Positions 1 through 64,000 of a stretch of DNA of 64,000 nt are shown piece by piece (positions within the stretch are counted from its first letter, which is position 1; each line of letters opens with the position of its first letter). The stretch spans positions 124,001-188,000 of the forward strand of contig NZ_JAKMCR010000004.1 in assembly GCF_022662175.1 (NCBI RefSeq), written 5' to 3'. The position numbers and the translations under genes are program-made. This DNA comes from Aestuariivivens marinum. Lineage in GTDB: Bacteria; Bacteroidota; Bacteroidia; Flavobacteriales; Flavobacteriaceae. The notes below the pieces were generated by a model. That model did not search any database and was not told where the DNA came from. It saw only the letters and a list, made by a program, of their open reading frames with translations.

Positions 1-152
1 TTATTGGTAAAAGAACACCCTATGCATTATACCCATTTAACCTGTCTAAAGAAGTAAGGGCAAACAATGGGGCATCCATAAAGATTTATATGTCAAACAT
101 AGATGAAAAAGAGAGTGCAAGAGGAAAAGTGGTTTTAATACTTAAGGATTAA
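1..152 (+). CDS. C-terminal end of an unidentified protein (partial)
   Basis: An open frame enters from the left edge and stops with TAA at 150-152. About 49 residues are visible, beginning IGKRTPYALYPFNLSK and ending RGKVVLILKD. The alternating hydrophobic pattern would suit the last beta-sandwich domain of a secreted glycosidase, but no family can be named. The next gene starts 59 bases downstream on the same strand, so this is probably the previous member of the same operon. Confidence 0.55.
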   Translation, partial: IGKRTPYALYPFNLSKEVRANNGASIKIYMSNIDEKESARGKVVLILKD

Positions 153-211
153 AACATATTTTGAAAACCAAACGAATAATTAAATTCACATAAAAGGATA
201 AATCTATACAA

Positions 212-1804
212 ATGACAAGAGTACAATTGTTTAGTTTGTTATTTATCACCACATTATTTTTTCAAATGTGTAAGCCCAAGGATACATTGGTGATGAATCA
301 ACATAATAAGCACGTTTCAATTGAAGGGCAAAATTTCATTGATTCTTTAGGCAGGACTTTAACTCTACATGGCATTAGCGTGTGTAACAAAGACCCCAAA
401 ACCAACTATTTAGGACATATTACTCCCGAAGAATTTAAAATGTTTAAAGAATGGGGTTTTAATGTTATTAGATTGGGTATTATATGGGATGGTTTAGAAC
501 CAGAACCAGGAGTCTATAACCAGGAGTATCTTAAAGGGATAGATGACATGATCCAATGGGCAACCGACAATGATTTGTATGTTTTTCTGGATATGCACCA
601 AGATTTGTTTAGTGTCGATTTTAGTGATGGTGCGCCCTCTTGGGCTACAATAACCAATGATCTGCCACATCTTACAGGCGATGTTTGGAGTGAGGCTTAT
701 CTAATAAGCCCTGCCGTACAAACGGCATTTGATAATTTTTGGGCTAATACTCCTGCACCTGATGGTGTAGGCATCCAAGATCATTATTTAAACCTATGGA
801 AGTATTTGGCAGAACGCTACAAGGACAACACAAGAGTAATTGGTTTTGATGTGATGAACGAACCGTTTATGGGGTCAGAGGCCAATAAAATTACACCATT
901 GCTTTTAGAGTCCTATGCAAAATTGTTGGCTGAACAAACAGGAGAAGCCCCACCTTCATTGGAAGAAGTGATGCATTTGTGGAATACTAATAAAATGGAG
1001 GTTTTAGGATCGCTATCCGATAAAGAAACCTATAAAAAATGGTTGGATGTTATCTATGAGGTTAATGCAGTTTTTGAAAGAGGTACGTTGACTGCATTTT
1101 ACCAAAAAGCGAGAGATGAAATCCGTAAGGTTAATAAACACCATATTATTTTTACCGAGCACAGCTATTTCACCAACATGGGATTGGTAGGTGCACTTGG
1201 AGAAATTGTTGATGAAAATGGACAAAAAGACCCTTTAGTGGCTTATGCCGCGCATGGTTACGATTTAGTGGTCGATACCGATGCGCTTACTTTAGGAAGC
1301 AACGATCGTGTGGAACTCATTTTTGAGCGTATCGCACAAACCGGACAACGGTTAGAAGTGCCAGTTTTAATAGGTGAGTGGGGGGCTTTACATGGAAAGT
1401 CGCCTGAATTAATTCCAACAGCAAACTTTTTGCTCAACCAGTTTAATAAGCATGGCTTTAGCGATGCCTTTTGGGCTTATGGAAAATTTTTATTGGATGC
1501 CTCTTTTCTTGATGTGTTAAAGAAGCCATACCTTGTTGAAACTTCGGGGGTTTTGGAAAACTATAGTTTTGATTATGAGTTAGGAACCTTTAACTGCACT
1601 TGGCACGAAGATGAAGCAATTACAGCGCCAACACGAATTTATGTGTCTGATATAAGTAAGCTAAATAAAGATACCCTGCAATTGACCCCTGAAATTGAAG
1701 GGGTTTCTATAGAGGAAATGGAACATTCAAAGGCAGGTCATTTGGTTATTCCAGCAAGTGGAAAAAAATTGGAACGAAAACTCACATTTACTTTAATCAA
1801 ATGA
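212..1804 (+). CDS. GH5 family glycosidase, endoglycoceramidase-like, lipoprotein
   Basis: A 530-residue retaining glycosidase of the GH5 type. The TIM barrel spans about residues 35-440. The motif GFDVMNEPF places the acid/base at Glu217, and VLIGEWGAL places the nucleophile at Glu389. The conserved HQD at 129-131 and FTEHSYF at 314-320 fit the endoglycoceramidase branch. The last 90 residues look like the small beta-sandwich found at the C-terminus of that branch. The N-terminus (LFFITTLFFQMC-like, Cys20) is a loose Bacteroidota lipobox, so the enzyme is probably membrane anchored. The ATG at 212 precedes the signal peptide directly. Family-level assignment is firm. The real substrate (glycolipid or a polysaccharide linkage) cannot be read from the sequence. 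Confidence 0.8.
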   Translation: MTRVQLFSLLFITTLFFQMCKPKDTLVMNQHNKHVSIEGQNFIDSLGRTLTLHGISVCNKDPKTNYLGHITPEEFKMFKEWGFNVIRLGIIWDGLEPEPGVYNQEYLKGIDDMIQWATDNDLYVFLDMHQDLFSVDFSDGAPSWATITNDLPHLTGDVWSEAYLISPAVQTAFDNFWANTPAPDGVGIQDHYLNLWKYLAERYKDNTRVIGFDVMNEPFMGSEANKITPLLLESYAKLLAEQTGEAPPSLEEVMHLWNTNKMEVLGSLSDKETYKKWLDVIYEVNAVFERGTLTAFYQKARDEIRKVNKHHIIFTEHSYFTNMGLVGALGEIVDENGQKDPLVAYAAHGYDLVVDTDALTLGSNDRVELIFERIAQTGQRLEVPVLIGEWGALHGKSPELIPTANFLLNQFNKHGFSDAFWAYGKFLLDASFLDVLKKPYLVETSGVLENYSFDYELGTFNCTWHEDEAITAPTRIYVSDISKLNKDTLQLTPEIEGVSIEEMEHSKAGHLVIPASGKKLERKLTFTLIK

Positions 1805-1856
1805 TTATAAAAGGTAAAAACTTACCTAATAGAACAAAAAAATAAAAGAAGAGAAT

Positions 1857-4814
1857 ATGAAAGAATTAATGTCACGGCTAATTGCCCTTTCTATGGTAAT
1901 GTGTACTGCACAACAGATAATTGCACAAACTGAACTTAAATATAATGTTGCAGAAACCCCTTGGGAAGCTGGCTTTGGTAATCATAGGGCCATTGTTGAG
2001 GTTCCTAAAAACGCCGATGCCGTAAAACTTGATTTTAACTGGAGGCGTCATGATAAAAACCCTGCAGAGCGAAGGCTTTTGATTGTCAATGCAAAAACAG
2101 GAGATACCATATCAAACATACATAGGTTAATTGTAAACAATGAAACCTGCAAGTTAGTTTTTGGTCCCGTTGAGAAAGGAAGCTATTATTTTTATTATTT
2201 GCCCTTTAAACCAGATAAGGAATGGGGTTTTTACCGTTACGGATATCTTAAAAAAGAGGATATACCGAGTAAGCACTGGATGGAAGAAAACAAATTGGAG
2301 CAGTCCAAAAAATTGAAAAAACTACCAAAGGCAATTTGTACTGAAATTCAAGCCAGAACTGATTTCGATTCGTTTTATCCTATGGAAGTTATTGCTACTC
2401 AAGCCGAAGAGGAGCAGTTGACAAACAGTACGACATCTAACTATATTGCCATAGCAGAAGATAGAAAGTATCCCATTAAAATGCGCGATTATTTGCCTTT
2501 AAAATGGATTAAAGAAGACGTAACGCATCATTTTGAAGGTAAGGCTCTAAAAAACGAATACTACGCTTTTCAAATTGGCATTTATGCGGCTAAAACAGAT
2601 TTGGAAAATGTATCATTGGAATTTCACGATTTAAAATCCTCAAATAATAGTGTTATTCCGGCCAGTGCTTTTACCTGTTTTAATACCCATGGTGTGGATC
2701 CATACGGAACACCATTTATAAAACAGGTTAACGTTAATAAAGGTAAAATACAACCGTTATGGATTGGCACTGATATCTTAGCAACTACCAAATCGGGAGC
2801 GTATAAAGGGCATGTTACAATTAAGGCTGATAATCAACCCGATAAAACTATTGCCATCATATTACATGTTTCAGAAGAAACCATTGCCGATAGAGGTGAT
2901 AATGAACCGTGGAGACATTCGCGCTTACGTTGGTTGAATTCAACCATTGGATTGGATAATGAACCAACAAAACCCTACACGCCAATTACATTAATCGAGG
3001 AAAACAAACTTGGGCTATATGGTAAACAGGTTGCATTAAATGAGCAAGGTTTACCATCTGCTATAAATGTTTGGGATACTGAGATTTTAAATAATCCTAT
3101 ACGATATGTTTTGGAAGGAGACTCTCTAGTAAGTTCAAATGTTCACCAAACAAATATTGATTCTGGTATTTTTGAAAGGTCGGTTTCGGCCCACTCGGAA
3201 AATTTTGAGATTCAAACTACAAATACTATTGAGTTTGATGGTCATTTAACTTATAAAATAAAACTAACAGCTAAAGAGGATAGCGAGCTCAAAGATTTTA
3301 AATTAGAGATCCCTTTTCAATCCAGTATAGCGGAATATATGATGGGTATGGGATTACCGGGTACCTCAGTTCCTCAAAATCATTCAGCCAAATGGAAAGG
3401 ACCACATGATAGTTTTTGGGTGGGTAATACCTATGGCGGACTGCACGTCGAGTTAAGAGGTGGTAGTTATCATGGACCATTACTTAATCTTTATAAGCCT
3501 GAGCCTCCAGAAAGTTGGCACAATGGGGGTAAAGGAGGTTTTTCAATAGAGAAAGGCGATAATGAAACAACCGCAAGAATCTATTCTGGACAACGAAATT
3601 TTAAAAAAGGAGAAACTTTGGTTTTTGAATTGTCTTTTTTAATTACTCCTGTAAGACAGATAGATACTAAAGCGCAATTCGACAATAGATACTACCATAA
3701 TGGATTGGATCCTATGCCCAAAGATGATGAAATTACCGATGGTGTTAAGATCGTGAACCTGCATCATGCCAGCAAGTATAACCCTTATATTAATTATCCT
3801 TTTGTAGCAACAAAGGAAATGAAAAGCTTTGTAGACCAAATGCATGCTAAGGACTTAAAAGTGAAAATTTATTACACCATCAGGGAACTTACCAATTACA
3901 CCACTGAGATATGGGCATTACGTAGTTTGGGTAATGAAATTTTAGGAACAGGAAAAGGTGGGGGTTATCCGTGGTTACAAGAACATTTAGTGGACGATTA
4001 CCGTTGGCAGTGGTATTCACCACTTGAAAATGGTATTGATGCCTCTATTGTCAATGCACCAGGTGATTCACGTTGGTATAATTACTATTTAGAAGGATTG
4101 GCTTGGTTGGTTAAACATATAGATATTGACGGATTGTATCTGGATGATGTCTCTTACGATAGACGTATATTAAAACGTATGCGTAAAATTTTGGATAGAA
4201 CAAAGCCAGGGTGTATGATGGATTTACATTCCAATACAGGGTTTTCAAAAGGACCAGCAACACAATATACAGAGTTCTTTCCATATTTAGATAAACTGTG
4301 GTTTGGAGAGAGTTTTAGATACGATGAGATGCCTGCTGAAAATTGGTTGGTAGAGGTTTCGGGGATTCCATTCGGACATATGGGAGATATGTTACATGCT
4401 GGCGGAAACCCATGGCGTGGCATGGTGTATGGCATGACCGTACGCTACCCGTGGTTTACAGATGGCGTAACCTGCGACCCCAGACAAATCTGGAAAGTAT
4501 GGGACAGTTTTGGTATTGCCGATTCTAAAATGATTGGCTATTGGGAGAAACAACCTGTGGTAAGTACTAGTAATCCAGCGGTAAAGGCGACTGCTTATGT
4601 TAAAGAAGATAAAATGTTAATAGCTGTGGCAAGTTGGGCAAAAGAAGCGGTAAATGTAAAATTAAATATCGATTGGCAGGCCGTAGGTATAGATATGAGC
4701 AAAGTAAAAGTGAAAGCTCCTAAAATTGAAAATTTTCAACCAGAACAGCTGTTTTCTGTAGATGACGATCTTACAATAGATCCTACCAAAGGCTGGTTGC
4801 TAGTTGTTGAATAA
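1857..4814 (+). CDS. Large secreted GH123-like (DUF6067-type) glycosidase candidate
   Basis: A 985-residue protein with a signal peptide ending near IIAQ (residue 24). Residues 25-600 look like beta-sandwich modules. Residues 610-900 look like a TIM barrel with KIYYTIRELTNYTTEIWALR, then HIDIDGLYLDDVSYDR, DLHSNTGFSKGP and VTCDPRQIW. The DGLYLDD stretch carries the acidic residues expected at a barrel active site. The layout resembles uncharacterised Bacteroidota proteins annotated as glycoside hydrolase domain or GH123 N-terminal/DUF6067; that family name is from memory and tentative. It sits between the GH5 and GH95-like genes in the same operon, 52 bases after the GH5 stop. A glycan-active role is likely and the substrate is unknown. 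Confidence 0.6.
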   Translation: MKELMSRLIALSMVMCTAQQIIAQTELKYNVAETPWEAGFGNHRAIVEVPKNADAVKLDFNWRRHDKNPAERRLLIVNAKTGDTISNIHRLIVNNETCKLVFGPVEKGSYYFYYLPFKPDKEWGFYRYGYLKKEDIPSKHWMEENKLEQSKKLKKLPKAICTEIQARTDFDSFYPMEVIATQAEEEQLTNSTTSNYIAIAEDRKYPIKMRDYLPLKWIKEDVTHHFEGKALKNEYYAFQIGIYAAKTDLENVSLEFHDLKSSNNSVIPASAFTCFNTHGVDPYGTPFIKQVNVNKGKIQPLWIGTDILATTKSGAYKGHVTIKADNQPDKTIAIILHVSEETIADRGDNEPWRHSRLRWLNSTIGLDNEPTKPYTPITLIEENKLGLYGKQVALNEQGLPSAINVWDTEILNNPIRYVLEGDSLVSSNVHQTNIDSGIFERSVSAHSENFEIQTTNTIEFDGHLTYKIKLTAKEDSELKDFKLEIPFQSSIAEYMMGMGLPGTSVPQNHSAKWKGPHDSFWVGNTYGGLHVELRGGSYHGPLLNLYKPEPPESWHNGGKGGFSIEKGDNETTARIYSGQRNFKKGETLVFELSFLITPVRQIDTKAQFDNRYYHNGLDPMPKDDEITDGVKIVNLHHASKYNPYINYPFVATKEMKSFVDQMHAKDLKVKIYYTIRELTNYTTEIWALRSLGNEILGTGKGGGYPWLQEHLVDDYRWQWYSPLENGIDASIVNAPGDSRWYNYYLEGLAWLVKHIDIDGLYLDDVSYDRRILKRMRKILDRTKPGCMMDLHSNTGFSKGPATQYTEFFPYLDKLWFGESFRYDEMPAENWLVEVSGIPFGHMGDMLHAGGNPWRGMVYGMTVRYPWFTDGVTCDPRQIWKVWDSFGIADSKMIGYWEKQPVVSTSNPAVKATAYVKEDKMLIAVASWAKEAVNVKLNIDWQAVGIDMSKVKVKAPKIENFQPEQLFSVDDDLTIDPTKGWLLVVE

Positions 4815-4839
4815 TGATAAAATAATAAAGATAAAACAG

Positions 4840-7359
4840 GTGTTCAAAGATCAAATTAAATTAATTGTAATAGTCTGTTCAGTTTTTTACTTTCAAAATG
4901 TATTGGCACAGAACCCTATTTTTGAAGTAGATGCTTCTTATTTAACCAAACACGACATTGTTTATAAAACCCCTGCTTATGAAGGCTTCGAAGGGTTTCC
5001 TATTGGAAACGGGGATTTGGGAGGTATGGTTTGGAATACTAAAAATGGTATTGAAATCCAAATCAATAAAAATGATTTATTCGATCAACCTAATGCCGAA
5101 TCTGAAGCCACATTACGAGGAGGTGCAAGATTAAGCGTAGATCTTGGTGTTCCGGCATTCGAGTGGCTGTACCTTGATGATTTTGATAGTAGGCTATCGC
5201 TGAGAAATGCCAATGTTTCCATAGGTTCTAAAACACCATTTTCAGAAAATGAAATTAAGTCTTGGGTAGCTGTAAATAAAAATGTATGGATTGTTAATAT
5301 CAAGTCGAAATCAATAGAAGTAGAGGATAACTCCAAAATACGTGTCGGATTAGAACGTTGGGGTAGTCGTACCTTTGCAGGATGGTATGGTGGTTATTCC
5401 AAAAACACGAATATAGGTTTAGGTAATACTCAAACTAACGTTAAAGGTAGGGATATCATTTTAGAAGAAACTTTTAAAGGATTACAATTTACGGTAGCCT
5501 GTCGTATTTTGGGAGCAATAGCCAATCCTAATACAATAAGTGATAACCGGGTGGAACTTACAACCAATTCTAAAAACTCGCATGACCTAACGGTTATGGT
5601 ATCGCTAGTGACTTCAAATGAATCTAAGCACCCTACAAGTTCAGCTATTGCCTTATTGGACACTGTAGAACAACAAAGTATTTCAAAAGAAAAAGAAGAA
5701 CACCAACAGTGGTGGGCTGATTTTTGGAGTAAGTCTTTTGTGCATCTAGGTAACGATTATATAGAAAATCTTTACTATTTCCGCCGTTATTTAATGGCAA
5801 GTTCCTCTAGAGGAAAATACCCCGTAGTGTTCAATGGTGGTTTATGGACGTGGAATCACGATGTAAGAAACTGGGTAACGCCACACCATTGGAATACCCA
5901 ACAACAATATTGGGGACTGGCAGCACAAAACGATACAGAACTTATGCTGCCTTATATAAATACCTATTTTAGTTTGATGCCACAAGCCGAAAAACATGCC
6001 AAATTGCGTGGAGCTGATGATGCTATTTTGTGGAGTGAGGCCCATGACTTTTTCGGTAAAATGACCTTTTGGGACAGGGGAGATATGCTCAATAACTTTA
6101 CACCAGCGACACAAATAGCAGGCTTCTTTTGGGAGTACTATCAGTTTACTCAAGATAAACAATTTTTAAGAGATAAAGGCTATCCATTCTTAAAGAAAGC
6201 TGCTGAATTTTACGTAAAAAAACTACAATGGGATGCTGATAAAAAAGAATATTTTATCTATCCGTCGCAACCTTATGAAAGTCCGAGAACTCACGATTTA
6301 AAAAATCCCATTACCGATAGAAATATGATTATTTCTACTATGGATGCTTGTATTAAAGCGGCAAAAACACTTCATGTAGATAATAATAAAATAAAACAAT
6401 GGCAGCATATTATAGACCATATATGGCCTATCCCTTTTAGGGAAGAACCTGGCCTAGGTGAAATTATGCAATTGGCATACAATCCAGATGGGACTATTTA
6501 TCCCACGCCCGAGGTATATGGTAAATGGACCAATCATTTTAGTGGTAACACCTCGCTGGTATTTCCAGCAAATATAATTGGTTTGGAAGATAAGGGAAGT
6601 CGTGAATTTAATGCAGCTTCCAATGTAGTAAAACACCACGCTCCGGAAGTAAATGCTATTTCTCCTGATGCTATTGTGGCTGCGCGTTTGGGCTTGGGTA
6701 ATGTGGTGATGGATCGCATGCGAAATGGGGTCCGCAGGCTACAACATTTTCCTCAAGGCTTATTTTATAATATAGACCATTGGTATAACCTATCCATTTA
6801 TATGGACTCGGTGGCAAAACCAGATATAACCACCCAACGCGATTATATTTACGATGCAAGAGCGAAATACCCAAAAGGTCATCCAGCAAAACCTTTTATT
6901 CAAACAGGATTGGAAACTTTAAGCCATTACAGTGCAGCGGTTAATGAAATGTTGTTACAGAGTAATGAAGGAAAAATCAGGGTTTTTCCAGCAATTCCAG
7001 ACGAATGGGCTCCTGCTTTTAAATTAAGGGCAAGAGGCGCTTTTTTGGTTGCATCCGAGAAAAAGGAGAATGGTCAAGTTTCAGGAATTTGGATAAAAAG
7101 CTTGAAAGGAAACCATTGTAAAGTGGTTAACCCTTGGGAAGGATCGAAGGTAGAGGTGTATGCCGATAACCATTTAAGAACAAAAATAAAGCATCAAGAA
7201 AAGGATGGTATCATTCATTTTAAAACACAACCCGATTCGGCATATCTAATTATTTTAAAGGGTAGTGAATGGAATAAAAAAAGAATCTTTAAAAGTGATA
7301 AAAACAATGCACCTAAGCATTTTTTAGAAGCTACTTTAGGAAAAAGTAAAAATTTCTAA
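4840..7359 (+). CDS. Divergent GH95-like (alpha/alpha)6 glycosidase, secreted
   Basis: About 839 residues, read here from GTG at 4840. No in-frame ATG precedes the signal peptide; TTG at 4804 inside the previous gene is the other option. The peptide LIVIVCSVFYFQNVLAQ is a clear signal sequence. The N-terminal domain has EGFPIGNGDLGGMVW, the hallmark of the GH95 N-terminal super-sandwich. The segment MASSSRGKYPVVFNGGLW aligns with GH95 barrel helices, and the C-terminal IRVFPAIPDEW matches the usual IELLPALPDAW ending. The catalytic Asn pair of GH95 (HxNxN) reads HWNTQ here (H350, N352, Q354), and the Asp of DGN is replaced by Glu by my manual alignment. Glycosidase fold is well supported; fucosidase activity should not be assumed. 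Confidence 0.65.
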   Translation: MFKDQIKLIVIVCSVFYFQNVLAQNPIFEVDASYLTKHDIVYKTPAYEGFEGFPIGNGDLGGMVWNTKNGIEIQINKNDLFDQPNAESEATLRGGARLSVDLGVPAFEWLYLDDFDSRLSLRNANVSIGSKTPFSENEIKSWVAVNKNVWIVNIKSKSIEVEDNSKIRVGLERWGSRTFAGWYGGYSKNTNIGLGNTQTNVKGRDIILEETFKGLQFTVACRILGAIANPNTISDNRVELTTNSKNSHDLTVMVSLVTSNESKHPTSSAIALLDTVEQQSISKEKEEHQQWWADFWSKSFVHLGNDYIENLYYFRRYLMASSSRGKYPVVFNGGLWTWNHDVRNWVTPHHWNTQQQYWGLAAQNDTELMLPYINTYFSLMPQAEKHAKLRGADDAILWSEAHDFFGKMTFWDRGDMLNNFTPATQIAGFFWEYYQFTQDKQFLRDKGYPFLKKAAEFYVKKLQWDADKKEYFIYPSQPYESPRTHDLKNPITDRNMIISTMDACIKAAKTLHVDNNKIKQWQHIIDHIWPIPFREEPGLGEIMQLAYNPDGTIYPTPEVYGKWTNHFSGNTSLVFPANIIGLEDKGSREFNAASNVVKHHAPEVNAISPDAIVAARLGLGNVVMDRMRNGVRRLQHFPQGLFYNIDHWYNLSIYMDSVAKPDITTQRDYIYDARAKYPKGHPAKPFIQTGLETLSHYSAAVNEMLLQSNEGKIRVFPAIPDEWAPAFKLRARGAFLVASEKKENGQVSGIWIKSLKGNHCKVVNPWEGSKVEVYADNHLRTKIKHQEKDGIIHFKTQPDSAYLIILKGSEWNKKRIFKSDKNNAPKHFLEATLGKSKNF

Positions 7360-7387
7360 TTGTGAAATAATTTAAATTAAATTAACG

Positions 7388-9844
7388 ATGATGAGATATC
7401 TCATATTAATGTTATTGGCCTCACTTTTTGTGTCTTGTAAGACCAATACCAATATTGTATCCTTTAAGGGCACAGAAAGTAACGAGCCAGCTTCTACTTG
7501 GGAAGAAGCTATGGTAACAGGAAACGGTAATATGGGTGCTATGATGTACGGTAACCCTTTTAATGAAACCATCGTAGTGAACCATTGTGAAATGTTCTTG
7601 ACTCTAGGTACCAAAGAATTTGTTAAACATGCTGCTCCTTTTATGCCAGAGATAAAGGAAAAAGCCCTGGAAGCTGGTGTAAACGGCCCAACTGTGGCAC
7701 ATCAAATGTTACTTGAAAAAACAGGGCAAAAAATTGATTGGACAGATCCTTTTCACCCCGCATTTATATTTCATATCAATAACACAGAACGAGCTTATAA
7801 AAATTATCAATTAATAGAAAACTTTGCAACTGGCGAATTAAAAGTTTCTTGGGATGACAATGAGGGCCATTGGGAAAGAAAATTGTTTATTTCCAGACCA
7901 GACGATGTTATTGTTATGGAAATAACAGGCCCTAAGGGTAAAGTGGGAGGCTCGTTTTCTATGGAATTGACCCATGAATTGATACAAACAGAAATGGCAG
8001 TAGCACACGGAGAAATAAAAACGCACGCGACTTATGTACATGGCAAAGGAGGTTATGATAATGTGGTCAGAATCATTCCAAAAGGTGGGCAAATGATAAG
8101 TGATTCATCATCTGTTACGGTTTCACAAGCAGATAAAATTTTGGTTGTAATGCAAGTAGATAACTGGAAAACACCATTACCTGAATCGCAAAGTGAGGTA
8201 TGGGCCTACTCCCCTAAAAATCCAAAGTTTACAGGTGATTATTCCACTAATAAGCAAGAAGCTATTTTAAAGAAATTTGATGCTTTGGCTTCAGACTATC
8301 AAACTTTGCTTAAGCCTCATGCCCAAGCACATGGTGATTTGTTCCATAGAGTAAAACTAAATCTTAACGGCTCCCAAACTGAAACAGTGTCCTCACAAAC
8401 GCTATTACAGCAAGCGGCACAAAGCGGGCAATTGACTCCTGCATTGGCAGAGAAAATGTATGATGCCTGTAGATATTTAATTATATGTAGTACAGGAAAG
8501 AACCCTCCCAATTTACAAGGCATTTGGACAGGTACGTGGAAACCGGCATGGAGTGGAGATTATACCTTAGATTCTAACCTTCAATTGGAGGTTCAATCCA
8601 TTATGAGTAGCAATATGCCCGAACTCATGGAAAACTATTTTACACTTATAGAATCTTGGCTGGTAGACAGTCGCTTGAATGCTGAAAAATTCTATGGCTG
8701 TAGAGGCATTGTATCTAATCCAAGAGCATCAAACACCAATCTTTTATTGCATTGGGGCAGATGGCCAGGCGAACAATCCATTGGCACAATGGGATGGATG
8801 TTACACTTTTTTTATGATTACTATCAATTTACTGGAGACTCTGAATTTCTGAAAGATAGAGTAGTACCTTTATTAAAGGAGAATGCCTTGTTTTATGAAG
8901 ATTTTTTAAAGGATACCGAAGATGAGAATGGTAAGTATCAATTTTTCATCTCCTATTCACCTGAGCAAGACCATTATTTGTATGCCAATTCAACCTTCGA
9001 TATATCAGTTACTAAAGCCGTTTTAACCTATTTGATAAAATCATGTAAGCTTTTAAATATTGAGAAGGAAAACATCATAAAATGGCAAACGATGATAGAT
9101 AAATTGCCGGATTATATGATTAATGAAAAAGGTGAGCTTATGGAATGGGCTTCAGAGGGAACACAAGAAGTCTATAATCAGCGTCACCATTCCCATTTGT
9201 TACCGTTATACCAATTTTGTGAATTCGATATGGAATCCAATCCACAATTATGGGAAGCTTCTACAAAAGCTTTAGAAGGTAAAACAGAAAACTGGCTACA
9301 TAATAGGGAAAATGCGGATAGCAACCATATAACCCATGGTATGATGAACCAGGCTCAGGCAGCAGCACGTCTTGGAAAATCAGAGGTAGTATATGAAGTC
9401 CTCTCTCGACTGGCGACGGAACAATACATTTACCCTAGTTTTATGATGTCATACTGGCCAAATAAAAAAGGCTATGGTTTTGATCCTATAGGAACCATCC
9501 CAGATGTTATAAATAATGCCTTGGCATTTGCGTGGGAGGATGTTATAGATATCATTCCTGCCTTACCAAAAGAATGGTCAAAAGGAGCTATCAATAATAT
9601 ATTATTAAGAGGACAAGTTCAAATCGATGAACTGGCTTGGAATATGGAAATAGGCGAATTAAAATTGAAAATAACTTCCAAAATAGATAAAACGTTAACC
9701 ATAAGACTTCCCGAAAAATATGAGGTAGGTAATATAGAGTGTAGTGAGGGAGAAGTGAAACATATTCAAGGCGAATATAATAATAAGTGGAAAATAGAAC
9801 TATTTAAAAATAAGACAAAGGAACTTGTTTTTAGTCTCAAATAA
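7388..9844 (+). CDS. GH95-like glycosidase variant, lipoprotein
   Basis: An 818-residue lipoprotein: MMRYLILMLLASLFVSC has a lipobox with Cys17. TWEEAMVTGNGNMGAMMYG marks the GH95 N-terminal domain. The barrel contains NLQGIWTGTWKPAWSGDY and the likely general acid Glu526 in ISYSPEQDH. The C-terminus has the IIPALPKEW ending of the family. At the position of the catalytic HxNxN motif the sequence is TLDSN (Thr393, Asp395, Asn397), so the usual His is Thr and the first Asn is Asp. The downstream Asp (GFDPIG) aligns with the family DGN. The Thr may point to alpha-L-galactosidase rather than alpha-L-fucosidase activity, which is inference. It lies 28 bases after the preceding GH95-like gene. Confidence 0.7.
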   Translation: MMRYLILMLLASLFVSCKTNTNIVSFKGTESNEPASTWEEAMVTGNGNMGAMMYGNPFNETIVVNHCEMFLTLGTKEFVKHAAPFMPEIKEKALEAGVNGPTVAHQMLLEKTGQKIDWTDPFHPAFIFHINNTERAYKNYQLIENFATGELKVSWDDNEGHWERKLFISRPDDVIVMEITGPKGKVGGSFSMELTHELIQTEMAVAHGEIKTHATYVHGKGGYDNVVRIIPKGGQMISDSSSVTVSQADKILVVMQVDNWKTPLPESQSEVWAYSPKNPKFTGDYSTNKQEAILKKFDALASDYQTLLKPHAQAHGDLFHRVKLNLNGSQTETVSSQTLLQQAAQSGQLTPALAEKMYDACRYLIICSTGKNPPNLQGIWTGTWKPAWSGDYTLDSNLQLEVQSIMSSNMPELMENYFTLIESWLVDSRLNAEKFYGCRGIVSNPRASNTNLLLHWGRWPGEQSIGTMGWMLHFFYDYYQFTGDSEFLKDRVVPLLKENALFYEDFLKDTEDENGKYQFFISYSPEQDHYLYANSTFDISVTKAVLTYLIKSCKLLNIEKENIIKWQTMIDKLPDYMINEKGELMEWASEGTQEVYNQRHHSHLLPLYQFCEFDMESNPQLWEASTKALEGKTENWLHNRENADSNHITHGMMNQAQAAARLGKSEVVYEVLSRLATEQYIYPSFMMSYWPNKKGYGFDPIGTIPDVINNALAFAWEDVIDIIPALPKEWSKGAINNILLRGQVQIDELAWNMEIGELKLKITSKIDKTLTIRLPEKYEVGNIECSEGEVKHIQGEYNNKWKIELFKNKTKELVFSLK

Positions 9845-9857
9845 CTAAGAAGAATAA

Positions 9858-13055
<3,198 letters not shown>

Positions 13056-13060
13056 TTTAA

Positions 13061-16000
13061 ATGAATACTAAAAGAATATTTTTTGTAGTACTAATTTTAT
13101 TAGCAATGAGTACTTCTACATTCTCACAAGATGCCACTATAAGAGAAGAAAAATTTTCAATGAAAACCTATATGTTTTCAGACCCAAGTCCACTACCTCA
13201 AATAGGCAGATTATATCCCTATTTTAGGTTTGATGGTTATACTAATAATGCGGAAGATAAGGAGTGGAATATGGTAGTTTTGGAAAATGAATATATTAAA
13301 GTATTTGTGTGCCCAGATATTGGAGGCAAAATATGGGGTGCCATAGAAAAATCTACAGGGAAAGAATTTATGTACTATAACCATGTGGTCAAATTTAGGG
13401 ACGTGGCCATGAGAGGCGCTTGGACTTCTGGTGGACTGGAGTATAATTTTGGAGATATAGGGCATATACCAACCTGTGCCACTCCGGTTGATTACATAAT
13501 TAAGGAGAATGATGATGGTAGCGTTTCCTGTATTGTAGGAGCTTTGGATCTACCATCGCGAACCAATTGGAATGTAGAGATACGATTGCCAAAAAATAAG
13601 GCTTATTTTGAAACGAAGGCAACATGGTTTAATAATACTGATGTCCCAGTAACTTATTACCATTGGATGAATGCCGCTGCTAAATCTAAAGGAAATCTTG
13701 AGTTTTTATATCCGGGGAACAAACGTATTGGACATGGTGGTGAAATAGGTGAATGGCCAATTGATGAAGGGAGAGAAATCAGTTTTTATGAAAATAACAA
13801 TTTCGGTATTTATAAATCCTATCATGTAATTAATTCCTATTCCGATTATTTTGGTGGCTATTATCACGATGATGATTTTGGTTTCGGACATTATAGTCTT
13901 TACGACGACAAGCCTGGAAAGAAAATATGGATTTGGGGCCTTTCAGACCAGGGAATGATATGGGAAGACCTTTTAACGGATTCCGATGGACAATATATCG
14001 AATACCAATCGGGAAAACTCTTTAATCAAGCAGCGGCTAGCAGTACCTATACTCCTTTTAAACACCGCGAATTTTCACCACACGATGCCGATATAATGAA
14101 GGAATATTGGTTTCCATTAAAAGAAACAAAGGGTATGGTAGCAGCTTCAAAATATGGGGTTTTTAATATCGAAAAATCTAAAGACCAAATCACCTTATTT
14201 TTAAGTGCGTTACAAAATTTAGACGATGAATTGGTAGTTATTTCACAAGGTAAAACTATTTTAAGCAAAAAAGTAAAACTTGATCCCCTGCAATTGTTTA
14301 CCGAATCATTAACTATAGATGATGTAAGTGATTTAGAAATAAACTTAGGAAACAAAAAGTTATATTACAACTCTAATAGCCCTAATAATATGGTCAGTAG
14401 ACCTATAGTTCCCAATGAAGATTTCAATTGGGAAACAGCTTATGGATTATATATTGAAGGTTTGGAATTGGAGAAACAACGTCGATATCCTGAAGCTTTG
14501 CAAGTTTATGAACAAAGCTATGAAAAAGACCCTGGCTTTGTTCCAACAATAAATCGGTTGTCGTTAAGTCACTATCGTATCATGCGATACGAAAAGGCCC
14601 TAGATTATATTACTAAAGCACTAGCCATAGATACTTACGATGGATTGGCAAACTACAATTATGGTTTAATACATACCATCTTAGGAAACACAAATGAAGC
14701 TAAGAGTGGATTTTCAATAGCCAGCCAAGATTTAGCATATAGGTCGGCGTCATACACAGAATTGGCAAAGCTGTTTTTAAATGAACATAATTTGTACAAA
14801 GCCAAAATATATCTTAATAAAGCGTTGCATTTTAATTCATTTAATGTGAGTGCCCTAGAAATGCAAGCCTTTATTCATAGGAAAGAAAAAGATAATGTTT
14901 CGGCACAATTAAAGTTAAAAGAGATTAGCCAATTAGATGCAACAAATATATTTGTTGCTGCTGAATTAATGTTTTTAAAACTAAAGAATGAATTGGAGTT
15001 TAAAGCACATATCACCAATGAACTACCATATGAAACCTATCTTGAATTAGCTTTAAAGTATCAGGCATTAGGAAGCAAAAATGAAGCTATTGCCATATTA
15101 AAGTTAGCACCAAAGCATCCAATGGTATTATTGTGGTTGGCCCATTTAGATGCTGAAAATACGACTGACTATTTACACGAAGCACTCAAATTACCAGTAG
15201 ATTTGGTATTTCCACATCGTATTGAAAGCGTGACAATGTTAAATGAATTGATCAGTAAAACTCCCCAATGGAAATTAAAATATTACATCGCACTTATTTA
15301 TTGGAATAAAGGCTTAATTGAAGAAGCCAAAAATATGTTTTCCAAGTGCGGAAGCGAACCAGACGCATCCCTATTTTATTTAACCAAAACCAAGCTGTTT
15401 GCTGATGATAAAGACGTTGCCGGAGCTGCATTACAAAATGCTTACAGCATTAGCCCTAATGATTGGAGGGTAAATATGGCGCTTATAGAAGACTATTTAG
15501 TAAAGCATAAGTTTGAAACAGCAGCTAAAAAAGCCAAAACCTATTTGAAATTATATCCCGAAAAATCGTTGTTTGGTATGCACTATGCCAAAGCTTTAAT
15601 GGGACTGAAGAAGTACGATACCTGTATAGATTTTCTAAATAAGTTTAACGTATTGCCATACGAAGGTGCCACTATAGGTAGAACGATGTATCATGAAGCC
15701 TGTATTAAAGCAGCTTATGATGCTCTTCAAAAAAAGAATTTTAAACAGGCCATTCGTTATGCCGAACAAGCTAAACTATGGCCAAAAAATTTAGGGGTAG
15801 GCAAACATTACGATGTAGATGAACGGTTGGATGACTTTATTATAGCCTATAGTTTAGGGCAGTTGCATAAAGAAACTAAAGCAAAGGAAGTTTACAAAAA
15901 CATTAGCAACCACCGTACACCTAAGTACCTAAATGAAAGTACCAAACTGTATTTGCAACTTATGGCATTAGGGAAACTAAGCAAGACCCAAGAAGCCGAT

Positions 16001-16201
16001 AACCTTTTAAAAGAAGCGTTACAACATGATAAAAACAATCAATATCTAAAATGGGTAGAAGCAAAATATAAAAACACCAACCCAGAACAAATAAGACAGC
16101 ACATTTTGGAGGCAGGCACCGAAGTACAGGTGTACGATACCAAGTTTGTAGATACCGAATTTGATTTACTAACCGATTTTTTAAGCATCATCGAAAAATA
16201 A
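13061..16201 (+). CDS. Secreted DUF5107 and TPR-repeat protein
   Basis: A 1046-residue protein with signal peptide MNTKRIFFVVLILLAMSTSTFSQ. Residues about 30-430 form a beta-rich DUF5107-like domain that recalls galactose-mutarotase folds, with KIWGAIEKSTGKEFMYYN and SGGLEYNFGDIGH. From about residue 455 to the end it is helical TPR repeats (for example YPEALQVYEQSYEKDPGF and YEKALDYITKALAID). No catalytic motif is recognised. It follows the GH2 gene by 5 bases and precedes the canonical GH95 by 7. A second member lies at 32659-35958, also next to a GH2 gene, but lacks a signal peptide. Function is unknown: a sugar-binding or glycan-cleaving N-terminus with a scaffolding C-terminus is a guess. 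Confidence 0.75.
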   Translation: MNTKRIFFVVLILLAMSTSTFSQDATIREEKFSMKTYMFSDPSPLPQIGRLYPYFRFDGYTNNAEDKEWNMVVLENEYIKVFVCPDIGGKIWGAIEKSTGKEFMYYNHVVKFRDVAMRGAWTSGGLEYNFGDIGHIPTCATPVDYIIKENDDGSVSCIVGALDLPSRTNWNVEIRLPKNKAYFETKATWFNNTDVPVTYYHWMNAAAKSKGNLEFLYPGNKRIGHGGEIGEWPIDEGREISFYENNNFGIYKSYHVINSYSDYFGGYYHDDDFGFGHYSLYDDKPGKKIWIWGLSDQGMIWEDLLTDSDGQYIEYQSGKLFNQAAASSTYTPFKHREFSPHDADIMKEYWFPLKETKGMVAASKYGVFNIEKSKDQITLFLSALQNLDDELVVISQGKTILSKKVKLDPLQLFTESLTIDDVSDLEINLGNKKLYYNSNSPNNMVSRPIVPNEDFNWETAYGLYIEGLELEKQRRYPEALQVYEQSYEKDPGFVPTINRLSLSHYRIMRYEKALDYITKALAIDTYDGLANYNYGLIHTILGNTNEAKSGFSIASQDLAYRSASYTELAKLFLNEHNLYKAKIYLNKALHFNSFNVSALEMQAFIHRKEKDNVSAQLKLKEISQLDATNIFVAAELMFLKLKNELEFKAHITNELPYETYLELALKYQALGSKNEAIAILKLAPKHPMVLLWLAHLDAENTTDYLHEALKLPVDLVFPHRIESVTMLNELISKTPQWKLKYYIALIYWNKGLIEEAKNMFSKCGSEPDASLFYLTKTKLFADDKDVAGAALQNAYSISPNDWRVNMALIEDYLVKHKFETAAKKAKTYLKLYPEKSLFGMHYAKALMGLKKYDTCIDFLNKFNVLPYEGATIGRTMYHEACIKAAYDALQKKNFKQAIRYAEQAKLWPKNLGVGKHYDVDERLDDFIIAYSLGQLHKETKAKEVYKNISNHRTPKYLNESTKLYLQLMALGKLSKTQEADNLLKEALQHDKNNQYLKWVEAKYKNTNPEQIRQHILEAGTEVQVYDTKFVDTEFDLLTDFLSIIEK

Positions 16202-16208
16202 CATAAAC

Positions 16209-18536
16209 ATGAAATTAAAAGCCTTAGCATTGTTAATAAGCCTTTCAGCATTTTCACAACAAAAAAAAGAGCTGACCTTATGGTACACAGAACCCGCAAC
16301 CGATTGGATGACAGAAGCCCTGCCCATTGGAAACGGTTATATCGGTGCCATGTTTTTTGGTGGAATAAACGAGGAACACATTCAATTTTCCGAAGGCACC
16401 TTATGGTCTGGTGGACCAGATTCCAACCCAAATTACAATTTTGGAATAAAGGAAGGGGCTTATAAATATTTGCCAGAGGTAAGAGCGTTGTTAAAAGAGG
16501 GGAAAACCCGAGAAGCAGACCAATTGGTTAAAGCTAAGTTTACGGGAGCTATAGAAACAGGACCACGTTATAATAGTGAATTTGGGGATTACGGAGCACA
16601 ACAGACTATGGGTGATTTTTATATAAAATTAAATCACTCTGGCGAGCCTTCTAATTATAAAAGAAGCCTGGATTTAAAAACAGGACTAGCGGAAGTAAGC
16701 TATACAGTGAATAATGAAAACTATAAAAGGACCTATTTTGGTAATTACCCGAGTAAGGTTATGGTATATCATTTTGAAAGTTCTGTGGCAACCAATTATG
16801 AAATTCGTTTTAAAACACCCCATGCTACGATAAAAGAAGCTTTAGAGGATAGTGTTTATATCTTTCAAGGAAAGGTAGCGGATAACGGAATGGCTTTTGA
16901 AACTAGAATTTCTCTTAAAAAAACAGACGGGAACCTATCCTATAAAAATGGAGTAGTTTATGTGGAAGGTGCGAAGAATATAACACTTGAGCATACAGCA
17001 GCTACATCATTCGAGTTATCCTATCCAAAATATAAGAACCCAAGGTTTAAGAAAAAAAACATTGAAGCGTTAGATGCAGTTGCAAAATTGTCTTATGATG
17101 ATTTAATTGAAGAACATCTTTTAGATTATAGTAACCTATTTAATAGAGTTTCTTTTAGTTTGGAAGGAGAATCTTTTAGCGATGTTCCTACTAATCAGCG
17201 TCTAAAAAATTATGTTAAAGGGAATCAAGATGCGGGGCTGGAAAGCCTCTATTTTCAGTATGGCAGATATTTAATGATTTCAGGAAGCAGACCTAATACC
17301 ATGTCCATGCATTTACAGGGGAAATGGAACGATGCAACAAATCCAGCTTGGGCTGCGGATTACCATAGCAATATTAATTTGCAAATGATATACTGGCCTG
17401 CTGAGTTGACAAACCTTTCTGAATGCCATGAACCTTTTTTAGAATATATAGAAAGCCTAGTTGAACCTGGAAAATTAGCAGCAAAGGAATTTTTTAATGC
17501 CGATGGCTGGATGGTCAATACTATGTGTAATGCTTTTGGCTACACTTCACCAGGCTGGGGAATTCCCTGGGGCTTTTTTCCAGGAGGGGCAGGATGGTTT
17601 TCACAGCATTTGTGGGATCATTACGATTTTACAAATAATAAACAGTTTTTAGAGGATACAGCATATCCCATTATGAAAGAATCGGCTCGGTTTTGGATAA
17701 GTTATTTAACCGAGGATGAAAATGGAAAGTTAGTTTCTGTGCCATCATATTCTCCCGAACATGGAGGGATTTCAAGTGGAGCTTCCATGGACCATCAAAT
17801 TGCTTGGGATGTACTAAACAATTGTGTGAAAGCAGCTAAGGTATTAGGAATAGAAGATGATTTTACGCGAACAGCTTTAAGGGTAAGGGATAATATATTG
17901 CCACCACAAATTGGAAGCTGGGGACAGTTACAAGAGTGGAAAGAAGATGTAGATGACCCTAATAATAAGCACAGACATGTATCCCACCTTTATGCCTTAC
18001 ATCCGGGAAATCAAATATCAACTATAGAAACTCCAGAACTAGCTGAAGCGGTAAGAGTATCTTTAAATGCTCGTGGAGATGGTGGTAGTGGCTGGTCTAG
18101 AGCCTGGAAGATTAACTTTTGGGCACGACTTAATGATGGAAACAGAGCCCATAAAATGTTGAACCAGCTATTAACGGCAGTAGAAACAAAAACCATATCT
18201 ATGGATAATTCAGGTGGAACGTATGCTAATTTATTATGTGCCCATCCGCCGATTCAATTAGATGGAAATATGGGAGGTGTATCAGGTATCGTTGAAATGT
18301 TATTACAATCCCAGTCTGGAATTATCGAACTATTACCGGCTTTACCAGATGTTTGGGAAAGTGGCGAAATAAAAGGATTAAAGGCACGAGGTGGATTTGA
18401 AGTGGATATAAAATGGAACAACGGAAAAGTTGTTGCAGGGCTTATTAAAGGAAAACCATTTCAAAAAGGAAGAGTTAAAGTTAACAATAAAGTAAAACCC
18501 TTTAAACTTAATTCTAAAGGAACCTATAGTTTTTAA
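16209..18536 (+). CDS. GH95 alpha-L-fucosidase (or alpha-L-galactosidase), secreted
   Basis: A 775-residue canonical GH95 member. EALPIGNGYIGAMFFGG begins the N-terminal domain. The (alpha/alpha)6 barrel has DYHSNINLQMIYWPAE with the catalytic pair Asn388/Asn390, general acid Glu517 in PSYSPEHGG, and LDGNMGG with the conserved Asp. The C-terminal IIELLPALPDVW is standard. His386 precedes the Asn pair. As I recall, that His favours L-fucose over L-galactose in characterised enzymes, so alpha-L-fucosidase is the first choice. MKLKALALLISLSAFSQ is a signal peptide, so the enzyme is exported. It is the last gene of the + strand operon, followed by a strong terminator. Confidence 0.87.
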   Translation: MKLKALALLISLSAFSQQKKELTLWYTEPATDWMTEALPIGNGYIGAMFFGGINEEHIQFSEGTLWSGGPDSNPNYNFGIKEGAYKYLPEVRALLKEGKTREADQLVKAKFTGAIETGPRYNSEFGDYGAQQTMGDFYIKLNHSGEPSNYKRSLDLKTGLAEVSYTVNNENYKRTYFGNYPSKVMVYHFESSVATNYEIRFKTPHATIKEALEDSVYIFQGKVADNGMAFETRISLKKTDGNLSYKNGVVYVEGAKNITLEHTAATSFELSYPKYKNPRFKKKNIEALDAVAKLSYDDLIEEHLLDYSNLFNRVSFSLEGESFSDVPTNQRLKNYVKGNQDAGLESLYFQYGRYLMISGSRPNTMSMHLQGKWNDATNPAWAADYHSNINLQMIYWPAELTNLSECHEPFLEYIESLVEPGKLAAKEFFNADGWMVNTMCNAFGYTSPGWGIPWGFFPGGAGWFSQHLWDHYDFTNNKQFLEDTAYPIMKESARFWISYLTEDENGKLVSVPSYSPEHGGISSGASMDHQIAWDVLNNCVKAAKVLGIEDDFTRTALRVRDNILPPQIGSWGQLQEWKEDVDDPNNKHRHVSHLYALHPGNQISTIETPELAEAVRVSLNARGDGGSGWSRAWKINFWARLNDGNRAHKMLNQLLTAVETKTISMDNSGGTYANLLCAHPPIQLDGNMGGVSGIVEMLLQSQSGIIELLPALPDVWESGEIKGLKARGGFEVDIKWNNGKVVAGLIKGKPFQKGRVKVNNKVKPFKLNSKGTYSF

Positions 18537-18710
18537 GTAAATTGTTTGTAGAAAGGATGAATGTGTATTTAGAATTTGATTGATAAGAAATATTTTTTAC
18601 GTGTATAAGAAATATAATAAGAGTAAAGACTTTTAATCTTAAATAATAAACTTTATTACATGTAAAATGTAAACTCACACAATGACTTAAATAAAATTAT
18701 ATATTACAAA

Positions 18711-18759
18711 CATGAATTAAAAAAAGCAACCAAATAAAGGTTGCTTTTTTTAATTCATG
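18711..18759. terminator. Bidirectional intrinsic terminator, perfect 21-bp inverted repeat
   Basis: The left arm 18711-18731 and right arm 18739-18759 are exact reverse complements, separated by the 7-base loop AAATAAA. The GC-containing core AGCAACC/GGTTGCT is followed by seven T on either strand, so it can stop transcription from both sides. It lies between the convergent stops at 18536 and 18778. The remainder of the 241-base intergenic region (18537-18710) shows nothing else clear. Confidence 0.92.
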
Positions 18760-18777
18760 TTAAAGTAGATATTCTAT

Positions 18778-19779
18778 TTAATTCTTGATAATTTTTTTTG
18801 ATGTAGTTCCTTCATCAGAAATTATGTTCATCAAATAAATTCCTGTTGGTAGTTTTTCAATATCTATGGTATTGGTCATTCTAGTTAATGTTTGGCTAAA
18901 TTGCATTTTTCCCAGCAGGTTATATATATTAAGTTTGGCATTATTTATATTTCTTACTTCTATAAACAATCTACCTTGGGTTGGATTAGGATAAAATTTC
19001 AATTCATCTGCTATATTTTTATTTTCAATACCTAATGTCCCATTTATTGGATTGAAGTCTTTCCATACATTAGCAGCTTGATAGGCGCTTAAACTATCAG
19101 AATGGACATTTAGACTACAGGAACTAATCACTCTGTTGGCAAATACATTAGCATTTATAACTAATGGTGTTGCAATAGCACAATTAACAGTCGTTAACGT
19201 AGAAACTGAACTAGCCACCCCAAAAGCAAATTCTCCAATAGAAGCAACTGAACCTCCAATAGAAATTGAAGTCATTGAAGTACAACCATAAAATGCATGA
19301 TCGCCAATTGAAGTTACAGAATCTGGAATGGTAATGGACAACAAACCATCGCAATATTTAAAAGAAGAAATACCAATAGTTTCCACCAAATTGGGAATAA
19401 TTACAGAGGTCAAAGAAGCACAGCTTTCAAAAGCAGCATCCCCAATAGAAGTAACTGCATCCCCAATGTCTACAGAAGTCATAAATAAACAACCATAAAA
19501 TGCATTATTACCAATAGAAGTAACTGAATTGGGAATCACTACGGACTCTAGACTTAACTGGTTGTAAAATGCATCATGATCGATTAAAGTTACAGTATAA
19601 TCTGTAGAACTGTAGTTTACCGTTTCAGGTATTACAAGATCCCCAGAAGCAGTAGACGGGGTAATCTTTACTTCAGTTCCAGAGATTACTTCATAGTTAA
19701 TACCATCTATGGTAAAAGTTTGGGAATGAACAACACCAATGCTTATGAAATAAAGAATAATGAGTAATTTTTTTACCAT
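18778..19779 (-). CDS. BspA-type leucine-rich-repeat protein with T9SS sorting domain
   Basis: A 333-residue secreted protein. The signal peptide is MVKKLLIILYFISIGVVHS. Residues about 65-200 contain repeats of the LRR_5/BspA type, with the recurring pattern VTSIGDHAFYGCTSMTSI. The last 75 residues (KFYPNPTQGRLFIEV to TTSKKIIKN) form a type A T9SS C-terminal sorting domain, so it should be exported and anchored on the cell surface. It stands alone between two glycan operons, and 193 non-coding bases separate it from the upstream MFS gene. Such proteins are often linked to adhesion, but no partner is evident here. Confidence 0.85.
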   Translation of the reverse strand: MVKKLLIILYFISIGVVHSQTFTIDGINYEVISGTEVKITPSTASGDLVIPETVNYSSTDYTVTLIDHDAFYNQLSLESVVIPNSVTSIGNNAFYGCLFMTSVDIGDAVTSIGDAAFESCASLTSVIIPNLVETIGISSFKYCDGLLSITIPDSVTSIGDHAFYGCTSMTSISIGGSVASIGEFAFGVASSVSTLTTVNCAIATPLVINANVFANRVISSCSLNVHSDSLSAYQAANVWKDFNPINGTLGIENKNIADELKFYPNPTQGRLFIEVRNINNAKLNIYNLLGKMQFSQTLTRMTNTIDIEKLPTGIYLMNIISDEGTTSKKIIKN

Positions 19780-19972
19780 TTTAAATTTTTTTAGAATTAA
19801 AATTAAAAGTAATAAAAATTAACCAGAACTGAAAGACTATATATATATATATAATTAGCCATCTTTTTACTCAATTAAAGCATTAAGTTGCTCTATGCTT
19901 TTACAGTATAAACCTATTTTAAATTTAAATTAATTAGAGACAGAATTTCAACTTATAAATAATATTTTTAAT

Positions 19973-21130
19973 CTATTCTTCGTTGTTTGAACTAATAAAC
20001 GGTATCAAAAACATATAGGCAAAGCATAATACCAAAATGAGTAAACTCCCCAAGACACCAACATGGGTATTTACAAAGCCCATAATTGGAGGTAATAAAG
20101 CACCACCAACGATAGCCATTACAAGTAATCCAGAAATCTCGTTGGCTCTCGAGGGCATTTTGTTTATGGCTATTGAAAAAATGATAGGAAAAAGATTTCC
20201 TGCTCCCAAGCCGACAATAAAAATGGCTGCTTTTGCCATAGTAGGGCTTGAGGATACTATAATTAATATCATGCCAACTAGGGCAAGAGTTGTAGTTATG
20301 GTCAAAAACACTTTGGGTTTTAAAAACTGAAGCAAAATAGCACCGGAAAACCTACTAATCATTAAAGCCGTAAAGTAAATACTAATACCGTATGATGCTT
20401 CTTCAAGTGATAGTCCTTGAAGTTTCATTAAAAACCCTTGTATATTTGAATTCATCCCTACATCTGCCCCTACAATTAAAAATATGGCGATTACCATAGG
20501 CAATACAAATTTATTGGTTAGCAATTTCATACAAGAACGGAATGATGCAGGTTTTTCAGATTTTATATTTTCTTCAATGTTTGTAACATAAAGCCATAAT
20601 ATAGACAGCAGGGTTACCCCTGCATAAACGATAAATACCCATCTCCAGTCACTATAGGTTAAGGCTGCATAGGTGGCAATAATAGGTCCTAATAAGGATG
20701 TTATGGCTTTTATAAATTGAGAAAGACTTAAAAAACTTGAAAGTTTTTCTTTAAAGATGACTTCCTGTAATAGTGGATTTGCAGCAACTTGAATAATGGT
20801 ATTCCCAATTCCAATACCAATAAAAGCAATTAATACCGATACAAAGGAATAGTTAATAAAGGGAATGATTAAACCTATGAACGTGATGAGCAAACCTGTG
20901 TTCATCATACGTTTTTTTCCTATTTTATCTTGAATGACGCCAACGGGTATTGAAAATACAAAAAACCATATAAAAACCATAAATGGAAGGAATTGTGCCA
21001 ATGTATCTGAAAGGTTAAAATCTTTTTGTACATATCCTGTTGAAACTCCAACTATATCTACAAAACCCATTACAATAAAGGTTAGTAACACTGGGGCTGT
21101 TTTTTTAAAATCGATTTTTTGTGTTGCCAT
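19973..21130 (-). CDS. MFS sugar transporter (FucP-like, probable mannose importer)
   Basis: A 385-residue major facilitator with about 12 hydrophobic segments (VLLTFIVMGFVDIVGVSTGY is the first). QDKIGKKRMMN fits the loop 2-3 MFS motif, and IGIGIGNTIIQVAANPLL resembles the FHS/sugar MFS group of Bacteroidota. It is the last gene of the leftward operon with a ROK kinase, ManA-type isomerase and GH92 alpha-mannosidase, so mannose is the likely cargo (inferred from context). The ROK stop is 12 bases upstream of its ATG, supporting co-transcription. Confidence 0.8.
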   Translation of the reverse strand: MATQKIDFKKTAPVLLTFIVMGFVDIVGVSTGYVQKDFNLSDTLAQFLPFMVFIWFFVFSIPVGVIQDKIGKKRMMNTGLLITFIGLIIPFINYSFVSVLIAFIGIGIGNTIIQVAANPLLQEVIFKEKLSSFLSLSQFIKAITSLLGPIIATYAALTYSDWRWVFIVYAGVTLLSILWLYVTNIEENIKSEKPASFRSCMKLLTNKFVLPMVIAIFLIVGADVGMNSNIQGFLMKLQGLSLEEASYGISIYFTALMISRFSGAILLQFLKPKVFLTITTTLALVGMILIIVSSSPTMAKAAIFIVGLGAGNLFPIIFSIAINKMPSRANEISGLLVMAIVGGALLPPIMGFVNTHVGVLGSLLILVLCFAYMFLIPFISSNNEE

Positions 21131-21142
21131 GTTGAATAGGTA

Positions 21143-22078
21143 TTAAATACTTGGTAAATCTTCTTTTATATGATTCCAAAAGATTGGGTTAAACAGTTTG
21201 GCGCTGCCAATAATAGCAGCGTGTTCCATTAAGATTGAAACTTCAATGCTTATAGGTAAACCTGTTTGCTTTTCAATTGATTCTTTTAACTTAGGAATAA
21301 AGAGATGTCCAGCATTAGATATGTTACCTCCCATTACAATGATTTCTGGACGATAGGCTTCTAAAAATGGCATCATAAAATTAGCCATATTAGTCCCAAA
21401 TTCCTCAAAGACTTGTTTTGCCTCAGGGGTATTGGCTTCCGCAATATCTTTAACTCCCTTTACTTTCTTTAAGGACAATGCTTCATAGCGCGCGATACAC
21501 CAGCGTGTAGAAAAATAATCATCACCAATGCCGTCTTTAAACTTTTTATCCCAAAGGCAACCATCTTTAGGAACGTCAGGGTGATTTACCAAAGGCATGC
21601 CAGCTTCAATAAAAGCAGATCCAAAACCCGTGCCCAAGGTTACTGCGATTACCCTTTTACAATGTTTAGCCTTACCCATGGCTGCAACACCTACACCAAA
21701 GGCAGTCGCATCGTTCAAAAACCTAAAGTCGTTGTTTGTTGTTAAAAGTTTATTAGATAATTCTTGAGGAATAGACACTTGATATAAATCCTCAAACTTG
21801 TTGTTCTCTCCAGTAAATAATGCGATGCCTTCTATGTAGTTAAATGGTCCGGGAATAGCAAAGCCTATCTTTGTACTCGATCTTAATGAAACACTTTTTA
21901 TTGTTTTATTAATCCCTTCACTCCATTTTTCTATAATAACATCTTTTTTAGCCTTGTTATCTACTTGTACAGAGAATAACGTTTCAGGTATAATAACAAG
22001 GTTTTGAATATCTACAGCAGCACTTGTAATATGGCTGCCTCCAATATCTATACCAATTGCAACTTGATTGTTCATCAT
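21143..22078 (-). CDS. ROK family sugar kinase, probable mannokinase
   Basis: A 311-residue ROK/ASKHA-fold kinase. AIGIDIGGSHITSAAVD is the N-terminal phosphate-binding loop, KIGFAIPGPFNY and NDATAFGVGVAAMG carry the sugar-binding/catalytic Asp region, and VTLGTGFGSAFIEAG is the adenosine motif. The usual ROK zinc motif CxCGxxGCxE is absent; in its place the sequence runs GCLWDKKFKDGIGDDYF. It should phosphorylate a cytoplasmic hexose. With the ManA-type isomerase in the same operon, mannose to mannose-6-phosphate is the best inference; glucose or fructose are alternatives. Confidence 0.8.
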   Translation of the reverse strand: MMNNQVAIGIDIGGSHITSAAVDIQNLVIIPETLFSVQVDNKAKKDVIIEKWSEGINKTIKSVSLRSSTKIGFAIPGPFNYIEGIALFTGENNKFEDLYQVSIPQELSNKLLTTNNDFRFLNDATAFGVGVAAMGKAKHCKRVIAVTLGTGFGSAFIEAGMPLVNHPDVPKDGCLWDKKFKDGIGDDYFSTRWCIARYEALSLKKVKGVKDIAEANTPEAKQVFEEFGTNMANFMMPFLEAYRPEIIVMGGNISNAGHLFIPKLKESIEKQTGLPISIEVSILMEHAAIIGSAKLFNPIFWNHIKEDLPSI

Positions 22079-22087
22079 GTTTTCTAT

Positions 22088-22825
22088 TTAAGGTTCTCTT
22101 CTTATTTCTATATTGTAGGTGAAATAATCTGTGCGGTAGTAGACCACATTATACTCTATAGGTCTGTCACCAGGGTCGCAAACTAATCGTTCTCTTTTTA
22201 AAAGGGGCATTACTTTATCGATATCCAATAAGGAGCTTATATTAGGAGTTGCAGTAACAGCACTTAAGGTTTCTTTAGAGTTAGAAACAATAATATCATG
22301 TTCGTTTTCTAAAAGTTCATACAAGGGTAAATTAAAATTTTCATTACCATGAATACCTACGCGTGGATGGAAATAAGATTCTGAATACAGGTACTTGGCT
22401 TCTTTAGAGCCTCTTATTTTTTCTAATTTAAAGAGCTTTTTTTTAGGATTAATTGATAGAGCAATAGCGACCTCTTCTGGTGCCTTAACTAATGATATGC
22501 GTGACATATAGTTTACAACCTCAATGCCTTGGTTTTGCATTTCTTTAGTAAAACTAATCCAGTTATCTAATCGGGTATTTATTTTTTTGTGTACCACTTT
22601 GGTGCCTACACCTTTTTTGCGCTCAATAAGACCTTCGTTTACCAGAGTATTTACGGCTTGCCTTACCGTATTCCGAGAAACTCCCAATTTTTTTGACAAT
22701 GTCATTTCTTTGGGTAATAATTTTTTGCCACTTTTATATTCCTTATCATTAATAAGTGTTCTAAGATAGCCTTCTATCTGGACATGCAATGGGATTGGGC
22801 TATTTTGGTCTAGTCTAAAGTCCAT
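22088..22825 (-). CDS. GntR family (HutC subfamily) transcription regulator
   Basis: A 245-residue regulator. Residues 8-75 are a GntR winged helix-turn-helix (PLHVQIEGYLRTLI, then LSKKLGVSRNTVRQAVNTL and GLIERKKGVGTKV). Residues about 95-240 form a UTRA effector domain (LKRERLVCDPGDRPIEYNVVYYR), which in this subfamily binds sugars or sugar phosphates. It sits inside the mannose operon, 9 bases before the ROK gene. The inverted repeat at 28463-28490 in front of the first gene contains GTATAGAC, which fits the HutC-type GTnTAnAC core, so auto-regulation of the operon is a reasonable inference. Confidence 0.88.
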   Translation of the reverse strand: MDFRLDQNSPIPLHVQIEGYLRTLINDKEYKSGKKLLPKEMTLSKKLGVSRNTVRQAVNTLVNEGLIERKKGVGTKVVHKKINTRLDNWISFTKEMQNQGIEVVNYMSRISLVKAPEEVAIALSINPKKKLFKLEKIRGSKEAKYLYSESYFHPRVGIHGNENFNLPLYELLENEHDIIVSNSKETLSAVTATPNISSLLDIDKVMPLLKRERLVCDPGDRPIEYNVVYYRTDYFTYNIEIRREP

Positions 22826-22839
22826 GTTTTTAAATGCTA

Positions 22840-24132
22840 TTATTCTTGGTTATTGGCCCAGGTTTCCAGTAAAAGAATGGCTTTATACAAAACGCCTGCA
22901 GAACCTCTAAAGGTTCCAGAACCCTCAGGCTCATTTTTTACCGTATACCATTCAAAAAAGCCATTGTTTTTCACCACTCTGTCTGTCATGGGCAATAGTT
23001 GCTCATAAGCTTCTACAATGAAACCATTTTTAACTAGTTCTTGAATCATACGACCACCAAACCAAGTCCAGTCGCCACCATTTTGGTAGCCATAGGGATA
23101 CATGCCTTTGTTTTCAAAAGCCCATTCTGGGTAGGGGGGGAACATGGTAAGTCCAATAGAACCGGCACCAGAAGCCTTAACATTTGAAATCATTTTGTCC
23201 AAAGAGCCTCTTATTTGTTCTTTGTTTAGCAATCCAGCTTCTATAGCAATAGCAGTTCCGCCATGATAATAGATTTTATTTTCATCAAAATCTTTGGGAT
23301 AAGGTGATTTCTCCAAATAGACATGAGGAATGAATTTTTGTTTTTTTTCATCCCATAATACCTTCATTGTATTTTTTGCAATTCCGTTGCGAATGCTTTT
23401 CCATTTGTCTTTGGTTTGAGGTATAAGTTCCATAAGGTTGTCTAAAGCAATAAGCATCATGGCGTTGTCGTAAATATCTACGCAATAGTGGGTGTCATCG
23501 GTGATGAAAACACCCCAAGGATGTGAATGCTGCACATCCCCCCAATCGGCCGTGGTAGCACCATAGATCAATCCAAATTTTTCAGACCATCTATGATCCA
23601 TTAAAAACTGCATGGCTATTTCCATACGTTGGGCTACTGTAAAATCGCCTACTTGTTCGTTTAAAAAATCTGCATTCCCTGTTTTTTTTATGTATTTATA
23701 TACCGCTTGCACTAAGGAGCTTTCATGGTCAGTTTCTACGGTGTTTTTATGTCCGCAGTAGTTAGGTTCTAAATCGCTACAAATAAATTTGTAGCCCCCT
23801 TCGGTATCAATGGCTTTTTCTTTGGGTATAAAACCATCTATAATGTTGCCGTCTTCTCCTTGTAGTTTAAAAAAGACCAACAGATTTTCTTCTAGGATCT
23901 TGGCGTCAAATACCTCAGCAGATAGCTCTATAAATGTATTGTAGTCGCGTATCCAAACTTCGCCGTATCCATCGCCAGCATTAAAACCGGTTTTTACGAC
24001 ATCTAATGCTTTAGACTTAACTTTTTTAAAGTTTTCATTGTCTTGAATTTTTTTTACGAGCTCTAAAGTTTCTTTTTTTTCCGTACAAGAAAAACTTATT
24101 ATAGAAAGCACAATAGCTATTATTTTTTTCAT
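22840..24132 (-). CDS. (alpha/alpha)6 glycosidase-like lipoprotein, family unassigned
   Basis: A 430-residue lipoprotein (MKKIIAIVLSIISFSC, Cys16). It has features of six-hairpin glycosidases: GYGEVWIRDYNTFIELS, NTVETDHESSLVQAVYKY, LIYGATTADWGDVQHSHPWG, DTHYCVDIYDNAMMLIALD and GGDWTWFGGRMIQEL. The many acidic and Trp residues in loops suit an exo-acting enzyme that holds one sugar. I cannot place it in a CAZy family (GH15, GH63, GH100 and GH125 are related in fold). Lying between the GH92 and GntR genes, it likely acts on mannose-containing oligosaccharides, which is inference from context. Confidence 0.6.
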   Translation of the reverse strand: MKKIIAIVLSIISFSCTEKKETLELVKKIQDNENFKKVKSKALDVVKTGFNAGDGYGEVWIRDYNTFIELSAEVFDAKILEENLLVFFKLQGEDGNIIDGFIPKEKAIDTEGGYKFICSDLEPNYCGHKNTVETDHESSLVQAVYKYIKKTGNADFLNEQVGDFTVAQRMEIAMQFLMDHRWSEKFGLIYGATTADWGDVQHSHPWGVFITDDTHYCVDIYDNAMMLIALDNLMELIPQTKDKWKSIRNGIAKNTMKVLWDEKKQKFIPHVYLEKSPYPKDFDENKIYYHGGTAIAIEAGLLNKEQIRGSLDKMISNVKASGAGSIGLTMFPPYPEWAFENKGMYPYGYQNGGDWTWFGGRMIQELVKNGFIVEAYEQLLPMTDRVVKNNGFFEWYTVKNEPEGSGTFRGSAGVLYKAILLLETWANNQE

Positions 24133-24239
24133 TTATTTAAGTTTTAAGAATAATGTATGGGTGAGTCATTTAATTATGTTGATTGTTATCAATTATAATA
24201 TGTTGAATGATGGTTATGGACTTTCATAGTCAAAATAAA

Positions 24240-26642
24240 TTAGTTTTCGTTAGACATGGATGGTGGTGGTTTTTTTTGACCCCATGATGTATTGGGTTCT
24301 GCTCCCATGGTAAAATATAATACACCCCCTTTCATAAGGTCTTTGTGGAACATCCAATTGGTTTCTATGGAATGGTCGTTAAACATGACAGATTGTATGT
24401 AAGGGCTATCGTTGCTTTGTTGAGGTGCTTCAATGGTAAGTGTTTCACCTGGATAGTATCTCTGGTCGAGTTGTATGGTGATTTTATCAAACAAAGGGCT
24501 TCCAAATTGTAATGTTGGGTTTGCCGAGGCATGGCCTTGTACATCGAAGATTCCCATGGAAGCCAGCACATACCATGCGCCCAATTGGCCTTGGTCTTCA
24601 TCTTGTCCTACACCATATCCATGCAAGGGTTCGGTTCCATAAAATTCGTTGCAAATGGTGCGTGTCCACTTTTGGGTAAGCCAAGGTTTTCCAGAATAGT
24701 TGAATAGCCATGCATTATGCAAACAAGGTTGGTTGCCATGGTTATAGAGCTTTTCCACGCCCGAGAAGCTATGTATCTCTTCAGAACCGCCTCCAAACAT
24801 ACTTTTTTGGGCATTATTGAACATGGTTTCCAGACGTTCATTAAATAAGGGTTTTCCAATTAATTCTATAAGTCCATTTACATCGTGTGGCACATACCAG
24901 GTAAATTGATAGGCATTACCTTCTTGAAAACCGTCCCAGCCTCTCATGGGGTCGAAGTCTTCTATAAAATTGCCATTTTCTAATTTCGGACGGATATATT
25001 TGTTTTCATTATCAAACAGGTTTTTGTAAAAGGAAGCTTGTTTTGTGAGTTGTTCATAGTTTTTAACATCCTTCATGCTTTTAGCCATTTGTGCCACAGC
25101 ATAGGAACTGAAGCTGTACTCTAAGGTATGTGAAGCTCCAAAGTTAAAGGTCCATCCATTAGAAATAATGGTGTCTTTGTAGGGGACATAACCATCTTTT
25201 ACAAAGTAGGACATATCGTATTTACCGTTACCTAAATTACGGCCATGGTATTCCAGTTCGTTTTTTAATGCCGCTTGATATCCAGTTTTTATATCAAAAT
25301 CACGTATACCCACATGGTATGCCGATGCTAAAAGCAGACCTTGAAAATTGGTTTGTACGCCATTGGTAAATACGCCATTGGCAGCGCCATCGTGCAACCA
25401 GCCTCTATCTTTGAAAAAATCTATATTCGATTGTACATAATCGCTAAAGTATTTTGGATAGGCTAAAGCCCAAAGTTGGCTCAAATTCCAAAATCCACCC
25501 CACATACCATCGGTATTAAAATGGTAATATTTAGGACTACCGTCGGGATGTAATTCTGTCTTTCCTATTTTGCCGTCTATCATGGGATAATCACCATTGA
25601 CATCATTGGATATTCCACGGCCCAACAACGCATGGTAAAGCCCAGTATAGAATTTTATTTTATCTTCTTTTTTAGTGCTTTCAACAACAATATGGTTTAG
25701 TTTTTCATTCCATGCTTCTTTAGATTCCTGTTTAACAATATCAAAAGATTTTCCTTTGGTTTCTGTATTTAAATTTAATCGTGCATTAGTTATCGATGTA
25801 TGGCTCAAACCAGTTTGTATTTCCAATAGCTCTTGGTTTTCCATATCAAAAGTTAGATAAAGACCATTATTGATTCCCTTGGTCATCTTATCTCCAGGAT
25901 TTTGTATGCTGTCTATAAAACTACCTGTTTGTAGTGGAGTTTTGTTCAATTTGGCAACAAAATACATTTTTACGCGTTTACCGGGGTCGCAAAATTTAGC
26001 ATATTCTGGATAGGTTTCAATATAGCCTTCAATTTCGTTATCGTTTACCAACTTAGCATAAGCTTCAGTAACATTACTACTTTCACCTTGCTTGTGTCCA
26101 ATATCGATAATTAAATGCCCCTGTTGGGTTTTAGGAAATGAATATCTATGGTAACCCACCCTTTGGGTTGCAGTAAGCTCTGCTTGTATGTTATAATCGG
26201 TTAAGTATGTACTATAATAACCGGTTGTGGATTGTTCGGTAGATTTATTGAACCTTGATCGATAGCCCTCATCAGGGTTTTCTAAGGAACCTGGAATAGT
26301 TTTTAGCTTTCCAGTGATAGGCATAAATACCAATCCACCTATTTGGAATTCGTGAAAATGGCCAAATCCTTCAATAGATGTATGTCTGTCATCATAACCT
26401 ACTGGTCCCCAACCTCCTTGACTATTATATGCATTGGTGTGGGGTGCTAATTTTACCATTCCAAATGGACGAGCTGCTGGGGTGTAAAAAAACCAGCGGC
26501 CGTGGACCGATCCTATTTGAGGATCTACATATTGAGTTAAGTCCTTTAAAAGTGGTTTTTGGGTGTTTTTGTATTTACAACTTACAGAAGTTGTAAGAAT
26601 GAGTATAATTCCTAAAAATAAAATGCCTGTTTGTTTTAGCAT
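24240..26642 (-). CDS. GH92 alpha-mannosidase, lipoprotein
   Basis: An 800-residue calcium-dependent exo-alpha-mannosidase of family GH92. ATG at 26642 is chosen because it leads directly into the lipobox signal LGIILILTTSVSC; the longer frame from GTG at 26714 would overlap the ManA-type gene. Diagnostic segments are RPFGMVKLAPHTNA, SIEGFGHFHEFQIGG, FQEGNAYQFTWYVPHD (with the catalytic Glu), and GYGVGQDEDQGQLGAWYV (with the Asp pair). The start is 22 bases after the isomerase stop. The linkage specificity (alpha-1,2, -1,3 or other) cannot be decided here. Confidence 0.9.
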   Translation of the reverse strand: MLKQTGILFLGIILILTTSVSCKYKNTQKPLLKDLTQYVDPQIGSVHGRWFFYTPAARPFGMVKLAPHTNAYNSQGGWGPVGYDDRHTSIEGFGHFHEFQIGGLVFMPITGKLKTIPGSLENPDEGYRSRFNKSTEQSTTGYYSTYLTDYNIQAELTATQRVGYHRYSFPKTQQGHLIIDIGHKQGESSNVTEAYAKLVNDNEIEGYIETYPEYAKFCDPGKRVKMYFVAKLNKTPLQTGSFIDSIQNPGDKMTKGINNGLYLTFDMENQELLEIQTGLSHTSITNARLNLNTETKGKSFDIVKQESKEAWNEKLNHIVVESTKKEDKIKFYTGLYHALLGRGISNDVNGDYPMIDGKIGKTELHPDGSPKYYHFNTDGMWGGFWNLSQLWALAYPKYFSDYVQSNIDFFKDRGWLHDGAANGVFTNGVQTNFQGLLLASAYHVGIRDFDIKTGYQAALKNELEYHGRNLGNGKYDMSYFVKDGYVPYKDTIISNGWTFNFGASHTLEYSFSSYAVAQMAKSMKDVKNYEQLTKQASFYKNLFDNENKYIRPKLENGNFIEDFDPMRGWDGFQEGNAYQFTWYVPHDVNGLIELIGKPLFNERLETMFNNAQKSMFGGGSEEIHSFSGVEKLYNHGNQPCLHNAWLFNYSGKPWLTQKWTRTICNEFYGTEPLHGYGVGQDEDQGQLGAWYVLASMGIFDVQGHASANPTLQFGSPLFDKITIQLDQRYYPGETLTIEAPQQSNDSPYIQSVMFNDHSIETNWMFHKDLMKGGVLYFTMGAEPNTSWGQKKPPPSMSNEN

Positions 26643-26664
26643 AATGTGGTTTTTAATGTTATTA

Positions 26665-28431
26665 TTAACAAGCTCTATCTTTAACAAAGGATACAATAAT
26701 TTTTGCTTTTTCACTTCCCTTGTTAATTATGGTATATGTCTTTACAGCTGCTGGAATGGCAAAAGTTTCGGCATAATGAAACGATTTATGGGTTTTATTT
26801 ACTTGTAATTCCACTTCTGTTCCTTCTACTAGCATAAGTACATGACATTGTCCTAGGGTTTTTATGGATACCTGGGTTTTAAACTCATAACGATAAATAT
26901 CGTAAAAGTGATCGGGGTGTGTTGGTAGGTGTATTTTTTTCCAATCTTTGGCCGAAACCTCCATTTTTGGTTTCGATATTAACGTGTCTTGTACCACGTT
27001 ACCTTTGCGGTTAAAATTCAAGTTTTCATATGCCCTGTCTATATTTAAAGGTCTAGGATTTCCATCTAAATCTAGGCGTTGCCAATCGTACATCTTAAAG
27101 GTAAAGATGTAAGGAGTAGCGCTAATCTCCAACACCAAATTGTCAATACCAGAGCAATGTATGGTTCCGTGGGGAATTAAAAAGAGGTCATGTTTTTTTG
27201 CCGGAAGTTTTTGCACATATTTTTCAACATCCAAGATTTCTTTGGTTTTAATACTGTATTCTAAAGCAGTTTTAAATTTAGTTGGATCGATGTCTTCCTG
27301 AAACCCTAAATATACATGAGCGTTTGCCTTGGTATCTAAAATATAATAGGTTTCATCCTGGGTAAAGTTTTCTCCAAATTCCTTTTTGATGTAATCTGGT
27401 TTTGGGTGGCATTGCAAGGATAGGTTTCCACCATCGAAAGTGTCGAGAAAGTCAAAACGTATAGGGAATTCGTATTTGAACCTATTGGCTGCTTTTCCAA
27501 GAATGTTTTCATATTCTTGAAACATAAGCATATCAAAAGAAACTTCTAATAAAATGCCATCACTTTCAAAAACCAAACCATTTTCCGGCACAATCATTTC
27601 AAAAGACCAGGCATAGTTGGGTACGTCTTGATTTAAATCTTTAAAGTGTTTCTTCATCCATTGTCCACCCCAAACGCCAGGTTCAAACCATGGTCTTACC
27701 CTAAAACAAGTATGCGACATGTCTCTTAAAGCTTTTCTGAGTACAGAACCGTCCATCCAGGTAGGTTTATTTGGTCTTTGTTGATCTACAATAATGTCGA
27801 TATTAGGTAACAGCCTTTTCTTTTCACTGTTAAGCACTACCCAATCTATAAAGTAGAAATGCTTATACATCTGTTTATGGTTTTTAGGGAAAGTAAAACC
27901 TAGATTTGTAATAGCATTGGCCCGCATACGAAATTGAAGCTCGTTTTTTGGTAAATCGAAATACACTAAATAACCTGCAATTTTAGATTGACTGGCACCG
28001 GTTCCATAAATAATATTAAGGTCTGCATTTGGATCTAACGCAACATTTGAAAGTTTACTTTCATCAAAATATGCCTGAAGTTCCAAATGGGTTTTATGGC
28101 CAAAAATAGGGTCGTCACTACCAAGAAAAGGTGCTGTTATATTGGCAATGTCATTTTCTTTTTTTAAACATGTTGCTATATTGTAAAAAGAGGTTTTTAA
28201 TCCTCTATCTTTTAATATTTCACTTAGGCGATGTTTAACTTCATGCCAATCAACTCCAATGTAGCCATCTAATAAAACCACTTTTTCGTTGACTAATTTA
28301 TCGGCTAGATTTTCATAGCCTATTTCAATTTTTCCTCTGTTTATGAGATGTGAAGGATATAAATCGTAGTCAGAATCTATTGGATTATTTTTTTTATCAG
28401 GCAATAAATATTGTGACGTTTTTCTTTTCAT
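26665..28431 (-). CDS. Mannose-6-phosphate isomerase (ManA type) with extra N-terminal region
   Basis: A 588-residue cytoplasmic protein. The C-terminal 350 residues form a cupin-type phosphomannose isomerase: LSLQCHPK gives zinc ligands Gln340 and His342, TQDETYYIL gives Glu360, and PHGTIHCSG gives His425, matching the short B. subtilis ManA arrangement. It should interconvert mannose-6-phosphate and fructose-6-phosphate. The first 240 residues are additional. VVLLDGYIGVDWHEV sits where a kinase-like P-loop strand would be, but no GxGK[ST] is present. As first gene of the leftward mannose operon it sits directly behind a palindromic operator candidate. Confidence 0.78.
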   Translation of the reverse strand: MKRKTSQYLLPDKKNNPIDSDYDLYPSHLINRGKIEIGYENLADKLVNEKVVLLDGYIGVDWHEVKHRLSEILKDRGLKTSFYNIATCLKKENDIANITAPFLGSDDPIFGHKTHLELQAYFDESKLSNVALDPNADLNIIYGTGASQSKIAGYLVYFDLPKNELQFRMRANAITNLGFTFPKNHKQMYKHFYFIDWVVLNSEKKRLLPNIDIIVDQQRPNKPTWMDGSVLRKALRDMSHTCFRVRPWFEPGVWGGQWMKKHFKDLNQDVPNYAWSFEMIVPENGLVFESDGILLEVSFDMLMFQEYENILGKAANRFKYEFPIRFDFLDTFDGGNLSLQCHPKPDYIKKEFGENFTQDETYYILDTKANAHVYLGFQEDIDPTKFKTALEYSIKTKEILDVEKYVQKLPAKKHDLFLIPHGTIHCSGIDNLVLEISATPYIFTFKMYDWQRLDLDGNPRPLNIDRAYENLNFNRKGNVVQDTLISKPKMEVSAKDWKKIHLPTHPDHFYDIYRYEFKTQVSIKTLGQCHVLMLVEGTEVELQVNKTHKSFHYAETFAIPAAVKTYTIINKGSEKAKIIVSFVKDRAC

Positions 28432-28462
28432 TATAGAGTGTTAAACTTTGCTAATATAAAAA

Positions 28463-28490
28463 TAATATGTCTATATGTATAGACATATTA
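28463..28490. promoter_or_regulatory. Candidate GntR operator: inverted repeat with 13-bp arms
   Basis: The arms TAATATGTCTATA (28463-28475) and TATAGACATATTA (28478-28490) are exact reverse complements around the dinucleotide TG. The site lies 32-59 bases before the ATG of the ManA-type gene, inside the 138-base gap after the preceding operon. The right half contains GTATAGAC, matching the GTnTAnAC core of HutC-subfamily regulators, and such a regulator is encoded in this operon. I found no second full copy in the intergenic regions of the window. Confidence 0.6.
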
Positions 28491-28569
28491 AGAAGTTTTA
28501 ATATTCAAATAAAAATTAGGGTTATTTCAATTAACACTAATTTTATGTAATGGAGTTTAAAAATAAAAT

Positions 28570-29415
28570 TTATGGATTTATTTTGACTTTAATTAAAACC
28601 GGTAAATGATCTGAAATAAAACCATTATCGTCTAATCTATCATCAATATGCCTGTAGGTTATAACTTTGATTTTTGAGACAAAAATATAGTCTATTCTTC
28701 GATTATTAATTTTATTTGTATTAAACCCATTGTAAGTGCCTTTAGGGCCATAAAAAGGCTTTATAGAAATATCAAAGGCATCTTGTAAACTAGATTTTAA
28801 AGTTTGAATTGGATTGCTTTCAGGAATATCATTTAAATCACCCATTAACACTAAAGGGGCATTGCTACCATTTAATGCTTTAATTTTATTTAATATTAAA
28901 TTAACTGATTTATCTCTGGCTGTTGGTCCCATATGGTCCAAATGAGTGTTAAAAACCCAGAATTTGGTTTTAGAATCTTTAGTCTCTAAAAGTGCATAGG
29001 TACATATTCTTATATATCCTGCATCCCACCCCTTTTTAATTTCATTATTTTCAGAAAGCCAAAAGGTATTCTCTTTCAAAATTTTAAGTTTACTTGTGTT
29101 ATAAAAAATAGCATTGAATTCTCCACCATCCTTTCCATTTTCTCTCCCAACGCCAACATAATCATAGTCATTAAGATTTGTTTTAATGTATTCTAACTGA
29201 TGAATCATGCCTTCTTGAATACCAAAAACCTCTGGTTGATAGTAATTAAATAATTTAACCATGGTTTCTTTTCTGGAATCCCAATTGTCTTTTGGGTCAT
29301 TTTTTATAGAATACCTAATGTTATAGGTCATAAAATTTAAGTCCTGACCATATGAAAAACCGTATAGTAACAGTATTAAGGTTACAAAAAAAAATGTGAC
29401 TTTGTTTAACTGCAT
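28570..29415 (-). CDS. Secreted endonuclease/exonuclease/phosphatase family enzyme
   Basis: A 281-residue DNase I-like fold enzyme with signal peptide ending near LLYGFSYG. Motifs in order: FMTYNIRYS (N-terminal Asn), VFGIQEGM (metal-binding Glu), NTHLDHMG (catalytic His), LMGDLNDIPES (Asp-x-Asn), RRIDYIFVS and ISDHLPVLI (C-terminal Asp-His). All active-site residues are present, so it should be a metal-dependent phosphoesterase. Such proteins recur in Bacteroidota glycan loci with no settled substrate. It is the last gene of the sulfatase/GH2 operon, 28 bases after the GH2 stop. Confidence 0.82.
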   Translation of the reverse strand: MQLNKVTFFFVTLILLLYGFSYGQDLNFMTYNIRYSIKNDPKDNWDSRKETMVKLFNYYQPEVFGIQEGMIHQLEYIKTNLNDYDYVGVGRENGKDGGEFNAIFYNTSKLKILKENTFWLSENNEIKKGWDAGYIRICTYALLETKDSKTKFWVFNTHLDHMGPTARDKSVNLILNKIKALNGSNAPLVLMGDLNDIPESNPIQTLKSSLQDAFDISIKPFYGPKGTYNGFNTNKINNRRIDYIFVSKIKVITYRHIDDRLDDNGFISDHLPVLIKVKINP

Positions 29416-29443
29416 TTTAAAAAATTTACATTAAAATAAGAAT

Positions 29444-32400
29444 TTATTCTTTAACAAGTATTATTTCTTCAATCATTAAATTACCACCTTTGGAGGCATT
29501 GGTTTTTAAAATGATCTTTCCATCGTTGCTATCTTCGCGCATCACATGGAATTTTACCCATTTTCCTGTTTTGCCTTCATGTTTGTCTAATTTTAGTTTT
29601 CGTCCCTCAAACTCAAGAAAGCCTTCTCGCCCTTGATTGTTCCAATCATTAAACTTTACATAAAAGGAACCTAAAATACCATCAGGACAATTAACTTCTA
29701 TAGTCATATTTTTTCCATGCCATGCAGTTACTTGGTTATCTTTCCACACTCCTTCTGCTTTTACTTTGTATTTGGTGCCATTTGCTATCTCTATGTCATC
29801 TAAATCATTGCTCCATGGTTTATTGGTATTTAATTCTTCTAGTCTTCCTGCTGCATTTACTTGAAGAATTGTATTTTCAAAATCGCTATTAGTATTTACG
29901 TTTTCAACTTTAGGTATAAACGGGAATAAATGCTTTAAAAAGTTACGGTCCACTTCATATGTAGGGACAAAATCATTAGAATTTACATATTCTGTCAAAC
30001 TATATTTCAATTGTTTAGCAACAATGTTTTCATTATTGGTGATATCAAATCCGCAAACCAATAGCTTTCCTTTTCCTACTTTAAATTCAAAAATGGCGCC
30101 TTCTTTATTATTTCGGTGAAAATCGTCCACCACTTGCGCTATTGGTTTGTATGCCTTAGGTAAATCATTTAAAATAAAACCTTTGGTGGTGTTTTTAAAA
30201 GTTTCCCATTGCCAGTCACTATGAAAATTTGTTGGGAAATTTTTAAATGCAGGATGTTTATCCTTAAGTAACATACCAATGCTTGTTTTTCCTTGACCTG
30301 GGAAGAATGTTAAGGACCAATATAAAGGGTAATAATCTACCGAAACACTATTTTCTTCAGTCCCTAAATTATTGGCTGCCAGGAGTACATTGGCTCCATT
30401 TTCCAATGCTGTAATTGTATCATCGTTTAAATTTTCTTCAATTATAATATTATTATTTTTTTCTGTAGGTAACTCTTCTGGATATACCCAAATGTTCCAT
30501 TCATTTTTAAAGTGAGTACCTTTTAGTTCAAGACATACAGTAAGTTGCTCTGCTTTTTCGATGTTGCTTAGGGGAAAAGAGATGTTTTCTATATCTACCA
30601 ACGAACCTATAGCAACATCGTTAAAGTTCCAGGTTTCTGTCATTAAAATGGTTCCTTTAGATGATTGTATGGACATTTCAATTTTACCGTCTTTAATACT
30701 TGTGTTACCATAATGTGATAATTGAGCTTTTGCTTTAAAAGTTTCGTTATTAGTCCACACAAATTTTTCCATTCTTAATAACGGCACGGTTTCATCAAAA
30801 TGTTGCCTAAACTTTTCTGGGGTAGTAATACCTTTACTCTCCCAATGGGCATCCAGCCAGCCTATTAGCGCCTCTCCTTGCCCTTGATAATCTTGTATGC
30901 TCAGTAGTTGAATACCAGCACAACTTTTGGTTCTTAGAAACGATTCAATTTCGTATTTGTACATGATTTGGTTTAAAGTGCCCGATGACATTTTAAAATC
31001 TTCATCTTGATCATCGATACCATTTTTTTCGGCCACAGCCTTAAATTCTTCAAAATTCCTGGCCTTTAAAACACCTGTGTATTTATCAATTTCTTTCCAT
31101 GATGGATATACGGGCCACTGACCAATTTCGTGAGCAATAATAGGAATGTTCATTTGGCCATATACGTCCTCAAAATCCCAATCGGTACTTGGTCCGTTCA
31201 ACCCTCTGGTGCGCCCAACATTAGGAATATAATGGGTGGCCATATAATCATCTACTTCCATCACTTTTCTAGCGGTAGAGGTAGCATATAAATGTCTTGG
31301 GTCTTTCTTTTTTAGGTCAGTAATCCATTCTTGCATCACATCAAAATCTGCATTGCCTAACTCATTACCAATACAAAACATAGTAAAAGACGGATGGTTT
31401 CCATAGTAATCAACCACGCGATTCATTTCAGCTATTACAAACTTATCTCTTTCAGGATCTTTTCCTAATCCTTTTGGGTGTCCTTTAGTATCCATTTCAG
31501 GTCTTCCTTTGGCTACCATGTCTTCACTCATCCACCAATCAATCCAAATAGAAGCCTCAGCTTGCATATAAATACCAATTCTGTTAGCTGCTTTAAACGC
31601 TGCTTCCGGAGGGCACCAAGAATGATAACGAACATGGTTTAGGCCATAATCCTTATACGTTTTAAAAATACGTATCCAATCTTCCATTTTTGTAGATGGA
31701 TATCCAGTTAACGGAAAGTGAACACAATCTAAATTTCCCCTTAAAAATAAAGGCTGACCATTAACTGTTACGTTAGTGCCATCATGCGAAAATTGAACAT
31801 AGCCAAATTCAGTTTGATAATTATCTTCACTCTTTCTGGTCTTTAATTTGGCATTAAGTACATAGACACAAGGATCAAATTCAGACCATTTATTCAATTT
31901 TCCTTGAAGATCTAACACTATTTCTTTTGTGTTTTTACCTGATTCTAACTGTTCAGTGATTTCAATTTCATGTACTTTTTTATTGGATGCCAATTCAAGA
32001 ATTTCTATTGAAATATGAGCTTTTTCTTTTAAAGTTGCATTAATTTTCATTTCAATTTTCAACTGATCTTTTTCAATATTTGAAAAAGGGCGAATGCTAT
32101 TAAAATGGGTTGGGTCTTTGGCTTGTAATTCAATTCTGCCTACAATACCATTCCAAATGCTTTGTGTATATTCGCCGTATCCATGCCCTTTATCTCCAAT
32201 GTTATGGATCATCTCATTGTTAACTCTTATGGATAGGGTATGCTTCCCAGGTGTTAATGTTCCTATTTGGTGAATATGAGGTGTTCCTAAGGCATCTTGT
32301 GTACTTAGTTCTTTACCGTCTATAAAAACACGAGATTCCCATAAAACACGTTCCAGAAATACTTCAATATTTTTATGTTTCCACTTTTTTGGGATTTCAA

Positions 32401-32653
32401 TTTCTCTTTCATAAACAGCAACACCAATATATTTGTGGGTAGGGGTGAGAACACCAAAGTCTGACCCTGTGGTTTTTTTACCATAACCAGCCTCTGTTAA
32501 TGTTCCGGGGAGAGTAATACTTCTTTTTGAGTCCTTACTGTTTTTGCCTAATTGAACGTTCCATGTTCCTTGTAGGTCAATAATGTTTTGTGCATTTATA
32601 GTTAGTGTATACAGTATTAAACCCACTATAACTACTATTTTTTTATGTTTCAT
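29444..32653 (-). CDS. Divergent GH2 glycosidase with extra C-terminal domains, secreted
   Basis: A 1069-residue protein read from ATG at 32653 (the longer frame begins with TTG). The signal peptide ends TINA-Q. A GH2 sugar-binding domain (about 25-180), Ig-like domain (190-285) and TIM barrel (290-640) follow. The acid/base is Glu431 in MFCIGNELGN and the likely nucleophile Glu509 in PIIAHEIGQWPVYP. After the barrel come beta-rich regions, including a final module of about 130 residues (GVWKDNQVTAWHGKNM onward). It is not LacZ-like: the EYAHAMGNS motif is missing. The sugar specificity is unknown. The cytosolic DUF5107-TPR gene ends 5 bases upstream. Confidence 0.78.
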   Translation of the reverse strand: MKHKKIVVIVGLILYTLTINAQNIIDLQGTWNVQLGKNSKDSKRSITLPGTLTEAGYGKKTTGSDFGVLTPTHKYIGVAVYEREIEIPKKWKHKNIEVFLERVLWESRVFIDGKELSTQDALGTPHIHQIGTLTPGKHTLSIRVNNEMIHNIGDKGHGYGEYTQSIWNGIVGRIELQAKDPTHFNSIRPFSNIEKDQLKIEMKINATLKEKAHISIEILELASNKKVHEIEITEQLESGKNTKEIVLDLQGKLNKWSEFDPCVYVLNAKLKTRKSEDNYQTEFGYVQFSHDGTNVTVNGQPLFLRGNLDCVHFPLTGYPSTKMEDWIRIFKTYKDYGLNHVRYHSWCPPEAAFKAANRIGIYMQAEASIWIDWWMSEDMVAKGRPEMDTKGHPKGLGKDPERDKFVIAEMNRVVDYYGNHPSFTMFCIGNELGNADFDVMQEWITDLKKKDPRHLYATSTARKVMEVDDYMATHYIPNVGRTRGLNGPSTDWDFEDVYGQMNIPIIAHEIGQWPVYPSWKEIDKYTGVLKARNFEEFKAVAEKNGIDDQDEDFKMSSGTLNQIMYKYEIESFLRTKSCAGIQLLSIQDYQGQGEALIGWLDAHWESKGITTPEKFRQHFDETVPLLRMEKFVWTNNETFKAKAQLSHYGNTSIKDGKIEMSIQSSKGTILMTETWNFNDVAIGSLVDIENISFPLSNIEKAEQLTVCLELKGTHFKNEWNIWVYPEELPTEKNNNIIIEENLNDDTITALENGANVLLAANNLGTEENSVSVDYYPLYWSLTFFPGQGKTSIGMLLKDKHPAFKNFPTNFHSDWQWETFKNTTKGFILNDLPKAYKPIAQVVDDFHRNNKEGAIFEFKVGKGKLLVCGFDITNNENIVAKQLKYSLTEYVNSNDFVPTYEVDRNFLKHLFPFIPKVENVNTNSDFENTILQVNAAGRLEELNTNKPWSNDLDDIEIANGTKYKVKAEGVWKDNQVTAWHGKNMTIEVNCPDGILGSFYVKFNDWNNQGREGFLEFEGRKLKLDKHEGKTGKWVKFHVMREDSNDGKIILKTNASKGGNLMIEEIILVKE

Positions 32654-32658
32654 CAACT

Positions 32659-35600
32659 CTAAATTGTAATAAGGTTATCGGTTAACATTTTTTTATGTAG
32701 GATGGCACCTTGATGGGTTTTATCCATACTTAAAATATGATTAAATTCTTTCGCTGCTTTATCTGGGTCGGTTTTTATCATAGTTCCTAAGCCAATAAGG
32801 TAGCGGCAATGGATTTCGTTTCGCTTGTTTAAATCATCTTCCCATATCAAAAGATCTGGCAGTGATACTGCAAAATAGTCTATTTTGACCTTATCTTTTA
32901 TATGAGATTCACCATAGTTCTTTAAATTAGAAAATCGAGTTTGAGCTTCGGTAATTCTATCTAATTTTAAAAGAGCAAGTCCTTGATAAAATATTTTATC
33001 AGGTTGTTGGTCATTATAAAAAATGGCAGCACTAGGTTCTGTTAATCCTTCTGATGCTTTTTCCCAATACTGCACAGCTTTGTCTTTTTGTTTTAATCCT
33101 TCGTACGCACAACCATACCAATAGTTTATGTCATTTTCTTGGGTGCCGTATAACTTTCCTTCACCTAAATTATCAGGATACACTTCTGTTTTATTTAAGA
33201 AAGCAATGGCTTCTTCATAGTTGTGCTTAAAAATGGCTTCTTTTGCTAAAGCTATTAAGGCATACAAATATTGTCCGGTAACTTTACCTTCACCACCTTC
33301 CCACGGATGAAATTGCCTGTTCTCTAACATTTGTAAAACAAGCGAATAATTTCCCAATAGATTATTCAATGTACATTTTTCCAAATATAAATCATCTCTA
33401 AAGTTAACTAGACTTGGATGCTTTTCTAATATTTCTAGACGTTGTTTCAACGAATAATTTAAACGCTTATACAATTGGTCTAACTCCATTAATATTCTGG
33501 CATCGCTAGGGTCTAATTCAAATGCTTTTTCTAATTCGGCTAATGCCTCCTTCTTTTTATCTAATTTGTTAAAATATGCCAAAGCCAGATTTCGATGCAC
33601 GGTAGGAAAGCTATTATCAATAGCTTTTGACTTTTCCCAGCAAGTAATAGCTTCCTCATATTGTTTTTTATCATACCATAAGTTGCCTAAATGGTATAAT
33701 GCTTTGGCATCGTTTGGATTAATTGAGATTGCCGATTTTAATGCAGCAATAGCCTCTAATCTATAAGCAAAATGATGTTTGGGGTTTTTGTTTTTATATA
33801 ATTGCAAAGTGACTTGTGTATTCCCTGTTTTGGCTTCAAACCATGATAAAAAATAGGATGCCATAGGGTTGCTGTCATCATGAATAAGTCCATGACTAAG
33901 TAATAAAATAGCTTCTTCAAAAAGTCCGGCTGCAGCATAGTCTAACGCATACTCAATGTAATTTTCTATATTATTACGTATGAGTTCTTCTAATTGATTT
34001 AAATAGATAGATTTATTGCTAATGAGGTGTTTTTCAAAAATGGCTACAAAGTTAAATCTATCAATTTTGAGGCTGTCATCAATTAACTTTAAAGCCTTTT
34101 CTGTCTGTCCGGTTTTACGTAATAGTGTAATTTTTAACGCTCTGGCTTTATGATTATGCCAATTTTTTAACAACGATTTTTCAATAAGTTCTAAAGCATT
34201 GGTTAGATTGCCTTGTAGGGTTGCTATTTCTGCAAGATGAAAATAAGCAGCATCTTGCCATGCGGCATTCCACGCCGATTTATAGAAGGCTTTATAGGCT
34301 TCATTATAACGTTCTTGATATTTTAGAGATTGACCTAAATTGTAGTAAGGTTCACCATCATAAGGGTTAGGATTTCTTTCGGTTTGTGTTTCTATAGCTT
34401 TTCTAAAATACCCTTCGGCTAGTTCAAACTGTCCTTGCCTTAGCAGCAATAACCCCATGGCGTTGTTACATCTTACATCGCTTGGTTCTCTTTTTAAGGC
34501 TTCCAGATAATAATCTTTTGGGTTATAAGTAGCGTGTCTATACTGTTCGAGATGCAAACCTCTTAGAAAAAGTTGTTCTATGCTTTTAATGTCTTCTGGA
34601 GCTTTAGCCGCCTTGGCGGGTTCTGGCATTTCTTTACTAGAAGTGTCTTTGGGTTGATAGCTTACCAGTAGGTTTCCTAGTGCATCTTCTAATGTAAGTT
34701 TGTATTGGGTTATTGGAATTGTAGCATCAATCTTTACATTTTTTTTATAGGATGTTTTAGGGGAAGCATCTACAGTATCTTCCAAAAACACAGTATTGTT
34801 GACTTGTAGTTTTATTTTTGCATTGGGATAAATGCCCAAAGTGTAAAACTTAACAATAGCTGTACCGTTTTCAAATTCTAAATTTAACAAAGCTTCTTTG
34901 GTAGCATTCTTAACAACACCTAAATCTCGATAAGGCATAAAATATTGTGAAAATGTTTTTTCTTCAAAGGGATGCATCCAAGAAAAATCGGGTTGATTAT
35001 CGGTATAAACGCCACACATTAATTCAATGTACGGCCCGTCTTCGTCTGTTAGATTCCTGTCCCAGGCCTTACCAAACTCGCCATTACCCCAAGTCCATTG
35101 TTTTTTGCCGGGAGAAACATTATTATCTGCAACATGTAGGAGACCACCTTGGCTATCGTTCTCGAAACCTCCAACAAAGTTGTAATCGCTATTAATAGCC
35201 ATATAAGAAGTGGGAACTGGAATGTTTTTGTAACGAGAAATATCGGTTCCTGGAGAATAATCTTTTTTATAATAGGTTCCCGTTGCTATGGGAAAATCAG
35301 ATACATCACGTTTACCGTGATCAAAAACAGCATGCACATCTGGAGGAAAAACAGATTGGTAATGGTCGTTAACTTTTACCGCAGGATTTGCCCACCATAA
35401 AAAGGTTTGTGGTTGTGGGGTTCTATTATATAATTTCACTTTAATCTCCATGTAGGCTTTGTCTGGATACAATGTAAAACCGGCCATACCTTTGGTTCTG
35501 AACATGCGCTCCACTTCGCTACACCAAACAGTCTTACTACCATCTGTATGCTCTTCAATGTCAAAATCTACGGGGCTGTAGGTAGAGGGGCGGTGGTGCT

Positions 35601-35958
35601 GTGGCCAGTTAAATTCTATGCCTCCCGATATCCAAGGACCAGTTAAGCCTACTAAAGCAGGTTTTATAACTTGGTTGTAATAAACAAAATGCCTGTTTTT
35701 GGTTTTATCAAATGCCATTTGAACACGACCGCCCAATTCTGGCAAAATCATTATTTTAACAAAATCGTTCTCTAAATAAACCGCTTGCCATACTTTGTCT
35801 ATTTTAGTATCACTTATTTTTTCAATTACTGGGTGTGGGTACACTTTTCCAGAACTTCCTTGATATACTCGGTTTTCTAGAAATACAGGATTTTTTTCAG
35901 GTTCTCCAATTTCATAAGTTGGTATAACCACTTTTTCTTTCCAAACGTTTACTTTCAT
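32659..35958 (-). CDS. DUF5107 and TPR-repeat protein without signal peptide
   Basis: A 1099-residue protein starting MKVNVWKEKVVIPTYEIGEP, with no signal peptide, so probably cytoplasmic. Residues about 30-370 form a DUF5107-like beta domain (FVYYNQVIKPALVGLTGPW, then SGGIEFNWPQHHRPS). From about residue 450 it is TPR repeats (FELAEGYFRKAIETQ, YEEAITCWEKSKAID, KKEALAELEKAFELDPSD). It is the partner of the secreted homologue at 13061-16201: the same two-part build beside a GH2 gene, but another compartment. No catalytic role can be assigned from motifs. The sulfatase ends 17 bases upstream. Confidence 0.75.
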   Translation of the reverse strand: MKVNVWKEKVVIPTYEIGEPEKNPVFLENRVYQGSSGKVYPHPVIEKISDTKIDKVWQAVYLENDFVKIMILPELGGRVQMAFDKTKNRHFVYYNQVIKPALVGLTGPWISGGIEFNWPQHHRPSTYSPVDFDIEEHTDGSKTVWCSEVERMFRTKGMAGFTLYPDKAYMEIKVKLYNRTPQPQTFLWWANPAVKVNDHYQSVFPPDVHAVFDHGKRDVSDFPIATGTYYKKDYSPGTDISRYKNIPVPTSYMAINSDYNFVGGFENDSQGGLLHVADNNVSPGKKQWTWGNGEFGKAWDRNLTDEDGPYIELMCGVYTDNQPDFSWMHPFEEKTFSQYFMPYRDLGVVKNATKEALLNLEFENGTAIVKFYTLGIYPNAKIKLQVNNTVFLEDTVDASPKTSYKKNVKIDATIPITQYKLTLEDALGNLLVSYQPKDTSSKEMPEPAKAAKAPEDIKSIEQLFLRGLHLEQYRHATYNPKDYYLEALKREPSDVRCNNAMGLLLLRQGQFELAEGYFRKAIETQTERNPNPYDGEPYYNLGQSLKYQERYNEAYKAFYKSAWNAAWQDAAYFHLAEIATLQGNLTNALELIEKSLLKNWHNHKARALKITLLRKTGQTEKALKLIDDSLKIDRFNFVAIFEKHLISNKSIYLNQLEELIRNNIENYIEYALDYAAAGLFEEAILLLSHGLIHDDSNPMASYFLSWFEAKTGNTQVTLQLYKNKNPKHHFAYRLEAIAALKSAISINPNDAKALYHLGNLWYDKKQYEEAITCWEKSKAIDNSFPTVHRNLALAYFNKLDKKKEALAELEKAFELDPSDARILMELDQLYKRLNYSLKQRLEILEKHPSLVNFRDDLYLEKCTLNNLLGNYSLVLQMLENRQFHPWEGGEGKVTGQYLYALIALAKEAIFKHNYEEAIAFLNKTEVYPDNLGEGKLYGTQENDINYWYGCAYEGLKQKDKAVQYWEKASEGLTEPSAAIFYNDQQPDKIFYQGLALLKLDRITEAQTRFSNLKNYGESHIKDKVKIDYFAVSLPDLLIWEDDLNKRNEIHCRYLIGLGTMIKTDPDKAAKEFNHILSMDKTHQGAILHKKMLTDNLITI

Positions 35959-35975
35959 TCTATCAGGTTAAAATA

Positions 35976-37427
35976 TTACAGATTTTTTACCCAGTTTTCA
36001 TGGATTTTCGTCAACTCGGTTATTTTCACTGGGTTTTTATCAGCCAAATTATTTTTACATCCAGGATCGTCCAATAAATTATAGAGATATGTGCCTTTTT
36101 CTAAATGAATGGATCTAAAAATATAATCGGTTTTAGCGACATGGAGTTTCCAACTTCCAGATCTAACAGCCCATTCGTTACCAGTATCCCATACCAAATT
36201 TTCATGTATGGTTTGTTTTTGTTTTTCAATTACTTGAAATATGTTTTTCCCATCTGTAGTAATAGAATCCTGAACTTTAGAACCTACTGCAGATAAAATG
36301 GTAGGTAAAATGTCAAGATGAGAAACAGGTGTGTTGAATTTTTGATTGGATTTTAGTTTTTTTGGCCAGCTCATGGTAAAAGCGGTACGTATGCCACCTT
36401 CGGTTAAAATGTATTTATGACCTTTTAAAATACCATTATTCGCATAAGTGTTTTGGGAGCCTCCGTTATCTGATACAAAAATAATTAAAGTGTTTTCCCA
36501 TTTTTCCGTTTGCTTTAGAGCAGCTAAGACTTTGGCAATATTGTCGTCCAAACAGGCTAGATTGGCTAAATATCGCTTTCTACCATCTGGATCTATTTCT
36601 CCCATCCAACAGTTTCTTTCGTGATAAACTTTAAAGCTTTCTAATTTTGGATCCCATTCAGGGAACTTCTCTATACCAAATTTTTGAAGATATTCTTCTG
36701 GAGCTTGATAGATAGGATGATGTACCGCATTAAAAGCAAGTTCCATAAAAAATGGCCGCTCATCCTCTCTGTAGATTTGTTTTACGGCCTCGTCGCCAAA
36801 CACGTTGGTGGCATAACCATCAAAATCTTTACGGTCGTTATTTACCCAAAGCGGACCACGTTGTGACATTCTATCATCATAAGGTTCTTCAATAACATCA
36901 TCACTCTGTTTCATTTTGAAGTAATCATGTCGATGGGCACAAAACCCCAAAAATTCATCATAACCGTGGTTTAGAGGAAACTCTCTTAGTTTGGTTGGGT
37001 TTTCTATGTTATTATTGTCTAATATTTCGGCATAATGTGTTTTACCAATTTTTATTGTTCTGTAGCCTTCTTTTTTAAGCAATTCTGGAATGGTTTTAAC
37101 AGTTTCAGGAAAAACGTTTCCTCCATAATAAAAAGTACCCCACCGCTGTTGATAATTTCCTGTAATGATTCCAGCTCTTGAAGCGTTGCAAATGGGCGAT
37201 GTTGCATAAGCATTGGTAAATAAGACTCCTGAGTTTGCAATTATGTCCATTGCAGGAGTAGATACATCATTAGCACCTCCGTATGCTGCATAATCAGCAT
37301 AACCTTGATCATCTGTTATAATCAATAAAATATTTGGTTTTTCTAATGAAATATCTGCATGCTTATTTTTCTTGTCACTTAAACAAGATAGAAAAAGGAA
37401 GCATATGGCTAAACTTATAAACTTCAT
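35976..37427 (-). CDS. S1 family formylglycine-dependent sulfatase, lipoprotein
   Basis: A 483-residue sulfatase with lipobox LFLSC (Cys15). PNILLIITDDQGYAD supplies the metal-binding Asp pair (39/40). SPICNASRAGIITG contains the CxASR core whose Cys80 would be oxidised to formylglycine, as required in family S1. FVSDNGG adds the second metal-binding Asp-Asn pair. It should remove sulfate esters from a glycan in the periplasm or outer membrane. The S1 subfamily is not identifiable by eye. It is 5 bases downstream of the MFS gene; the maturase needed for formylglycine formation is not in this window. Confidence 0.9.
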   Translation of the reverse strand: MKFISLAICFLFLSCLSDKKNKHADISLEKPNILLIITDDQGYADYAAYGGANDVSTPAMDIIANSGVLFTNAYATSPICNASRAGIITGNYQQRWGTFYYGGNVFPETVKTIPELLKKEGYRTIKIGKTHYAEILDNNNIENPTKLREFPLNHGYDEFLGFCAHRHDYFKMKQSDDVIEEPYDDRMSQRGPLWVNNDRKDFDGYATNVFGDEAVKQIYREDERPFFMELAFNAVHHPIYQAPEEYLQKFGIEKFPEWDPKLESFKVYHERNCWMGEIDPDGRKRYLANLACLDDNIAKVLAALKQTEKWENTLIIFVSDNGGSQNTYANNGILKGHKYILTEGGIRTAFTMSWPKKLKSNQKFNTPVSHLDILPTILSAVGSKVQDSITTDGKNIFQVIEKQKQTIHENLVWDTGNEWAVRSGSWKLHVAKTDYIFRSIHLEKGTYLYNLLDDPGCKNNLADKNPVKITELTKIHENWVKNL

Positions 37428-37432
37428 AAGAG

Positions 37433-38827
37433 CTATTTGATGATTTCTTTTTCAATATCCTCCAACGATTTGCCTTTGGTTTCTGGTAATTTTTTATAGA
37501 TAAACATAAAGCCGGCTATCGAGATAACCCCATATAACCAAAACGTTCCTGATGCTCCAAAAAAGTGGTTTAATAACGGGAAAGTATAGGTTAAAATAAA
37601 ACAAGCTATCCATAAGGCTATTGTTGCTACTGCCATGGCAGCACCTCTAATTCTATTTGGGAAAATTTCTGAAAGTACCACCCAGGTTACTGGTGCTAAG
37701 GACATGGCATAACAGGCAATTGCTGAAATAACCAAAATCAATAAAGGCCATCCTGTAATTTCGAAAAAGTATGCTGTTCCCATTAAGGCATAAATGCCTG
37801 CTAATCCACCGGCTCCCATGAGCATTAAAGCACGTCGGCCCAAACGGTCCACAGTAAAAATAGCCACTAAGGTAAATATTAAATTTACGCTACCTGTAAT
37901 TACTATGTTAAAAAGAATATCTGAAACACCGTATCCAGCCGATGAAAAAATCTCTTCGGCATAATTAAAAATCACATTGATGCCACACCATTGTTGAAAT
38001 ACGGCTATAACTATCCCTATAATTAGTACTTTTCTTAAGTTGGGGCTAAGTAATTCTTTAAGATTTATTTTTTCTGAAAGCCCCAGCGTGTTTTCATTAA
38101 TATTATTAATTTCTCCTTGGGCATAGTCCTTTCCGCCTATTTTAGAAAGAATAGCGACTGCTTTGCTTTCTTTTTCATTTTTTGCCAACCACCTAGGGCT
38201 CTCTGGAACAAAAAACATGAGTATAAAAAAGAGTCCAGCAGGAATAATTTCCATCCAGAACATCCAACGCCAACCTGTTTGCCCGTTCCATGAGTTTAAA
38301 ATCTCTGCATTGGTAGCATTTAACGGAACAGGTTCTGCTAATTGCCAATTAACCAATTGGGCAGCAAGTATGCCAATAACGATAGTTAATTGGTTTAAGG
38401 ACACAAACTTACCCCTAACAGTACCTGGTGAAACTTCGGCAATATACATAGGAGAGAGGTTAGAGGCTAAGCCAATACCAACACCTCCAATAATGCGATA
38501 TATAATAAAAAGCGTGAAATGACTTGTGGCACCAGTACCTATTGCAGAAAGTACGAACAGAAAAGCAGCTAAAATTAAGAGTCTTTTTCTACCATATTTA
38601 TCACTAAGAAGTCCGGAAAAAATAGCACCCACAAGACAGCCTACTAAAGCACAGCTCATTGCCCAACCTTGTAATGATGGCGAGTTGGTAATACCAAAAA
38701 ACTTTTCGTAAAAAGGTTTTGCACCACCAATAACCACCCAATCGTATCCAAATAAAAGTCCACCCATGGCGGTAACCATTGAAATACTAATTAAAAAGCG
38801 ATAGTTAAATGTATGTGTGTTACTCAT
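37433..38827 (-). CDS. MFS sugar porter family transporter
   Basis: A 464-residue proton-coupled sugar importer of the sugar porter (XylE/GLUT-like) family. Diagnostic segments are GGLLFGYDWVVIGG in helix 1, DKYGRKRLLIL, FFVPESPRWL, FQQWCGINVIFNYAEEIF in helix 7 and the terminal LPETKGKSLEDIEKE. About 12 membrane helices are visible. It is the first gene of the leftward sulfatase operon, behind a clear Bacteroidota-type promoter. The cargo sugar is unknown; a monosaccharide released by the operon GH2 is likely. Confidence 0.88.
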   Translation of the reverse strand: MSNTHTFNYRFLISISMVTAMGGLLFGYDWVVIGGAKPFYEKFFGITNSPSLQGWAMSCALVGCLVGAIFSGLLSDKYGRKRLLILAAFLFVLSAIGTGATSHFTLFIIYRIIGGVGIGLASNLSPMYIAEVSPGTVRGKFVSLNQLTIVIGILAAQLVNWQLAEPVPLNATNAEILNSWNGQTGWRWMFWMEIIPAGLFFILMFFVPESPRWLAKNEKESKAVAILSKIGGKDYAQGEINNINENTLGLSEKINLKELLSPNLRKVLIIGIVIAVFQQWCGINVIFNYAEEIFSSAGYGVSDILFNIVITGSVNLIFTLVAIFTVDRLGRRALMLMGAGGLAGIYALMGTAYFFEITGWPLLILVISAIACYAMSLAPVTWVVLSEIFPNRIRGAAMAVATIALWIACFILTYTFPLLNHFFGASGTFWLYGVISIAGFMFIYKKLPETKGKSLEDIEKEIIK

Positions 38828-38849
38828 AATCTATTGGAGTTGTGTGAAT

Positions 38850-38867
38850 AAATTAATGGATTAATTT
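38850..38867. promoter_or_regulatory. Candidate operator: 8-bp-arm palindrome over the predicted start site
   Basis: AAATTAAT and ATTAATTT flank a GG centre (18 bases). It begins just downstream of the -7 element at 38869-38876 and would cover the transcription start of the leftward operon. The sequence is very AT-rich, so a chance match is possible; AraC proteins more often use direct repeats. Confidence 0.35.
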
Positions 38868-38868
38868 C

Positions 38869-38899
38869 CAAATTTAGAAGTAAAGCCCATTAAAACAAA
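38869..38899 (-). promoter_or_regulatory. Bacteroidota-type promoter for the MFS/sulfatase operon
   Basis: On the - strand the -33 element TTTG (38896-38899) and the -7 element TAAATTTG (38869-38876) are separated by 19 bases, matching the TTTG-N19-21-TAnnTTTG consensus. The predicted start is close to 38864, giving a leader of about 36 bases before the ATG at 38827. The divergent AraC gene starts at 38956 and is the likely local regulator. Confidence 0.65.
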
Positions 38900-38955
38900 T
38901 AGAAAATACTTTTATAAAACTGGATTATCTTATTATTTTAATATATTTTTAAGGC

Positions 38956-39831
38956 ATGAGGAAAAAAGAAGGTTTTAAGGAAGAAAAATCGGTGATTTTA
39001 CCTAGGGGCATTCTAAAAGAATTAAAAGAAAATGAGCTTATCAATGCTTTGATGGTAACTGATATTGGGTATTATCCGAAAGCCGAAAATCATTATAGAA
39101 AGCGAAAAGGAAGTTCGCAACATATTTTAATTTATTGTATTGATGGTGAAGGTTGGGTAGAAATAGACAATAAGAGACAGGTTATTAAAAAGAACGAATA
39201 TATTATCATTTCTGCATTTACGCCTCATAGATATGGCGCCAATAATCGAAATCCATGGAGTATTTATTGGATTCATTTTACAGGCGATAAATCGCATATT
39301 TTTGTCAATCACCCTAATGAAAAGGTTGAAATTGACTTATCGGCAAATTCTAGGTTTAGGGACAGAATTTTACTTTTTGAAGAGATTTACAACAACCTCG
39401 AAATGGGCTATAGCAAAGATAATTTAGAGTATGCCAACATTTGTTTGTGGCACATGCTAGGTTCTTTGCGGTATTTGTCTCAGTTTAGAAAAATAAAGGA
39501 AATACATTCTCCCAATAGGATAGCAAAGAGTATTGCCTACATGAGAGGGCATTTAAATGAGAAATTGAGTTTGGAAACCTTGGCAGCCCATGTAGGGCTT
39601 TCGGTTGCCCAATATTGTTCTTTATTTAAAAAGAAAACCTCTAGGTCACCATTAGATTATTTAACACATTTAAAAATCCAAAAAGCCTGTGGACTACTGG
39701 ATTTTAGTGATCTAAAAATAAACGAAATAGCAAAGCAGGTAGGGTATACCGATCCTTTTTATTTTACACGTGTTTTTTCAAAGGTTATGGGGCTATCGCC
39801 AAAAAAATATAGAAATACAATAAAGGGCTAA
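38956..39831 (+). CDS. AraC family transcription regulator with cupin sensor domain
   Basis: A 291-residue regulator. Residues 40-110 form a small cupin (AraC-binding) domain with ILIYCIDGEGWVEIDNK and AFTPHRYGANNRNPWSIYW. Residues 190-288 hold the double helix-turn-helix: LSLETLAAHVGLSVAQYCS, then INEIAKQVGYTDPFYFTRVF and LSPKKYRNT. It is divergent from the MFS/sulfatase operon with 128 bases between, so control of that operon is likely. Its TAA overlaps the stop codon of the convergent phosphodiesterase gene by 3 bases. The inducer is probably a sugar. Confidence 0.88.
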   Translation: MRKKEGFKEEKSVILPRGILKELKENELINALMVTDIGYYPKAENHYRKRKGSSQHILIYCIDGEGWVEIDNKRQVIKKNEYIIISAFTPHRYGANNRNPWSIYWIHFTGDKSHIFVNHPNEKVEIDLSANSRFRDRILLFEEIYNNLEMGYSKDNLEYANICLWHMLGSLRYLSQFRKIKEIHSPNRIAKSIAYMRGHLNEKLSLETLAAHVGLSVAQYCSLFKKKTSRSPLDYLTHLKIQKACGLLDFSDLKINEIAKQVGYTDPFYFTRVFSKVMGLSPKKYRNTIKG

Positions 39832-40733
39832 TCAATTAAGGATTTTCCGTTTAATTTCCAACTTTCTTTAATTGGAATTTCTAAATGTTTTAATATTGTT
39901 GGTACAACTGAAGTTTGAGGTATTAAGGTTTCTACTTCTTGTAAGGTATTTAATTTTTTGCCATCATCACTATTATTGAAATAATCATTTCCTTCAGTAT
40001 TCATTCCAATAAATATAGTTTTTTGAGTTGTTTTTTGTGCACCATGAGAGAAGCCTTTCTCATCCCTACCATGGTCTGTTACAATAATAACCAGCCAGTC
40101 TTCAAGATATTTTTGTCTACGATGATTAACAGCAGCCATAATTTTACCTATTAAGGAGTCAACAAACTCGGTAGCTTCTGTATACATGCCTCCAAAACCA
40201 TATTCATGTCCTGCGTGATCAATAACATCCAGATGCACAAAGCTAAAATCTGGAGCGTAGTCTTCAATTTGATTGATAACTATATCTGTTGACAAATAAT
40301 CTGAACCACCAACTGTTGCAAAATTAGTTTTATACAAATCGTTTTTTAAAATTAAATTAATTTCTTTCCATGTGGCTATACTCGCTATATATGCATCTTT
40401 ATCGTGATCCCTTATAAAGCTAAATATGCTTGGTGCATTACTTAGTTTTGTTCCATCATTACTGGTTATTCCATGTTGATCACACCATACACCAGTTAAA
40501 AGGCTAATCCAGCCTGGACCACTTGAAGTAGCTTGCTCTGATTTCTCTCCATAAATACCTCCAGTAAATCCTCTTTTAATATAAAAATTATCCATATGGG
40601 GTGTATTGGCTTTTTCAATTTGACTAAATTGTAAACCATCTATGCCTATAACTAGAGATTTTTTCTTTTGTCCATAAGTGGTGAAGAATACTAAAATGAT
40701 TATAGCCTTTAGAGTTATTTGTTTTGAATTCAT
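39828..40733 (-). CDS. Secreted alkaline phosphatase superfamily (NPP-like) phosphodiesterase
   Basis: A 301-residue protein with signal peptide ending near FFTTYG-Q. LVIGIDGLQ gives the first metal-binding Asp (32). ATSSGPGWISLLTG holds the likely Ser nucleophile and HLDVIDHAGHEYG and IVTDHGRDEKGFSHGA the remaining Asp/His metal ligands. This order matches nucleotide pyrophosphatase/phosphodiesterases, not sulfatases (no CxxSR). It is the last gene of the leftward L-fucose/L-galactose operon and its stop overlaps that of the AraC gene. A phosphoester or phosphodiester on the glycan could be its target (inference). Confidence 0.8.
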   Translation of the reverse strand: MNSKQITLKAIIILVFFTTYGQKKKSLVIGIDGLQFSQIEKANTPHMDNFYIKRGFTGGIYGEKSEQATSSGPGWISLLTGVWCDQHGITSNDGTKLSNAPSIFSFIRDHDKDAYIASIATWKEINLILKNDLYKTNFATVGGSDYLSTDIVINQIEDYAPDFSFVHLDVIDHAGHEYGFGGMYTEATEFVDSLIGKIMAAVNHRRQKYLEDWLVIIVTDHGRDEKGFSHGAQKTTQKTIFIGMNTEGNDYFNNSDDGKKLNTLQEVETLIPQTSVVPTILKHLEIPIKESWKLNGKSLID

Positions 40734-40793
40734 GCTTCTGTTTTTATCAATTAAATTTTAGGATTGCTTGAAAAATTAAAAAATTAGTTGTTT

Positions 40794-42449
40794 TTAAGGA
40801 ATTATCTCTCCATGCAATAGTGTTGGTTTTTGTTCTGGTGAATTTATAACAATCTTAATATTGTAGGTTTCTCCTTTATTTAAAATAGCTTTAGATTTTA
40901 ATACAACAGTTGTCTTTTCGAAAGGTTTTAATTTTGGAATTTTGCCTGATCCAATTACCTTTTCTTGGTTATTTTTTAAGTATAGAATCTTTAAATCGGA
41001 TATTTTAGAGTTTACTTGCCCAAAGTTTTCAATTTCAACACTTATATCGCAACCCTCTATTTTTAAAGCTATTTTTGGCATTCTTGCCGATAGTATAGGC
41101 TCTATATAGTTTACACTAGGCAAGCGACAGTAGGCATATAATAACTCGCCTTTGATGGTTTTGCCTATTATTTTGGCAGCAAAATTATCATCGGTAAGGC
41201 CATTGCCTTTGCCTTCAAACGTAATGATGATATCATCTCCCGACTGTTCTGTTTTTATAAGTTTGGAACCTTTTCCAAAATCTACCACTTCTGGCGCTCC
41301 AAATTTTAAAGTTTTGAAGTCTATATCCGTATGGGGATTAAAATCTTTTTCAGCTTCAATTTTAACTGTGATGTTTTTGGTTTTTGCTGTAATTTGGTTT
41401 TTATTAATGATGGTAGCCAATTTTCCTTTGGTTAAAGGTATTACAATATGTTTGGAGCTGTGATTGTCGTTTTGTAAATCATTCCACTTAATGGTGTCAA
41501 TAACAGCAAAATGAGCTTGGGTAGCTCTGCCGTATTTGTCTTGCAAAACTTTTATTCTTTCATATTTAAACCATTTTTCTTGGGTGCTATCTTCATAATT
41601 GCTAATACCAGGAGCATAAGCTTCACCTGGGTCTATTTTCCAATTTACTCCATCTTTAGACCTAAGTTTGTAAGCAATCCTTCCTAACCAATCATTAACA
41701 ATCATATGGTATTGAATATTGGTTTTCCAGATTACAGGATCTTCAAACTCACCTTCGACAGGTGGATAAACACTCTTTTCAGTGACTTGGTTATATGGAG
41801 AGGTTCCAGTTTTACTAAACCAAATGCCTCCACCTCGGCATACCATAATAATTGATCCGTCTTCCCTTTTGGCAAAACTTAGATTGCTCAACCCTTCAAT
41901 TATTTTTCGATCACGTTTATCAAAATCAAATTTTTTGTATTTCCATGGGCCATTCAGGGAATTGGAGATGTAATGGCCATCAATAACATAAACAATGTAT
42001 CTACCATCTTTAAGTTGAAATATTTCAGGGTTATGTCCAGGTCCAACAGTATCCTTTATTTTATAAGGTCCAAAGGAGTTTTCAGAAACCGTATGAAAAA
42101 CAGTAGATTTACTCCAGTACATATGTCCTTTCGGAGAATTTTCCGGCCAACCACAAACAAAAAGGTGATATTTATTATCTTTTCCCAATAGTGCATTTCC
42201 TCCCCAATAGGAATTGATGCTATCTTCTATACCGTTATCTACATATCTCGGGATTACATTTTTTGCCCCCCATGTATCGTAGGTTAAGGTTCCTTGAACA
42301 GGCATAGGTAAAAAGCGATCCATAAACTTTCCTCCAAAAGTTAAACTATCCCATGATTTTGGACGTTCCCTTTCTTTTATTTGAGAGTTTATCTTATGAT
42401 TAAGGGTACACAGAATTAGTAATGTCAATAGGTAATACTTTAATCTCAT
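40794..42449 (-). CDS. Beta-propeller (GH43/GH117-like) glycosidase, secreted
   Basis: A 551-residue protein with signal peptide ending KINS-Q. The first 330 residues show blade-like repeats of a five-bladed propeller: SYWGGNALLGKDNKYHLFVCGW, NPEIFQLKDGRYIVYVIDGHY, GEFEDPVIW and YHMIVNDW, with acidic residues as in GH43-like enzymes. The last 200 residues are beta-sandwich. I cannot place it in a specific family. It follows the L-fuconate dehydratase gene by 32 bases, so it probably releases a sugar used by the same operon. Confidence 0.65.
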   Translation of the reverse strand: MRLKYYLLTLLILCTLNHKINSQIKERERPKSWDSLTFGGKFMDRFLPMPVQGTLTYDTWGAKNVIPRYVDNGIEDSINSYWGGNALLGKDNKYHLFVCGWPENSPKGHMYWSKSTVFHTVSENSFGPYKIKDTVGPGHNPEIFQLKDGRYIVYVIDGHYISNSLNGPWKYKKFDFDKRDRKIIEGLSNLSFAKREDGSIIMVCRGGGIWFSKTGTSPYNQVTEKSVYPPVEGEFEDPVIWKTNIQYHMIVNDWLGRIAYKLRSKDGVNWKIDPGEAYAPGISNYEDSTQEKWFKYERIKVLQDKYGRATQAHFAVIDTIKWNDLQNDNHSSKHIVIPLTKGKLATIINKNQITAKTKNITVKIEAEKDFNPHTDIDFKTLKFGAPEVVDFGKGSKLIKTEQSGDDIIITFEGKGNGLTDDNFAAKIIGKTIKGELLYAYCRLPSVNYIEPILSARMPKIALKIEGCDISVEIENFGQVNSKISDLKILYLKNNQEKVIGSGKIPKLKPFEKTTVVLKSKAILNKGETYNIKIVINSPEQKPTLLHGEIIP

Positions 42450-42481
42450 GATTGTTGATTTTTATTGGCTTTAAATGTGTT

Positions 42482-43723
42482 TTAGATGTTTTTTAAATCG
42501 GAACTCATTCCGGGGTTATCAGGTATTTGATAGTGTCCATTTTTAATACTTACAGGGTGCTTAAAATACGATTGTAAATGAGGGATATGCTCTAAGAACA
42601 ATGCTTTATGTTCCATTCCAATATGGTTGTAAAGCACTAAGTGCTGATGGATTTGCCCCATATCACCTACATGGGGCACAACAGGAACATTGAATTTTTT
42701 AGACATTAAACTAATGGTTAAAAATTCTGAAACACCACCAACCCTTACCGCGTCAACTTGATTAAAACTCATGCAGCCCGATTGTAGAAAATTTTTAAAG
42801 ATGATTTTATTTGGAACATGTTCACCTAAAGCCAATTTTATTGGTTTAATTTCTTTAGCTAATGCAACATGGGCAGTTACATCATCAGGGTGCGTGGGTT
42901 CCTCAATCCAATATGGGTTCATGCCTTTTAATGCTTTTCCCATATGTATGGCTTCTGGTAAATGCCATTGTTGGTTTACATCAAGCATAATTGTAGCTTC
43001 TTCTCCTGCTGTTTCTCTAACTAGATAAGCCCTTCTAATATCACGCTCGTGATCTTTCGAGCCAACTTTCAGCTTCATGGCCGTAAATCCATGGTCCATG
43101 GCTTTTTTAATATTGTCTTTTACTTTTTCGTCACTATAATTAAACCAACCAATGGAGGTATCGTAACCAGGGTAACCTTTTAAAAGAATAGCTTCTCTAT
43201 TTTGTTTTGTTAAAGAAGATTGTTTTAACATAGAAATGGCTTCATCACGAGTTAAAATATCTTCTAGGTAACTCAAGTCTAAGGTATTTACAATATCATA
43301 AGGTGATAGCTCAAGGAGTAACTTCCACAAAGGTAAGTCTCTTGATTTTGCCCACAAATCAAAGCATGCATTTACCACAGAAGCTAGGGCTAAATGCACC
43401 ACACCTTTATGGGGACCCAACCATCTAAAATTTGGGTCTTCAGCCATGGTTTTGTAGGTTTCACCAAAGTTGGACATTAACTCATTAATTTCTTTGCCTT
43501 CTATATGCCTGGCCAAATATTTAATAGCTTCACAAACTAAATTATTGCCTGTCCCTAATGTGAAAGCTAATCCAATACCTTCCAGATTGGTGTCTGTTTT
43601 CAATTTGCATACCGCATAAGCATAAATAGGTGTGGTATGTATAGCATCAGATCCTGCGCCATTGCCAAGCTCAAATCTAGAATCATTAACCACTATATTT
43701 TTTATAAAAACTGTTTTATTCAT
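42482..43723 (-). CDS. L-fuconate dehydratase (enolase superfamily)
   Basis: A 413-residue enolase-superfamily enzyme. The N-terminal cap and the long stretch around SYLEDILTRDEAISML match bacterial and human (ENOSF1) fuconate dehydratases as remembered. Active-site residues are all present: Lys217 and Lys219 (KLK), Asp248, Glu274 and Glu301 as magnesium ligands, Asp324-His351 as the general base dyad, and Glu378. The reaction is L-fuconate to 2-keto-3-deoxy-L-fuconate. Characterised homologues also accept L-galactonate, relevant because L-galactonate enzymes are encoded nearby. It lies in the operon with transporter, mutarotase and Gfo/Idh oxidoreductase. Confidence 0.87.
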   Translation of the reverse strand: MNKTVFIKNIVVNDSRFELGNGAGSDAIHTTPIYAYAVCKLKTDTNLEGIGLAFTLGTGNNLVCEAIKYLARHIEGKEINELMSNFGETYKTMAEDPNFRWLGPHKGVVHLALASVVNACFDLWAKSRDLPLWKLLLELSPYDIVNTLDLSYLEDILTRDEAISMLKQSSLTKQNREAILLKGYPGYDTSIGWFNYSDEKVKDNIKKAMDHGFTAMKLKVGSKDHERDIRRAYLVRETAGEEATIMLDVNQQWHLPEAIHMGKALKGMNPYWIEEPTHPDDVTAHVALAKEIKPIKLALGEHVPNKIIFKNFLQSGCMSFNQVDAVRVGGVSEFLTISLMSKKFNVPVVPHVGDMGQIHQHLVLYNHIGMEHKALFLEHIPHLQSYFKHPVSIKNGHYQIPDNPGMSSDLKNI

Positions 43724-43744
43724 TTTCGTTTATTAAAGATGTTT

Positions 43745-44821
43745 TTATTTTATTTCAGAAAAGGCAACTCCTCCTTTTTCACTCGATTGGTAAGCTGCTT
43801 CAACAAGTTTCATAGTCTCATAACAATCTTCTGTACTGTGCAATAATGGAATGGTTGGATCTAAATATGAGTTCTGTACGCCGGCCATCGTTCCTACAAA
43901 AGCTTCGGGGAACCATGAGCCTTTTAAAGGAAGCTCTTTCCATTTAGGAGCCTTGTCTTCTAAGTTTATATATTCAAATGTATCTGGAACGCCTTTAGGA
44001 TAATCCATAGATAGGCCAATTCTTATTTTAATGGCGCCTTTAGTTCCTTCAAATTTCACGTAGGACTGTTGTTTTTCCAACCCGAATTCATGGCCATGAT
44101 TGGTAATCACCCTAGCTTGCAGGCAATCGTCATAATCTAAAATCATGGTTGTCCGGGTTTGTGCCAATGCTTTCATTTTAGGGTGTTTAATGGAGCTTGC
44201 ATATACCTTTTTAGGATTACCTAAAAAGGACCGTATCATATCTAAATAGTGAATGCTATGATATAAAATTTCCATCCTTGGTAAATCAAAAAGAAAATCC
44301 CATAAATGCCAAGGCGTGAAGACACACACCATAACTTCTACATCATATACGTCACCTAAAACACCTTTTTTTATTAAATCTCTTGCAGCCATTATATAGG
44401 GTGCATAGCGTAATTGAAAATTAATTCCGGAAACGAATTTTTTACGCCTGCATATATCCAATATTTGTTTGGCTTCTTCTAAGGTTTCACCCATTGGTTT
44501 CTGTATCAATACGGCCGAACCTTCTGGAATTTGTTCTAGAATTTCACAGTTATGATTTGCAGGCAAGGCAATGTCATATACTGCATTACATGATTTGGCA
44601 TCAACTATTAATTCTGGAATACTGTTATAGACTTTTTCTACAAATGGAAACTCATTTTTTAAAGCTTGTGCCTTCTCTTGGGTTCTGTTGTAAATGCCCT
44701 TTACAGGAAACCCTGTCAATTGATATGCAGGTAAATGGGCATCTTTAACAATGCCACCCGCACCAATAATGACTATGGGAAGGGGAGTATTTGGCAGTGT
44801 AACGTCTTGGTTTATATTCAT
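43745..44821 (-). CDS. Gfo/Idh/MocA family NAD(P)-dependent oxidoreductase
   Basis: A 358-residue oxidoreductase if read from ATG at 44821, which overlaps the stop of the upstream gene as TAATG, a typical coupling arrangement. A further ATG at 44848 would add 9 residues. PIVIIGAGGIVKDAHLPAY is the Rossmann dinucleotide motif and VLIQKPMGETLEEAKQIL corresponds to the family EKP motif. Its position between mutarotase and L-fuconate dehydratase makes it the best local candidate for the sugar 1-dehydrogenase forming the lactone. That is inference; the family has many substrates. Confidence 0.75.
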   Translation of the reverse strand: MNINQDVTLPNTPLPIVIIGAGGIVKDAHLPAYQLTGFPVKGIYNRTQEKAQALKNEFPFVEKVYNSIPELIVDAKSCNAVYDIALPANHNCEILEQIPEGSAVLIQKPMGETLEEAKQILDICRRKKFVSGINFQLRYAPYIMAARDLIKKGVLGDVYDVEVMVCVFTPWHLWDFLFDLPRMEILYHSIHYLDMIRSFLGNPKKVYASSIKHPKMKALAQTRTTMILDYDDCLQARVITNHGHEFGLEKQQSYVKFEGTKGAIKIRIGLSMDYPKGVPDTFEYINLEDKAPKWKELPLKGSWFPEAFVGTMAGVQNSYLDPTIPLLHSTEDCYETMKLVEAAYQSSEKGGVAFSEIK

Positions 44822-45450
44822 TACAATAAAGGTGTCATAATTTGCCATTTTTCCATGGCTTTACTATCGGGATTCACTTTTTGGAACTTGGCTACATAGG
44901 ATTGCCACTCTCGTTCCTTTGGTAGATTGGACCATTGTTTTCCGTCCTTTTCTAAATCAAAATCCAAATGGGTGTCCATAATTATAAAGGCGCTATAATT
45001 GTAGAGATATAATCCCATGTCCAATATACCAATAGTATCCATATTTGTAATGATTTGAGGCCATATTTTATCTTTTCTATGTATCTGTTTGTATTCAGAA
45101 ATTAATATGGGGTCATTTTTTAATTCTAGACTCATAACAATTCTTTTATGGTCTGATGTTGTATTATCTAGTGCTTCTTTTTTAAAAATACAATTTAATT
45201 TACTACTGATTTTAATTATTCTATCTAACTCTTGTAAACTTTTTAGAAGTTGTTGAAACTGTCTTATAGTATTCGAATCCTGTTTTAAAGCCTGAATAAT
45301 AATAAAATAAACAGATTGGAGCTTATAGATCTCAAGTTTTATAGAATTATTGTCGAAACTTATGCTATTGCATTTGGATATTAGTTCTGAATCACTGCAA
45401 TTCCCTTTGTTTTCCAAAACAAAACATAATTGATTGGTAGACATATTCAT
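44821..45450 (-). CDS. L-rhamnose/L-fucose mutarotase-type protein with degenerate extra N-terminal half
   Basis: About 209 residues from ATG at 45450 (the longer frame starts with TTG at 45462; ATG at 45444 is another choice). The C-terminal 110 residues match the RhaM ferredoxin-like fold: RIVMSLELKNDPILISEYKQIH with the catalytic His124, IWPQI, and LYLYNYSAFIIMDTHLDFD. The N-terminal 90 residues show a weaker copy of the same strand pattern (QLCFVLEN and LEIYKLQSVYFIIIQAL) without the His. In this operon it should speed interconversion of L-fucose or L-galactose anomers before oxidation. Confidence 0.75.
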   Translation of the reverse strand: MNMSTNQLCFVLENKGNCSDSELISKCNSISFDNNSIKLEIYKLQSVYFIIIQALKQDSNTIRQFQQLLKSLQELDRIIKISSKLNCIFKKEALDNTTSDHKRIVMSLELKNDPILISEYKQIHRKDKIWPQIITNMDTIGILDMGLYLYNYSAFIIMDTHLDFDLEKDGKQWSNLPKEREWQSYVAKFQKVNPDSKAMEKWQIMTPLL

Positions 45451-45458
45451 AGCTTTAA

Positions 45459-47057
45459 TCAATAGAAGGTAGCATAAATGATTAACATGACAATAACCAA
45501 TACAATACTCAAGGTATTGACTGTTTTTGATGGTGATTTTATCTTTAAATAAAAGGTTTCAGGTATGCTTTGTTTAGATTTATCAATATAAGAAACGCTA
45601 AAATATATGAAAGAAGAAATTATAAAGTACAAATAGGTTTGTCGTAACCAATTGATGCCTAGTCCCTCTGGGTTTGAAATATAATTTTCAATACCATTAA
45701 TAGGTATGTATTTTTCTATAATAAAGATAGTTCCTGCAAATAAACTCCCTAGGCATAAAGTCCAAAAGGATGCATTGCTTGTACCTTTTTTAGATAAGAT
45801 ACCCCAAAGAAATACAACCACAATTGAAGGAGCAAAAATACTGAACATTTGATTGATTAAGGCAAAAATACTTCCCAAATCCCCTAAAAAGGGAGACCAA
45901 GCAACAGCAAGGACAAGGACAGTGGCACTGGTTATTTTACCAATTTGTATCTTTGATTTGTCGGAGAGATGAGGTTTGATTTTATCAAACACATCAAAAA
46001 CGATAAGTGTAGAACAGCTATTTAGAGCAGCAGCCACAGAGCTCATTACGGCAGCTAAAAGTGCCGCAATCATTAGTCCTTTGAGTCCAATAGGCATTAA
46101 ATTCATGATAAGTACAGGTAAAACATTTTTTGTTTCACTACCAATTTCCTCTTGAAATAGTGCAAATGCTAAAATTCCTGGAACGACCATGATAAAAACG
46201 GGCAGGATTTTTAGAAAACCAGCGAACAATGCTCCTAATTTTGCTTGTTTTTCAGATTTTGCACCCAAAGCTCGTTGGACAATCGTTTGATCTGTGCACC
46301 AATACCAGATGCCCAATACCAAATGCCCAAAAAGCATATCTAAAAAGGTAAAACCTTTTTTATTGGCATCAAAACTAACCGCTTTTAATCTGTCTGGATC
46401 TACAGCTTGCTTTAAGCTTTCATAAGAATTAATACCAATATCTGGAAGTTCATAAATAGCTAAAAGGGTAATGGTTATAGAGCCAGCAATCAATATAATG
46501 GTTTGTACAGATTCTGTTACAACCACTGAAACCAAACCACCTATAATGGTATATATCCCTGTTGCAATAGCAATGATAATAATGGATATTAGAATGTTTA
46601 TACCAAATAAATTTTCTATTACTACAGCTCCAGCATAAAAACTAACACCTATGTGCATGAATAATGCAGCTAAAATGCTAAATATTGCAAGTATGATTCG
46701 TGACCGTCCGTCATATCTTTTTTCAAGAAATTCTGGTAGAGTAGATATTTTGGTTCTTATATAAAATGGAATAAAAATAAATGCCAACAGAATTAGCTCA
46801 AACGAAGAAAACCACTCAAAATTACCCCAAACAATACCGTCTAAAAAACCAGACTCGGCTAATCCAACAAGATGTACTGTTGATATATTGGAAGCAAATA
46901 AAGAAGCCCCTATAACGGACCAAGTTAAAGTTTTGTTTGCGAGAAAATATCCAGAACTTGTGTTTTTTTGTTTACGAGATGCCCATAACCCGATTAATAT
47001 TATAACTATAAAATATACACAGATTATTATAGCATCTATACCTGAAACTAACCCCAT
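45459..47057 (-). CDS. Sodium:solute symporter (SSS family), probable L-fucose/L-galactose importer
   Basis: A 532-residue transporter with about 14 hydrophobic helices. ATG at 47057 is preferred over the TTG 18 bases upstream. Sodium-symporter landmarks include SASRKQ-like loop 1 (GLWASRKQKNTSSGYFLA), SVIGASLFASNISTVHLVG, FIPFYIRTKISTLPEFLEKRY and LGIWYWCTDQTIVQRALGA. It is the first gene of the leftward operon, whose other members are a mutarotase, an oxidoreductase and L-fuconate dehydratase, so the cargo is probably L-fucose or L-galactose (context). Confidence 0.86.
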   Translation of the reverse strand: MGLVSGIDAIIICVYFIVIILIGLWASRKQKNTSSGYFLANKTLTWSVIGASLFASNISTVHLVGLAESGFLDGIVWGNFEWFSSFELILLAFIFIPFYIRTKISTLPEFLEKRYDGRSRIILAIFSILAALFMHIGVSFYAGAVVIENLFGINILISIIIIAIATGIYTIIGGLVSVVVTESVQTIILIAGSITITLLAIYELPDIGINSYESLKQAVDPDRLKAVSFDANKKGFTFLDMLFGHLVLGIWYWCTDQTIVQRALGAKSEKQAKLGALFAGFLKILPVFIMVVPGILAFALFQEEIGSETKNVLPVLIMNLMPIGLKGLMIAALLAAVMSSVAAALNSCSTLIVFDVFDKIKPHLSDKSKIQIGKITSATVLVLAVAWSPFLGDLGSIFALINQMFSIFAPSIVVVFLWGILSKKGTSNASFWTLCLGSLFAGTIFIIEKYIPINGIENYISNPEGLGINWLRQTYLYFIISSFIYFSVSYIDKSKQSIPETFYLKIKSPSKTVNTLSIVLVIVMLIIYATFY

Positions 47058-47221
47058 AAATTTGAAAAAATTCAAATATAAAAATATTATTTAAGTGTAA
47101 AAAAATATTTTAATTTAAAGTGCTTATTGTTTATATTGCGCCTTCAATATTTATAGGTTGTTTAGAAGAATATTAGGTTAAAAAACATCTGTAATAATTA
47201 ATGAATTTAATCACCAAATAA

Positions 47222-50344
<3,123 letters not shown>

Positions 50345-50386
50345 GTACTCTTTATGTTAAATTTTATAAAATAATTATTGGCTTAA

Positions 50387-51397
50387 ATGAAGTATATAGT
50401 TTGTGAAAAACCTGGTGAATTTCTTTTAAAAGAAAAGGAAGTTCCAACTAGGAAAGAAAACGAGGCCTTGTTGCAGATTAATAAAGTGGGTATCTGTGGT
50501 ACAGATTTACATGCCTATGCCGGTAACCAAGCGTTTTTCACATATCCTAGAATTTTGGGACACGAGTTAGCATCTGAAGTTTTAGAGATAGGAGAAAACC
50601 CCAAGGGAATTAAAAAAGGGGATAAAGTCGTAGTAATGCCTTATGTGAGTTGTGGCAAATGTATTGCCTGTAGTAATGGAAAGACTAATTGCTGTACTAA
50701 TATAACTGTTTTGGGGGTGCATGGTGATGGAGGTATGCAAGAACAAATTACTGTACCATACGATATCTTGTTGCCAGCTAATAATTTGTCAGACAACCAG
50801 ATGGCTATAGTAGAACCCTTAGCTATTGGGGCACATGCCATAAGAAGGGCAGGTATAAAAGCAGGGGAGACCGTAGCTGTAGTGGGGTGTGGCCCCATAG
50901 GAATAGGTATTATGAAGTTAGCACAAATTGCAGGTGCAAAAGTTATTGCTATTGATATGAATAAGCAACGGTTAGAATATGCTAAAGAGAAAATAGGAGT
51001 TGAATATATTGTTGAGGCAGGAGAAAATACAGTTAATGAGGTTTCTGAGATAACTAATGGCGATTTATGTACGACGGTGTTTGATGCTTCAGGGAATAAG
51101 TTTGCATTAGAGGCATGTCCTGATTACATGTCTCATGGAGGCCGATTTGTGTTGGTAGGACTATCCAAAGGAGAATTGACCTATATCCATCCTAAAATAC
51201 ATGCAAAGGAAATGACTTTAATGTGTAGCCGTAATGCCACGGTTGAAGATTTTGAGCATGTTATTGATGTGTTAGATCAATTTCCAACCGATTCATTCAT
51301 TACACACAATGTGGCATTTACAGAAATGATAGACCATTTCGATAGTTGGTTAAAACCAGAAACAGGTGTTATAAAAGCTACTGTAGATTTTAATTAA
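50387..51397 (+). CDS. lgoD: Zinc-dependent L-galactonate 5-dehydrogenase (LgoD/YjjN-like)
   Basis: A 336-residue medium-chain dehydrogenase. KVGICGTDLHAYAGNQAFF, YPRILGHE and ITVLGVHGDGGMQEQ closely follow E. coli YjjN (LgoD) as I remember it. Catalytic zinc ligands are Cys37, His59 and Glu60; structural zinc ligands are Cys89, Cys92, Cys95 and Cys103; VAVVGCGPIGIG is the NAD motif. The expected reaction is L-galactonate to D-tagaturonate. The next gene encodes tagaturonate reductase, which supports the call. A related L-gulonate or threonine-type dehydrogenase is less likely. Confidence 0.8.
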   Translation: MKYIVCEKPGEFLLKEKEVPTRKENEALLQINKVGICGTDLHAYAGNQAFFTYPRILGHELASEVLEIGENPKGIKKGDKVVVMPYVSCGKCIACSNGKTNCCTNITVLGVHGDGGMQEQITVPYDILLPANNLSDNQMAIVEPLAIGAHAIRRAGIKAGETVAVVGCGPIGIGIMKLAQIAGAKVIAIDMNKQRLEYAKEKIGVEYIVEAGENTVNEVSEITNGDLCTTVFDASGNKFALEACPDYMSHGGRFVLVGLSKGELTYIHPKIHAKEMTLMCSRNATVEDFEHVIDVLDQFPTDSFITHNVAFTEMIDHFDSWLKPETGVIKATVDFN

Positions 51398-51479
51398 TAG
51401 TAAAGGTTTTCAAATTTCTAATTTATAAACAGCTATAATTTAGCTAATAACTTGCTTAAAAGAAAGAGGTATTCAAAAC

Positions 51480-52934
51480 ATGAAGACATTAAATAGGGAT
51501 AGAGAAAATGTTTTAACTTATACCGAAAGAATCATACAATTTGGAGAAGGTAACTTTTTAAGAGCCTTTGCCAATTGGATGATCCATGTAATGAATAAAA
51601 AGGCAGAGTTTGATGCAGGAGTGGTTGTTGTACAGCCCATAAAGGAAGGATTGGTAAAAATGTTGAACGACCAAGATGGTCTGTACACACTATATCTTAA
51701 CGGACTTAAAAACGGAAAGGCTATTAGCGAACATGAAATAATTGATTGTATCCATAGAGGTATTAATCCGTATAAAGATTATAGTGCTTTTTTGTTGCTT
51801 GCCCAAAATCCAGATATTCGCTTTGTATTATCCAATACTACAGAGGCTGGAATAGCTTATAATGCAAACGATAAATTAGACGATGCACCTCAGGAAAGTT
51901 TTCCTGGAAAATTAACCGCTTTGTTGTATAAAAGGTTTAAAGCTTTTGATGGAGCTGCAAACAAAGGATTAATTGTTATCCCGTGTGAACTTATCGATAG
52001 AAATGGTGATAATTTAAAGAGAATAGTATTGCAATATGCCAATGACTGGAATCTAGGAATCGCTTTTGTAGATTGGATAGAGAACAGTAATATTTTTTGC
52101 AATACATTGGTAGATAGAATTGTTCCAGGATACCCAAAGGGTAAAATAGACAACGTAATAAAAGAATTGGGATACAAAGATAATTTAGTGGTAGAAGGGG
52201 AGCAGTTTCATTTATGGGTCATTGAAGGTCCAGAATCTATAAAGAAGGAAATTCCGGCTGAGATTTGTGGTTTGAATATTGTTTTTACTGATAATATGGA
52301 GCCATATAGGACGCGTAAGGTACGTATTTTGAACGGTGCCCATACCACACTTGTACCTGTGGGTTATTTATATGGTATCGATAAGGTTCGAGAGTCCATA
52401 GAAGACCATATAGTTGGCAAATTTTTAAAAGATGCTATTTTTGAAGAGATTTGTCCAACACTGGATTTACCAAAAGCTGAACTCAATCAGTTTGCAAATG
52501 ACGTATTGGATCGTTTTCTAAATCCTTACCTAGAGCATGAATTGATGAGTATATCCTTGAATTCTATTTCTAAATTTAAAACAAGGGTACTACCCTCTAT
52601 TCTTGAGTATATTAAGCGAAATGGAGAATTGCCTCGTAGGTTATTATTTTCGTTATCAGCATTAATTGCGTTCTATAAGGGTGAAAGGAACAATGATGTT
52701 ATTCCGTTAAAAGATTCCCAATCTGTTTTAGAATTCTTTAAGTTACAATGGGCTAAAGGACATATTCCAACAATTGTTAAGGCAACACTTGAAAATCTTG
52801 AGTTTTGGGGAATGGATTTAACAAAAGTTGATGGACTGCAAAAAGCGGTCACTAATGGTTTAGAGCGTATTGTAAATGATGGGATGCACAAATCTCTTGA
52901 ATCATTAACAAGTGAGCATATCCAAAATATTTAA
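51480..52934 (+). CDS. uxaB: Tagaturonate reductase (altronate oxidoreductase)
   Basis: A 484-residue member of the mannitol dehydrogenase family that aligns along its length with E. coli UxaB from memory. Both begin MKTLNR, and ERIIQFGEGNFLRAF, RFVLSNTTEAGIAY, CELIDRNGDNLKRIVL and FCNTLVDRIVPGYP match. The catalytic Lys280, Asn285 and His288 (KVRILNGAHT) are present. It reduces D-tagaturonate to D-altronate with NADH in the cytoplasm. No uronate isomerase (UxaC) or altronate dehydratase (UxaA) is in the window, so the tagaturonate probably comes from L-galactonate via the preceding gene. Confidence 0.92.
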   Translation: MKTLNRDRENVLTYTERIIQFGEGNFLRAFANWMIHVMNKKAEFDAGVVVVQPIKEGLVKMLNDQDGLYTLYLNGLKNGKAISEHEIIDCIHRGINPYKDYSAFLLLAQNPDIRFVLSNTTEAGIAYNANDKLDDAPQESFPGKLTALLYKRFKAFDGAANKGLIVIPCELIDRNGDNLKRIVLQYANDWNLGIAFVDWIENSNIFCNTLVDRIVPGYPKGKIDNVIKELGYKDNLVVEGEQFHLWVIEGPESIKKEIPAEICGLNIVFTDNMEPYRTRKVRILNGAHTTLVPVGYLYGIDKVRESIEDHIVGKFLKDAIFEEICPTLDLPKAELNQFANDVLDRFLNPYLEHELMSISLNSISKFKTRVLPSILEYIKRNGELPRRLLFSLSALIAFYKGERNNDVIPLKDSQSVLEFFKLQWAKGHIPTIVKATLENLEFWGMDLTKVDGLQKAVTNGLERIVNDGMHKSLESLTSEHIQNI

Positions 52935-52938
52935 ATGG

Positions 52939-52996
52939 TTTTAAACACTTTTAGAAGACTAAAAAATTATTATCCTCAGAATATAAGCGTTTAAAA
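52939..52996. terminator. Weak inverted repeat between convergent genes
   Basis: TTTTAAACACTT (52939-52950) and AAGCGTTTAAAA (52985-52996) can pair in the - strand transcript through all 12 positions with one G-U pair, around a 34-base loop. It lies between the convergent stops at 52934 and 53008. The long loop and AT-rich stem make termination uncertain. Confidence 0.3.
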
Positions 52997-53007
52997 AGAC
53001 AACGGGA

Positions 53008-56000
53008 TTAATTGTTTACTAAAACAATCTTAGAAAATGTATTACTTTTTAAGATGTAAATACCAGAGGTTATTGAATTAGGAAATGTAAGTTTGGTACT
53101 AGAGTTGGATTCGCTAAAAGTTGAATTTAATATTGGTATTGATTTTCCTAAAACATCAAAAAGTTTAAACTCATCTAAAGCCTTTGTATTTGTTATATAG
53201 ATTTCTTTATCTATTACTGGATTGGGGAATATTTTAAATTCGATATCAGAAGGTTCAGTTGTTTCGTGGCTAAAATATGGTAATGCAAAATAATAAGCGT
53301 TAATACCTACACTTTCTCCTATTATTCTGCCAGGAATATCATCAGCAGGAGGGTGAATACCACCCCAAATTCTTGATAAACTGGTTTGATCTGAAGCATC
53401 TCTGTATGTTGCCCACTGTAAGGTAATATCTACTGAGGGCCCTTTTTCAAAAGCTAAAAATTCATTCTTTTTAGCTACAAATTCACCCATACCTCCAGGA
53501 AAGAATTCATCACCTGTAATAAGCGTTAATACCTCTGCTGCTGCTCTAGAAAAAGTTGAGTGCCCAGAAACATACCCAGCAAAGGGAGGTGTAACAAATG
53601 ATGGTCTTTGATAGGGCCACCAATTTTCAGCTAAGATCCAATCAACACCAGCTACATCAGTTTTAGAATTAATTATATAATCATGTCCTTTCCATGCCAA
53701 TACTTTAATTTTTCCAATATTTTCATTATTGTGAAAAGCCAGTTGATCGTTTTCACCAACTAACTCGATAAACCCTTCTTTTAAAGGAATACCCCCAATA
53801 TGGTAATTTGGTAAGTTTTCGTCTGTACTTTGACCCAAGCTACTCATATAACGAATTGCTGAAATAGGTCTGATGTAATCATACCAACCTTTAATTCCCC
53901 AAGCTGAAATGGCGGAATCGTGCATGGCACCGGAGAGAATAAAATAAGATTTGATATCCCATTCTAAAGGCTCCAAAACATCACCTTTGCCATTAAACTT
54001 TTTTATAAGCAGAGGATGATCATTCACATAATTTAAGATAGTAAACCAATGTCCTGGAGGTGTCTCGGAATCGGGTCCATCTGCCCAAAACTCTGCCAAC
54101 ACTCTGGCATAATCAGCCCTTGGAACTAATTGCGGTGAGTAAGGCTTACCTGTTATAGGATTTATGGAATGTCCTTGTCCAATATCACCCCCTTCTAATT
54201 CTTTGTAATAAGAGGGTAAATCGGCAAAATCATCTGAAAAAATATTGATATCTATGTTTCCGATATTGCCTGGTGAGATATCCCATATGACACCATCGGT
54301 TGGATCTAAATGGGAGCTCCAAAGCGATACCAATGAAAAGTTCCATTTGTATTGTTCGCTGGATTCGTTATTAGAATAAATGTTTAATTGAGGTGGTGTT
54401 CCCGGGTCATGATATACATGATAGTTATTACCATCCCTTTGAAAAGTCAGTTTATCTTCTTCTTGTAAAGCAAAAGGTGATACATTACCCCATTCGGGAC
54501 CCAAAAACTTGGGTGTAGATCCATTAATTAAATTACCACTTTGGTCAATAAACGTATTAAAAGTAAGCGGTTGCCAACGGTTAGGGTCATTTATCCCATC
54601 ACTCAACCCAGAAACGGCTAAATCTAAAGGGGGATTTACGGGTTCGTAATAGCTATATTCATAATCTAAAGCTTCTTGTGATCCATCACTATATCCATAA
54701 TCAATAACAGTTTTGGCTATATAATTGCCCAATGCAGCGGCATTGCCAGATATATAGTCTATGGAGGTTTCTTCTAAATTGTATCCTAATTGAGACATAA
54801 TTAAGTCAAACCGCGATAAACTTTCTTCAGCTCCTGGAGAATTTAAAAACCTATGTTTCAATAATCTATATGCAGTATAACTTAATGCTTTGTCAACAGA
54901 GTTGTTTCCAAATTCGTTGGGTGTAAATCCTTTAAATTCATTTTTGAATCCATTAACCGTATTACCAATTAAATAAGGCTTTGCTTTGTTGGTGTATATT
55001 GCCCAAGTGTCAAATAACGCCATGGAAGTATGAAACAAATTTCTGGCATGTACATTGGGTCTTGCATAATCATTTCTTATGGCTTCCAATAGTGCTTCAT
55101 TCCATAAACGTGCAATAGAAATATCATTATGAGCTCTTGTTATATTTAATGATATCTCCAGTTCAGAACTTTGACTATTGCAAAGTTCACTTATTTCAGT
55201 AACTATAACTTTTCCCGTGGCTTCTAGCCCCCATTTTACACTAATTTGACCAGTCCCTTGACCAGAGATAATCTCACCTCCTTCAACACGCCAAGATGCT
55301 GTTGAATTACTTCCTAAAGAATATGTATAATTGGCTATTTGATGAAATCCCGATTGTGTAGGTCCAGATATTAAACTGGAATTTAAATATTCACAACTAT
55401 TATCATGTATTGTAGCTTCTGGATTGTAGTTACAAGAAAGAGGATCTGTACAACCAACTATTTTAATGCTTGGCCTAATATCTGTAATTTCAAATCCCTG
55501 GTTTTCAGTAAATTTTATGGTTGTATTTGATTCAAAATGCTGATATGACTCTAAAATTCCAGAAGGCCATTTGACCAAGATTTCATTTATGTTTGAGATG
55601 TCTCCTAAGCCAAAATGAATTGGTTTTAAACTTTGTGATAAAAAACTAATACCATTGTAATAACGTTTAAAGTCTCCTTTATCCGTTTTAACAGTTATAA
55701 TAGTTCCTATGGCGTCTTTGTTGGAAATGGTTCCTTCTAATGAAATTTTCAACCAATTAAGGTTAGATTCCTCAAACATATTTATGGTCTTATTTTCGTA
55801 AAAGAAAATTTCCTTGTCGTTATTGGTCACTAAAATATCTAGGTCGCCATCATTATCATAATCAAATGTTGTACTGCTTATACTTTCTCCAGCTTCATTT
55901 AAATTTGAAGCTTGTGAAGCATCTATAAACCCACCACCCATTTCTTCAAGTTCATTTTTAAAATATTTATTAAACTGTGGCCCTGTATTATTAAAGCCGT

Positions 56001-57024
56001 TTACAACAAAAAGGTCTTCATCACCATCGAGGTCAAAATCTTCAAAAGCAGTATCCCATGCCCATCCAGTATTTTTAATGTTTTCTTCTTCAGCAACATT
56101 AGTGAATGTTAAATTTCCATTGTTTTTAAATAATGCATTTGAATTAATAGTGGTAACATATATGTCGAATAAACCATCTTTATTATAATCTCCCATGGCC
56201 ACTCCCATATCATTGAATGAGTAATCCAACCCATATGATGCTGCAGCTTCGGTTACTGTAGCTCCAGCATTGTTAATGAAAAGGTCATTTGGAGTCTGAA
56301 AATCATTTGTGATATAAATATCTATCCAACCATCTTCATTGAAATCAAAAGGAAATGCTAGATAGGATCTTTCAGGAGAGTTGTTTAGTCCAAATGCTTC
56401 GGTAACATTATTGAAAGTTCCATCACCATTATTAATGTAGAATGTGTTTTGTCCACACAGTTCCCAATCGGAAACAAATAAATCAAGATAAGAATCATTA
56501 TTAAAGTCGAACCAAGAAGCACTCGTATTCCAACATCCGTTCTGCCTATCAATGCCAGCTTCTATAGTAGTTTCAACAAAAGTACCATTTCCTTCATTGT
56601 GAAATAGTTGCACTTTATACAAATAGGTTAGAAATAAATCGGGATAACCATCATTGTCGTAGTCTCCCCAAGAAACACCATATTTAACACCATCTAGCGA
56701 TGGGTTTTCTTCACTGTATTCACTTGCTGGAAATAAATTTGTCAGGCCCGATTCTAAGGTAACATCCGTGAATGTTCCATTATCATTATTTCGAAATAGT
56801 TTGCTATGGGTTTTTTCTATACCAGAGAGATCTTTTCCTTTTGCAACAACAAGAATATCCAGATCGTTATCACCATCATAGTCTGCAACTGCAGCGCCAT
56901 TGTTTTCTTCAAGTACTTTTAATCCAGTTAAATGATCAATACGTTCAAAAACTTGTGAAAAAACAAGATTCTGACTACAAATTGACCATAAAAGAAAATT
57001 AAAAACAATTTGCTTAAATCGCAT
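53008..57024 (-). CDS. FG-GAP/ASPIC repeat protein fused to vanadium haloperoxidase-type domain, T9SS secreted
   Basis: A 1338-residue protein from ATG at 57024 (the longer frame begins with TTG). After a signal peptide (ending LVFS-Q), residues 45-415 carry FG-GAP/VCBS repeats of the pattern DYDGDNDLDILV. Residues 435-510 resemble the ASPIC/UnbV domain, followed by a Cys-rich CTDPLSCNYNPEA insert and an Ig-like stretch. Residues 630-1250 form a PAP2/vanadium haloperoxidase domain with all signature residues: Lys1045-x6-Arg1052-Pro, Ser1153-Gly-His1155, and Arg1218 with His1224 and Asp1228 in SRIWGGIHPPAD. The last 75 residues are a T9SS sorting domain. Haloperoxidase or acid phosphatase activity is possible; the metal is not shown by sequence. 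Confidence 0.85.
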   Translation of the reverse strand: MRFKQIVFNFLLWSICSQNLVFSQVFERIDHLTGLKVLEENNGAAVADYDGDNDLDILVVAKGKDLSGIEKTHSKLFRNNDNGTFTDVTLESGLTNLFPASEYSEENPSLDGVKYGVSWGDYDNDGYPDLFLTYLYKVQLFHNEGNGTFVETTIEAGIDRQNGCWNTSASWFDFNNDSYLDLFVSDWELCGQNTFYINNGDGTFNNVTEAFGLNNSPERSYLAFPFDFNEDGWIDIYITNDFQTPNDLFINNAGATVTEAAASYGLDYSFNDMGVAMGDYNKDGLFDIYVTTINSNALFKNNGNLTFTNVAEEENIKNTGWAWDTAFEDFDLDGDEDLFVVNGFNNTGPQFNKYFKNELEEMGGGFIDASQASNLNEAGESISSTTFDYDNDGDLDILVTNNDKEIFFYENKTINMFEESNLNWLKISLEGTISNKDAIGTIITVKTDKGDFKRYYNGISFLSQSLKPIHFGLGDISNINEILVKWPSGILESYQHFESNTTIKFTENQGFEITDIRPSIKIVGCTDPLSCNYNPEATIHDNSCEYLNSSLISGPTQSGFHQIANYTYSLGSNSTASWRVEGGEIISGQGTGQISVKWGLEATGKVIVTEISELCNSQSSELEISLNITRAHNDISIARLWNEALLEAIRNDYARPNVHARNLFHTSMALFDTWAIYTNKAKPYLIGNTVNGFKNEFKGFTPNEFGNNSVDKALSYTAYRLLKHRFLNSPGAEESLSRFDLIMSQLGYNLEETSIDYISGNAAALGNYIAKTVIDYGYSDGSQEALDYEYSYYEPVNPPLDLAVSGLSDGINDPNRWQPLTFNTFIDQSGNLINGSTPKFLGPEWGNVSPFALQEEDKLTFQRDGNNYHVYHDPGTPPQLNIYSNNESSEQYKWNFSLVSLWSSHLDPTDGVIWDISPGNIGNIDINIFSDDFADLPSYYKELEGGDIGQGHSINPITGKPYSPQLVPRADYARVLAEFWADGPDSETPPGHWFTILNYVNDHPLLIKKFNGKGDVLEPLEWDIKSYFILSGAMHDSAISAWGIKGWYDYIRPISAIRYMSSLGQSTDENLPNYHIGGIPLKEGFIELVGENDQLAFHNNENIGKIKVLAWKGHDYIINSKTDVAGVDWILAENWWPYQRPSFVTPPFAGYVSGHSTFSRAAAEVLTLITGDEFFPGGMGEFVAKKNEFLAFEKGPSVDITLQWATYRDASDQTSLSRIWGGIHPPADDIPGRIIGESVGINAYYFALPYFSHETTEPSDIEFKIFPNPVIDKEIYITNTKALDEFKLFDVLGKSIPILNSTFSESNSSTKLTFPNSITSGIYILKSNTFSKIVLVNN

Positions 57025-57067
57025 TGTAAACAACTAGCAATTATTAATGCTAAATTAATTTTTAGAA

Positions 57068-57091
57068 AAAGGATTCATACTTAAATCCTTT
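57068..57091 (-). terminator. Possible weak terminator after the aminotransferase-fold gene
   Basis: AAAGGATT (57068-57075) and AATCCTTT (57084-57091) form an 8-bp stem with an 8-base loop. In the - strand transcript the stem is followed by two further T before a C. It lies in the 221-base gap between 57024 and 57246. A second 9-bp stem (57107-57115 with 57124-57132) is nearby, without a T run. Confidence 0.3.
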
Positions 57092-57245
57092 CCATTGGTT
57101 ATTAATTTGATCTTTTACTTTTTAAAGATCAACTTTAAAGGCAAAAGACTGTAAAAAATTTTATAGCCTTCAATATCCTTTTTTAAAAATGACTAACCAA
57201 GACCAATTATAAACGATTCTTTAAAGCAAATTAAATGGAAACCGT

Positions 57246-58760
57246 TTATAAATCAAACCATTTTTTCACCAATTCCTTTTCTACAGGTTGGGCAGAATTA
57301 TGAACAAAATCATTTTTAATGGGATCATATTTATAATCCTTAGCCCAATGCTCAATGTTTTTAGAAAGATCCACCAACGAATTACATACAAATTCTAATT
57401 CTTCATTGGTCATGGTAGGATGTATTGATAAACGCACCCAACCAGGCTTTTCGGTATTGCATCCCTCAAGAATTTTTTGTTCTATGGCTTTTGAGGTTTG
57501 CTGATCCACATTTAACAAATAATGCCCATAGGTACCCGCACAGGAGCAGCCACCTCTAGTTTGGATGCCAAATCTATCGTTAAGAAGTTTGACTACCAAA
57601 TTAAAATGATAATCTTCAAAATAAAATGAAAAAATTCCCAGTCTATTCTTGTGATTTGGAGCCAAAATTTTCACACCATTTAAATTCTCTAAGGTTCTGA
57701 AGATTTGAGTGTTAATTTCTTCCTCTCTAGCTTTAATGGCTTCAGTTCCCATTTGCTCTTTTAATTGTATGGATAAAGCTACTTTTATAGTTTGTAAAAA
57801 TGCTGGGGTACCACCATCTTCCCTTGTTTCGAAATCTTCAAAATAGTCACGGTCGCCCCAAGGGTTTGTATAACTAACGGTGCCTCCACCAGGATTGTCG
57901 GGAACCATGTTTTTATATAATTTTTTATTGAAAATCAATACGCCTGAGCTGCCCGGTCCACCTAAAAACTTATGAGGAGAAAAGTAGATCGCATCCAAAT
58001 ACTCATCTTCATTATTTGGGTGCATATCAATATCAACATAAGGTGCTGAACACGCAAAATCTACAAAACACAAGCCATCATATTTGTGCATTAATGCCGC
58101 AATTTTGTGATAATTGGTTTTTATACCCGTTACATTAGAGCATGCCGTAACCGATGCAATTTTAATAGGCCTATTTTGGTATTCTTTTACAGTTTTTTCA
58201 AAGTTCTCCATACAAATAAGTCCCTCTTCATTACTGGGAATTACCACAACATCTGCAATAGTCTCCAGCCATGAGGTTTGATTGGAGTGATGCTCCATAT
58301 GGGAAATAAACACTACCGGTTTTTTCTCCTCGGGTACTTGCGTATAATCCTTTAGGTTTTCAGAAACTTTCAAACCTAAAATACGTTGGAATTTATTTAC
58401 CACACCGGTCATTCCAGAGCCGTATGTAATTAACATATCATTGGCGCTCGCATTGACGTGACGCTTTATAATATTTCTAGCTTCATGATATGCCAATGTC
58501 ATTGCCGCACCAGAGGTTGATGTTTCAGTATGGGTATTGGCCACAAAAGGCCCCATTTCATTTAGTAACTTTTCTTCAATAGGTTGATACAATCTTCCGC
58601 TTGCTGTCCAATCTGTATAAATTAGCTTCTGCTCTCCATAAGGGGATTTAAAAGTTTGGTCTATACCTACTATATGTTTTCTGAACTGTTGAAAATAATT
58701 TTCTAAAGTTGTATCTGTTTTTACAGAATTGGAATTATTGTTTTGGATTATCTGCTTCAT
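57246..58760 (-). CDS. Class V aminotransferase fold PLP enzyme (cysteine desulfurase-like)
   Basis: A 504-residue PLP enzyme. The internal aldimine Lys is Lys264 in YFSPHKFLGGPGSSG, the PLP-ring Asp is Asp234 in FVDFACSAP, and SHMEHHSN supplies the stacking His region. RGGCSCAGTYGHY near residue 390 contains Cys residues where cysteine desulfurases carry the persulfide Cys, but the surrounding sequence differs from IscS and SufS. Substrate is uncertain: cysteine or another amino acid. No Fe-S assembly genes adjoin it. A GC-rich hairpin lies in its leader at 58780-58802. Confidence 0.78.
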   Translation of the reverse strand: MKQIIQNNNSNSVKTDTTLENYFQQFRKHIVGIDQTFKSPYGEQKLIYTDWTASGRLYQPIEEKLLNEMGPFVANTHTETSTSGAAMTLAYHEARNIIKRHVNASANDMLITYGSGMTGVVNKFQRILGLKVSENLKDYTQVPEEKKPVVFISHMEHHSNQTSWLETIADVVVIPSNEEGLICMENFEKTVKEYQNRPIKIASVTACSNVTGIKTNYHKIAALMHKYDGLCFVDFACSAPYVDIDMHPNNEDEYLDAIYFSPHKFLGGPGSSGVLIFNKKLYKNMVPDNPGGGTVSYTNPWGDRDYFEDFETREDGGTPAFLQTIKVALSIQLKEQMGTEAIKAREEEINTQIFRTLENLNGVKILAPNHKNRLGIFSFYFEDYHFNLVVKLLNDRFGIQTRGGCSCAGTYGHYLLNVDQQTSKAIEQKILEGCNTEKPGWVRLSIHPTMTNEELEFVCNSLVDLSKNIEHWAKDYKYDPIKNDFVHNSAQPVEKELVKKWFDL

Positions 58761-58779
58761 AGTTCTAATTATAAATAAC

Positions 58780-58802
58780 CTCTCCGGTTGATTTTCGGAG
58801 AG
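58780..58802 (-). promoter_or_regulatory. Leader hairpin upstream of the class V aminotransferase-fold gene
   Basis: CTCTCCG (58780-58786) and CGGAGAG (58796-58802) are exact reverse complements with a 9-base loop. The stem is GC-rich in an otherwise very AT-rich gap and ends 19 bases before the ATG at 58760. No T run follows, so a plain terminator is unlikely; a translational or mRNA stability element is possible. Confidence 0.4.
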
Positions 58803-58887
58803 ATCCTAATCAATCAAAAATCACCATCAATTTTAACTAATTACTAAAAAAGAAATACTCATTAATGGTAAAACTTTAATACTTTTT

Positions 58888-60903
58888 TTATTCTTTAAAA
58901 TTTTGAATACCTTTATTTAACCAATCCAAATACTCCTGTACGTTAGGGTTATATGCTTCGGGTTCTATAAGATTATTTTCCTGATGATCCATTAAAATGT
59001 ACATAGGTTGTGAATTGGATTTATATTTTATGGTTTGTAGTTCGCTCCATTTCTGACCAATATATTTTAATTTCTTTCCAGGCTTTAATTTGGAATCGAC
59101 GATCTCATCACCTGATAATTTTCTTTTATCATCAACATAAAGGGAAATCATAACAATATCGTTTTTCAATACCGATAGTACTGCTGGATCAGACCATACG
59201 AATTGCTCCATTTTTCTACAATTAACACAAGCATGACCAGTAAAATCTATCATAACTGGTTTACCTACTTTTTTGGCATAGGCTAAACCTTTGTTGTAAT
59301 CATGAAACATAATGATACCGTGTTCGCCAACTTCCCCACCTGCAGCTAAAGCATCGTCAGGAACATAACTTGTAGAGCTTGTACTTCCCGTCTTGGTAAA
59401 GCCCACTCCATAAGGAGATTCACTGTATTTCATAGGAGGTGGAAACCCACTAATAATCTTTAGGGGAGCTCCCCAAAGACCAGGGATTAAATAAATGGTA
59501 AAGGTTAAAACAAGCAATCCTAAGCTTAATCGTCCTACAGAAATATAGGTCACTGGAGAATCATGGGGTAACTGGATTTTTCCAAACAAATAAAAGGCCA
59601 ACGCACCAAAAATAGCTATCCATATGGCTAGAAATACTTCTCTTTCCAAAAGATGCAGTTGAAGCACCAAATCGGCATTGGATAAAAACTTAAAGGCCAG
59701 TGCCAGTTCTAAAAACCCAAGTACTACTTTTACCGTATTAAGCCATCCACCAGATTTTGGCAATGAATTCATCCAACCCGGGAAGGCAGCAAATAATGTA
59801 AACGGCAAAGCAATGGCCAAAGAAAAACCAAGCATTCCAATGATGGGGCCTAGGGTATTGCCTCCAACGGCAGCTTCAACAAGTAAAGTGCCTACTATTG
59901 GACCTGTACATGAAAAGGAAACAATGGCCAAGGCCAAGGCCATAAAGAAAATACCTATTAGACCGCTACGGTTCGATTGTGCATCTACCTTATTGGCCCA
60001 CGATTGAGGCAAGGTAATTTCAAAAGCACCTAAGAAGGAAACAGCAAAAACAACTAATAACAAAAAGAAAATAATGTTGAACCATACATTGGTAGATAGG
60101 GCATTCATGGCAGCTGGACCAAAAATAGCACTTACTAGCCATCCTAGTAATACATAGATAACTACTATTGATATACCATAGAAAATCGCATTTCTAATGC
60201 CCTGTGCTTTTGTCTTACTTTGTTTTGTAAAAAAGCTAACAGTAAGTGGGATCATTGGAAATACACATGGAGTCAACAATGCAGCAAACCCTGAGAAAAA
60301 TGCAATGATGAAGATAGCCCATAAGCTTCTTGATTTGGATTTTTCTGAACCTGTAGCGTTTACTGATTCTGTTGTAGTAATGGTTTCGGTCTTTTGGGGG
60401 CCTTCATTAGATAATTTTGGACTATCGTCTGTATTGGTTTCAGCAGATGCATTTGATGTACCTATTTTAAAAGATAAGTCCACCTCTGTTGGGGGCAAAC
60501 ATCTTACGTCGTCACAGACCATAAACTCTACAGTTCCCATAACCTTAGTAATTTCTCCAATAACCTCTATCTTTTGTTTAAAAGTAGCCTTGTTTTCAAA
60601 GAATTTGATTTTCATATTGAATACGGGATCATCAACGGTGTGTCCTTCTTCTTCTGTTGTATTACCAATAACATTAATCTTTCCCTCCTGTTGGTCATAG
60701 ATAAAGGTTGTTGGAATTGGACCATCTTCTGGCACATCTTGCGAATATAAGTGCCACCCCTTATCTATGGTTGCCGTACTTATAAGGTAATATTCTGAAT
60801 CGGAAATTTTCTCTACTGAAGTAGCCCATTTTACCGGCTCAAATATTTGGGCATTGAAAACTGAAACTGAAAGTAAAAAAAGTAAAAGAAGTGATTTTTT
60901 CAT
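58888..60903 (-). CDS. DsbD-like thiol:disulfide interchange protein
   Basis: A 671-residue membrane protein in three parts. After the signal peptide (SVSVFNAQ), residues 20-150 form the periplasmic DsbD-alpha-type domain with a conserved Cys pair ([10 protein letters not shown]). Residues about 195-470 are the membrane domain with some eight helices, including [20 protein letters not shown] and [15 protein letters not shown] with the redox Cys. Residues 530-671 are a thioredoxin domain with CVNC (Cys559 and Cys562). It passes electrons from cytoplasmic thioredoxin to the periplasm. It is probably a single-gene unit with no link to the glycan system. Confidence 0.9.
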
Positions 60904-61066
60904 GTTCTTTAAGGTTGGTTTAATGTTGTTAAGATACTATAAAAAATACAGTTAAATTAAAACAAATGTTTTCTGTTTTTTTAGGATTGCATTGTTAATC
61001 TAATTTATTTTTAAAATTTAGTAGGTTTAAATCTAATAAAATTATTACCCAAGAAAGTTGAAAACT

Positions 61067-63862
61067 CTATTCGGTTGGTTTAAAAACAATCTCATACGAT
61101 TTGTGGTCTTCCAATAATTTTATTGTTAAATCTTGAATATCTTTTTTTGTTATTGAATTGACAATATTTTCAAAGTTTTCAGGGGCATTTCTATTATAGC
61201 CATCTATAATCCAAGTAGTAATTGCTGATAATTCATACCTGTTAAAGCTTTTACTTTCTTCCCTTTCTTTTAAAAAGTTAGTAAGTACCTTATCTAAATC
61301 ATTTTGCTGTATTTCACCCTGTTTTATCTTTTCTATTTCTTGGTAAACAATTCCTATTAATTTTTCAGCTAAATCTGGATTACAGTCAAAGCTTATTGAT
61401 AGATAAGCTAATTCTACAGGTTTTTTGTAAAGAGATCCTCTAGCACTGGCGCCATAAGTACCACCTTCCTGTTCCCTTAAAGATTCTGTATATCTAAGTT
61501 GTAGTATACTTCCAAGAGCATCCATAAGCAAGGAATTCTTTATGGAATGTGCCATATTATTTTTAATAGCTATTCTTACGGAAGCTTTAGGATCTTCCAT
61601 TGGTAAATATATATCCTTATCTATTTTAGAACTTAACCATTCTACAGAATTATCTTTCCAGTGTTCTTTTTCTTTAGTTGTAGGTAAGCTTGCTATATAG
61701 CGTTCCAATAAAGGTTTTAGACTATCCTCTTTAACATCCCCTACAATAACAAATTCGAAATCTGCTGCATTGGAAAACCTTGAACTATAAAGGCTCTTCA
61801 TTTTATCGAAATCAATATCGGAAACATAATTTTTATCAAACAATCTTTTATTTGGGTTATTGTTGCCATAGAGGGATACGGTTATGCTGTCGCTTATTTT
61901 AGACCTTAGATCTTTACTTTTAGTAAGTAAATAATTATCTAAATTTTGTAAAAACACATTATAAGCTACTTCATCAAATCTAGGTTTTGTAAAATGAAGG
62001 TTTAATAGTTGTAGCATGGTTTCAACATCCTTAGTGGTTGAAAATCCAGATATTGATTCAGAGATATCTCCTAATGAAAGGTTCACATTAGCCGTTTTTC
62101 CTGCTAAAACTTTTGGCAGTTCTGTTGCTGAAAATTCACCTAGCCCAGATCTTCCAATAACATTAAGCATCATATTGGCAGAGGGTAGGTCTTCTGTATT
62201 TATTAATGAATTTCCACCATAACTATGGGCTCTTAATGCGACATTGTTTTTTTGTTTGTCAACAAATTGATAGTGTACTTTAACCCCATTACTTAGTGTG
62301 TAAGTAGTAAATCCAAGTTCTTCTTGTGACTCTGTTTTTACAATTTTACCAGGAGTTAATTCCACACCTGCCATCAATGACTTCAATTCCTCTTCTTCTT
62401 GGTATGGTTGTAATGTTGTATCGTTTTCTACTTCGTTAATAATTTCTATTGTCTGAGCTTCTGTTAGGTTATTTTTTCCTTCAACCCCAGTTACTATAAC
62501 ATTTCTGTTATTTTTAGAATATAGTTTTTGTATTTGGGATAACAGAATATCCTGGGTTACCTCATTAAAAATACCCTTGGCTATTTCATATTCTTTGGTT
62601 ATGTCTGTAATAGGCTCATTATCAAGATAATTTGCTTGTATTTGTCCTAAAATTTCTCCATGGCCTCTATCATCTAATCTGGCAATTTGGTTTTCATAAT
62701 TGTTCTGGTTTTTAATGATGGATCTTTGGATTTCGGCCTTAGTAAAACCAAATTTTACGGCTCTATTAATTTCCAACATCGCTAACTTAAAAGCCTCTTG
62801 CTGTTTGCCTTCTTTAGGTATAATTCCAAATATAAATTGATTATGGGCCCTAGAAAGACCTCTAAAGCCTGTATAAACATCTATAAAAGGAGCGTCAGGT
62901 TGCTGTTTGATTTCGTTAAAACGTTCTGTTAAAACATCTATAACAATACCATTTAGTATATTCTCCCTTAAATAAGCAATAGATTTTTTGTCTTTTGGTT
63001 TGTCGTGACGGATGTTAAATTGAATACCTGCGGAAGATACCTCATTATCCATTGCCATAGCATAAGCCAGCGATTCATTGTCTTCGATTTCAACAACATA
63101 ACGTTCAAGAGGATTGTCAACAGCTGGAATTGCTGAAAACTTTTCTTTTATTTTGGTTTCCATTTGTTCCAAATCAAAGTCTCCAATTATTGCTATGGCC
63201 TGTAAGTCTGTTCTATACCAATCGTGATAAAAGTCTCTCAGTGCTTTATATTCAAAATTTTCAACAATATCCATTTTTCCAATAGGAAGGCGTTCTGCGT
63301 ATTTTGAATTACCAAAGGCAGTACCTATAGTTTGTTGAAAAATCCTCATTCTACCATTTTGTCTGGTACGCCATTCTTCTTTTATAACCCCTCTTTCAGC
63401 ATCAATTTCATCTTCTGTTAGGAGTAGATAATTAGACCAATCATGAAGGATTTGAAGTCCCGTTTCAATAAGCTCAGGTGTTGTTGGAATATTATTTACA
63501 TTATAAACGGTTTCATCAAAAGAGGTGTAGGCATTTATATCCTTTCCAAAAACAATACCTTCTTTTTCCAAGGTATTTAAAATTCCCTTTCCTTCAAAAT
63601 GCTTTGTGCCGTTAAAAGCCATATGTTCTAGAAAATGAGCCAAACCCTGTTGGTCATTATTTTCTAATATAGATCCTACATTTTGTATAATGTAATAGCT
63701 GGCTACATCTTTGGTCACATCGGTGCTATGCAAGTAATAGGTCATTCCATTTGGCAAGACCCCTTTTTTTATGCTGTTATCAATAGGTAAGTTATTATTG
63801 GTGTTTTGAGCAGTAAGATTTAAGAAAAAGAAGATGCTTAATAGTGTTATGCAGTTTTTCAT
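61067..63862 (-). CDS. M16 family (insulinase/pitrilysin) zinc metallopeptidase
   Basis: A 931-residue secreted peptidase with signal peptide ending NLTAQ. The inverted zinc motif HxxEH is GLAHFLEHMAFNG (His76, Glu79, His80), and the distal Glu lies in DEIDAERGVIKEEWR. The second half repeats the M16 fold without the zinc motif, as usual in the two-domain members of this family. It likely degrades peptides in the periplasm. It is transcribed alone; the 138 bases to the right edge (63863-64000) hold its presumed promoter, but I see no clear consensus there. Confidence 0.9.
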   Translation of the reverse strand: MKNCITLLSIFFFLNLTAQNTNNNLPIDNSIKKGVLPNGMTYYLHSTDVTKDVASYYIIQNVGSILENNDQQGLAHFLEHMAFNGTKHFEGKGILNTLEKEGIVFGKDINAYTSFDETVYNVNNIPTTPELIETGLQILHDWSNYLLLTEDEIDAERGVIKEEWRTRQNGRMRIFQQTIGTAFGNSKYAERLPIGKMDIVENFEYKALRDFYHDWYRTDLQAIAIIGDFDLEQMETKIKEKFSAIPAVDNPLERYVVEIEDNESLAYAMAMDNEVSSAGIQFNIRHDKPKDKKSIAYLRENILNGIVIDVLTERFNEIKQQPDAPFIDVYTGFRGLSRAHNQFIFGIIPKEGKQQEAFKLAMLEINRAVKFGFTKAEIQRSIIKNQNNYENQIARLDDRGHGEILGQIQANYLDNEPITDITKEYEIAKGIFNEVTQDILLSQIQKLYSKNNRNVIVTGVEGKNNLTEAQTIEIINEVENDTTLQPYQEEEELKSLMAGVELTPGKIVKTESQEELGFTTYTLSNGVKVHYQFVDKQKNNVALRAHSYGGNSLINTEDLPSANMMLNVIGRSGLGEFSATELPKVLAGKTANVNLSLGDISESISGFSTTKDVETMLQLLNLHFTKPRFDEVAYNVFLQNLDNYLLTKSKDLRSKISDSITVSLYGNNNPNKRLFDKNYVSDIDFDKMKSLYSSRFSNAADFEFVIVGDVKEDSLKPLLERYIASLPTTKEKEHWKDNSVEWLSSKIDKDIYLPMEDPKASVRIAIKNNMAHSIKNSLLMDALGSILQLRYTESLREQEGGTYGASARGSLYKKPVELAYLSISFDCNPDLAEKLIGIVYQEIEKIKQGEIQQNDLDKVLTNFLKEREESKSFNRYELSAITTWIIDGYNRNAPENFENIVNSITKKDIQDLTIKLLEDHKSYEIVFKPTE

Positions 63863-64000
63863 GATTATGTAATGAATGTTTTTTATATAGACGGTAATGT
63901 TTCTAGATTCCCCTATTAAGAAAATGTTAAATTAAATAAACTAAGGCTAAACAACTGTCTGTAATGACTTTATAAAAATTTTTTAGGATTTAAGTTTATT

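Follow-up and report, generated by a model that had tools for sequence, protein, structure and literature searches.

A rare and conserved GH95-type variant from Aestuariivivens marinum with an apparently rebuilt −1 pocket and Asp at the first Asn of the catalytic motif

The GH95 α-1,2-L-fucosidases BbAfcA (PDB entry 2EAB) and FucOB (PDB entry 7ZNZ) are among the closest described systems to the protein discussed here. The active-site sections of PMC10063614 list W414, H419, N421, N423, E566, H678, W722, H760 and D766 (BbAfcA numbers) as active-site residues and describe their FucOB equivalents as critical or essential on the basis of alanine mutants; W655A, H693A and D699A are reported there as critical, with W655 essential. 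In the mechanistic part of PMC12282258, N423 is the base while N421 positions the acid, and the same paper calls the pocket Trp conserved across GH95. According to an excerpt of the review PMC11943901, both Asn residues contact or bond the water. Whether an asparagine amide can act as the base in these two families, GH95 and GH139, continues to be debated. A Thr at the H419 position has been linked to another sugar: in the portion of PMC4491172 on BACOVA_03438, a GH95 α-L-galactosidase, Thr370 contacts O6 and T370H is inactive, the Thr hypothesis itself being put forward cautiously. The specificity section of PMC8245568 describes the Thr-bearing XacAfc95 (PDB entry 7KMQ) as L-fucose-specific, with a preference that T395H leaves unchanged. 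No Asp variant at N421 is evident in the titles and abstract openings of 12 of 26 listed papers, and a search for literature on GH95 subfamilies or 'GH95-like' proteins found none.

Mechanical ORF calling in the window, the 64 000-nucleotide stretch of the A. marinum contig NZ_JAKMCR010000004.1 that was analysed, yields the ORF 7388–9844 (+), which encodes 818 amino acids (Table 1). The protein consists of an N-terminal β-sandwich, an (α/α)6 catalytic domain and a C-terminal β-sandwich. All three GH95 domains pass the curated Pfam cut-offs: PF14498 with 98.7 bits (cut-off 27.7), PF22124 with 237.4 bits (cut-off 27, E = 3.5e-70) and PF21307 with 33.2 bits (cut-off 27.6). By eye, the N-terminus resembles a lipoprotein signal (LFVSC).

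Table 1. Genes and active-site codons of the 7388–9844 locus (positions in the window).
Position	Strand	Feature	Basis or remark
212..1804	+	GH5-type protein, distant to endoglycoceramidase, below cut-off	Pfam
1857..4814	+	GH123_N-type protein, 985 aa	Pfam
4804..7359	+	GH95/GH139-like protein (DUF5703_N)	Pfam; neighbour of the TLDSN gene also in Snuella and in two Carboxylicivirga
7388..9844	+	GH95-type glycoside hydrolase, 818 aa	Pfam domains and fold comparison
8549..8551	+	Trp388 = BbAfcA W414 / FucOB W378, kept; Trp in 156/156	Alignment
8564..8578	+	TLDSN motif, residues 393–397: Thr393 (= H419), Asp395 (= N421), Asn397 (= N423)	BLASTP, phmmer, MAFFT, hhalign
8963..8965	+	Glu526, putative general acid = BbAfcA E566; Glu in 156/156 surveyed	Alignment
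9185..9187	+	His600 = FucOB H613 / BbAfcA H678, kept	Alignment
9335..9340	+	His650-Gly651 replacing Trp-Ser (BbAfcA W722 / FucOB W655)	Profile and multiple alignment
9452..9454	+	Tyr689 replacing His (BbAfcA H760 / FucOB H693)	Profile and multiple alignment
9482..9484	+	Asp699, kept; = BbAfcA D766, which is proposed to activate the base Asn; next Gly-Asn lost	Alignment
9879..13055	+	GH2 β-galactosidase-type protein	Pfam
13061..16201	+	DUF5107-TPR protein	Pfam
16209..18536	+	Canonical GH95, HSNIN, pocket Trp kept	Pfam and alignment

An AlphaFold2 model calculated from ten sequences has a mean pLDDT of 73.8 and a pTM of 0.81. The top structural matches of this model are all GH95 entries, with VIA Z values of 29.7–32.7 to all those listed and the highest value, 32.7, to 2RDY over 692 residues; the next families are GH65 (23.6) and GH139 (22.4). 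In Foldseek alignments the identity to BbAfcA and FucOB is 18–20%. The overlay on a solved GH95 enzyme that had been proposed thus agrees at the level of the fold. It is impossible at the level of residues, since pLDDT falls below 50 in the active-site loops 382–395, 522–533 and 590–604, and the side-chain geometry of the model consequently carries no claim here.

The assignment of active-site residues comes from alignments. The codons ACC TTA GAT TCT AAC encode Thr393, Leu394, Asp395, Ser396 and Asn397, and this stretch falls on the HxNxN motif without a gap in BLASTP against the 16209–18536 copy (24% identity), in phmmer against the solved GH95 chains, in a MAFFT alignment of 156 proteins and in a profile–profile alignment (hhalign, 100%). 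The four routes bear out the sequence-only reading that TLDSN stands where the 16209–18536 copy has HSNIN, and its statement that the general acid and the downstream Asp are kept is equally borne out by the alignment, in which Glu526 corresponds to E566 and Asp699 to D766 of BbAfcA. The complete set of equivalents for W414/H419/N421/N423/E566/H678/W722/H760/D766 is W388/T393/D395/N397/E526/H600/H650/Y689/D699. The canonical Asn at N421 is therefore absent and replaced by Asp395, and the canonical pocket Trp and His (W722 and H760) are absent with His650 and Tyr689 in their place. TLDSN is identical in four orthologues, from Snuella sedimenti (87% identity), two Carboxylicivirga (65 and 68%) and Sunxiuqinia (68%), which rules out a sequencing error.

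To place these substitutions within the family, we use a survey of 156 GH95-type proteins from 165 loci, a non-random sample picked by similarity to the two GH95 proteins of the window or to an alignment, A1; 175 candidates were reduced to 160 by removal of duplicates and to 156 by dropping four DUF5703-type proteins. Of the 156 proteins, 110 have Thr at the first motif position, 43 have His, and Gly, Met and Val occur once each. Although the proposed link between Thr and L-galactosidase activity does exist in the literature (Thr370 of BACOVA_03438; PMC4491172, in the part cited above), Thr393, while present, is non-diagnostic, and we do not take it as a sign of such activity: Thr is the commoner state, and the Thr-bearing XacAfc95 is, in the section of PMC8245568 referred to, L-fucose-specific. 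The third position is Asn in 131 proteins and Asp in 25, while the fifth is Asn in all 156. Asp at the third position requires five changes on the second tree described below, at least four of which are forced by well supported branches, and we reject the idea that Asp395 is a unique or degenerate change. Among the 131 proteins that have Asn at 395, the pocket position is Trp in 127. Four GH95 proteins that are in other respects largely canonical combine Asp at 395 with an intact pocket Trp, so Asp alone need not alter the substrate.

These frequencies also bear on the base. The first Asn had been taken as the residue that activates the water, but the usual choice for the base, as in the mechanistic part of PMC12282258, is the second Asn, here retained as Asn397. 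That Asp has appeared repeatedly at the first Asn, while the second Asn and the Glu never change among the 156 proteins surveyed, points on evolutionary grounds to the second Asn as the essential one. The natural Asp variants are ready-made test material for the question of the base.

On the alignments, the two residues that would grip O3 and O4 of fucose (W722 and H760) are both replaced in the 7388–9844 protein, and these losses would bear more on specificity than does Thr393. Asp395 and His650 are common to 13 proteins of the survey. Both residues served to select this group, in which His650 is accordingly found 13 times out of 13; Gly651 and Ser684 played no part in the selection. All 13 members have Gly651, where 124 of 127 canonical proteins have Ser; 12 members have Ser684, where 126 of the 127 have Asn. 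Asp699 is kept in all 13. The His at the H760 position is kept in eight members, Tyr being limited to the subclade of the window protein. A tree of 61 of the 156 proteins, from which the columns of the motif and of residues 650–651 and 699 were left out, places the 13 members on one side of a branch (100/99). Two members found later (L166 and L167) served as a check on the signature: each has T-x-D-x-N and the Asp, and at 650 a residue other than Trp, namely Phe, that precedes Gly. 'HG' is rejected as a clade-wide mark, as these two carry FG; in a second tree of the 61-protein set plus both, the 15-member group obtains 100/98 and the 13 'HG' proteins alone 91/60.

In searches with A1, scoring was limited to two candidates in almost every genome. 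Matches far above canonical scores occur in these searches in five of 395 genomes of the phylum sample and in three of 395 of each of the order and class samples; in the family sample, counting the genomes with fetched loci, five of 299 read as clade members. The samples overlap. The clade appears to be both deep and rare. Clade genes are also present on plasmid records of Phocaeicola and Monoglobus. Viral contigs, as a source of further sequences for folding, gave two loci, one of which is a near full-length relative. Relative to Snuella, the dN/dS of the 7388–9844 gene is 0.066, below that of the six other PUL genes in the comparison (range of all seven, 0.066–0.125). Purifying selection on the gene is thus strong, and the protein is constrained rather than decaying. 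Taken together, the alignments describe what appears to be a real, conserved and rare GH95 variant with a rebuilt −1 pocket, new within a known family, and this pocket flags a clade for which the plain name fucosidase is likely to be wrong.

Several other GH95-like proteins in the collected loci diverge in their own ways. L015 and L072 (11635–14031) form the sister group of the clade, with the motifs GINEN and MANEN, in which Gly or Met replaces His/Thr; the two Asn residues and the Trp are retained, and the copy from Paenibacillus adjoins a glucuronate isomerase, a GH88 and an α-L-fucosidase. A separate GH95-like group (L004, L086, L087, L089 and L090; L004 belongs to the genome of the window itself) carries H-x-D-L-N, with Tyr at the position of the pocket Trp and Glu at that of Asp766. 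L005 and L009:1107-3350, one of which again lies in the window's own genome (G000:C8:48650), are very divergent, with TLDYN and without the RHxSH and Trp motifs. The GH95 pair L002 and L010:4267-6732 has TLNCN and an altered RHxSH His region (NGQVAH, SGQLAH).

Just upstream of the window lie FecR, SusC, SusD and GH89-type genes, and the orthologous loci, where GH89 is also present, add GH20, GH29 and a sulfatase. The GH89, GH20 and GH123 families act on HexNAc, and this gene context points most readily to a partly sulfated glycan of animal or mucin type as the target of the PUL. The neighbours of distant clade members vary (GH127; GH43/GH120; GH31/GH3; uronate genes), so that context fixes no single substrate for the clade, and it is unlikely that its members have one substrate in common. 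The 4804–7359 protein matches both GH95 (2RDY, 5.6e-22) and GH139 (9HMB, 1.2e-15) and is possibly an intermediate between the two families. Further along the window, the protein of 29447–32656 is very divergent and GH2-like with weak Pfam hits, and is 37% identical to one adjoining the Sunxiuqinia TLDSN orthologue (L010:6739-9945). Beside GH92 and ROK genes, the products of 22843–24132 (430 amino acids) and 26668–28431 (588 amino acids) have no Pfam match at 0.001, and a 551-residue ORF at 40797–42449 has no Pfam match at 1e-8 and no NCBIfam match at 1e-10.

From the residues kept and replaced and from this gene context we infer the catalysis, stereochemistry and substrate of the 7388–9844 protein as follows. 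It is somewhat probable that it is a periplasmic, exo-acting, inverting α-glycosidase of GH95 fold that acts on a modified or different α-linked sugar. Glu526 would protonate the leaving group, Asn397 would activate the water and Asp699 would activate Asn397, as proposed for other GH95 enzymes. Asp395 stands in place of the helper Asn; its most likely role is to position or tune Glu526, and it may help to activate the water. Given the change of W722 and H760 to His650 and Tyr689, the sugar in the −1 site is probably neither plain α-L-fucose nor plain α-L-galactose; a sulfated, methylated or different α-linked sugar is predicted. The target may be an animal or mucin-type glycan that bears HexNAc, fucose and galactose, is partly sulfated and is taken up via the adjacent SusC/SusD. 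A further-reaching version, in which the carboxylate at the N421 position acts as the general base or shares this role, the −1 pocket takes a sugar unreported in GH95 and the mechanism of a natural GH95 subfamily has shifted from Asn-based towards Asp-based inversion, is rather unlikely.

GH95 comprises mostly fucosidases, T-x-D-x-N also occurs in PDB entry 8ZBV, which is titled as an α-L-fucosidase from Pontiella sulfatireligans, and the GH29 and canonical GH95 genes in the same PULs make it likely that fucose is present. The protein could then be an ordinary α-L-fucosidase with an unusual linkage preference in which other residues compensate for the changes in the pocket. However, 8ZBV keeps the pocket Trp that the 7388–9844 protein is without, the equivalent W655 of FucOB is given as essential in the mutant data of PMC10063614, and the PUL already holds a canonical GH95, so we consider this alternative unlikely. 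A GH139 homologue without the acid showed no activity in the assays excerpted from PMC12282258, so relics may exist in this fold, and the pocket Trp is lost here. Against a catalytically dead, glycan-binding or structural relic stand the retention of Glu526, Asn397, Asp699, His600 and Trp388 across a deep clade and the low dN/dS, and this reading is very improbable.

The sequence-only reading had proposed an α-L-galactosidase in which Thr393 hydrogen-bonds O6 of L-galactose, in keeping with L-galactonate genes of the window. Besides the contact and the inactive T370H in the cited portion of PMC4491172, it can draw on two genes at 50387–52934, a tagaturonate reductase that scores 684 bits against a cut-off of 359 and a Zn-dehydrogenase that, with 200 bits, stays under its cut-off of 376, and on locus L079, where homologues of both (89 and 76% identical) lie 4–9 kb from a distant clade member. 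The L079 arrangement speaks for the proposed fit. The pair in the window, on the other hand, lies ∼41 kb from the 7388–9844 gene, outside its own cluster, and no homologues of the dehydrogenases were found in the 22 kb loci of the four close orthologues. L079 also has KduI, an altronate dehydratase and a pectate-lyase-like gene and thus fits uronate use as well. The Thr, as the majority state, is non-diagnostic, and L-galactose has the same O3 and O4 as fucose, which the lost Trp and His bind. The α-L-galactosidase is a weak reading that we hold to be distinctly improbable. In L079 the pair flanks the altronate dehydratase; the pair in the window is without this middle gene.

The GH95 variant with a modified or different −1 sugar, which we prefer, can be set against four known systems. 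With BbAfcA and FucOB it shares the domain order, the fold, the acid Glu, the base Asn (N423), the activating Asp (D766) and the equivalents of Trp414 and His678, but differs in H419 to Thr, N421 to Asp, W722 to His and H760 to Tyr. BACOVA_03438 (PDB entry 4UFC) has the same fold and the same Thr at H419; its own motif is TININ with both Asn residues, so that Asp395 is not common to it. Membership of GH139 is rejected on the D395-x-N397 spacing, His650 and the ranking of GH139 below GH95 by VIA Z. The 2-O-methyl-fucosidase BT0984 (GH139; PDB entry 9HYQ) has the same fold, Glu acid and Asn base and is also changed at the N421 position (Gln411), but according to the structural passages of PMC12282258 it has adjacent Q411-N412 and keeps the stacking Trp683; it also has D723, and its VIA Z is only 22.4. 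Among solved structures, 8ZBV from P. sulfatireligans F21 comes closest as a precedent for the two motif changes; no paper on it was found in the literature by code or by organism and fucosidase. It has the same T-x-D-x-N (TNDLN), but in the phmmer alignment it differs from the window protein in retaining both the Trp of the pocket (TGWS) and the Asp region FQID.

Follow-up and report, generated by a model that had tools for sequence, protein, structure and literature searches.

The 64,000-nucleotide stretch of Aestuariivivens marinum DNA that we analyzed (the window) contains two gene sets transcribed away from a common intergenic region (47058..47233). The leftward set, on the reverse strand, comprises an SSS-family sodium/solute symporter and probable sugar importer (open reading frame 45459-47075, ATG start at 47057, i.e., 45459..47057; PF00474, 257.5 bits; TIGR00813, 338.5 bits), a two-domain RhaM-type mutarotase (44821..45462), a Gfo/Idh/MocA dehydrogenase that is a candidate sugar 1-dehydrogenase (43745..44848; PF01408), and an L-fuconate dehydratase-type enzyme (42482..43723) from a separate subfamily that we name FucD2. 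The rightward set, on the forward strand, opens with a LacZ-type GH2 beta-galactosidase (47234..50344; NF052611, 1072.5 bits against a cut-off of 999) and continues with an LgoD-like zinc-type L-galactonate 5-dehydrogenase (50387..51397) and, as the next gene, the D-tagaturonate reductase UxaB (51480..52934; NF002969, 684.5 bits, cut-off 359). All seven genes sit where an earlier note on this DNA had placed them, under correct names, and the gap that it gave between the symporter ATG (47057) and the GH2 start (47234) is exactly 176 bases.

The four leftward genes of that note stand, but the operon very probably does not end at the dehydratase. It would run on, 32 bases further, through the gene of a secreted beta-propeller protein resembling glycoside hydrolases (40794..42449, reverse strand) and that of a type I phosphodiesterase-superfamily protein (39828..40733, reverse strand; PF01663, 67.8 bits), the last of the unit. 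The propeller protein has no Pfam match; its predicted model (pLDDT 87.2) has a five-bladed beta-propeller fold and matches GH159 7zei (Z 19.5, 257 residues, rmsd 3.0), GH43-type 3qz4 (Z 19.4), and GH117 4u6b (Z 19.3, 261 residues, rmsd 3.2). Its modeled fold fits the five-bladed GH43/GH62/GH117/GH159 group; since structures of all four lie within about one Z unit, no single family was assigned, and the protein may also belong to another. An AraC-type regulator is encoded on the forward strand at 38956..39831 (PF00165, PF02311); its relatives (37-41% identity) are found beside the dehydratase at loci of Mucilaginibacter, Pedobacter, and Dyadobacter.

LgoD and UxaB in a conserved operon context

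The LgoD-like protein is 41% identical to E. coli LgoD along its full length (337 columns, 285 bits), and the zinc motifs of medium-chain dehydrogenases can be read in its sequence (GICGTD, GHE, and C-X2-C-X2-C-X6-C). UxaB, the sole match of its kind in the genome, shares 49% identity with E. coli UxaB over 482 amino acids. LgoD homologues occur in 27 of 149 genomes of the family, where the usual neighbors are UxaB, UxaA, a cog3618 lactonase, an SDR, FucP, and a mutarotase; across 29 fetched LgoD loci, we counted lactonase at 23, FucP at 19, UxaB and SDR at 18 each, RhaM at 17, and UxaA at 15. Downstream at one locus (L063) are additional genes that read as KDG kinase and KDPG aldolase. Because of this conserved neighborhood in other genera, conversion of L-galactonate to tagaturonate and altronate, as the earlier note had proposed, is the best reading of the pair: LgoD would act at C5 of L-galactonate, oxidizing it to D-tagaturonate, which UxaB would reduce to D-altronate.

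The same reaction order is expected from the E. coli route (LgoD/YjjN, UxaB, UxaA), to which both proteins align over nearly their full length. In contrast to E. coli, the window has no LgoT or LgoR alongside, its LgoD and UxaB genes stand behind a GH2 beta-galactosidase, and no UxaA of the LgoD-linked type was found in the genome. The L-galactose pathways of P. vulgatus (BVU_0219, BVU_0222) and Luteolibacter (lguABCDEF; PMC12632266) likewise lead from L-galactose through L-galactonate, tagaturonate, and altronate to KDG. Their L-galactose dehydrogenase clusters with plant GALDH, whereas in the window genome and its relatives an SDR and a cog3618 lactonase are the candidates.

The lactonase, UxaA, and ketodeoxyfuconate (KDF) enzymes that had been noted as lying outside the window are found elsewhere in the same genome, as are UxaC (C8:43412, on the contig of the window), KDG kinase, and KDPG aldolase. 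The genome search, which covered family-wise searches and the stretches around matches, thus yielded the lactonase and UxaA-type dehydratases that the note had suggested seeking but, with just two PF04295 matches, no LgoD-type UxaA. For altronate dehydration, the remaining candidates are a short UxaA-like protein (C8:83852) and the UxaA encoded in the L-fucose operon on contig C5. This C5 operon, separate from the window, is complete, with a KDF dehydrogenase and an FAH hydrolase. It resembles the C. jejuni fuc locus (PMC6946681) in its UxaA-type dehydratase, SDR, mutarotase, and FucP; in place of the DapA of that locus, C5 has LutABC-type genes together with the KDF dehydrogenase and the FAH hydrolase. 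Among lactonases and SDRs, the LgoD-linked ones fall into clades separate from those of L-fucose operons, one lactonase (L077) excepted; the window genome's copies group with the fucose type. The other steps of the route (sugar oxidation, lactone opening, altronate dehydration, and those of KDG kinase and KDPG aldolase) would rely on genes elsewhere in the genome, with the L-fucose enzymes on C5 probably carrying out the first steps. C. jejuni FucX speaks against this, showing that an SDR for fucose may perform poorly on L-galactose (PMC6946681).

The leftward cassette and its dehydratase subfamily

We found homologues of the FucD2 type at 80 named loci in Bacteroidota, and an SSS symporter and a Gfo dehydrogenase accompany many of them. 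Up to 34 of these 80 loci, both Gfo types counted, have a Gfo relative along with the dehydratase, and fucosidase-like and sulfatase-like genes are frequent neighbors. By these comparisons, the importer, mutarotase, Gfo dehydrogenase, and dehydratase are a separately conserved Bacteroidota cassette. At one locus (L169), the symporter, mutarotase, GH29-like genes, FucD2, Gfo dehydrogenase, KDF dehydrogenase, FAH hydrolase, lactonase, and LutABC-type genes form one run, a complete operon that supports the L-fucose-type oxidative reading given earlier to the leftward set. This is the only one of the 80 loci with both KDF dehydrogenase and FAH hydrolase in the fetched flanks; the window genome carries the two on C5. 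Most likely, L-fucose or a close analogue is imported by the cassette and oxidized to a 2-keto-3-deoxy acid, which would then pass to the C5-encoded KDF dehydrogenase and FAH hydrolase.

In the mutarotase, PF05336 covers the C-terminal half only (residues 107-210; 62.9 bits, cut-off 23.4). In the predicted model (pLDDT 83.9), this half matches L-fucose mutarotase 7byu (Z 12.9, rmsd 1.7, 97 residues) and belongs to the RhaM family, while the N-terminal half is, by predicted fold, a degenerate ferredoxin-like domain; no sequence similarity was detectable between the halves. For the Gfo dehydrogenase we found no close solved relative. The dehydratase is closest among solved structures to human ENOSF1 (4a35, 361 bits) and X. 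campestris FucD (XcFucD; 1yey, 332 bits), which it resembles in family, length, and catalytic positions. The KxK motif, the metal-ligand Asp/Glu positions, and the His/Asp dyad are all conserved in the alignment (K217, K219, D248, E274, E301, D324, and H351 in window numbering), with roles that we take to be those established for XcFucD. In contrast to these two enzymes, the loop after the catalytic His is different and two residues shorter, reading PHVGDMG--QIHQH (subfamily PHVGDMG--Q[IL]HQH) rather than PHAGGVGLCEYVQH. Since this loop differs from that of classic members, we file the enzyme as a distinct FucD subfamily; classic FucD of Flavobacteriaceae, at 41-46% identity, form a separate one.

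A loop unlike that of characterized FucD means that the substrate of FucD2 may differ, and FucD2 and the Gfo dehydrogenase could have a substrate other than L-fucose (e.g., L-galactose, D-arabinose, or a modified fucose), making the leftward unit a parallel or competing route. At least 84 of the 85 FucD2 sequences, a set that counts some genomes twice, carry the loop, against PHAGGVGLCE(Y/L)VQH in 12 of 12 classic sequences; three genomes (G050, G162, and G203) hold classic FucD alongside FucD2; and the window genome already has its complete L-fucose operon on C5. We nonetheless consider this reading rather unlikely, given that the L169 run joins FucD2 and Gfo with KDF dehydrogenase, FAH hydrolase, and lactonase, and that fucosidase-like and sulfatase-like genes so often adjoin FucD2.

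The divergent promoter and the origin of the junction

The LgoD locus has its nearest relative in genome G006 (locus L050), where a GH2 homologue (89%) lies directly before LgoD-UxaB and faces the propeller gene and, beside it, a phosphodiesterase homologue (72%); the cassette is absent. (We took a 442-amino-acid gene that follows UxaB in G006, saccharopine-dehydrogenase-like by its sequence, to be unrelated.) The propeller gene also lies beside LgoD in L063 and L155. From 47070 rightward, the intergenic DNA of the window is homologous to that of G006. The match extends to 13 bases before the symporter ATG and includes a TATATTTG element (TAnnTTTG-type) for leftward transcription at about 47072-47079. 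Its local alignment score is 106, against a maximum of 41 for shuffles, which were mononucleotide and thus lenient for AT-rich DNA, and against 16-34 for the better control, DNA upstream of the symporter in 35 other loci.

Because G006 lacks the cassette yet shares the promoter to within 13 bases of the importer gene, we infer that the cassette was most likely inserted at the divergent promoter of the LgoD unit, between it and the propeller-hydrolase/phosphodiesterase pair, and would have taken over the leftward promoter facing GH2-LgoD-UxaB. The direction of the event may be the reverse, with an ancestral cassette lost in G006, as the cassette-free layout is known from one relative only. Our favored account, which we hold to be probable, is that two independent catabolic modules were brought together: an L-galactonate unit and an L-fucose-type cassette inserted at its divergent promoter. 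Shared regulation of both units is plausible from the promoter comparison.

The two operons as one functional unit

The earlier note had instead treated both operons as one functional unit for glycans carrying alpha-L-fucose and alpha-L-galactose, with shared oxidation and a branch at the aldonate. The divergent promoter with its retained leftward element is consistent with this, and shared first steps are indeed seen in some relatives, where LgoD occurs with KDF dehydrogenase, FAH hydrolase, and one SDR/lactonase set (L056, L068, L072, L074, L077, and L078). Combined L-fucose/L-galactonate loci are already published for Halomonas (PMC5507952): in the proteobacterial Halomonas/Chromohalobacter loci, lgoD, uxaA, and uxaB are co-located with L-fuconate catabolic genes and sugar-acid TRAP importers. 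The window, in contrast, joins two separately conserved Bacteroidota modules at a divergent promoter, with no KDF genes alongside. Neither LgoD nor UxaB was found near FucD2 at any of the 80 other loci (fetched flanks up to 9 kb), nor does the pairing occur in G006; the LgoD/UxaB unit and the cassette are thus not a conserved pair, and these comparisons do not support the purpose-built one that had been suggested. Moreover, the leftward dehydrogenase is of Gfo type, whereas LgoD operons use an SDR and a lactonase.

Three upstream GH95-like enzymes had also been counted in favor of this combined locus. One is a clear GH95 (16209-18536) and one divergent (7388-9844), but the third (4804-7359), with a DUF5703 domain, is only distantly GH95-like. 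At the O6-contact Thr position of 4UFC, the clear GH95 has His; the divergent one has Thr, but Asp at the N372 position. This residue, proposed to separate fucose from L-galactose, is a disputed marker (PMC4491172, PMC8245568), and we dropped it because XacAfc95 has Thr yet is fucose-specific. Since sequence alone does not reveal the specificity of GH95 enzymes, a locus built for both sugars is a conjecture; on balance, we regard a single functional unit as unlikely. A role of UxaB (and LgoD) in the use of D-galacturonate or another uronate, instead of L-galactonate, is very improbable: in its favor, UxaC lies on the window's contig and no further UxaB was found in the genome, but the galacturonate route has no step for LgoD, and a same-genus genome (G219) has a separate locus with UxaC, KDG kinase, KDPG aldolase, TRAP genes, UxaA, and its own UxaB, only 50% identical, which disfavors galacturonate as the only role, though UxaB may have a double role.

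Significance

Algal and plant glycans contain L-galactose and L-fucose, and to our knowledge the catabolism of these sugars is poorly assigned in marine Bacteroidota. The comparison predicts a concrete L-galactose operon in many genera, composed of SDR, lactonase, LgoD, UxaB, UxaA, FucP, and mutarotase. Although the chemistry is largely known, the leftward cassette has a dehydratase of a distinct subfamily, defined by a recognizable loop, and a Gfo-family protein that is a candidate L-fucose dehydrogenase. More tentatively, FucD2, Gfo, and SSS might serve Bacteroidota as a second route for oxidizing L-fucose-like sugars, its substrate range shifted by the loop (possibly toward L-galactose or modified fucose), and be co-expressed here with the L-galactonate operon under the divergent promoter of the latter. 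With its two modules, the locus offers a traceable case of a catabolic cassette that has apparently settled in the divergent promoter of another operon.

Composition of the divergent units

All seven genes that the earlier note had read as a joint L-fucose/L-galactose locus were found as described, and its 176-base divergent gap matches when counted from the symporter ATG at 47057. Searches against solved structures placed human ENOSF1 (361 bits) and Xanthomonas FucD (332 bits) as the top relatives of the dehydratase (42482-43723, minus strand). On the plus strand, following a GH2 gene (47234-50344), the LgoD-like protein (50387-51397) and UxaB (51480-52934) share 41% and 49% identity, respectively, with E. 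coli LgoD and UxaB. Beyond the dehydratase, the leftward run extends across short gaps through a propeller hydrolase-like gene (40794-42449) and then a phosphodiesterase gene (39828-40733).

The mutarotase (44821-45462) has two domains. Its C-terminal half matched the L-fucose mutarotase 7byu (Z 12.9, rmsd 1.7, 97 residues) and, effectively tied, the L-rhamnose mutarotase 1x8d (Z 12.2). The N-terminus is a fused, degenerate ferredoxin-like domain that is hardly conserved among relatives, and the arrangement resembles an internal pseudo-dimer.

A distinct FucD subfamily and its cassette

FucD sequences in the family form two groups, classic (41-46% to the window protein) and window-type (67-78%), the latter termed FucD2. 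Classic FucD usually lies in an operon with AraC, KDF dehydrogenase, FAH hydrolase, lactonase, SDR, FucP, and RhaM. Window-type FucD lies in SSS-(RhaM)-Gfo-FucD cassettes, with sulfatase-like or fucosidase-like genes often interspersed. A genome-wide scan across Bacteroidota recovered 80 window-type loci. Up to 34 of them have a Gfo-type partner and 28 a close SSS symporter; soil genera have other dehydrogenases and transporters instead of these two. FucD2 retains the catalytic positions, but the loop following the catalytic His is shorter and of another sequence in at least 84 of 85 FucD2 sequences (a count in which some genomes appear twice); all 12 classic sequences carry the classic loop. 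The strongest pointer to L-fucose, or a closely similar sugar, as the cassette substrate is locus L169, where the cassette and genes for KDF dehydrogenase, FAH hydrolase, lactonase, and LutABC-type proteins form a single run.

Upstream of the window, a mixed cluster (C8:56889-66922) encodes a Gfo protein (51% to the window Gfo) with, by eye, two CaiB/BaiF-like, a MaoC-like, two binding-protein-like, and an MDR protein and a RhaT-like transporter. A similar cluster adjoins LgoD in L077.

LgoD loci in relatives

A homologue of LgoD was present in 27 of the 149 genomes of the family. Companions of LgoD at 29 fetched loci were a cog3618-type lactonase (23), FucP (19), UxaB (18), SDR (18), RhaM (17), and UxaA (15), usually ordered LgoD-UxaA-UxaB-lactonase-SDR-FucP-RhaM; locus L063 adds genes read as KDG kinase and KDPG aldolase. 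This set matches the needs of an L-galactose route via L-galactonate, tagaturonate, altronate, and KDG. The lactonase and SDR trees set LgoD-linked copies apart from those of L-fucose operons; the one exception is a lactonase (L077) whose placement is weak.

At six loci (L056, L068, L072, L074, L077, and L078), LgoD lies beside KDF dehydrogenase and FAH hydrolase with no UxaB nearby, and two genomes (G061 and G134) carry one LgoD copy in each kind of locus. Either these loci are dual L-fucose/L-galactose operons or LgoD has an unrecognised role.

Origin of the joint arrangement

Neither LgoD nor UxaB was found beside window-type FucD at any of 80 other loci (fetched flanks up to 9 kb). In G006, the genome with the closest relative of the window LgoD (94%), the phosphodiesterase-propeller pair directly faces GH2-LgoD-UxaB and the cassette is absent. 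In the window, the match to G006 intergenic DNA begins 13 bases before the symporter ATG, at 47070, and continues rightward with a score of 106 (shuffle maximum 41); DNA upstream of the symporter at 35 other loci scored only 16-34. The window and G006 share an identical leftward TATATTTG element. The simplest account of these sequence comparisons is that the cassette inserted behind a pre-existing leftward promoter. Alternatively, G006 may have lost the cassette; it is the one relative known here with this cassette-free arrangement.

Glycan context

The island contains GH2, GH5, GH92, GH95, GH123, and sulfatase genes. The GH95 at 16209-18536 carries the His of AfcA, and that at 7388-9844 has Thr, with the catalytic Asn altered. 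We rejected specificity assignment from this position, since the Thr/His marker put forward in one study (PMC4491172) is contradicted by another (PMC8245568).

The propeller protein is secreted, five-bladed, and without a Pfam match. Its predicted fold is that of the GH43/GH62/GH117/GH159 group, and it is found again next to LgoD-UxaB at L063 and L155. Other genomes encode relatives about 815 aa long (L123-L131), and two of these are flagged for an internal TAA. By eye, the 1341-aa protein at 53008-57033 combines a repeat-rich N-terminus with a haloperoxidase-like SGHST region, and a protein of similar length (C8:205622-209668) starts alike.

Relation to known pathways

A study of Halomonas described L-galactonate and L-fuconate genes within one locus and remarked that shared pathways are here co-localised and probably co-regulated (PMC5507952). 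P. vulgatus and Luteolibacter are known to break down L-galactose via tagaturonate (PMC12632266). The combined L-fucose/L-galactonate concept is therefore not new. Three elements are new as far as the searches show: FucD2 as a subfamily, together with its Gfo partner; an L-galactose operon predicted across the family; and a probable capture of the promoter by the cassette.

Completing the proposed route in the window genome

KDG kinase and KDPG aldolase genes are present on contig C12. A UxaA, which the earlier note had proposed to look for outside the window, is encoded on C5; this copy groups with the fucose-type-operon UxaA of L072. The only other PF04295 protein found in the genome is a short one at C8:83852, and altronate dehydration is the weakest point of the proposed L-galactonate route. 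In a stretch upstream of the window (C8:82953-86368), the gene for this short UxaA-like protein has an RraA-like neighbour on one side and a FucP-like transporter on the other; a further dehydratase acting on a fucose-like acid is one possible role for it.

The lactonase that the note likewise proposed to look for is present on C5 as the best of three PF04909 matches. Both it and the SDR found, also on C5, are fucose-type by tree, which suggests that the strain, if it grows on L-galactose, would probably borrow its own L-fucose enzymes for the first steps.
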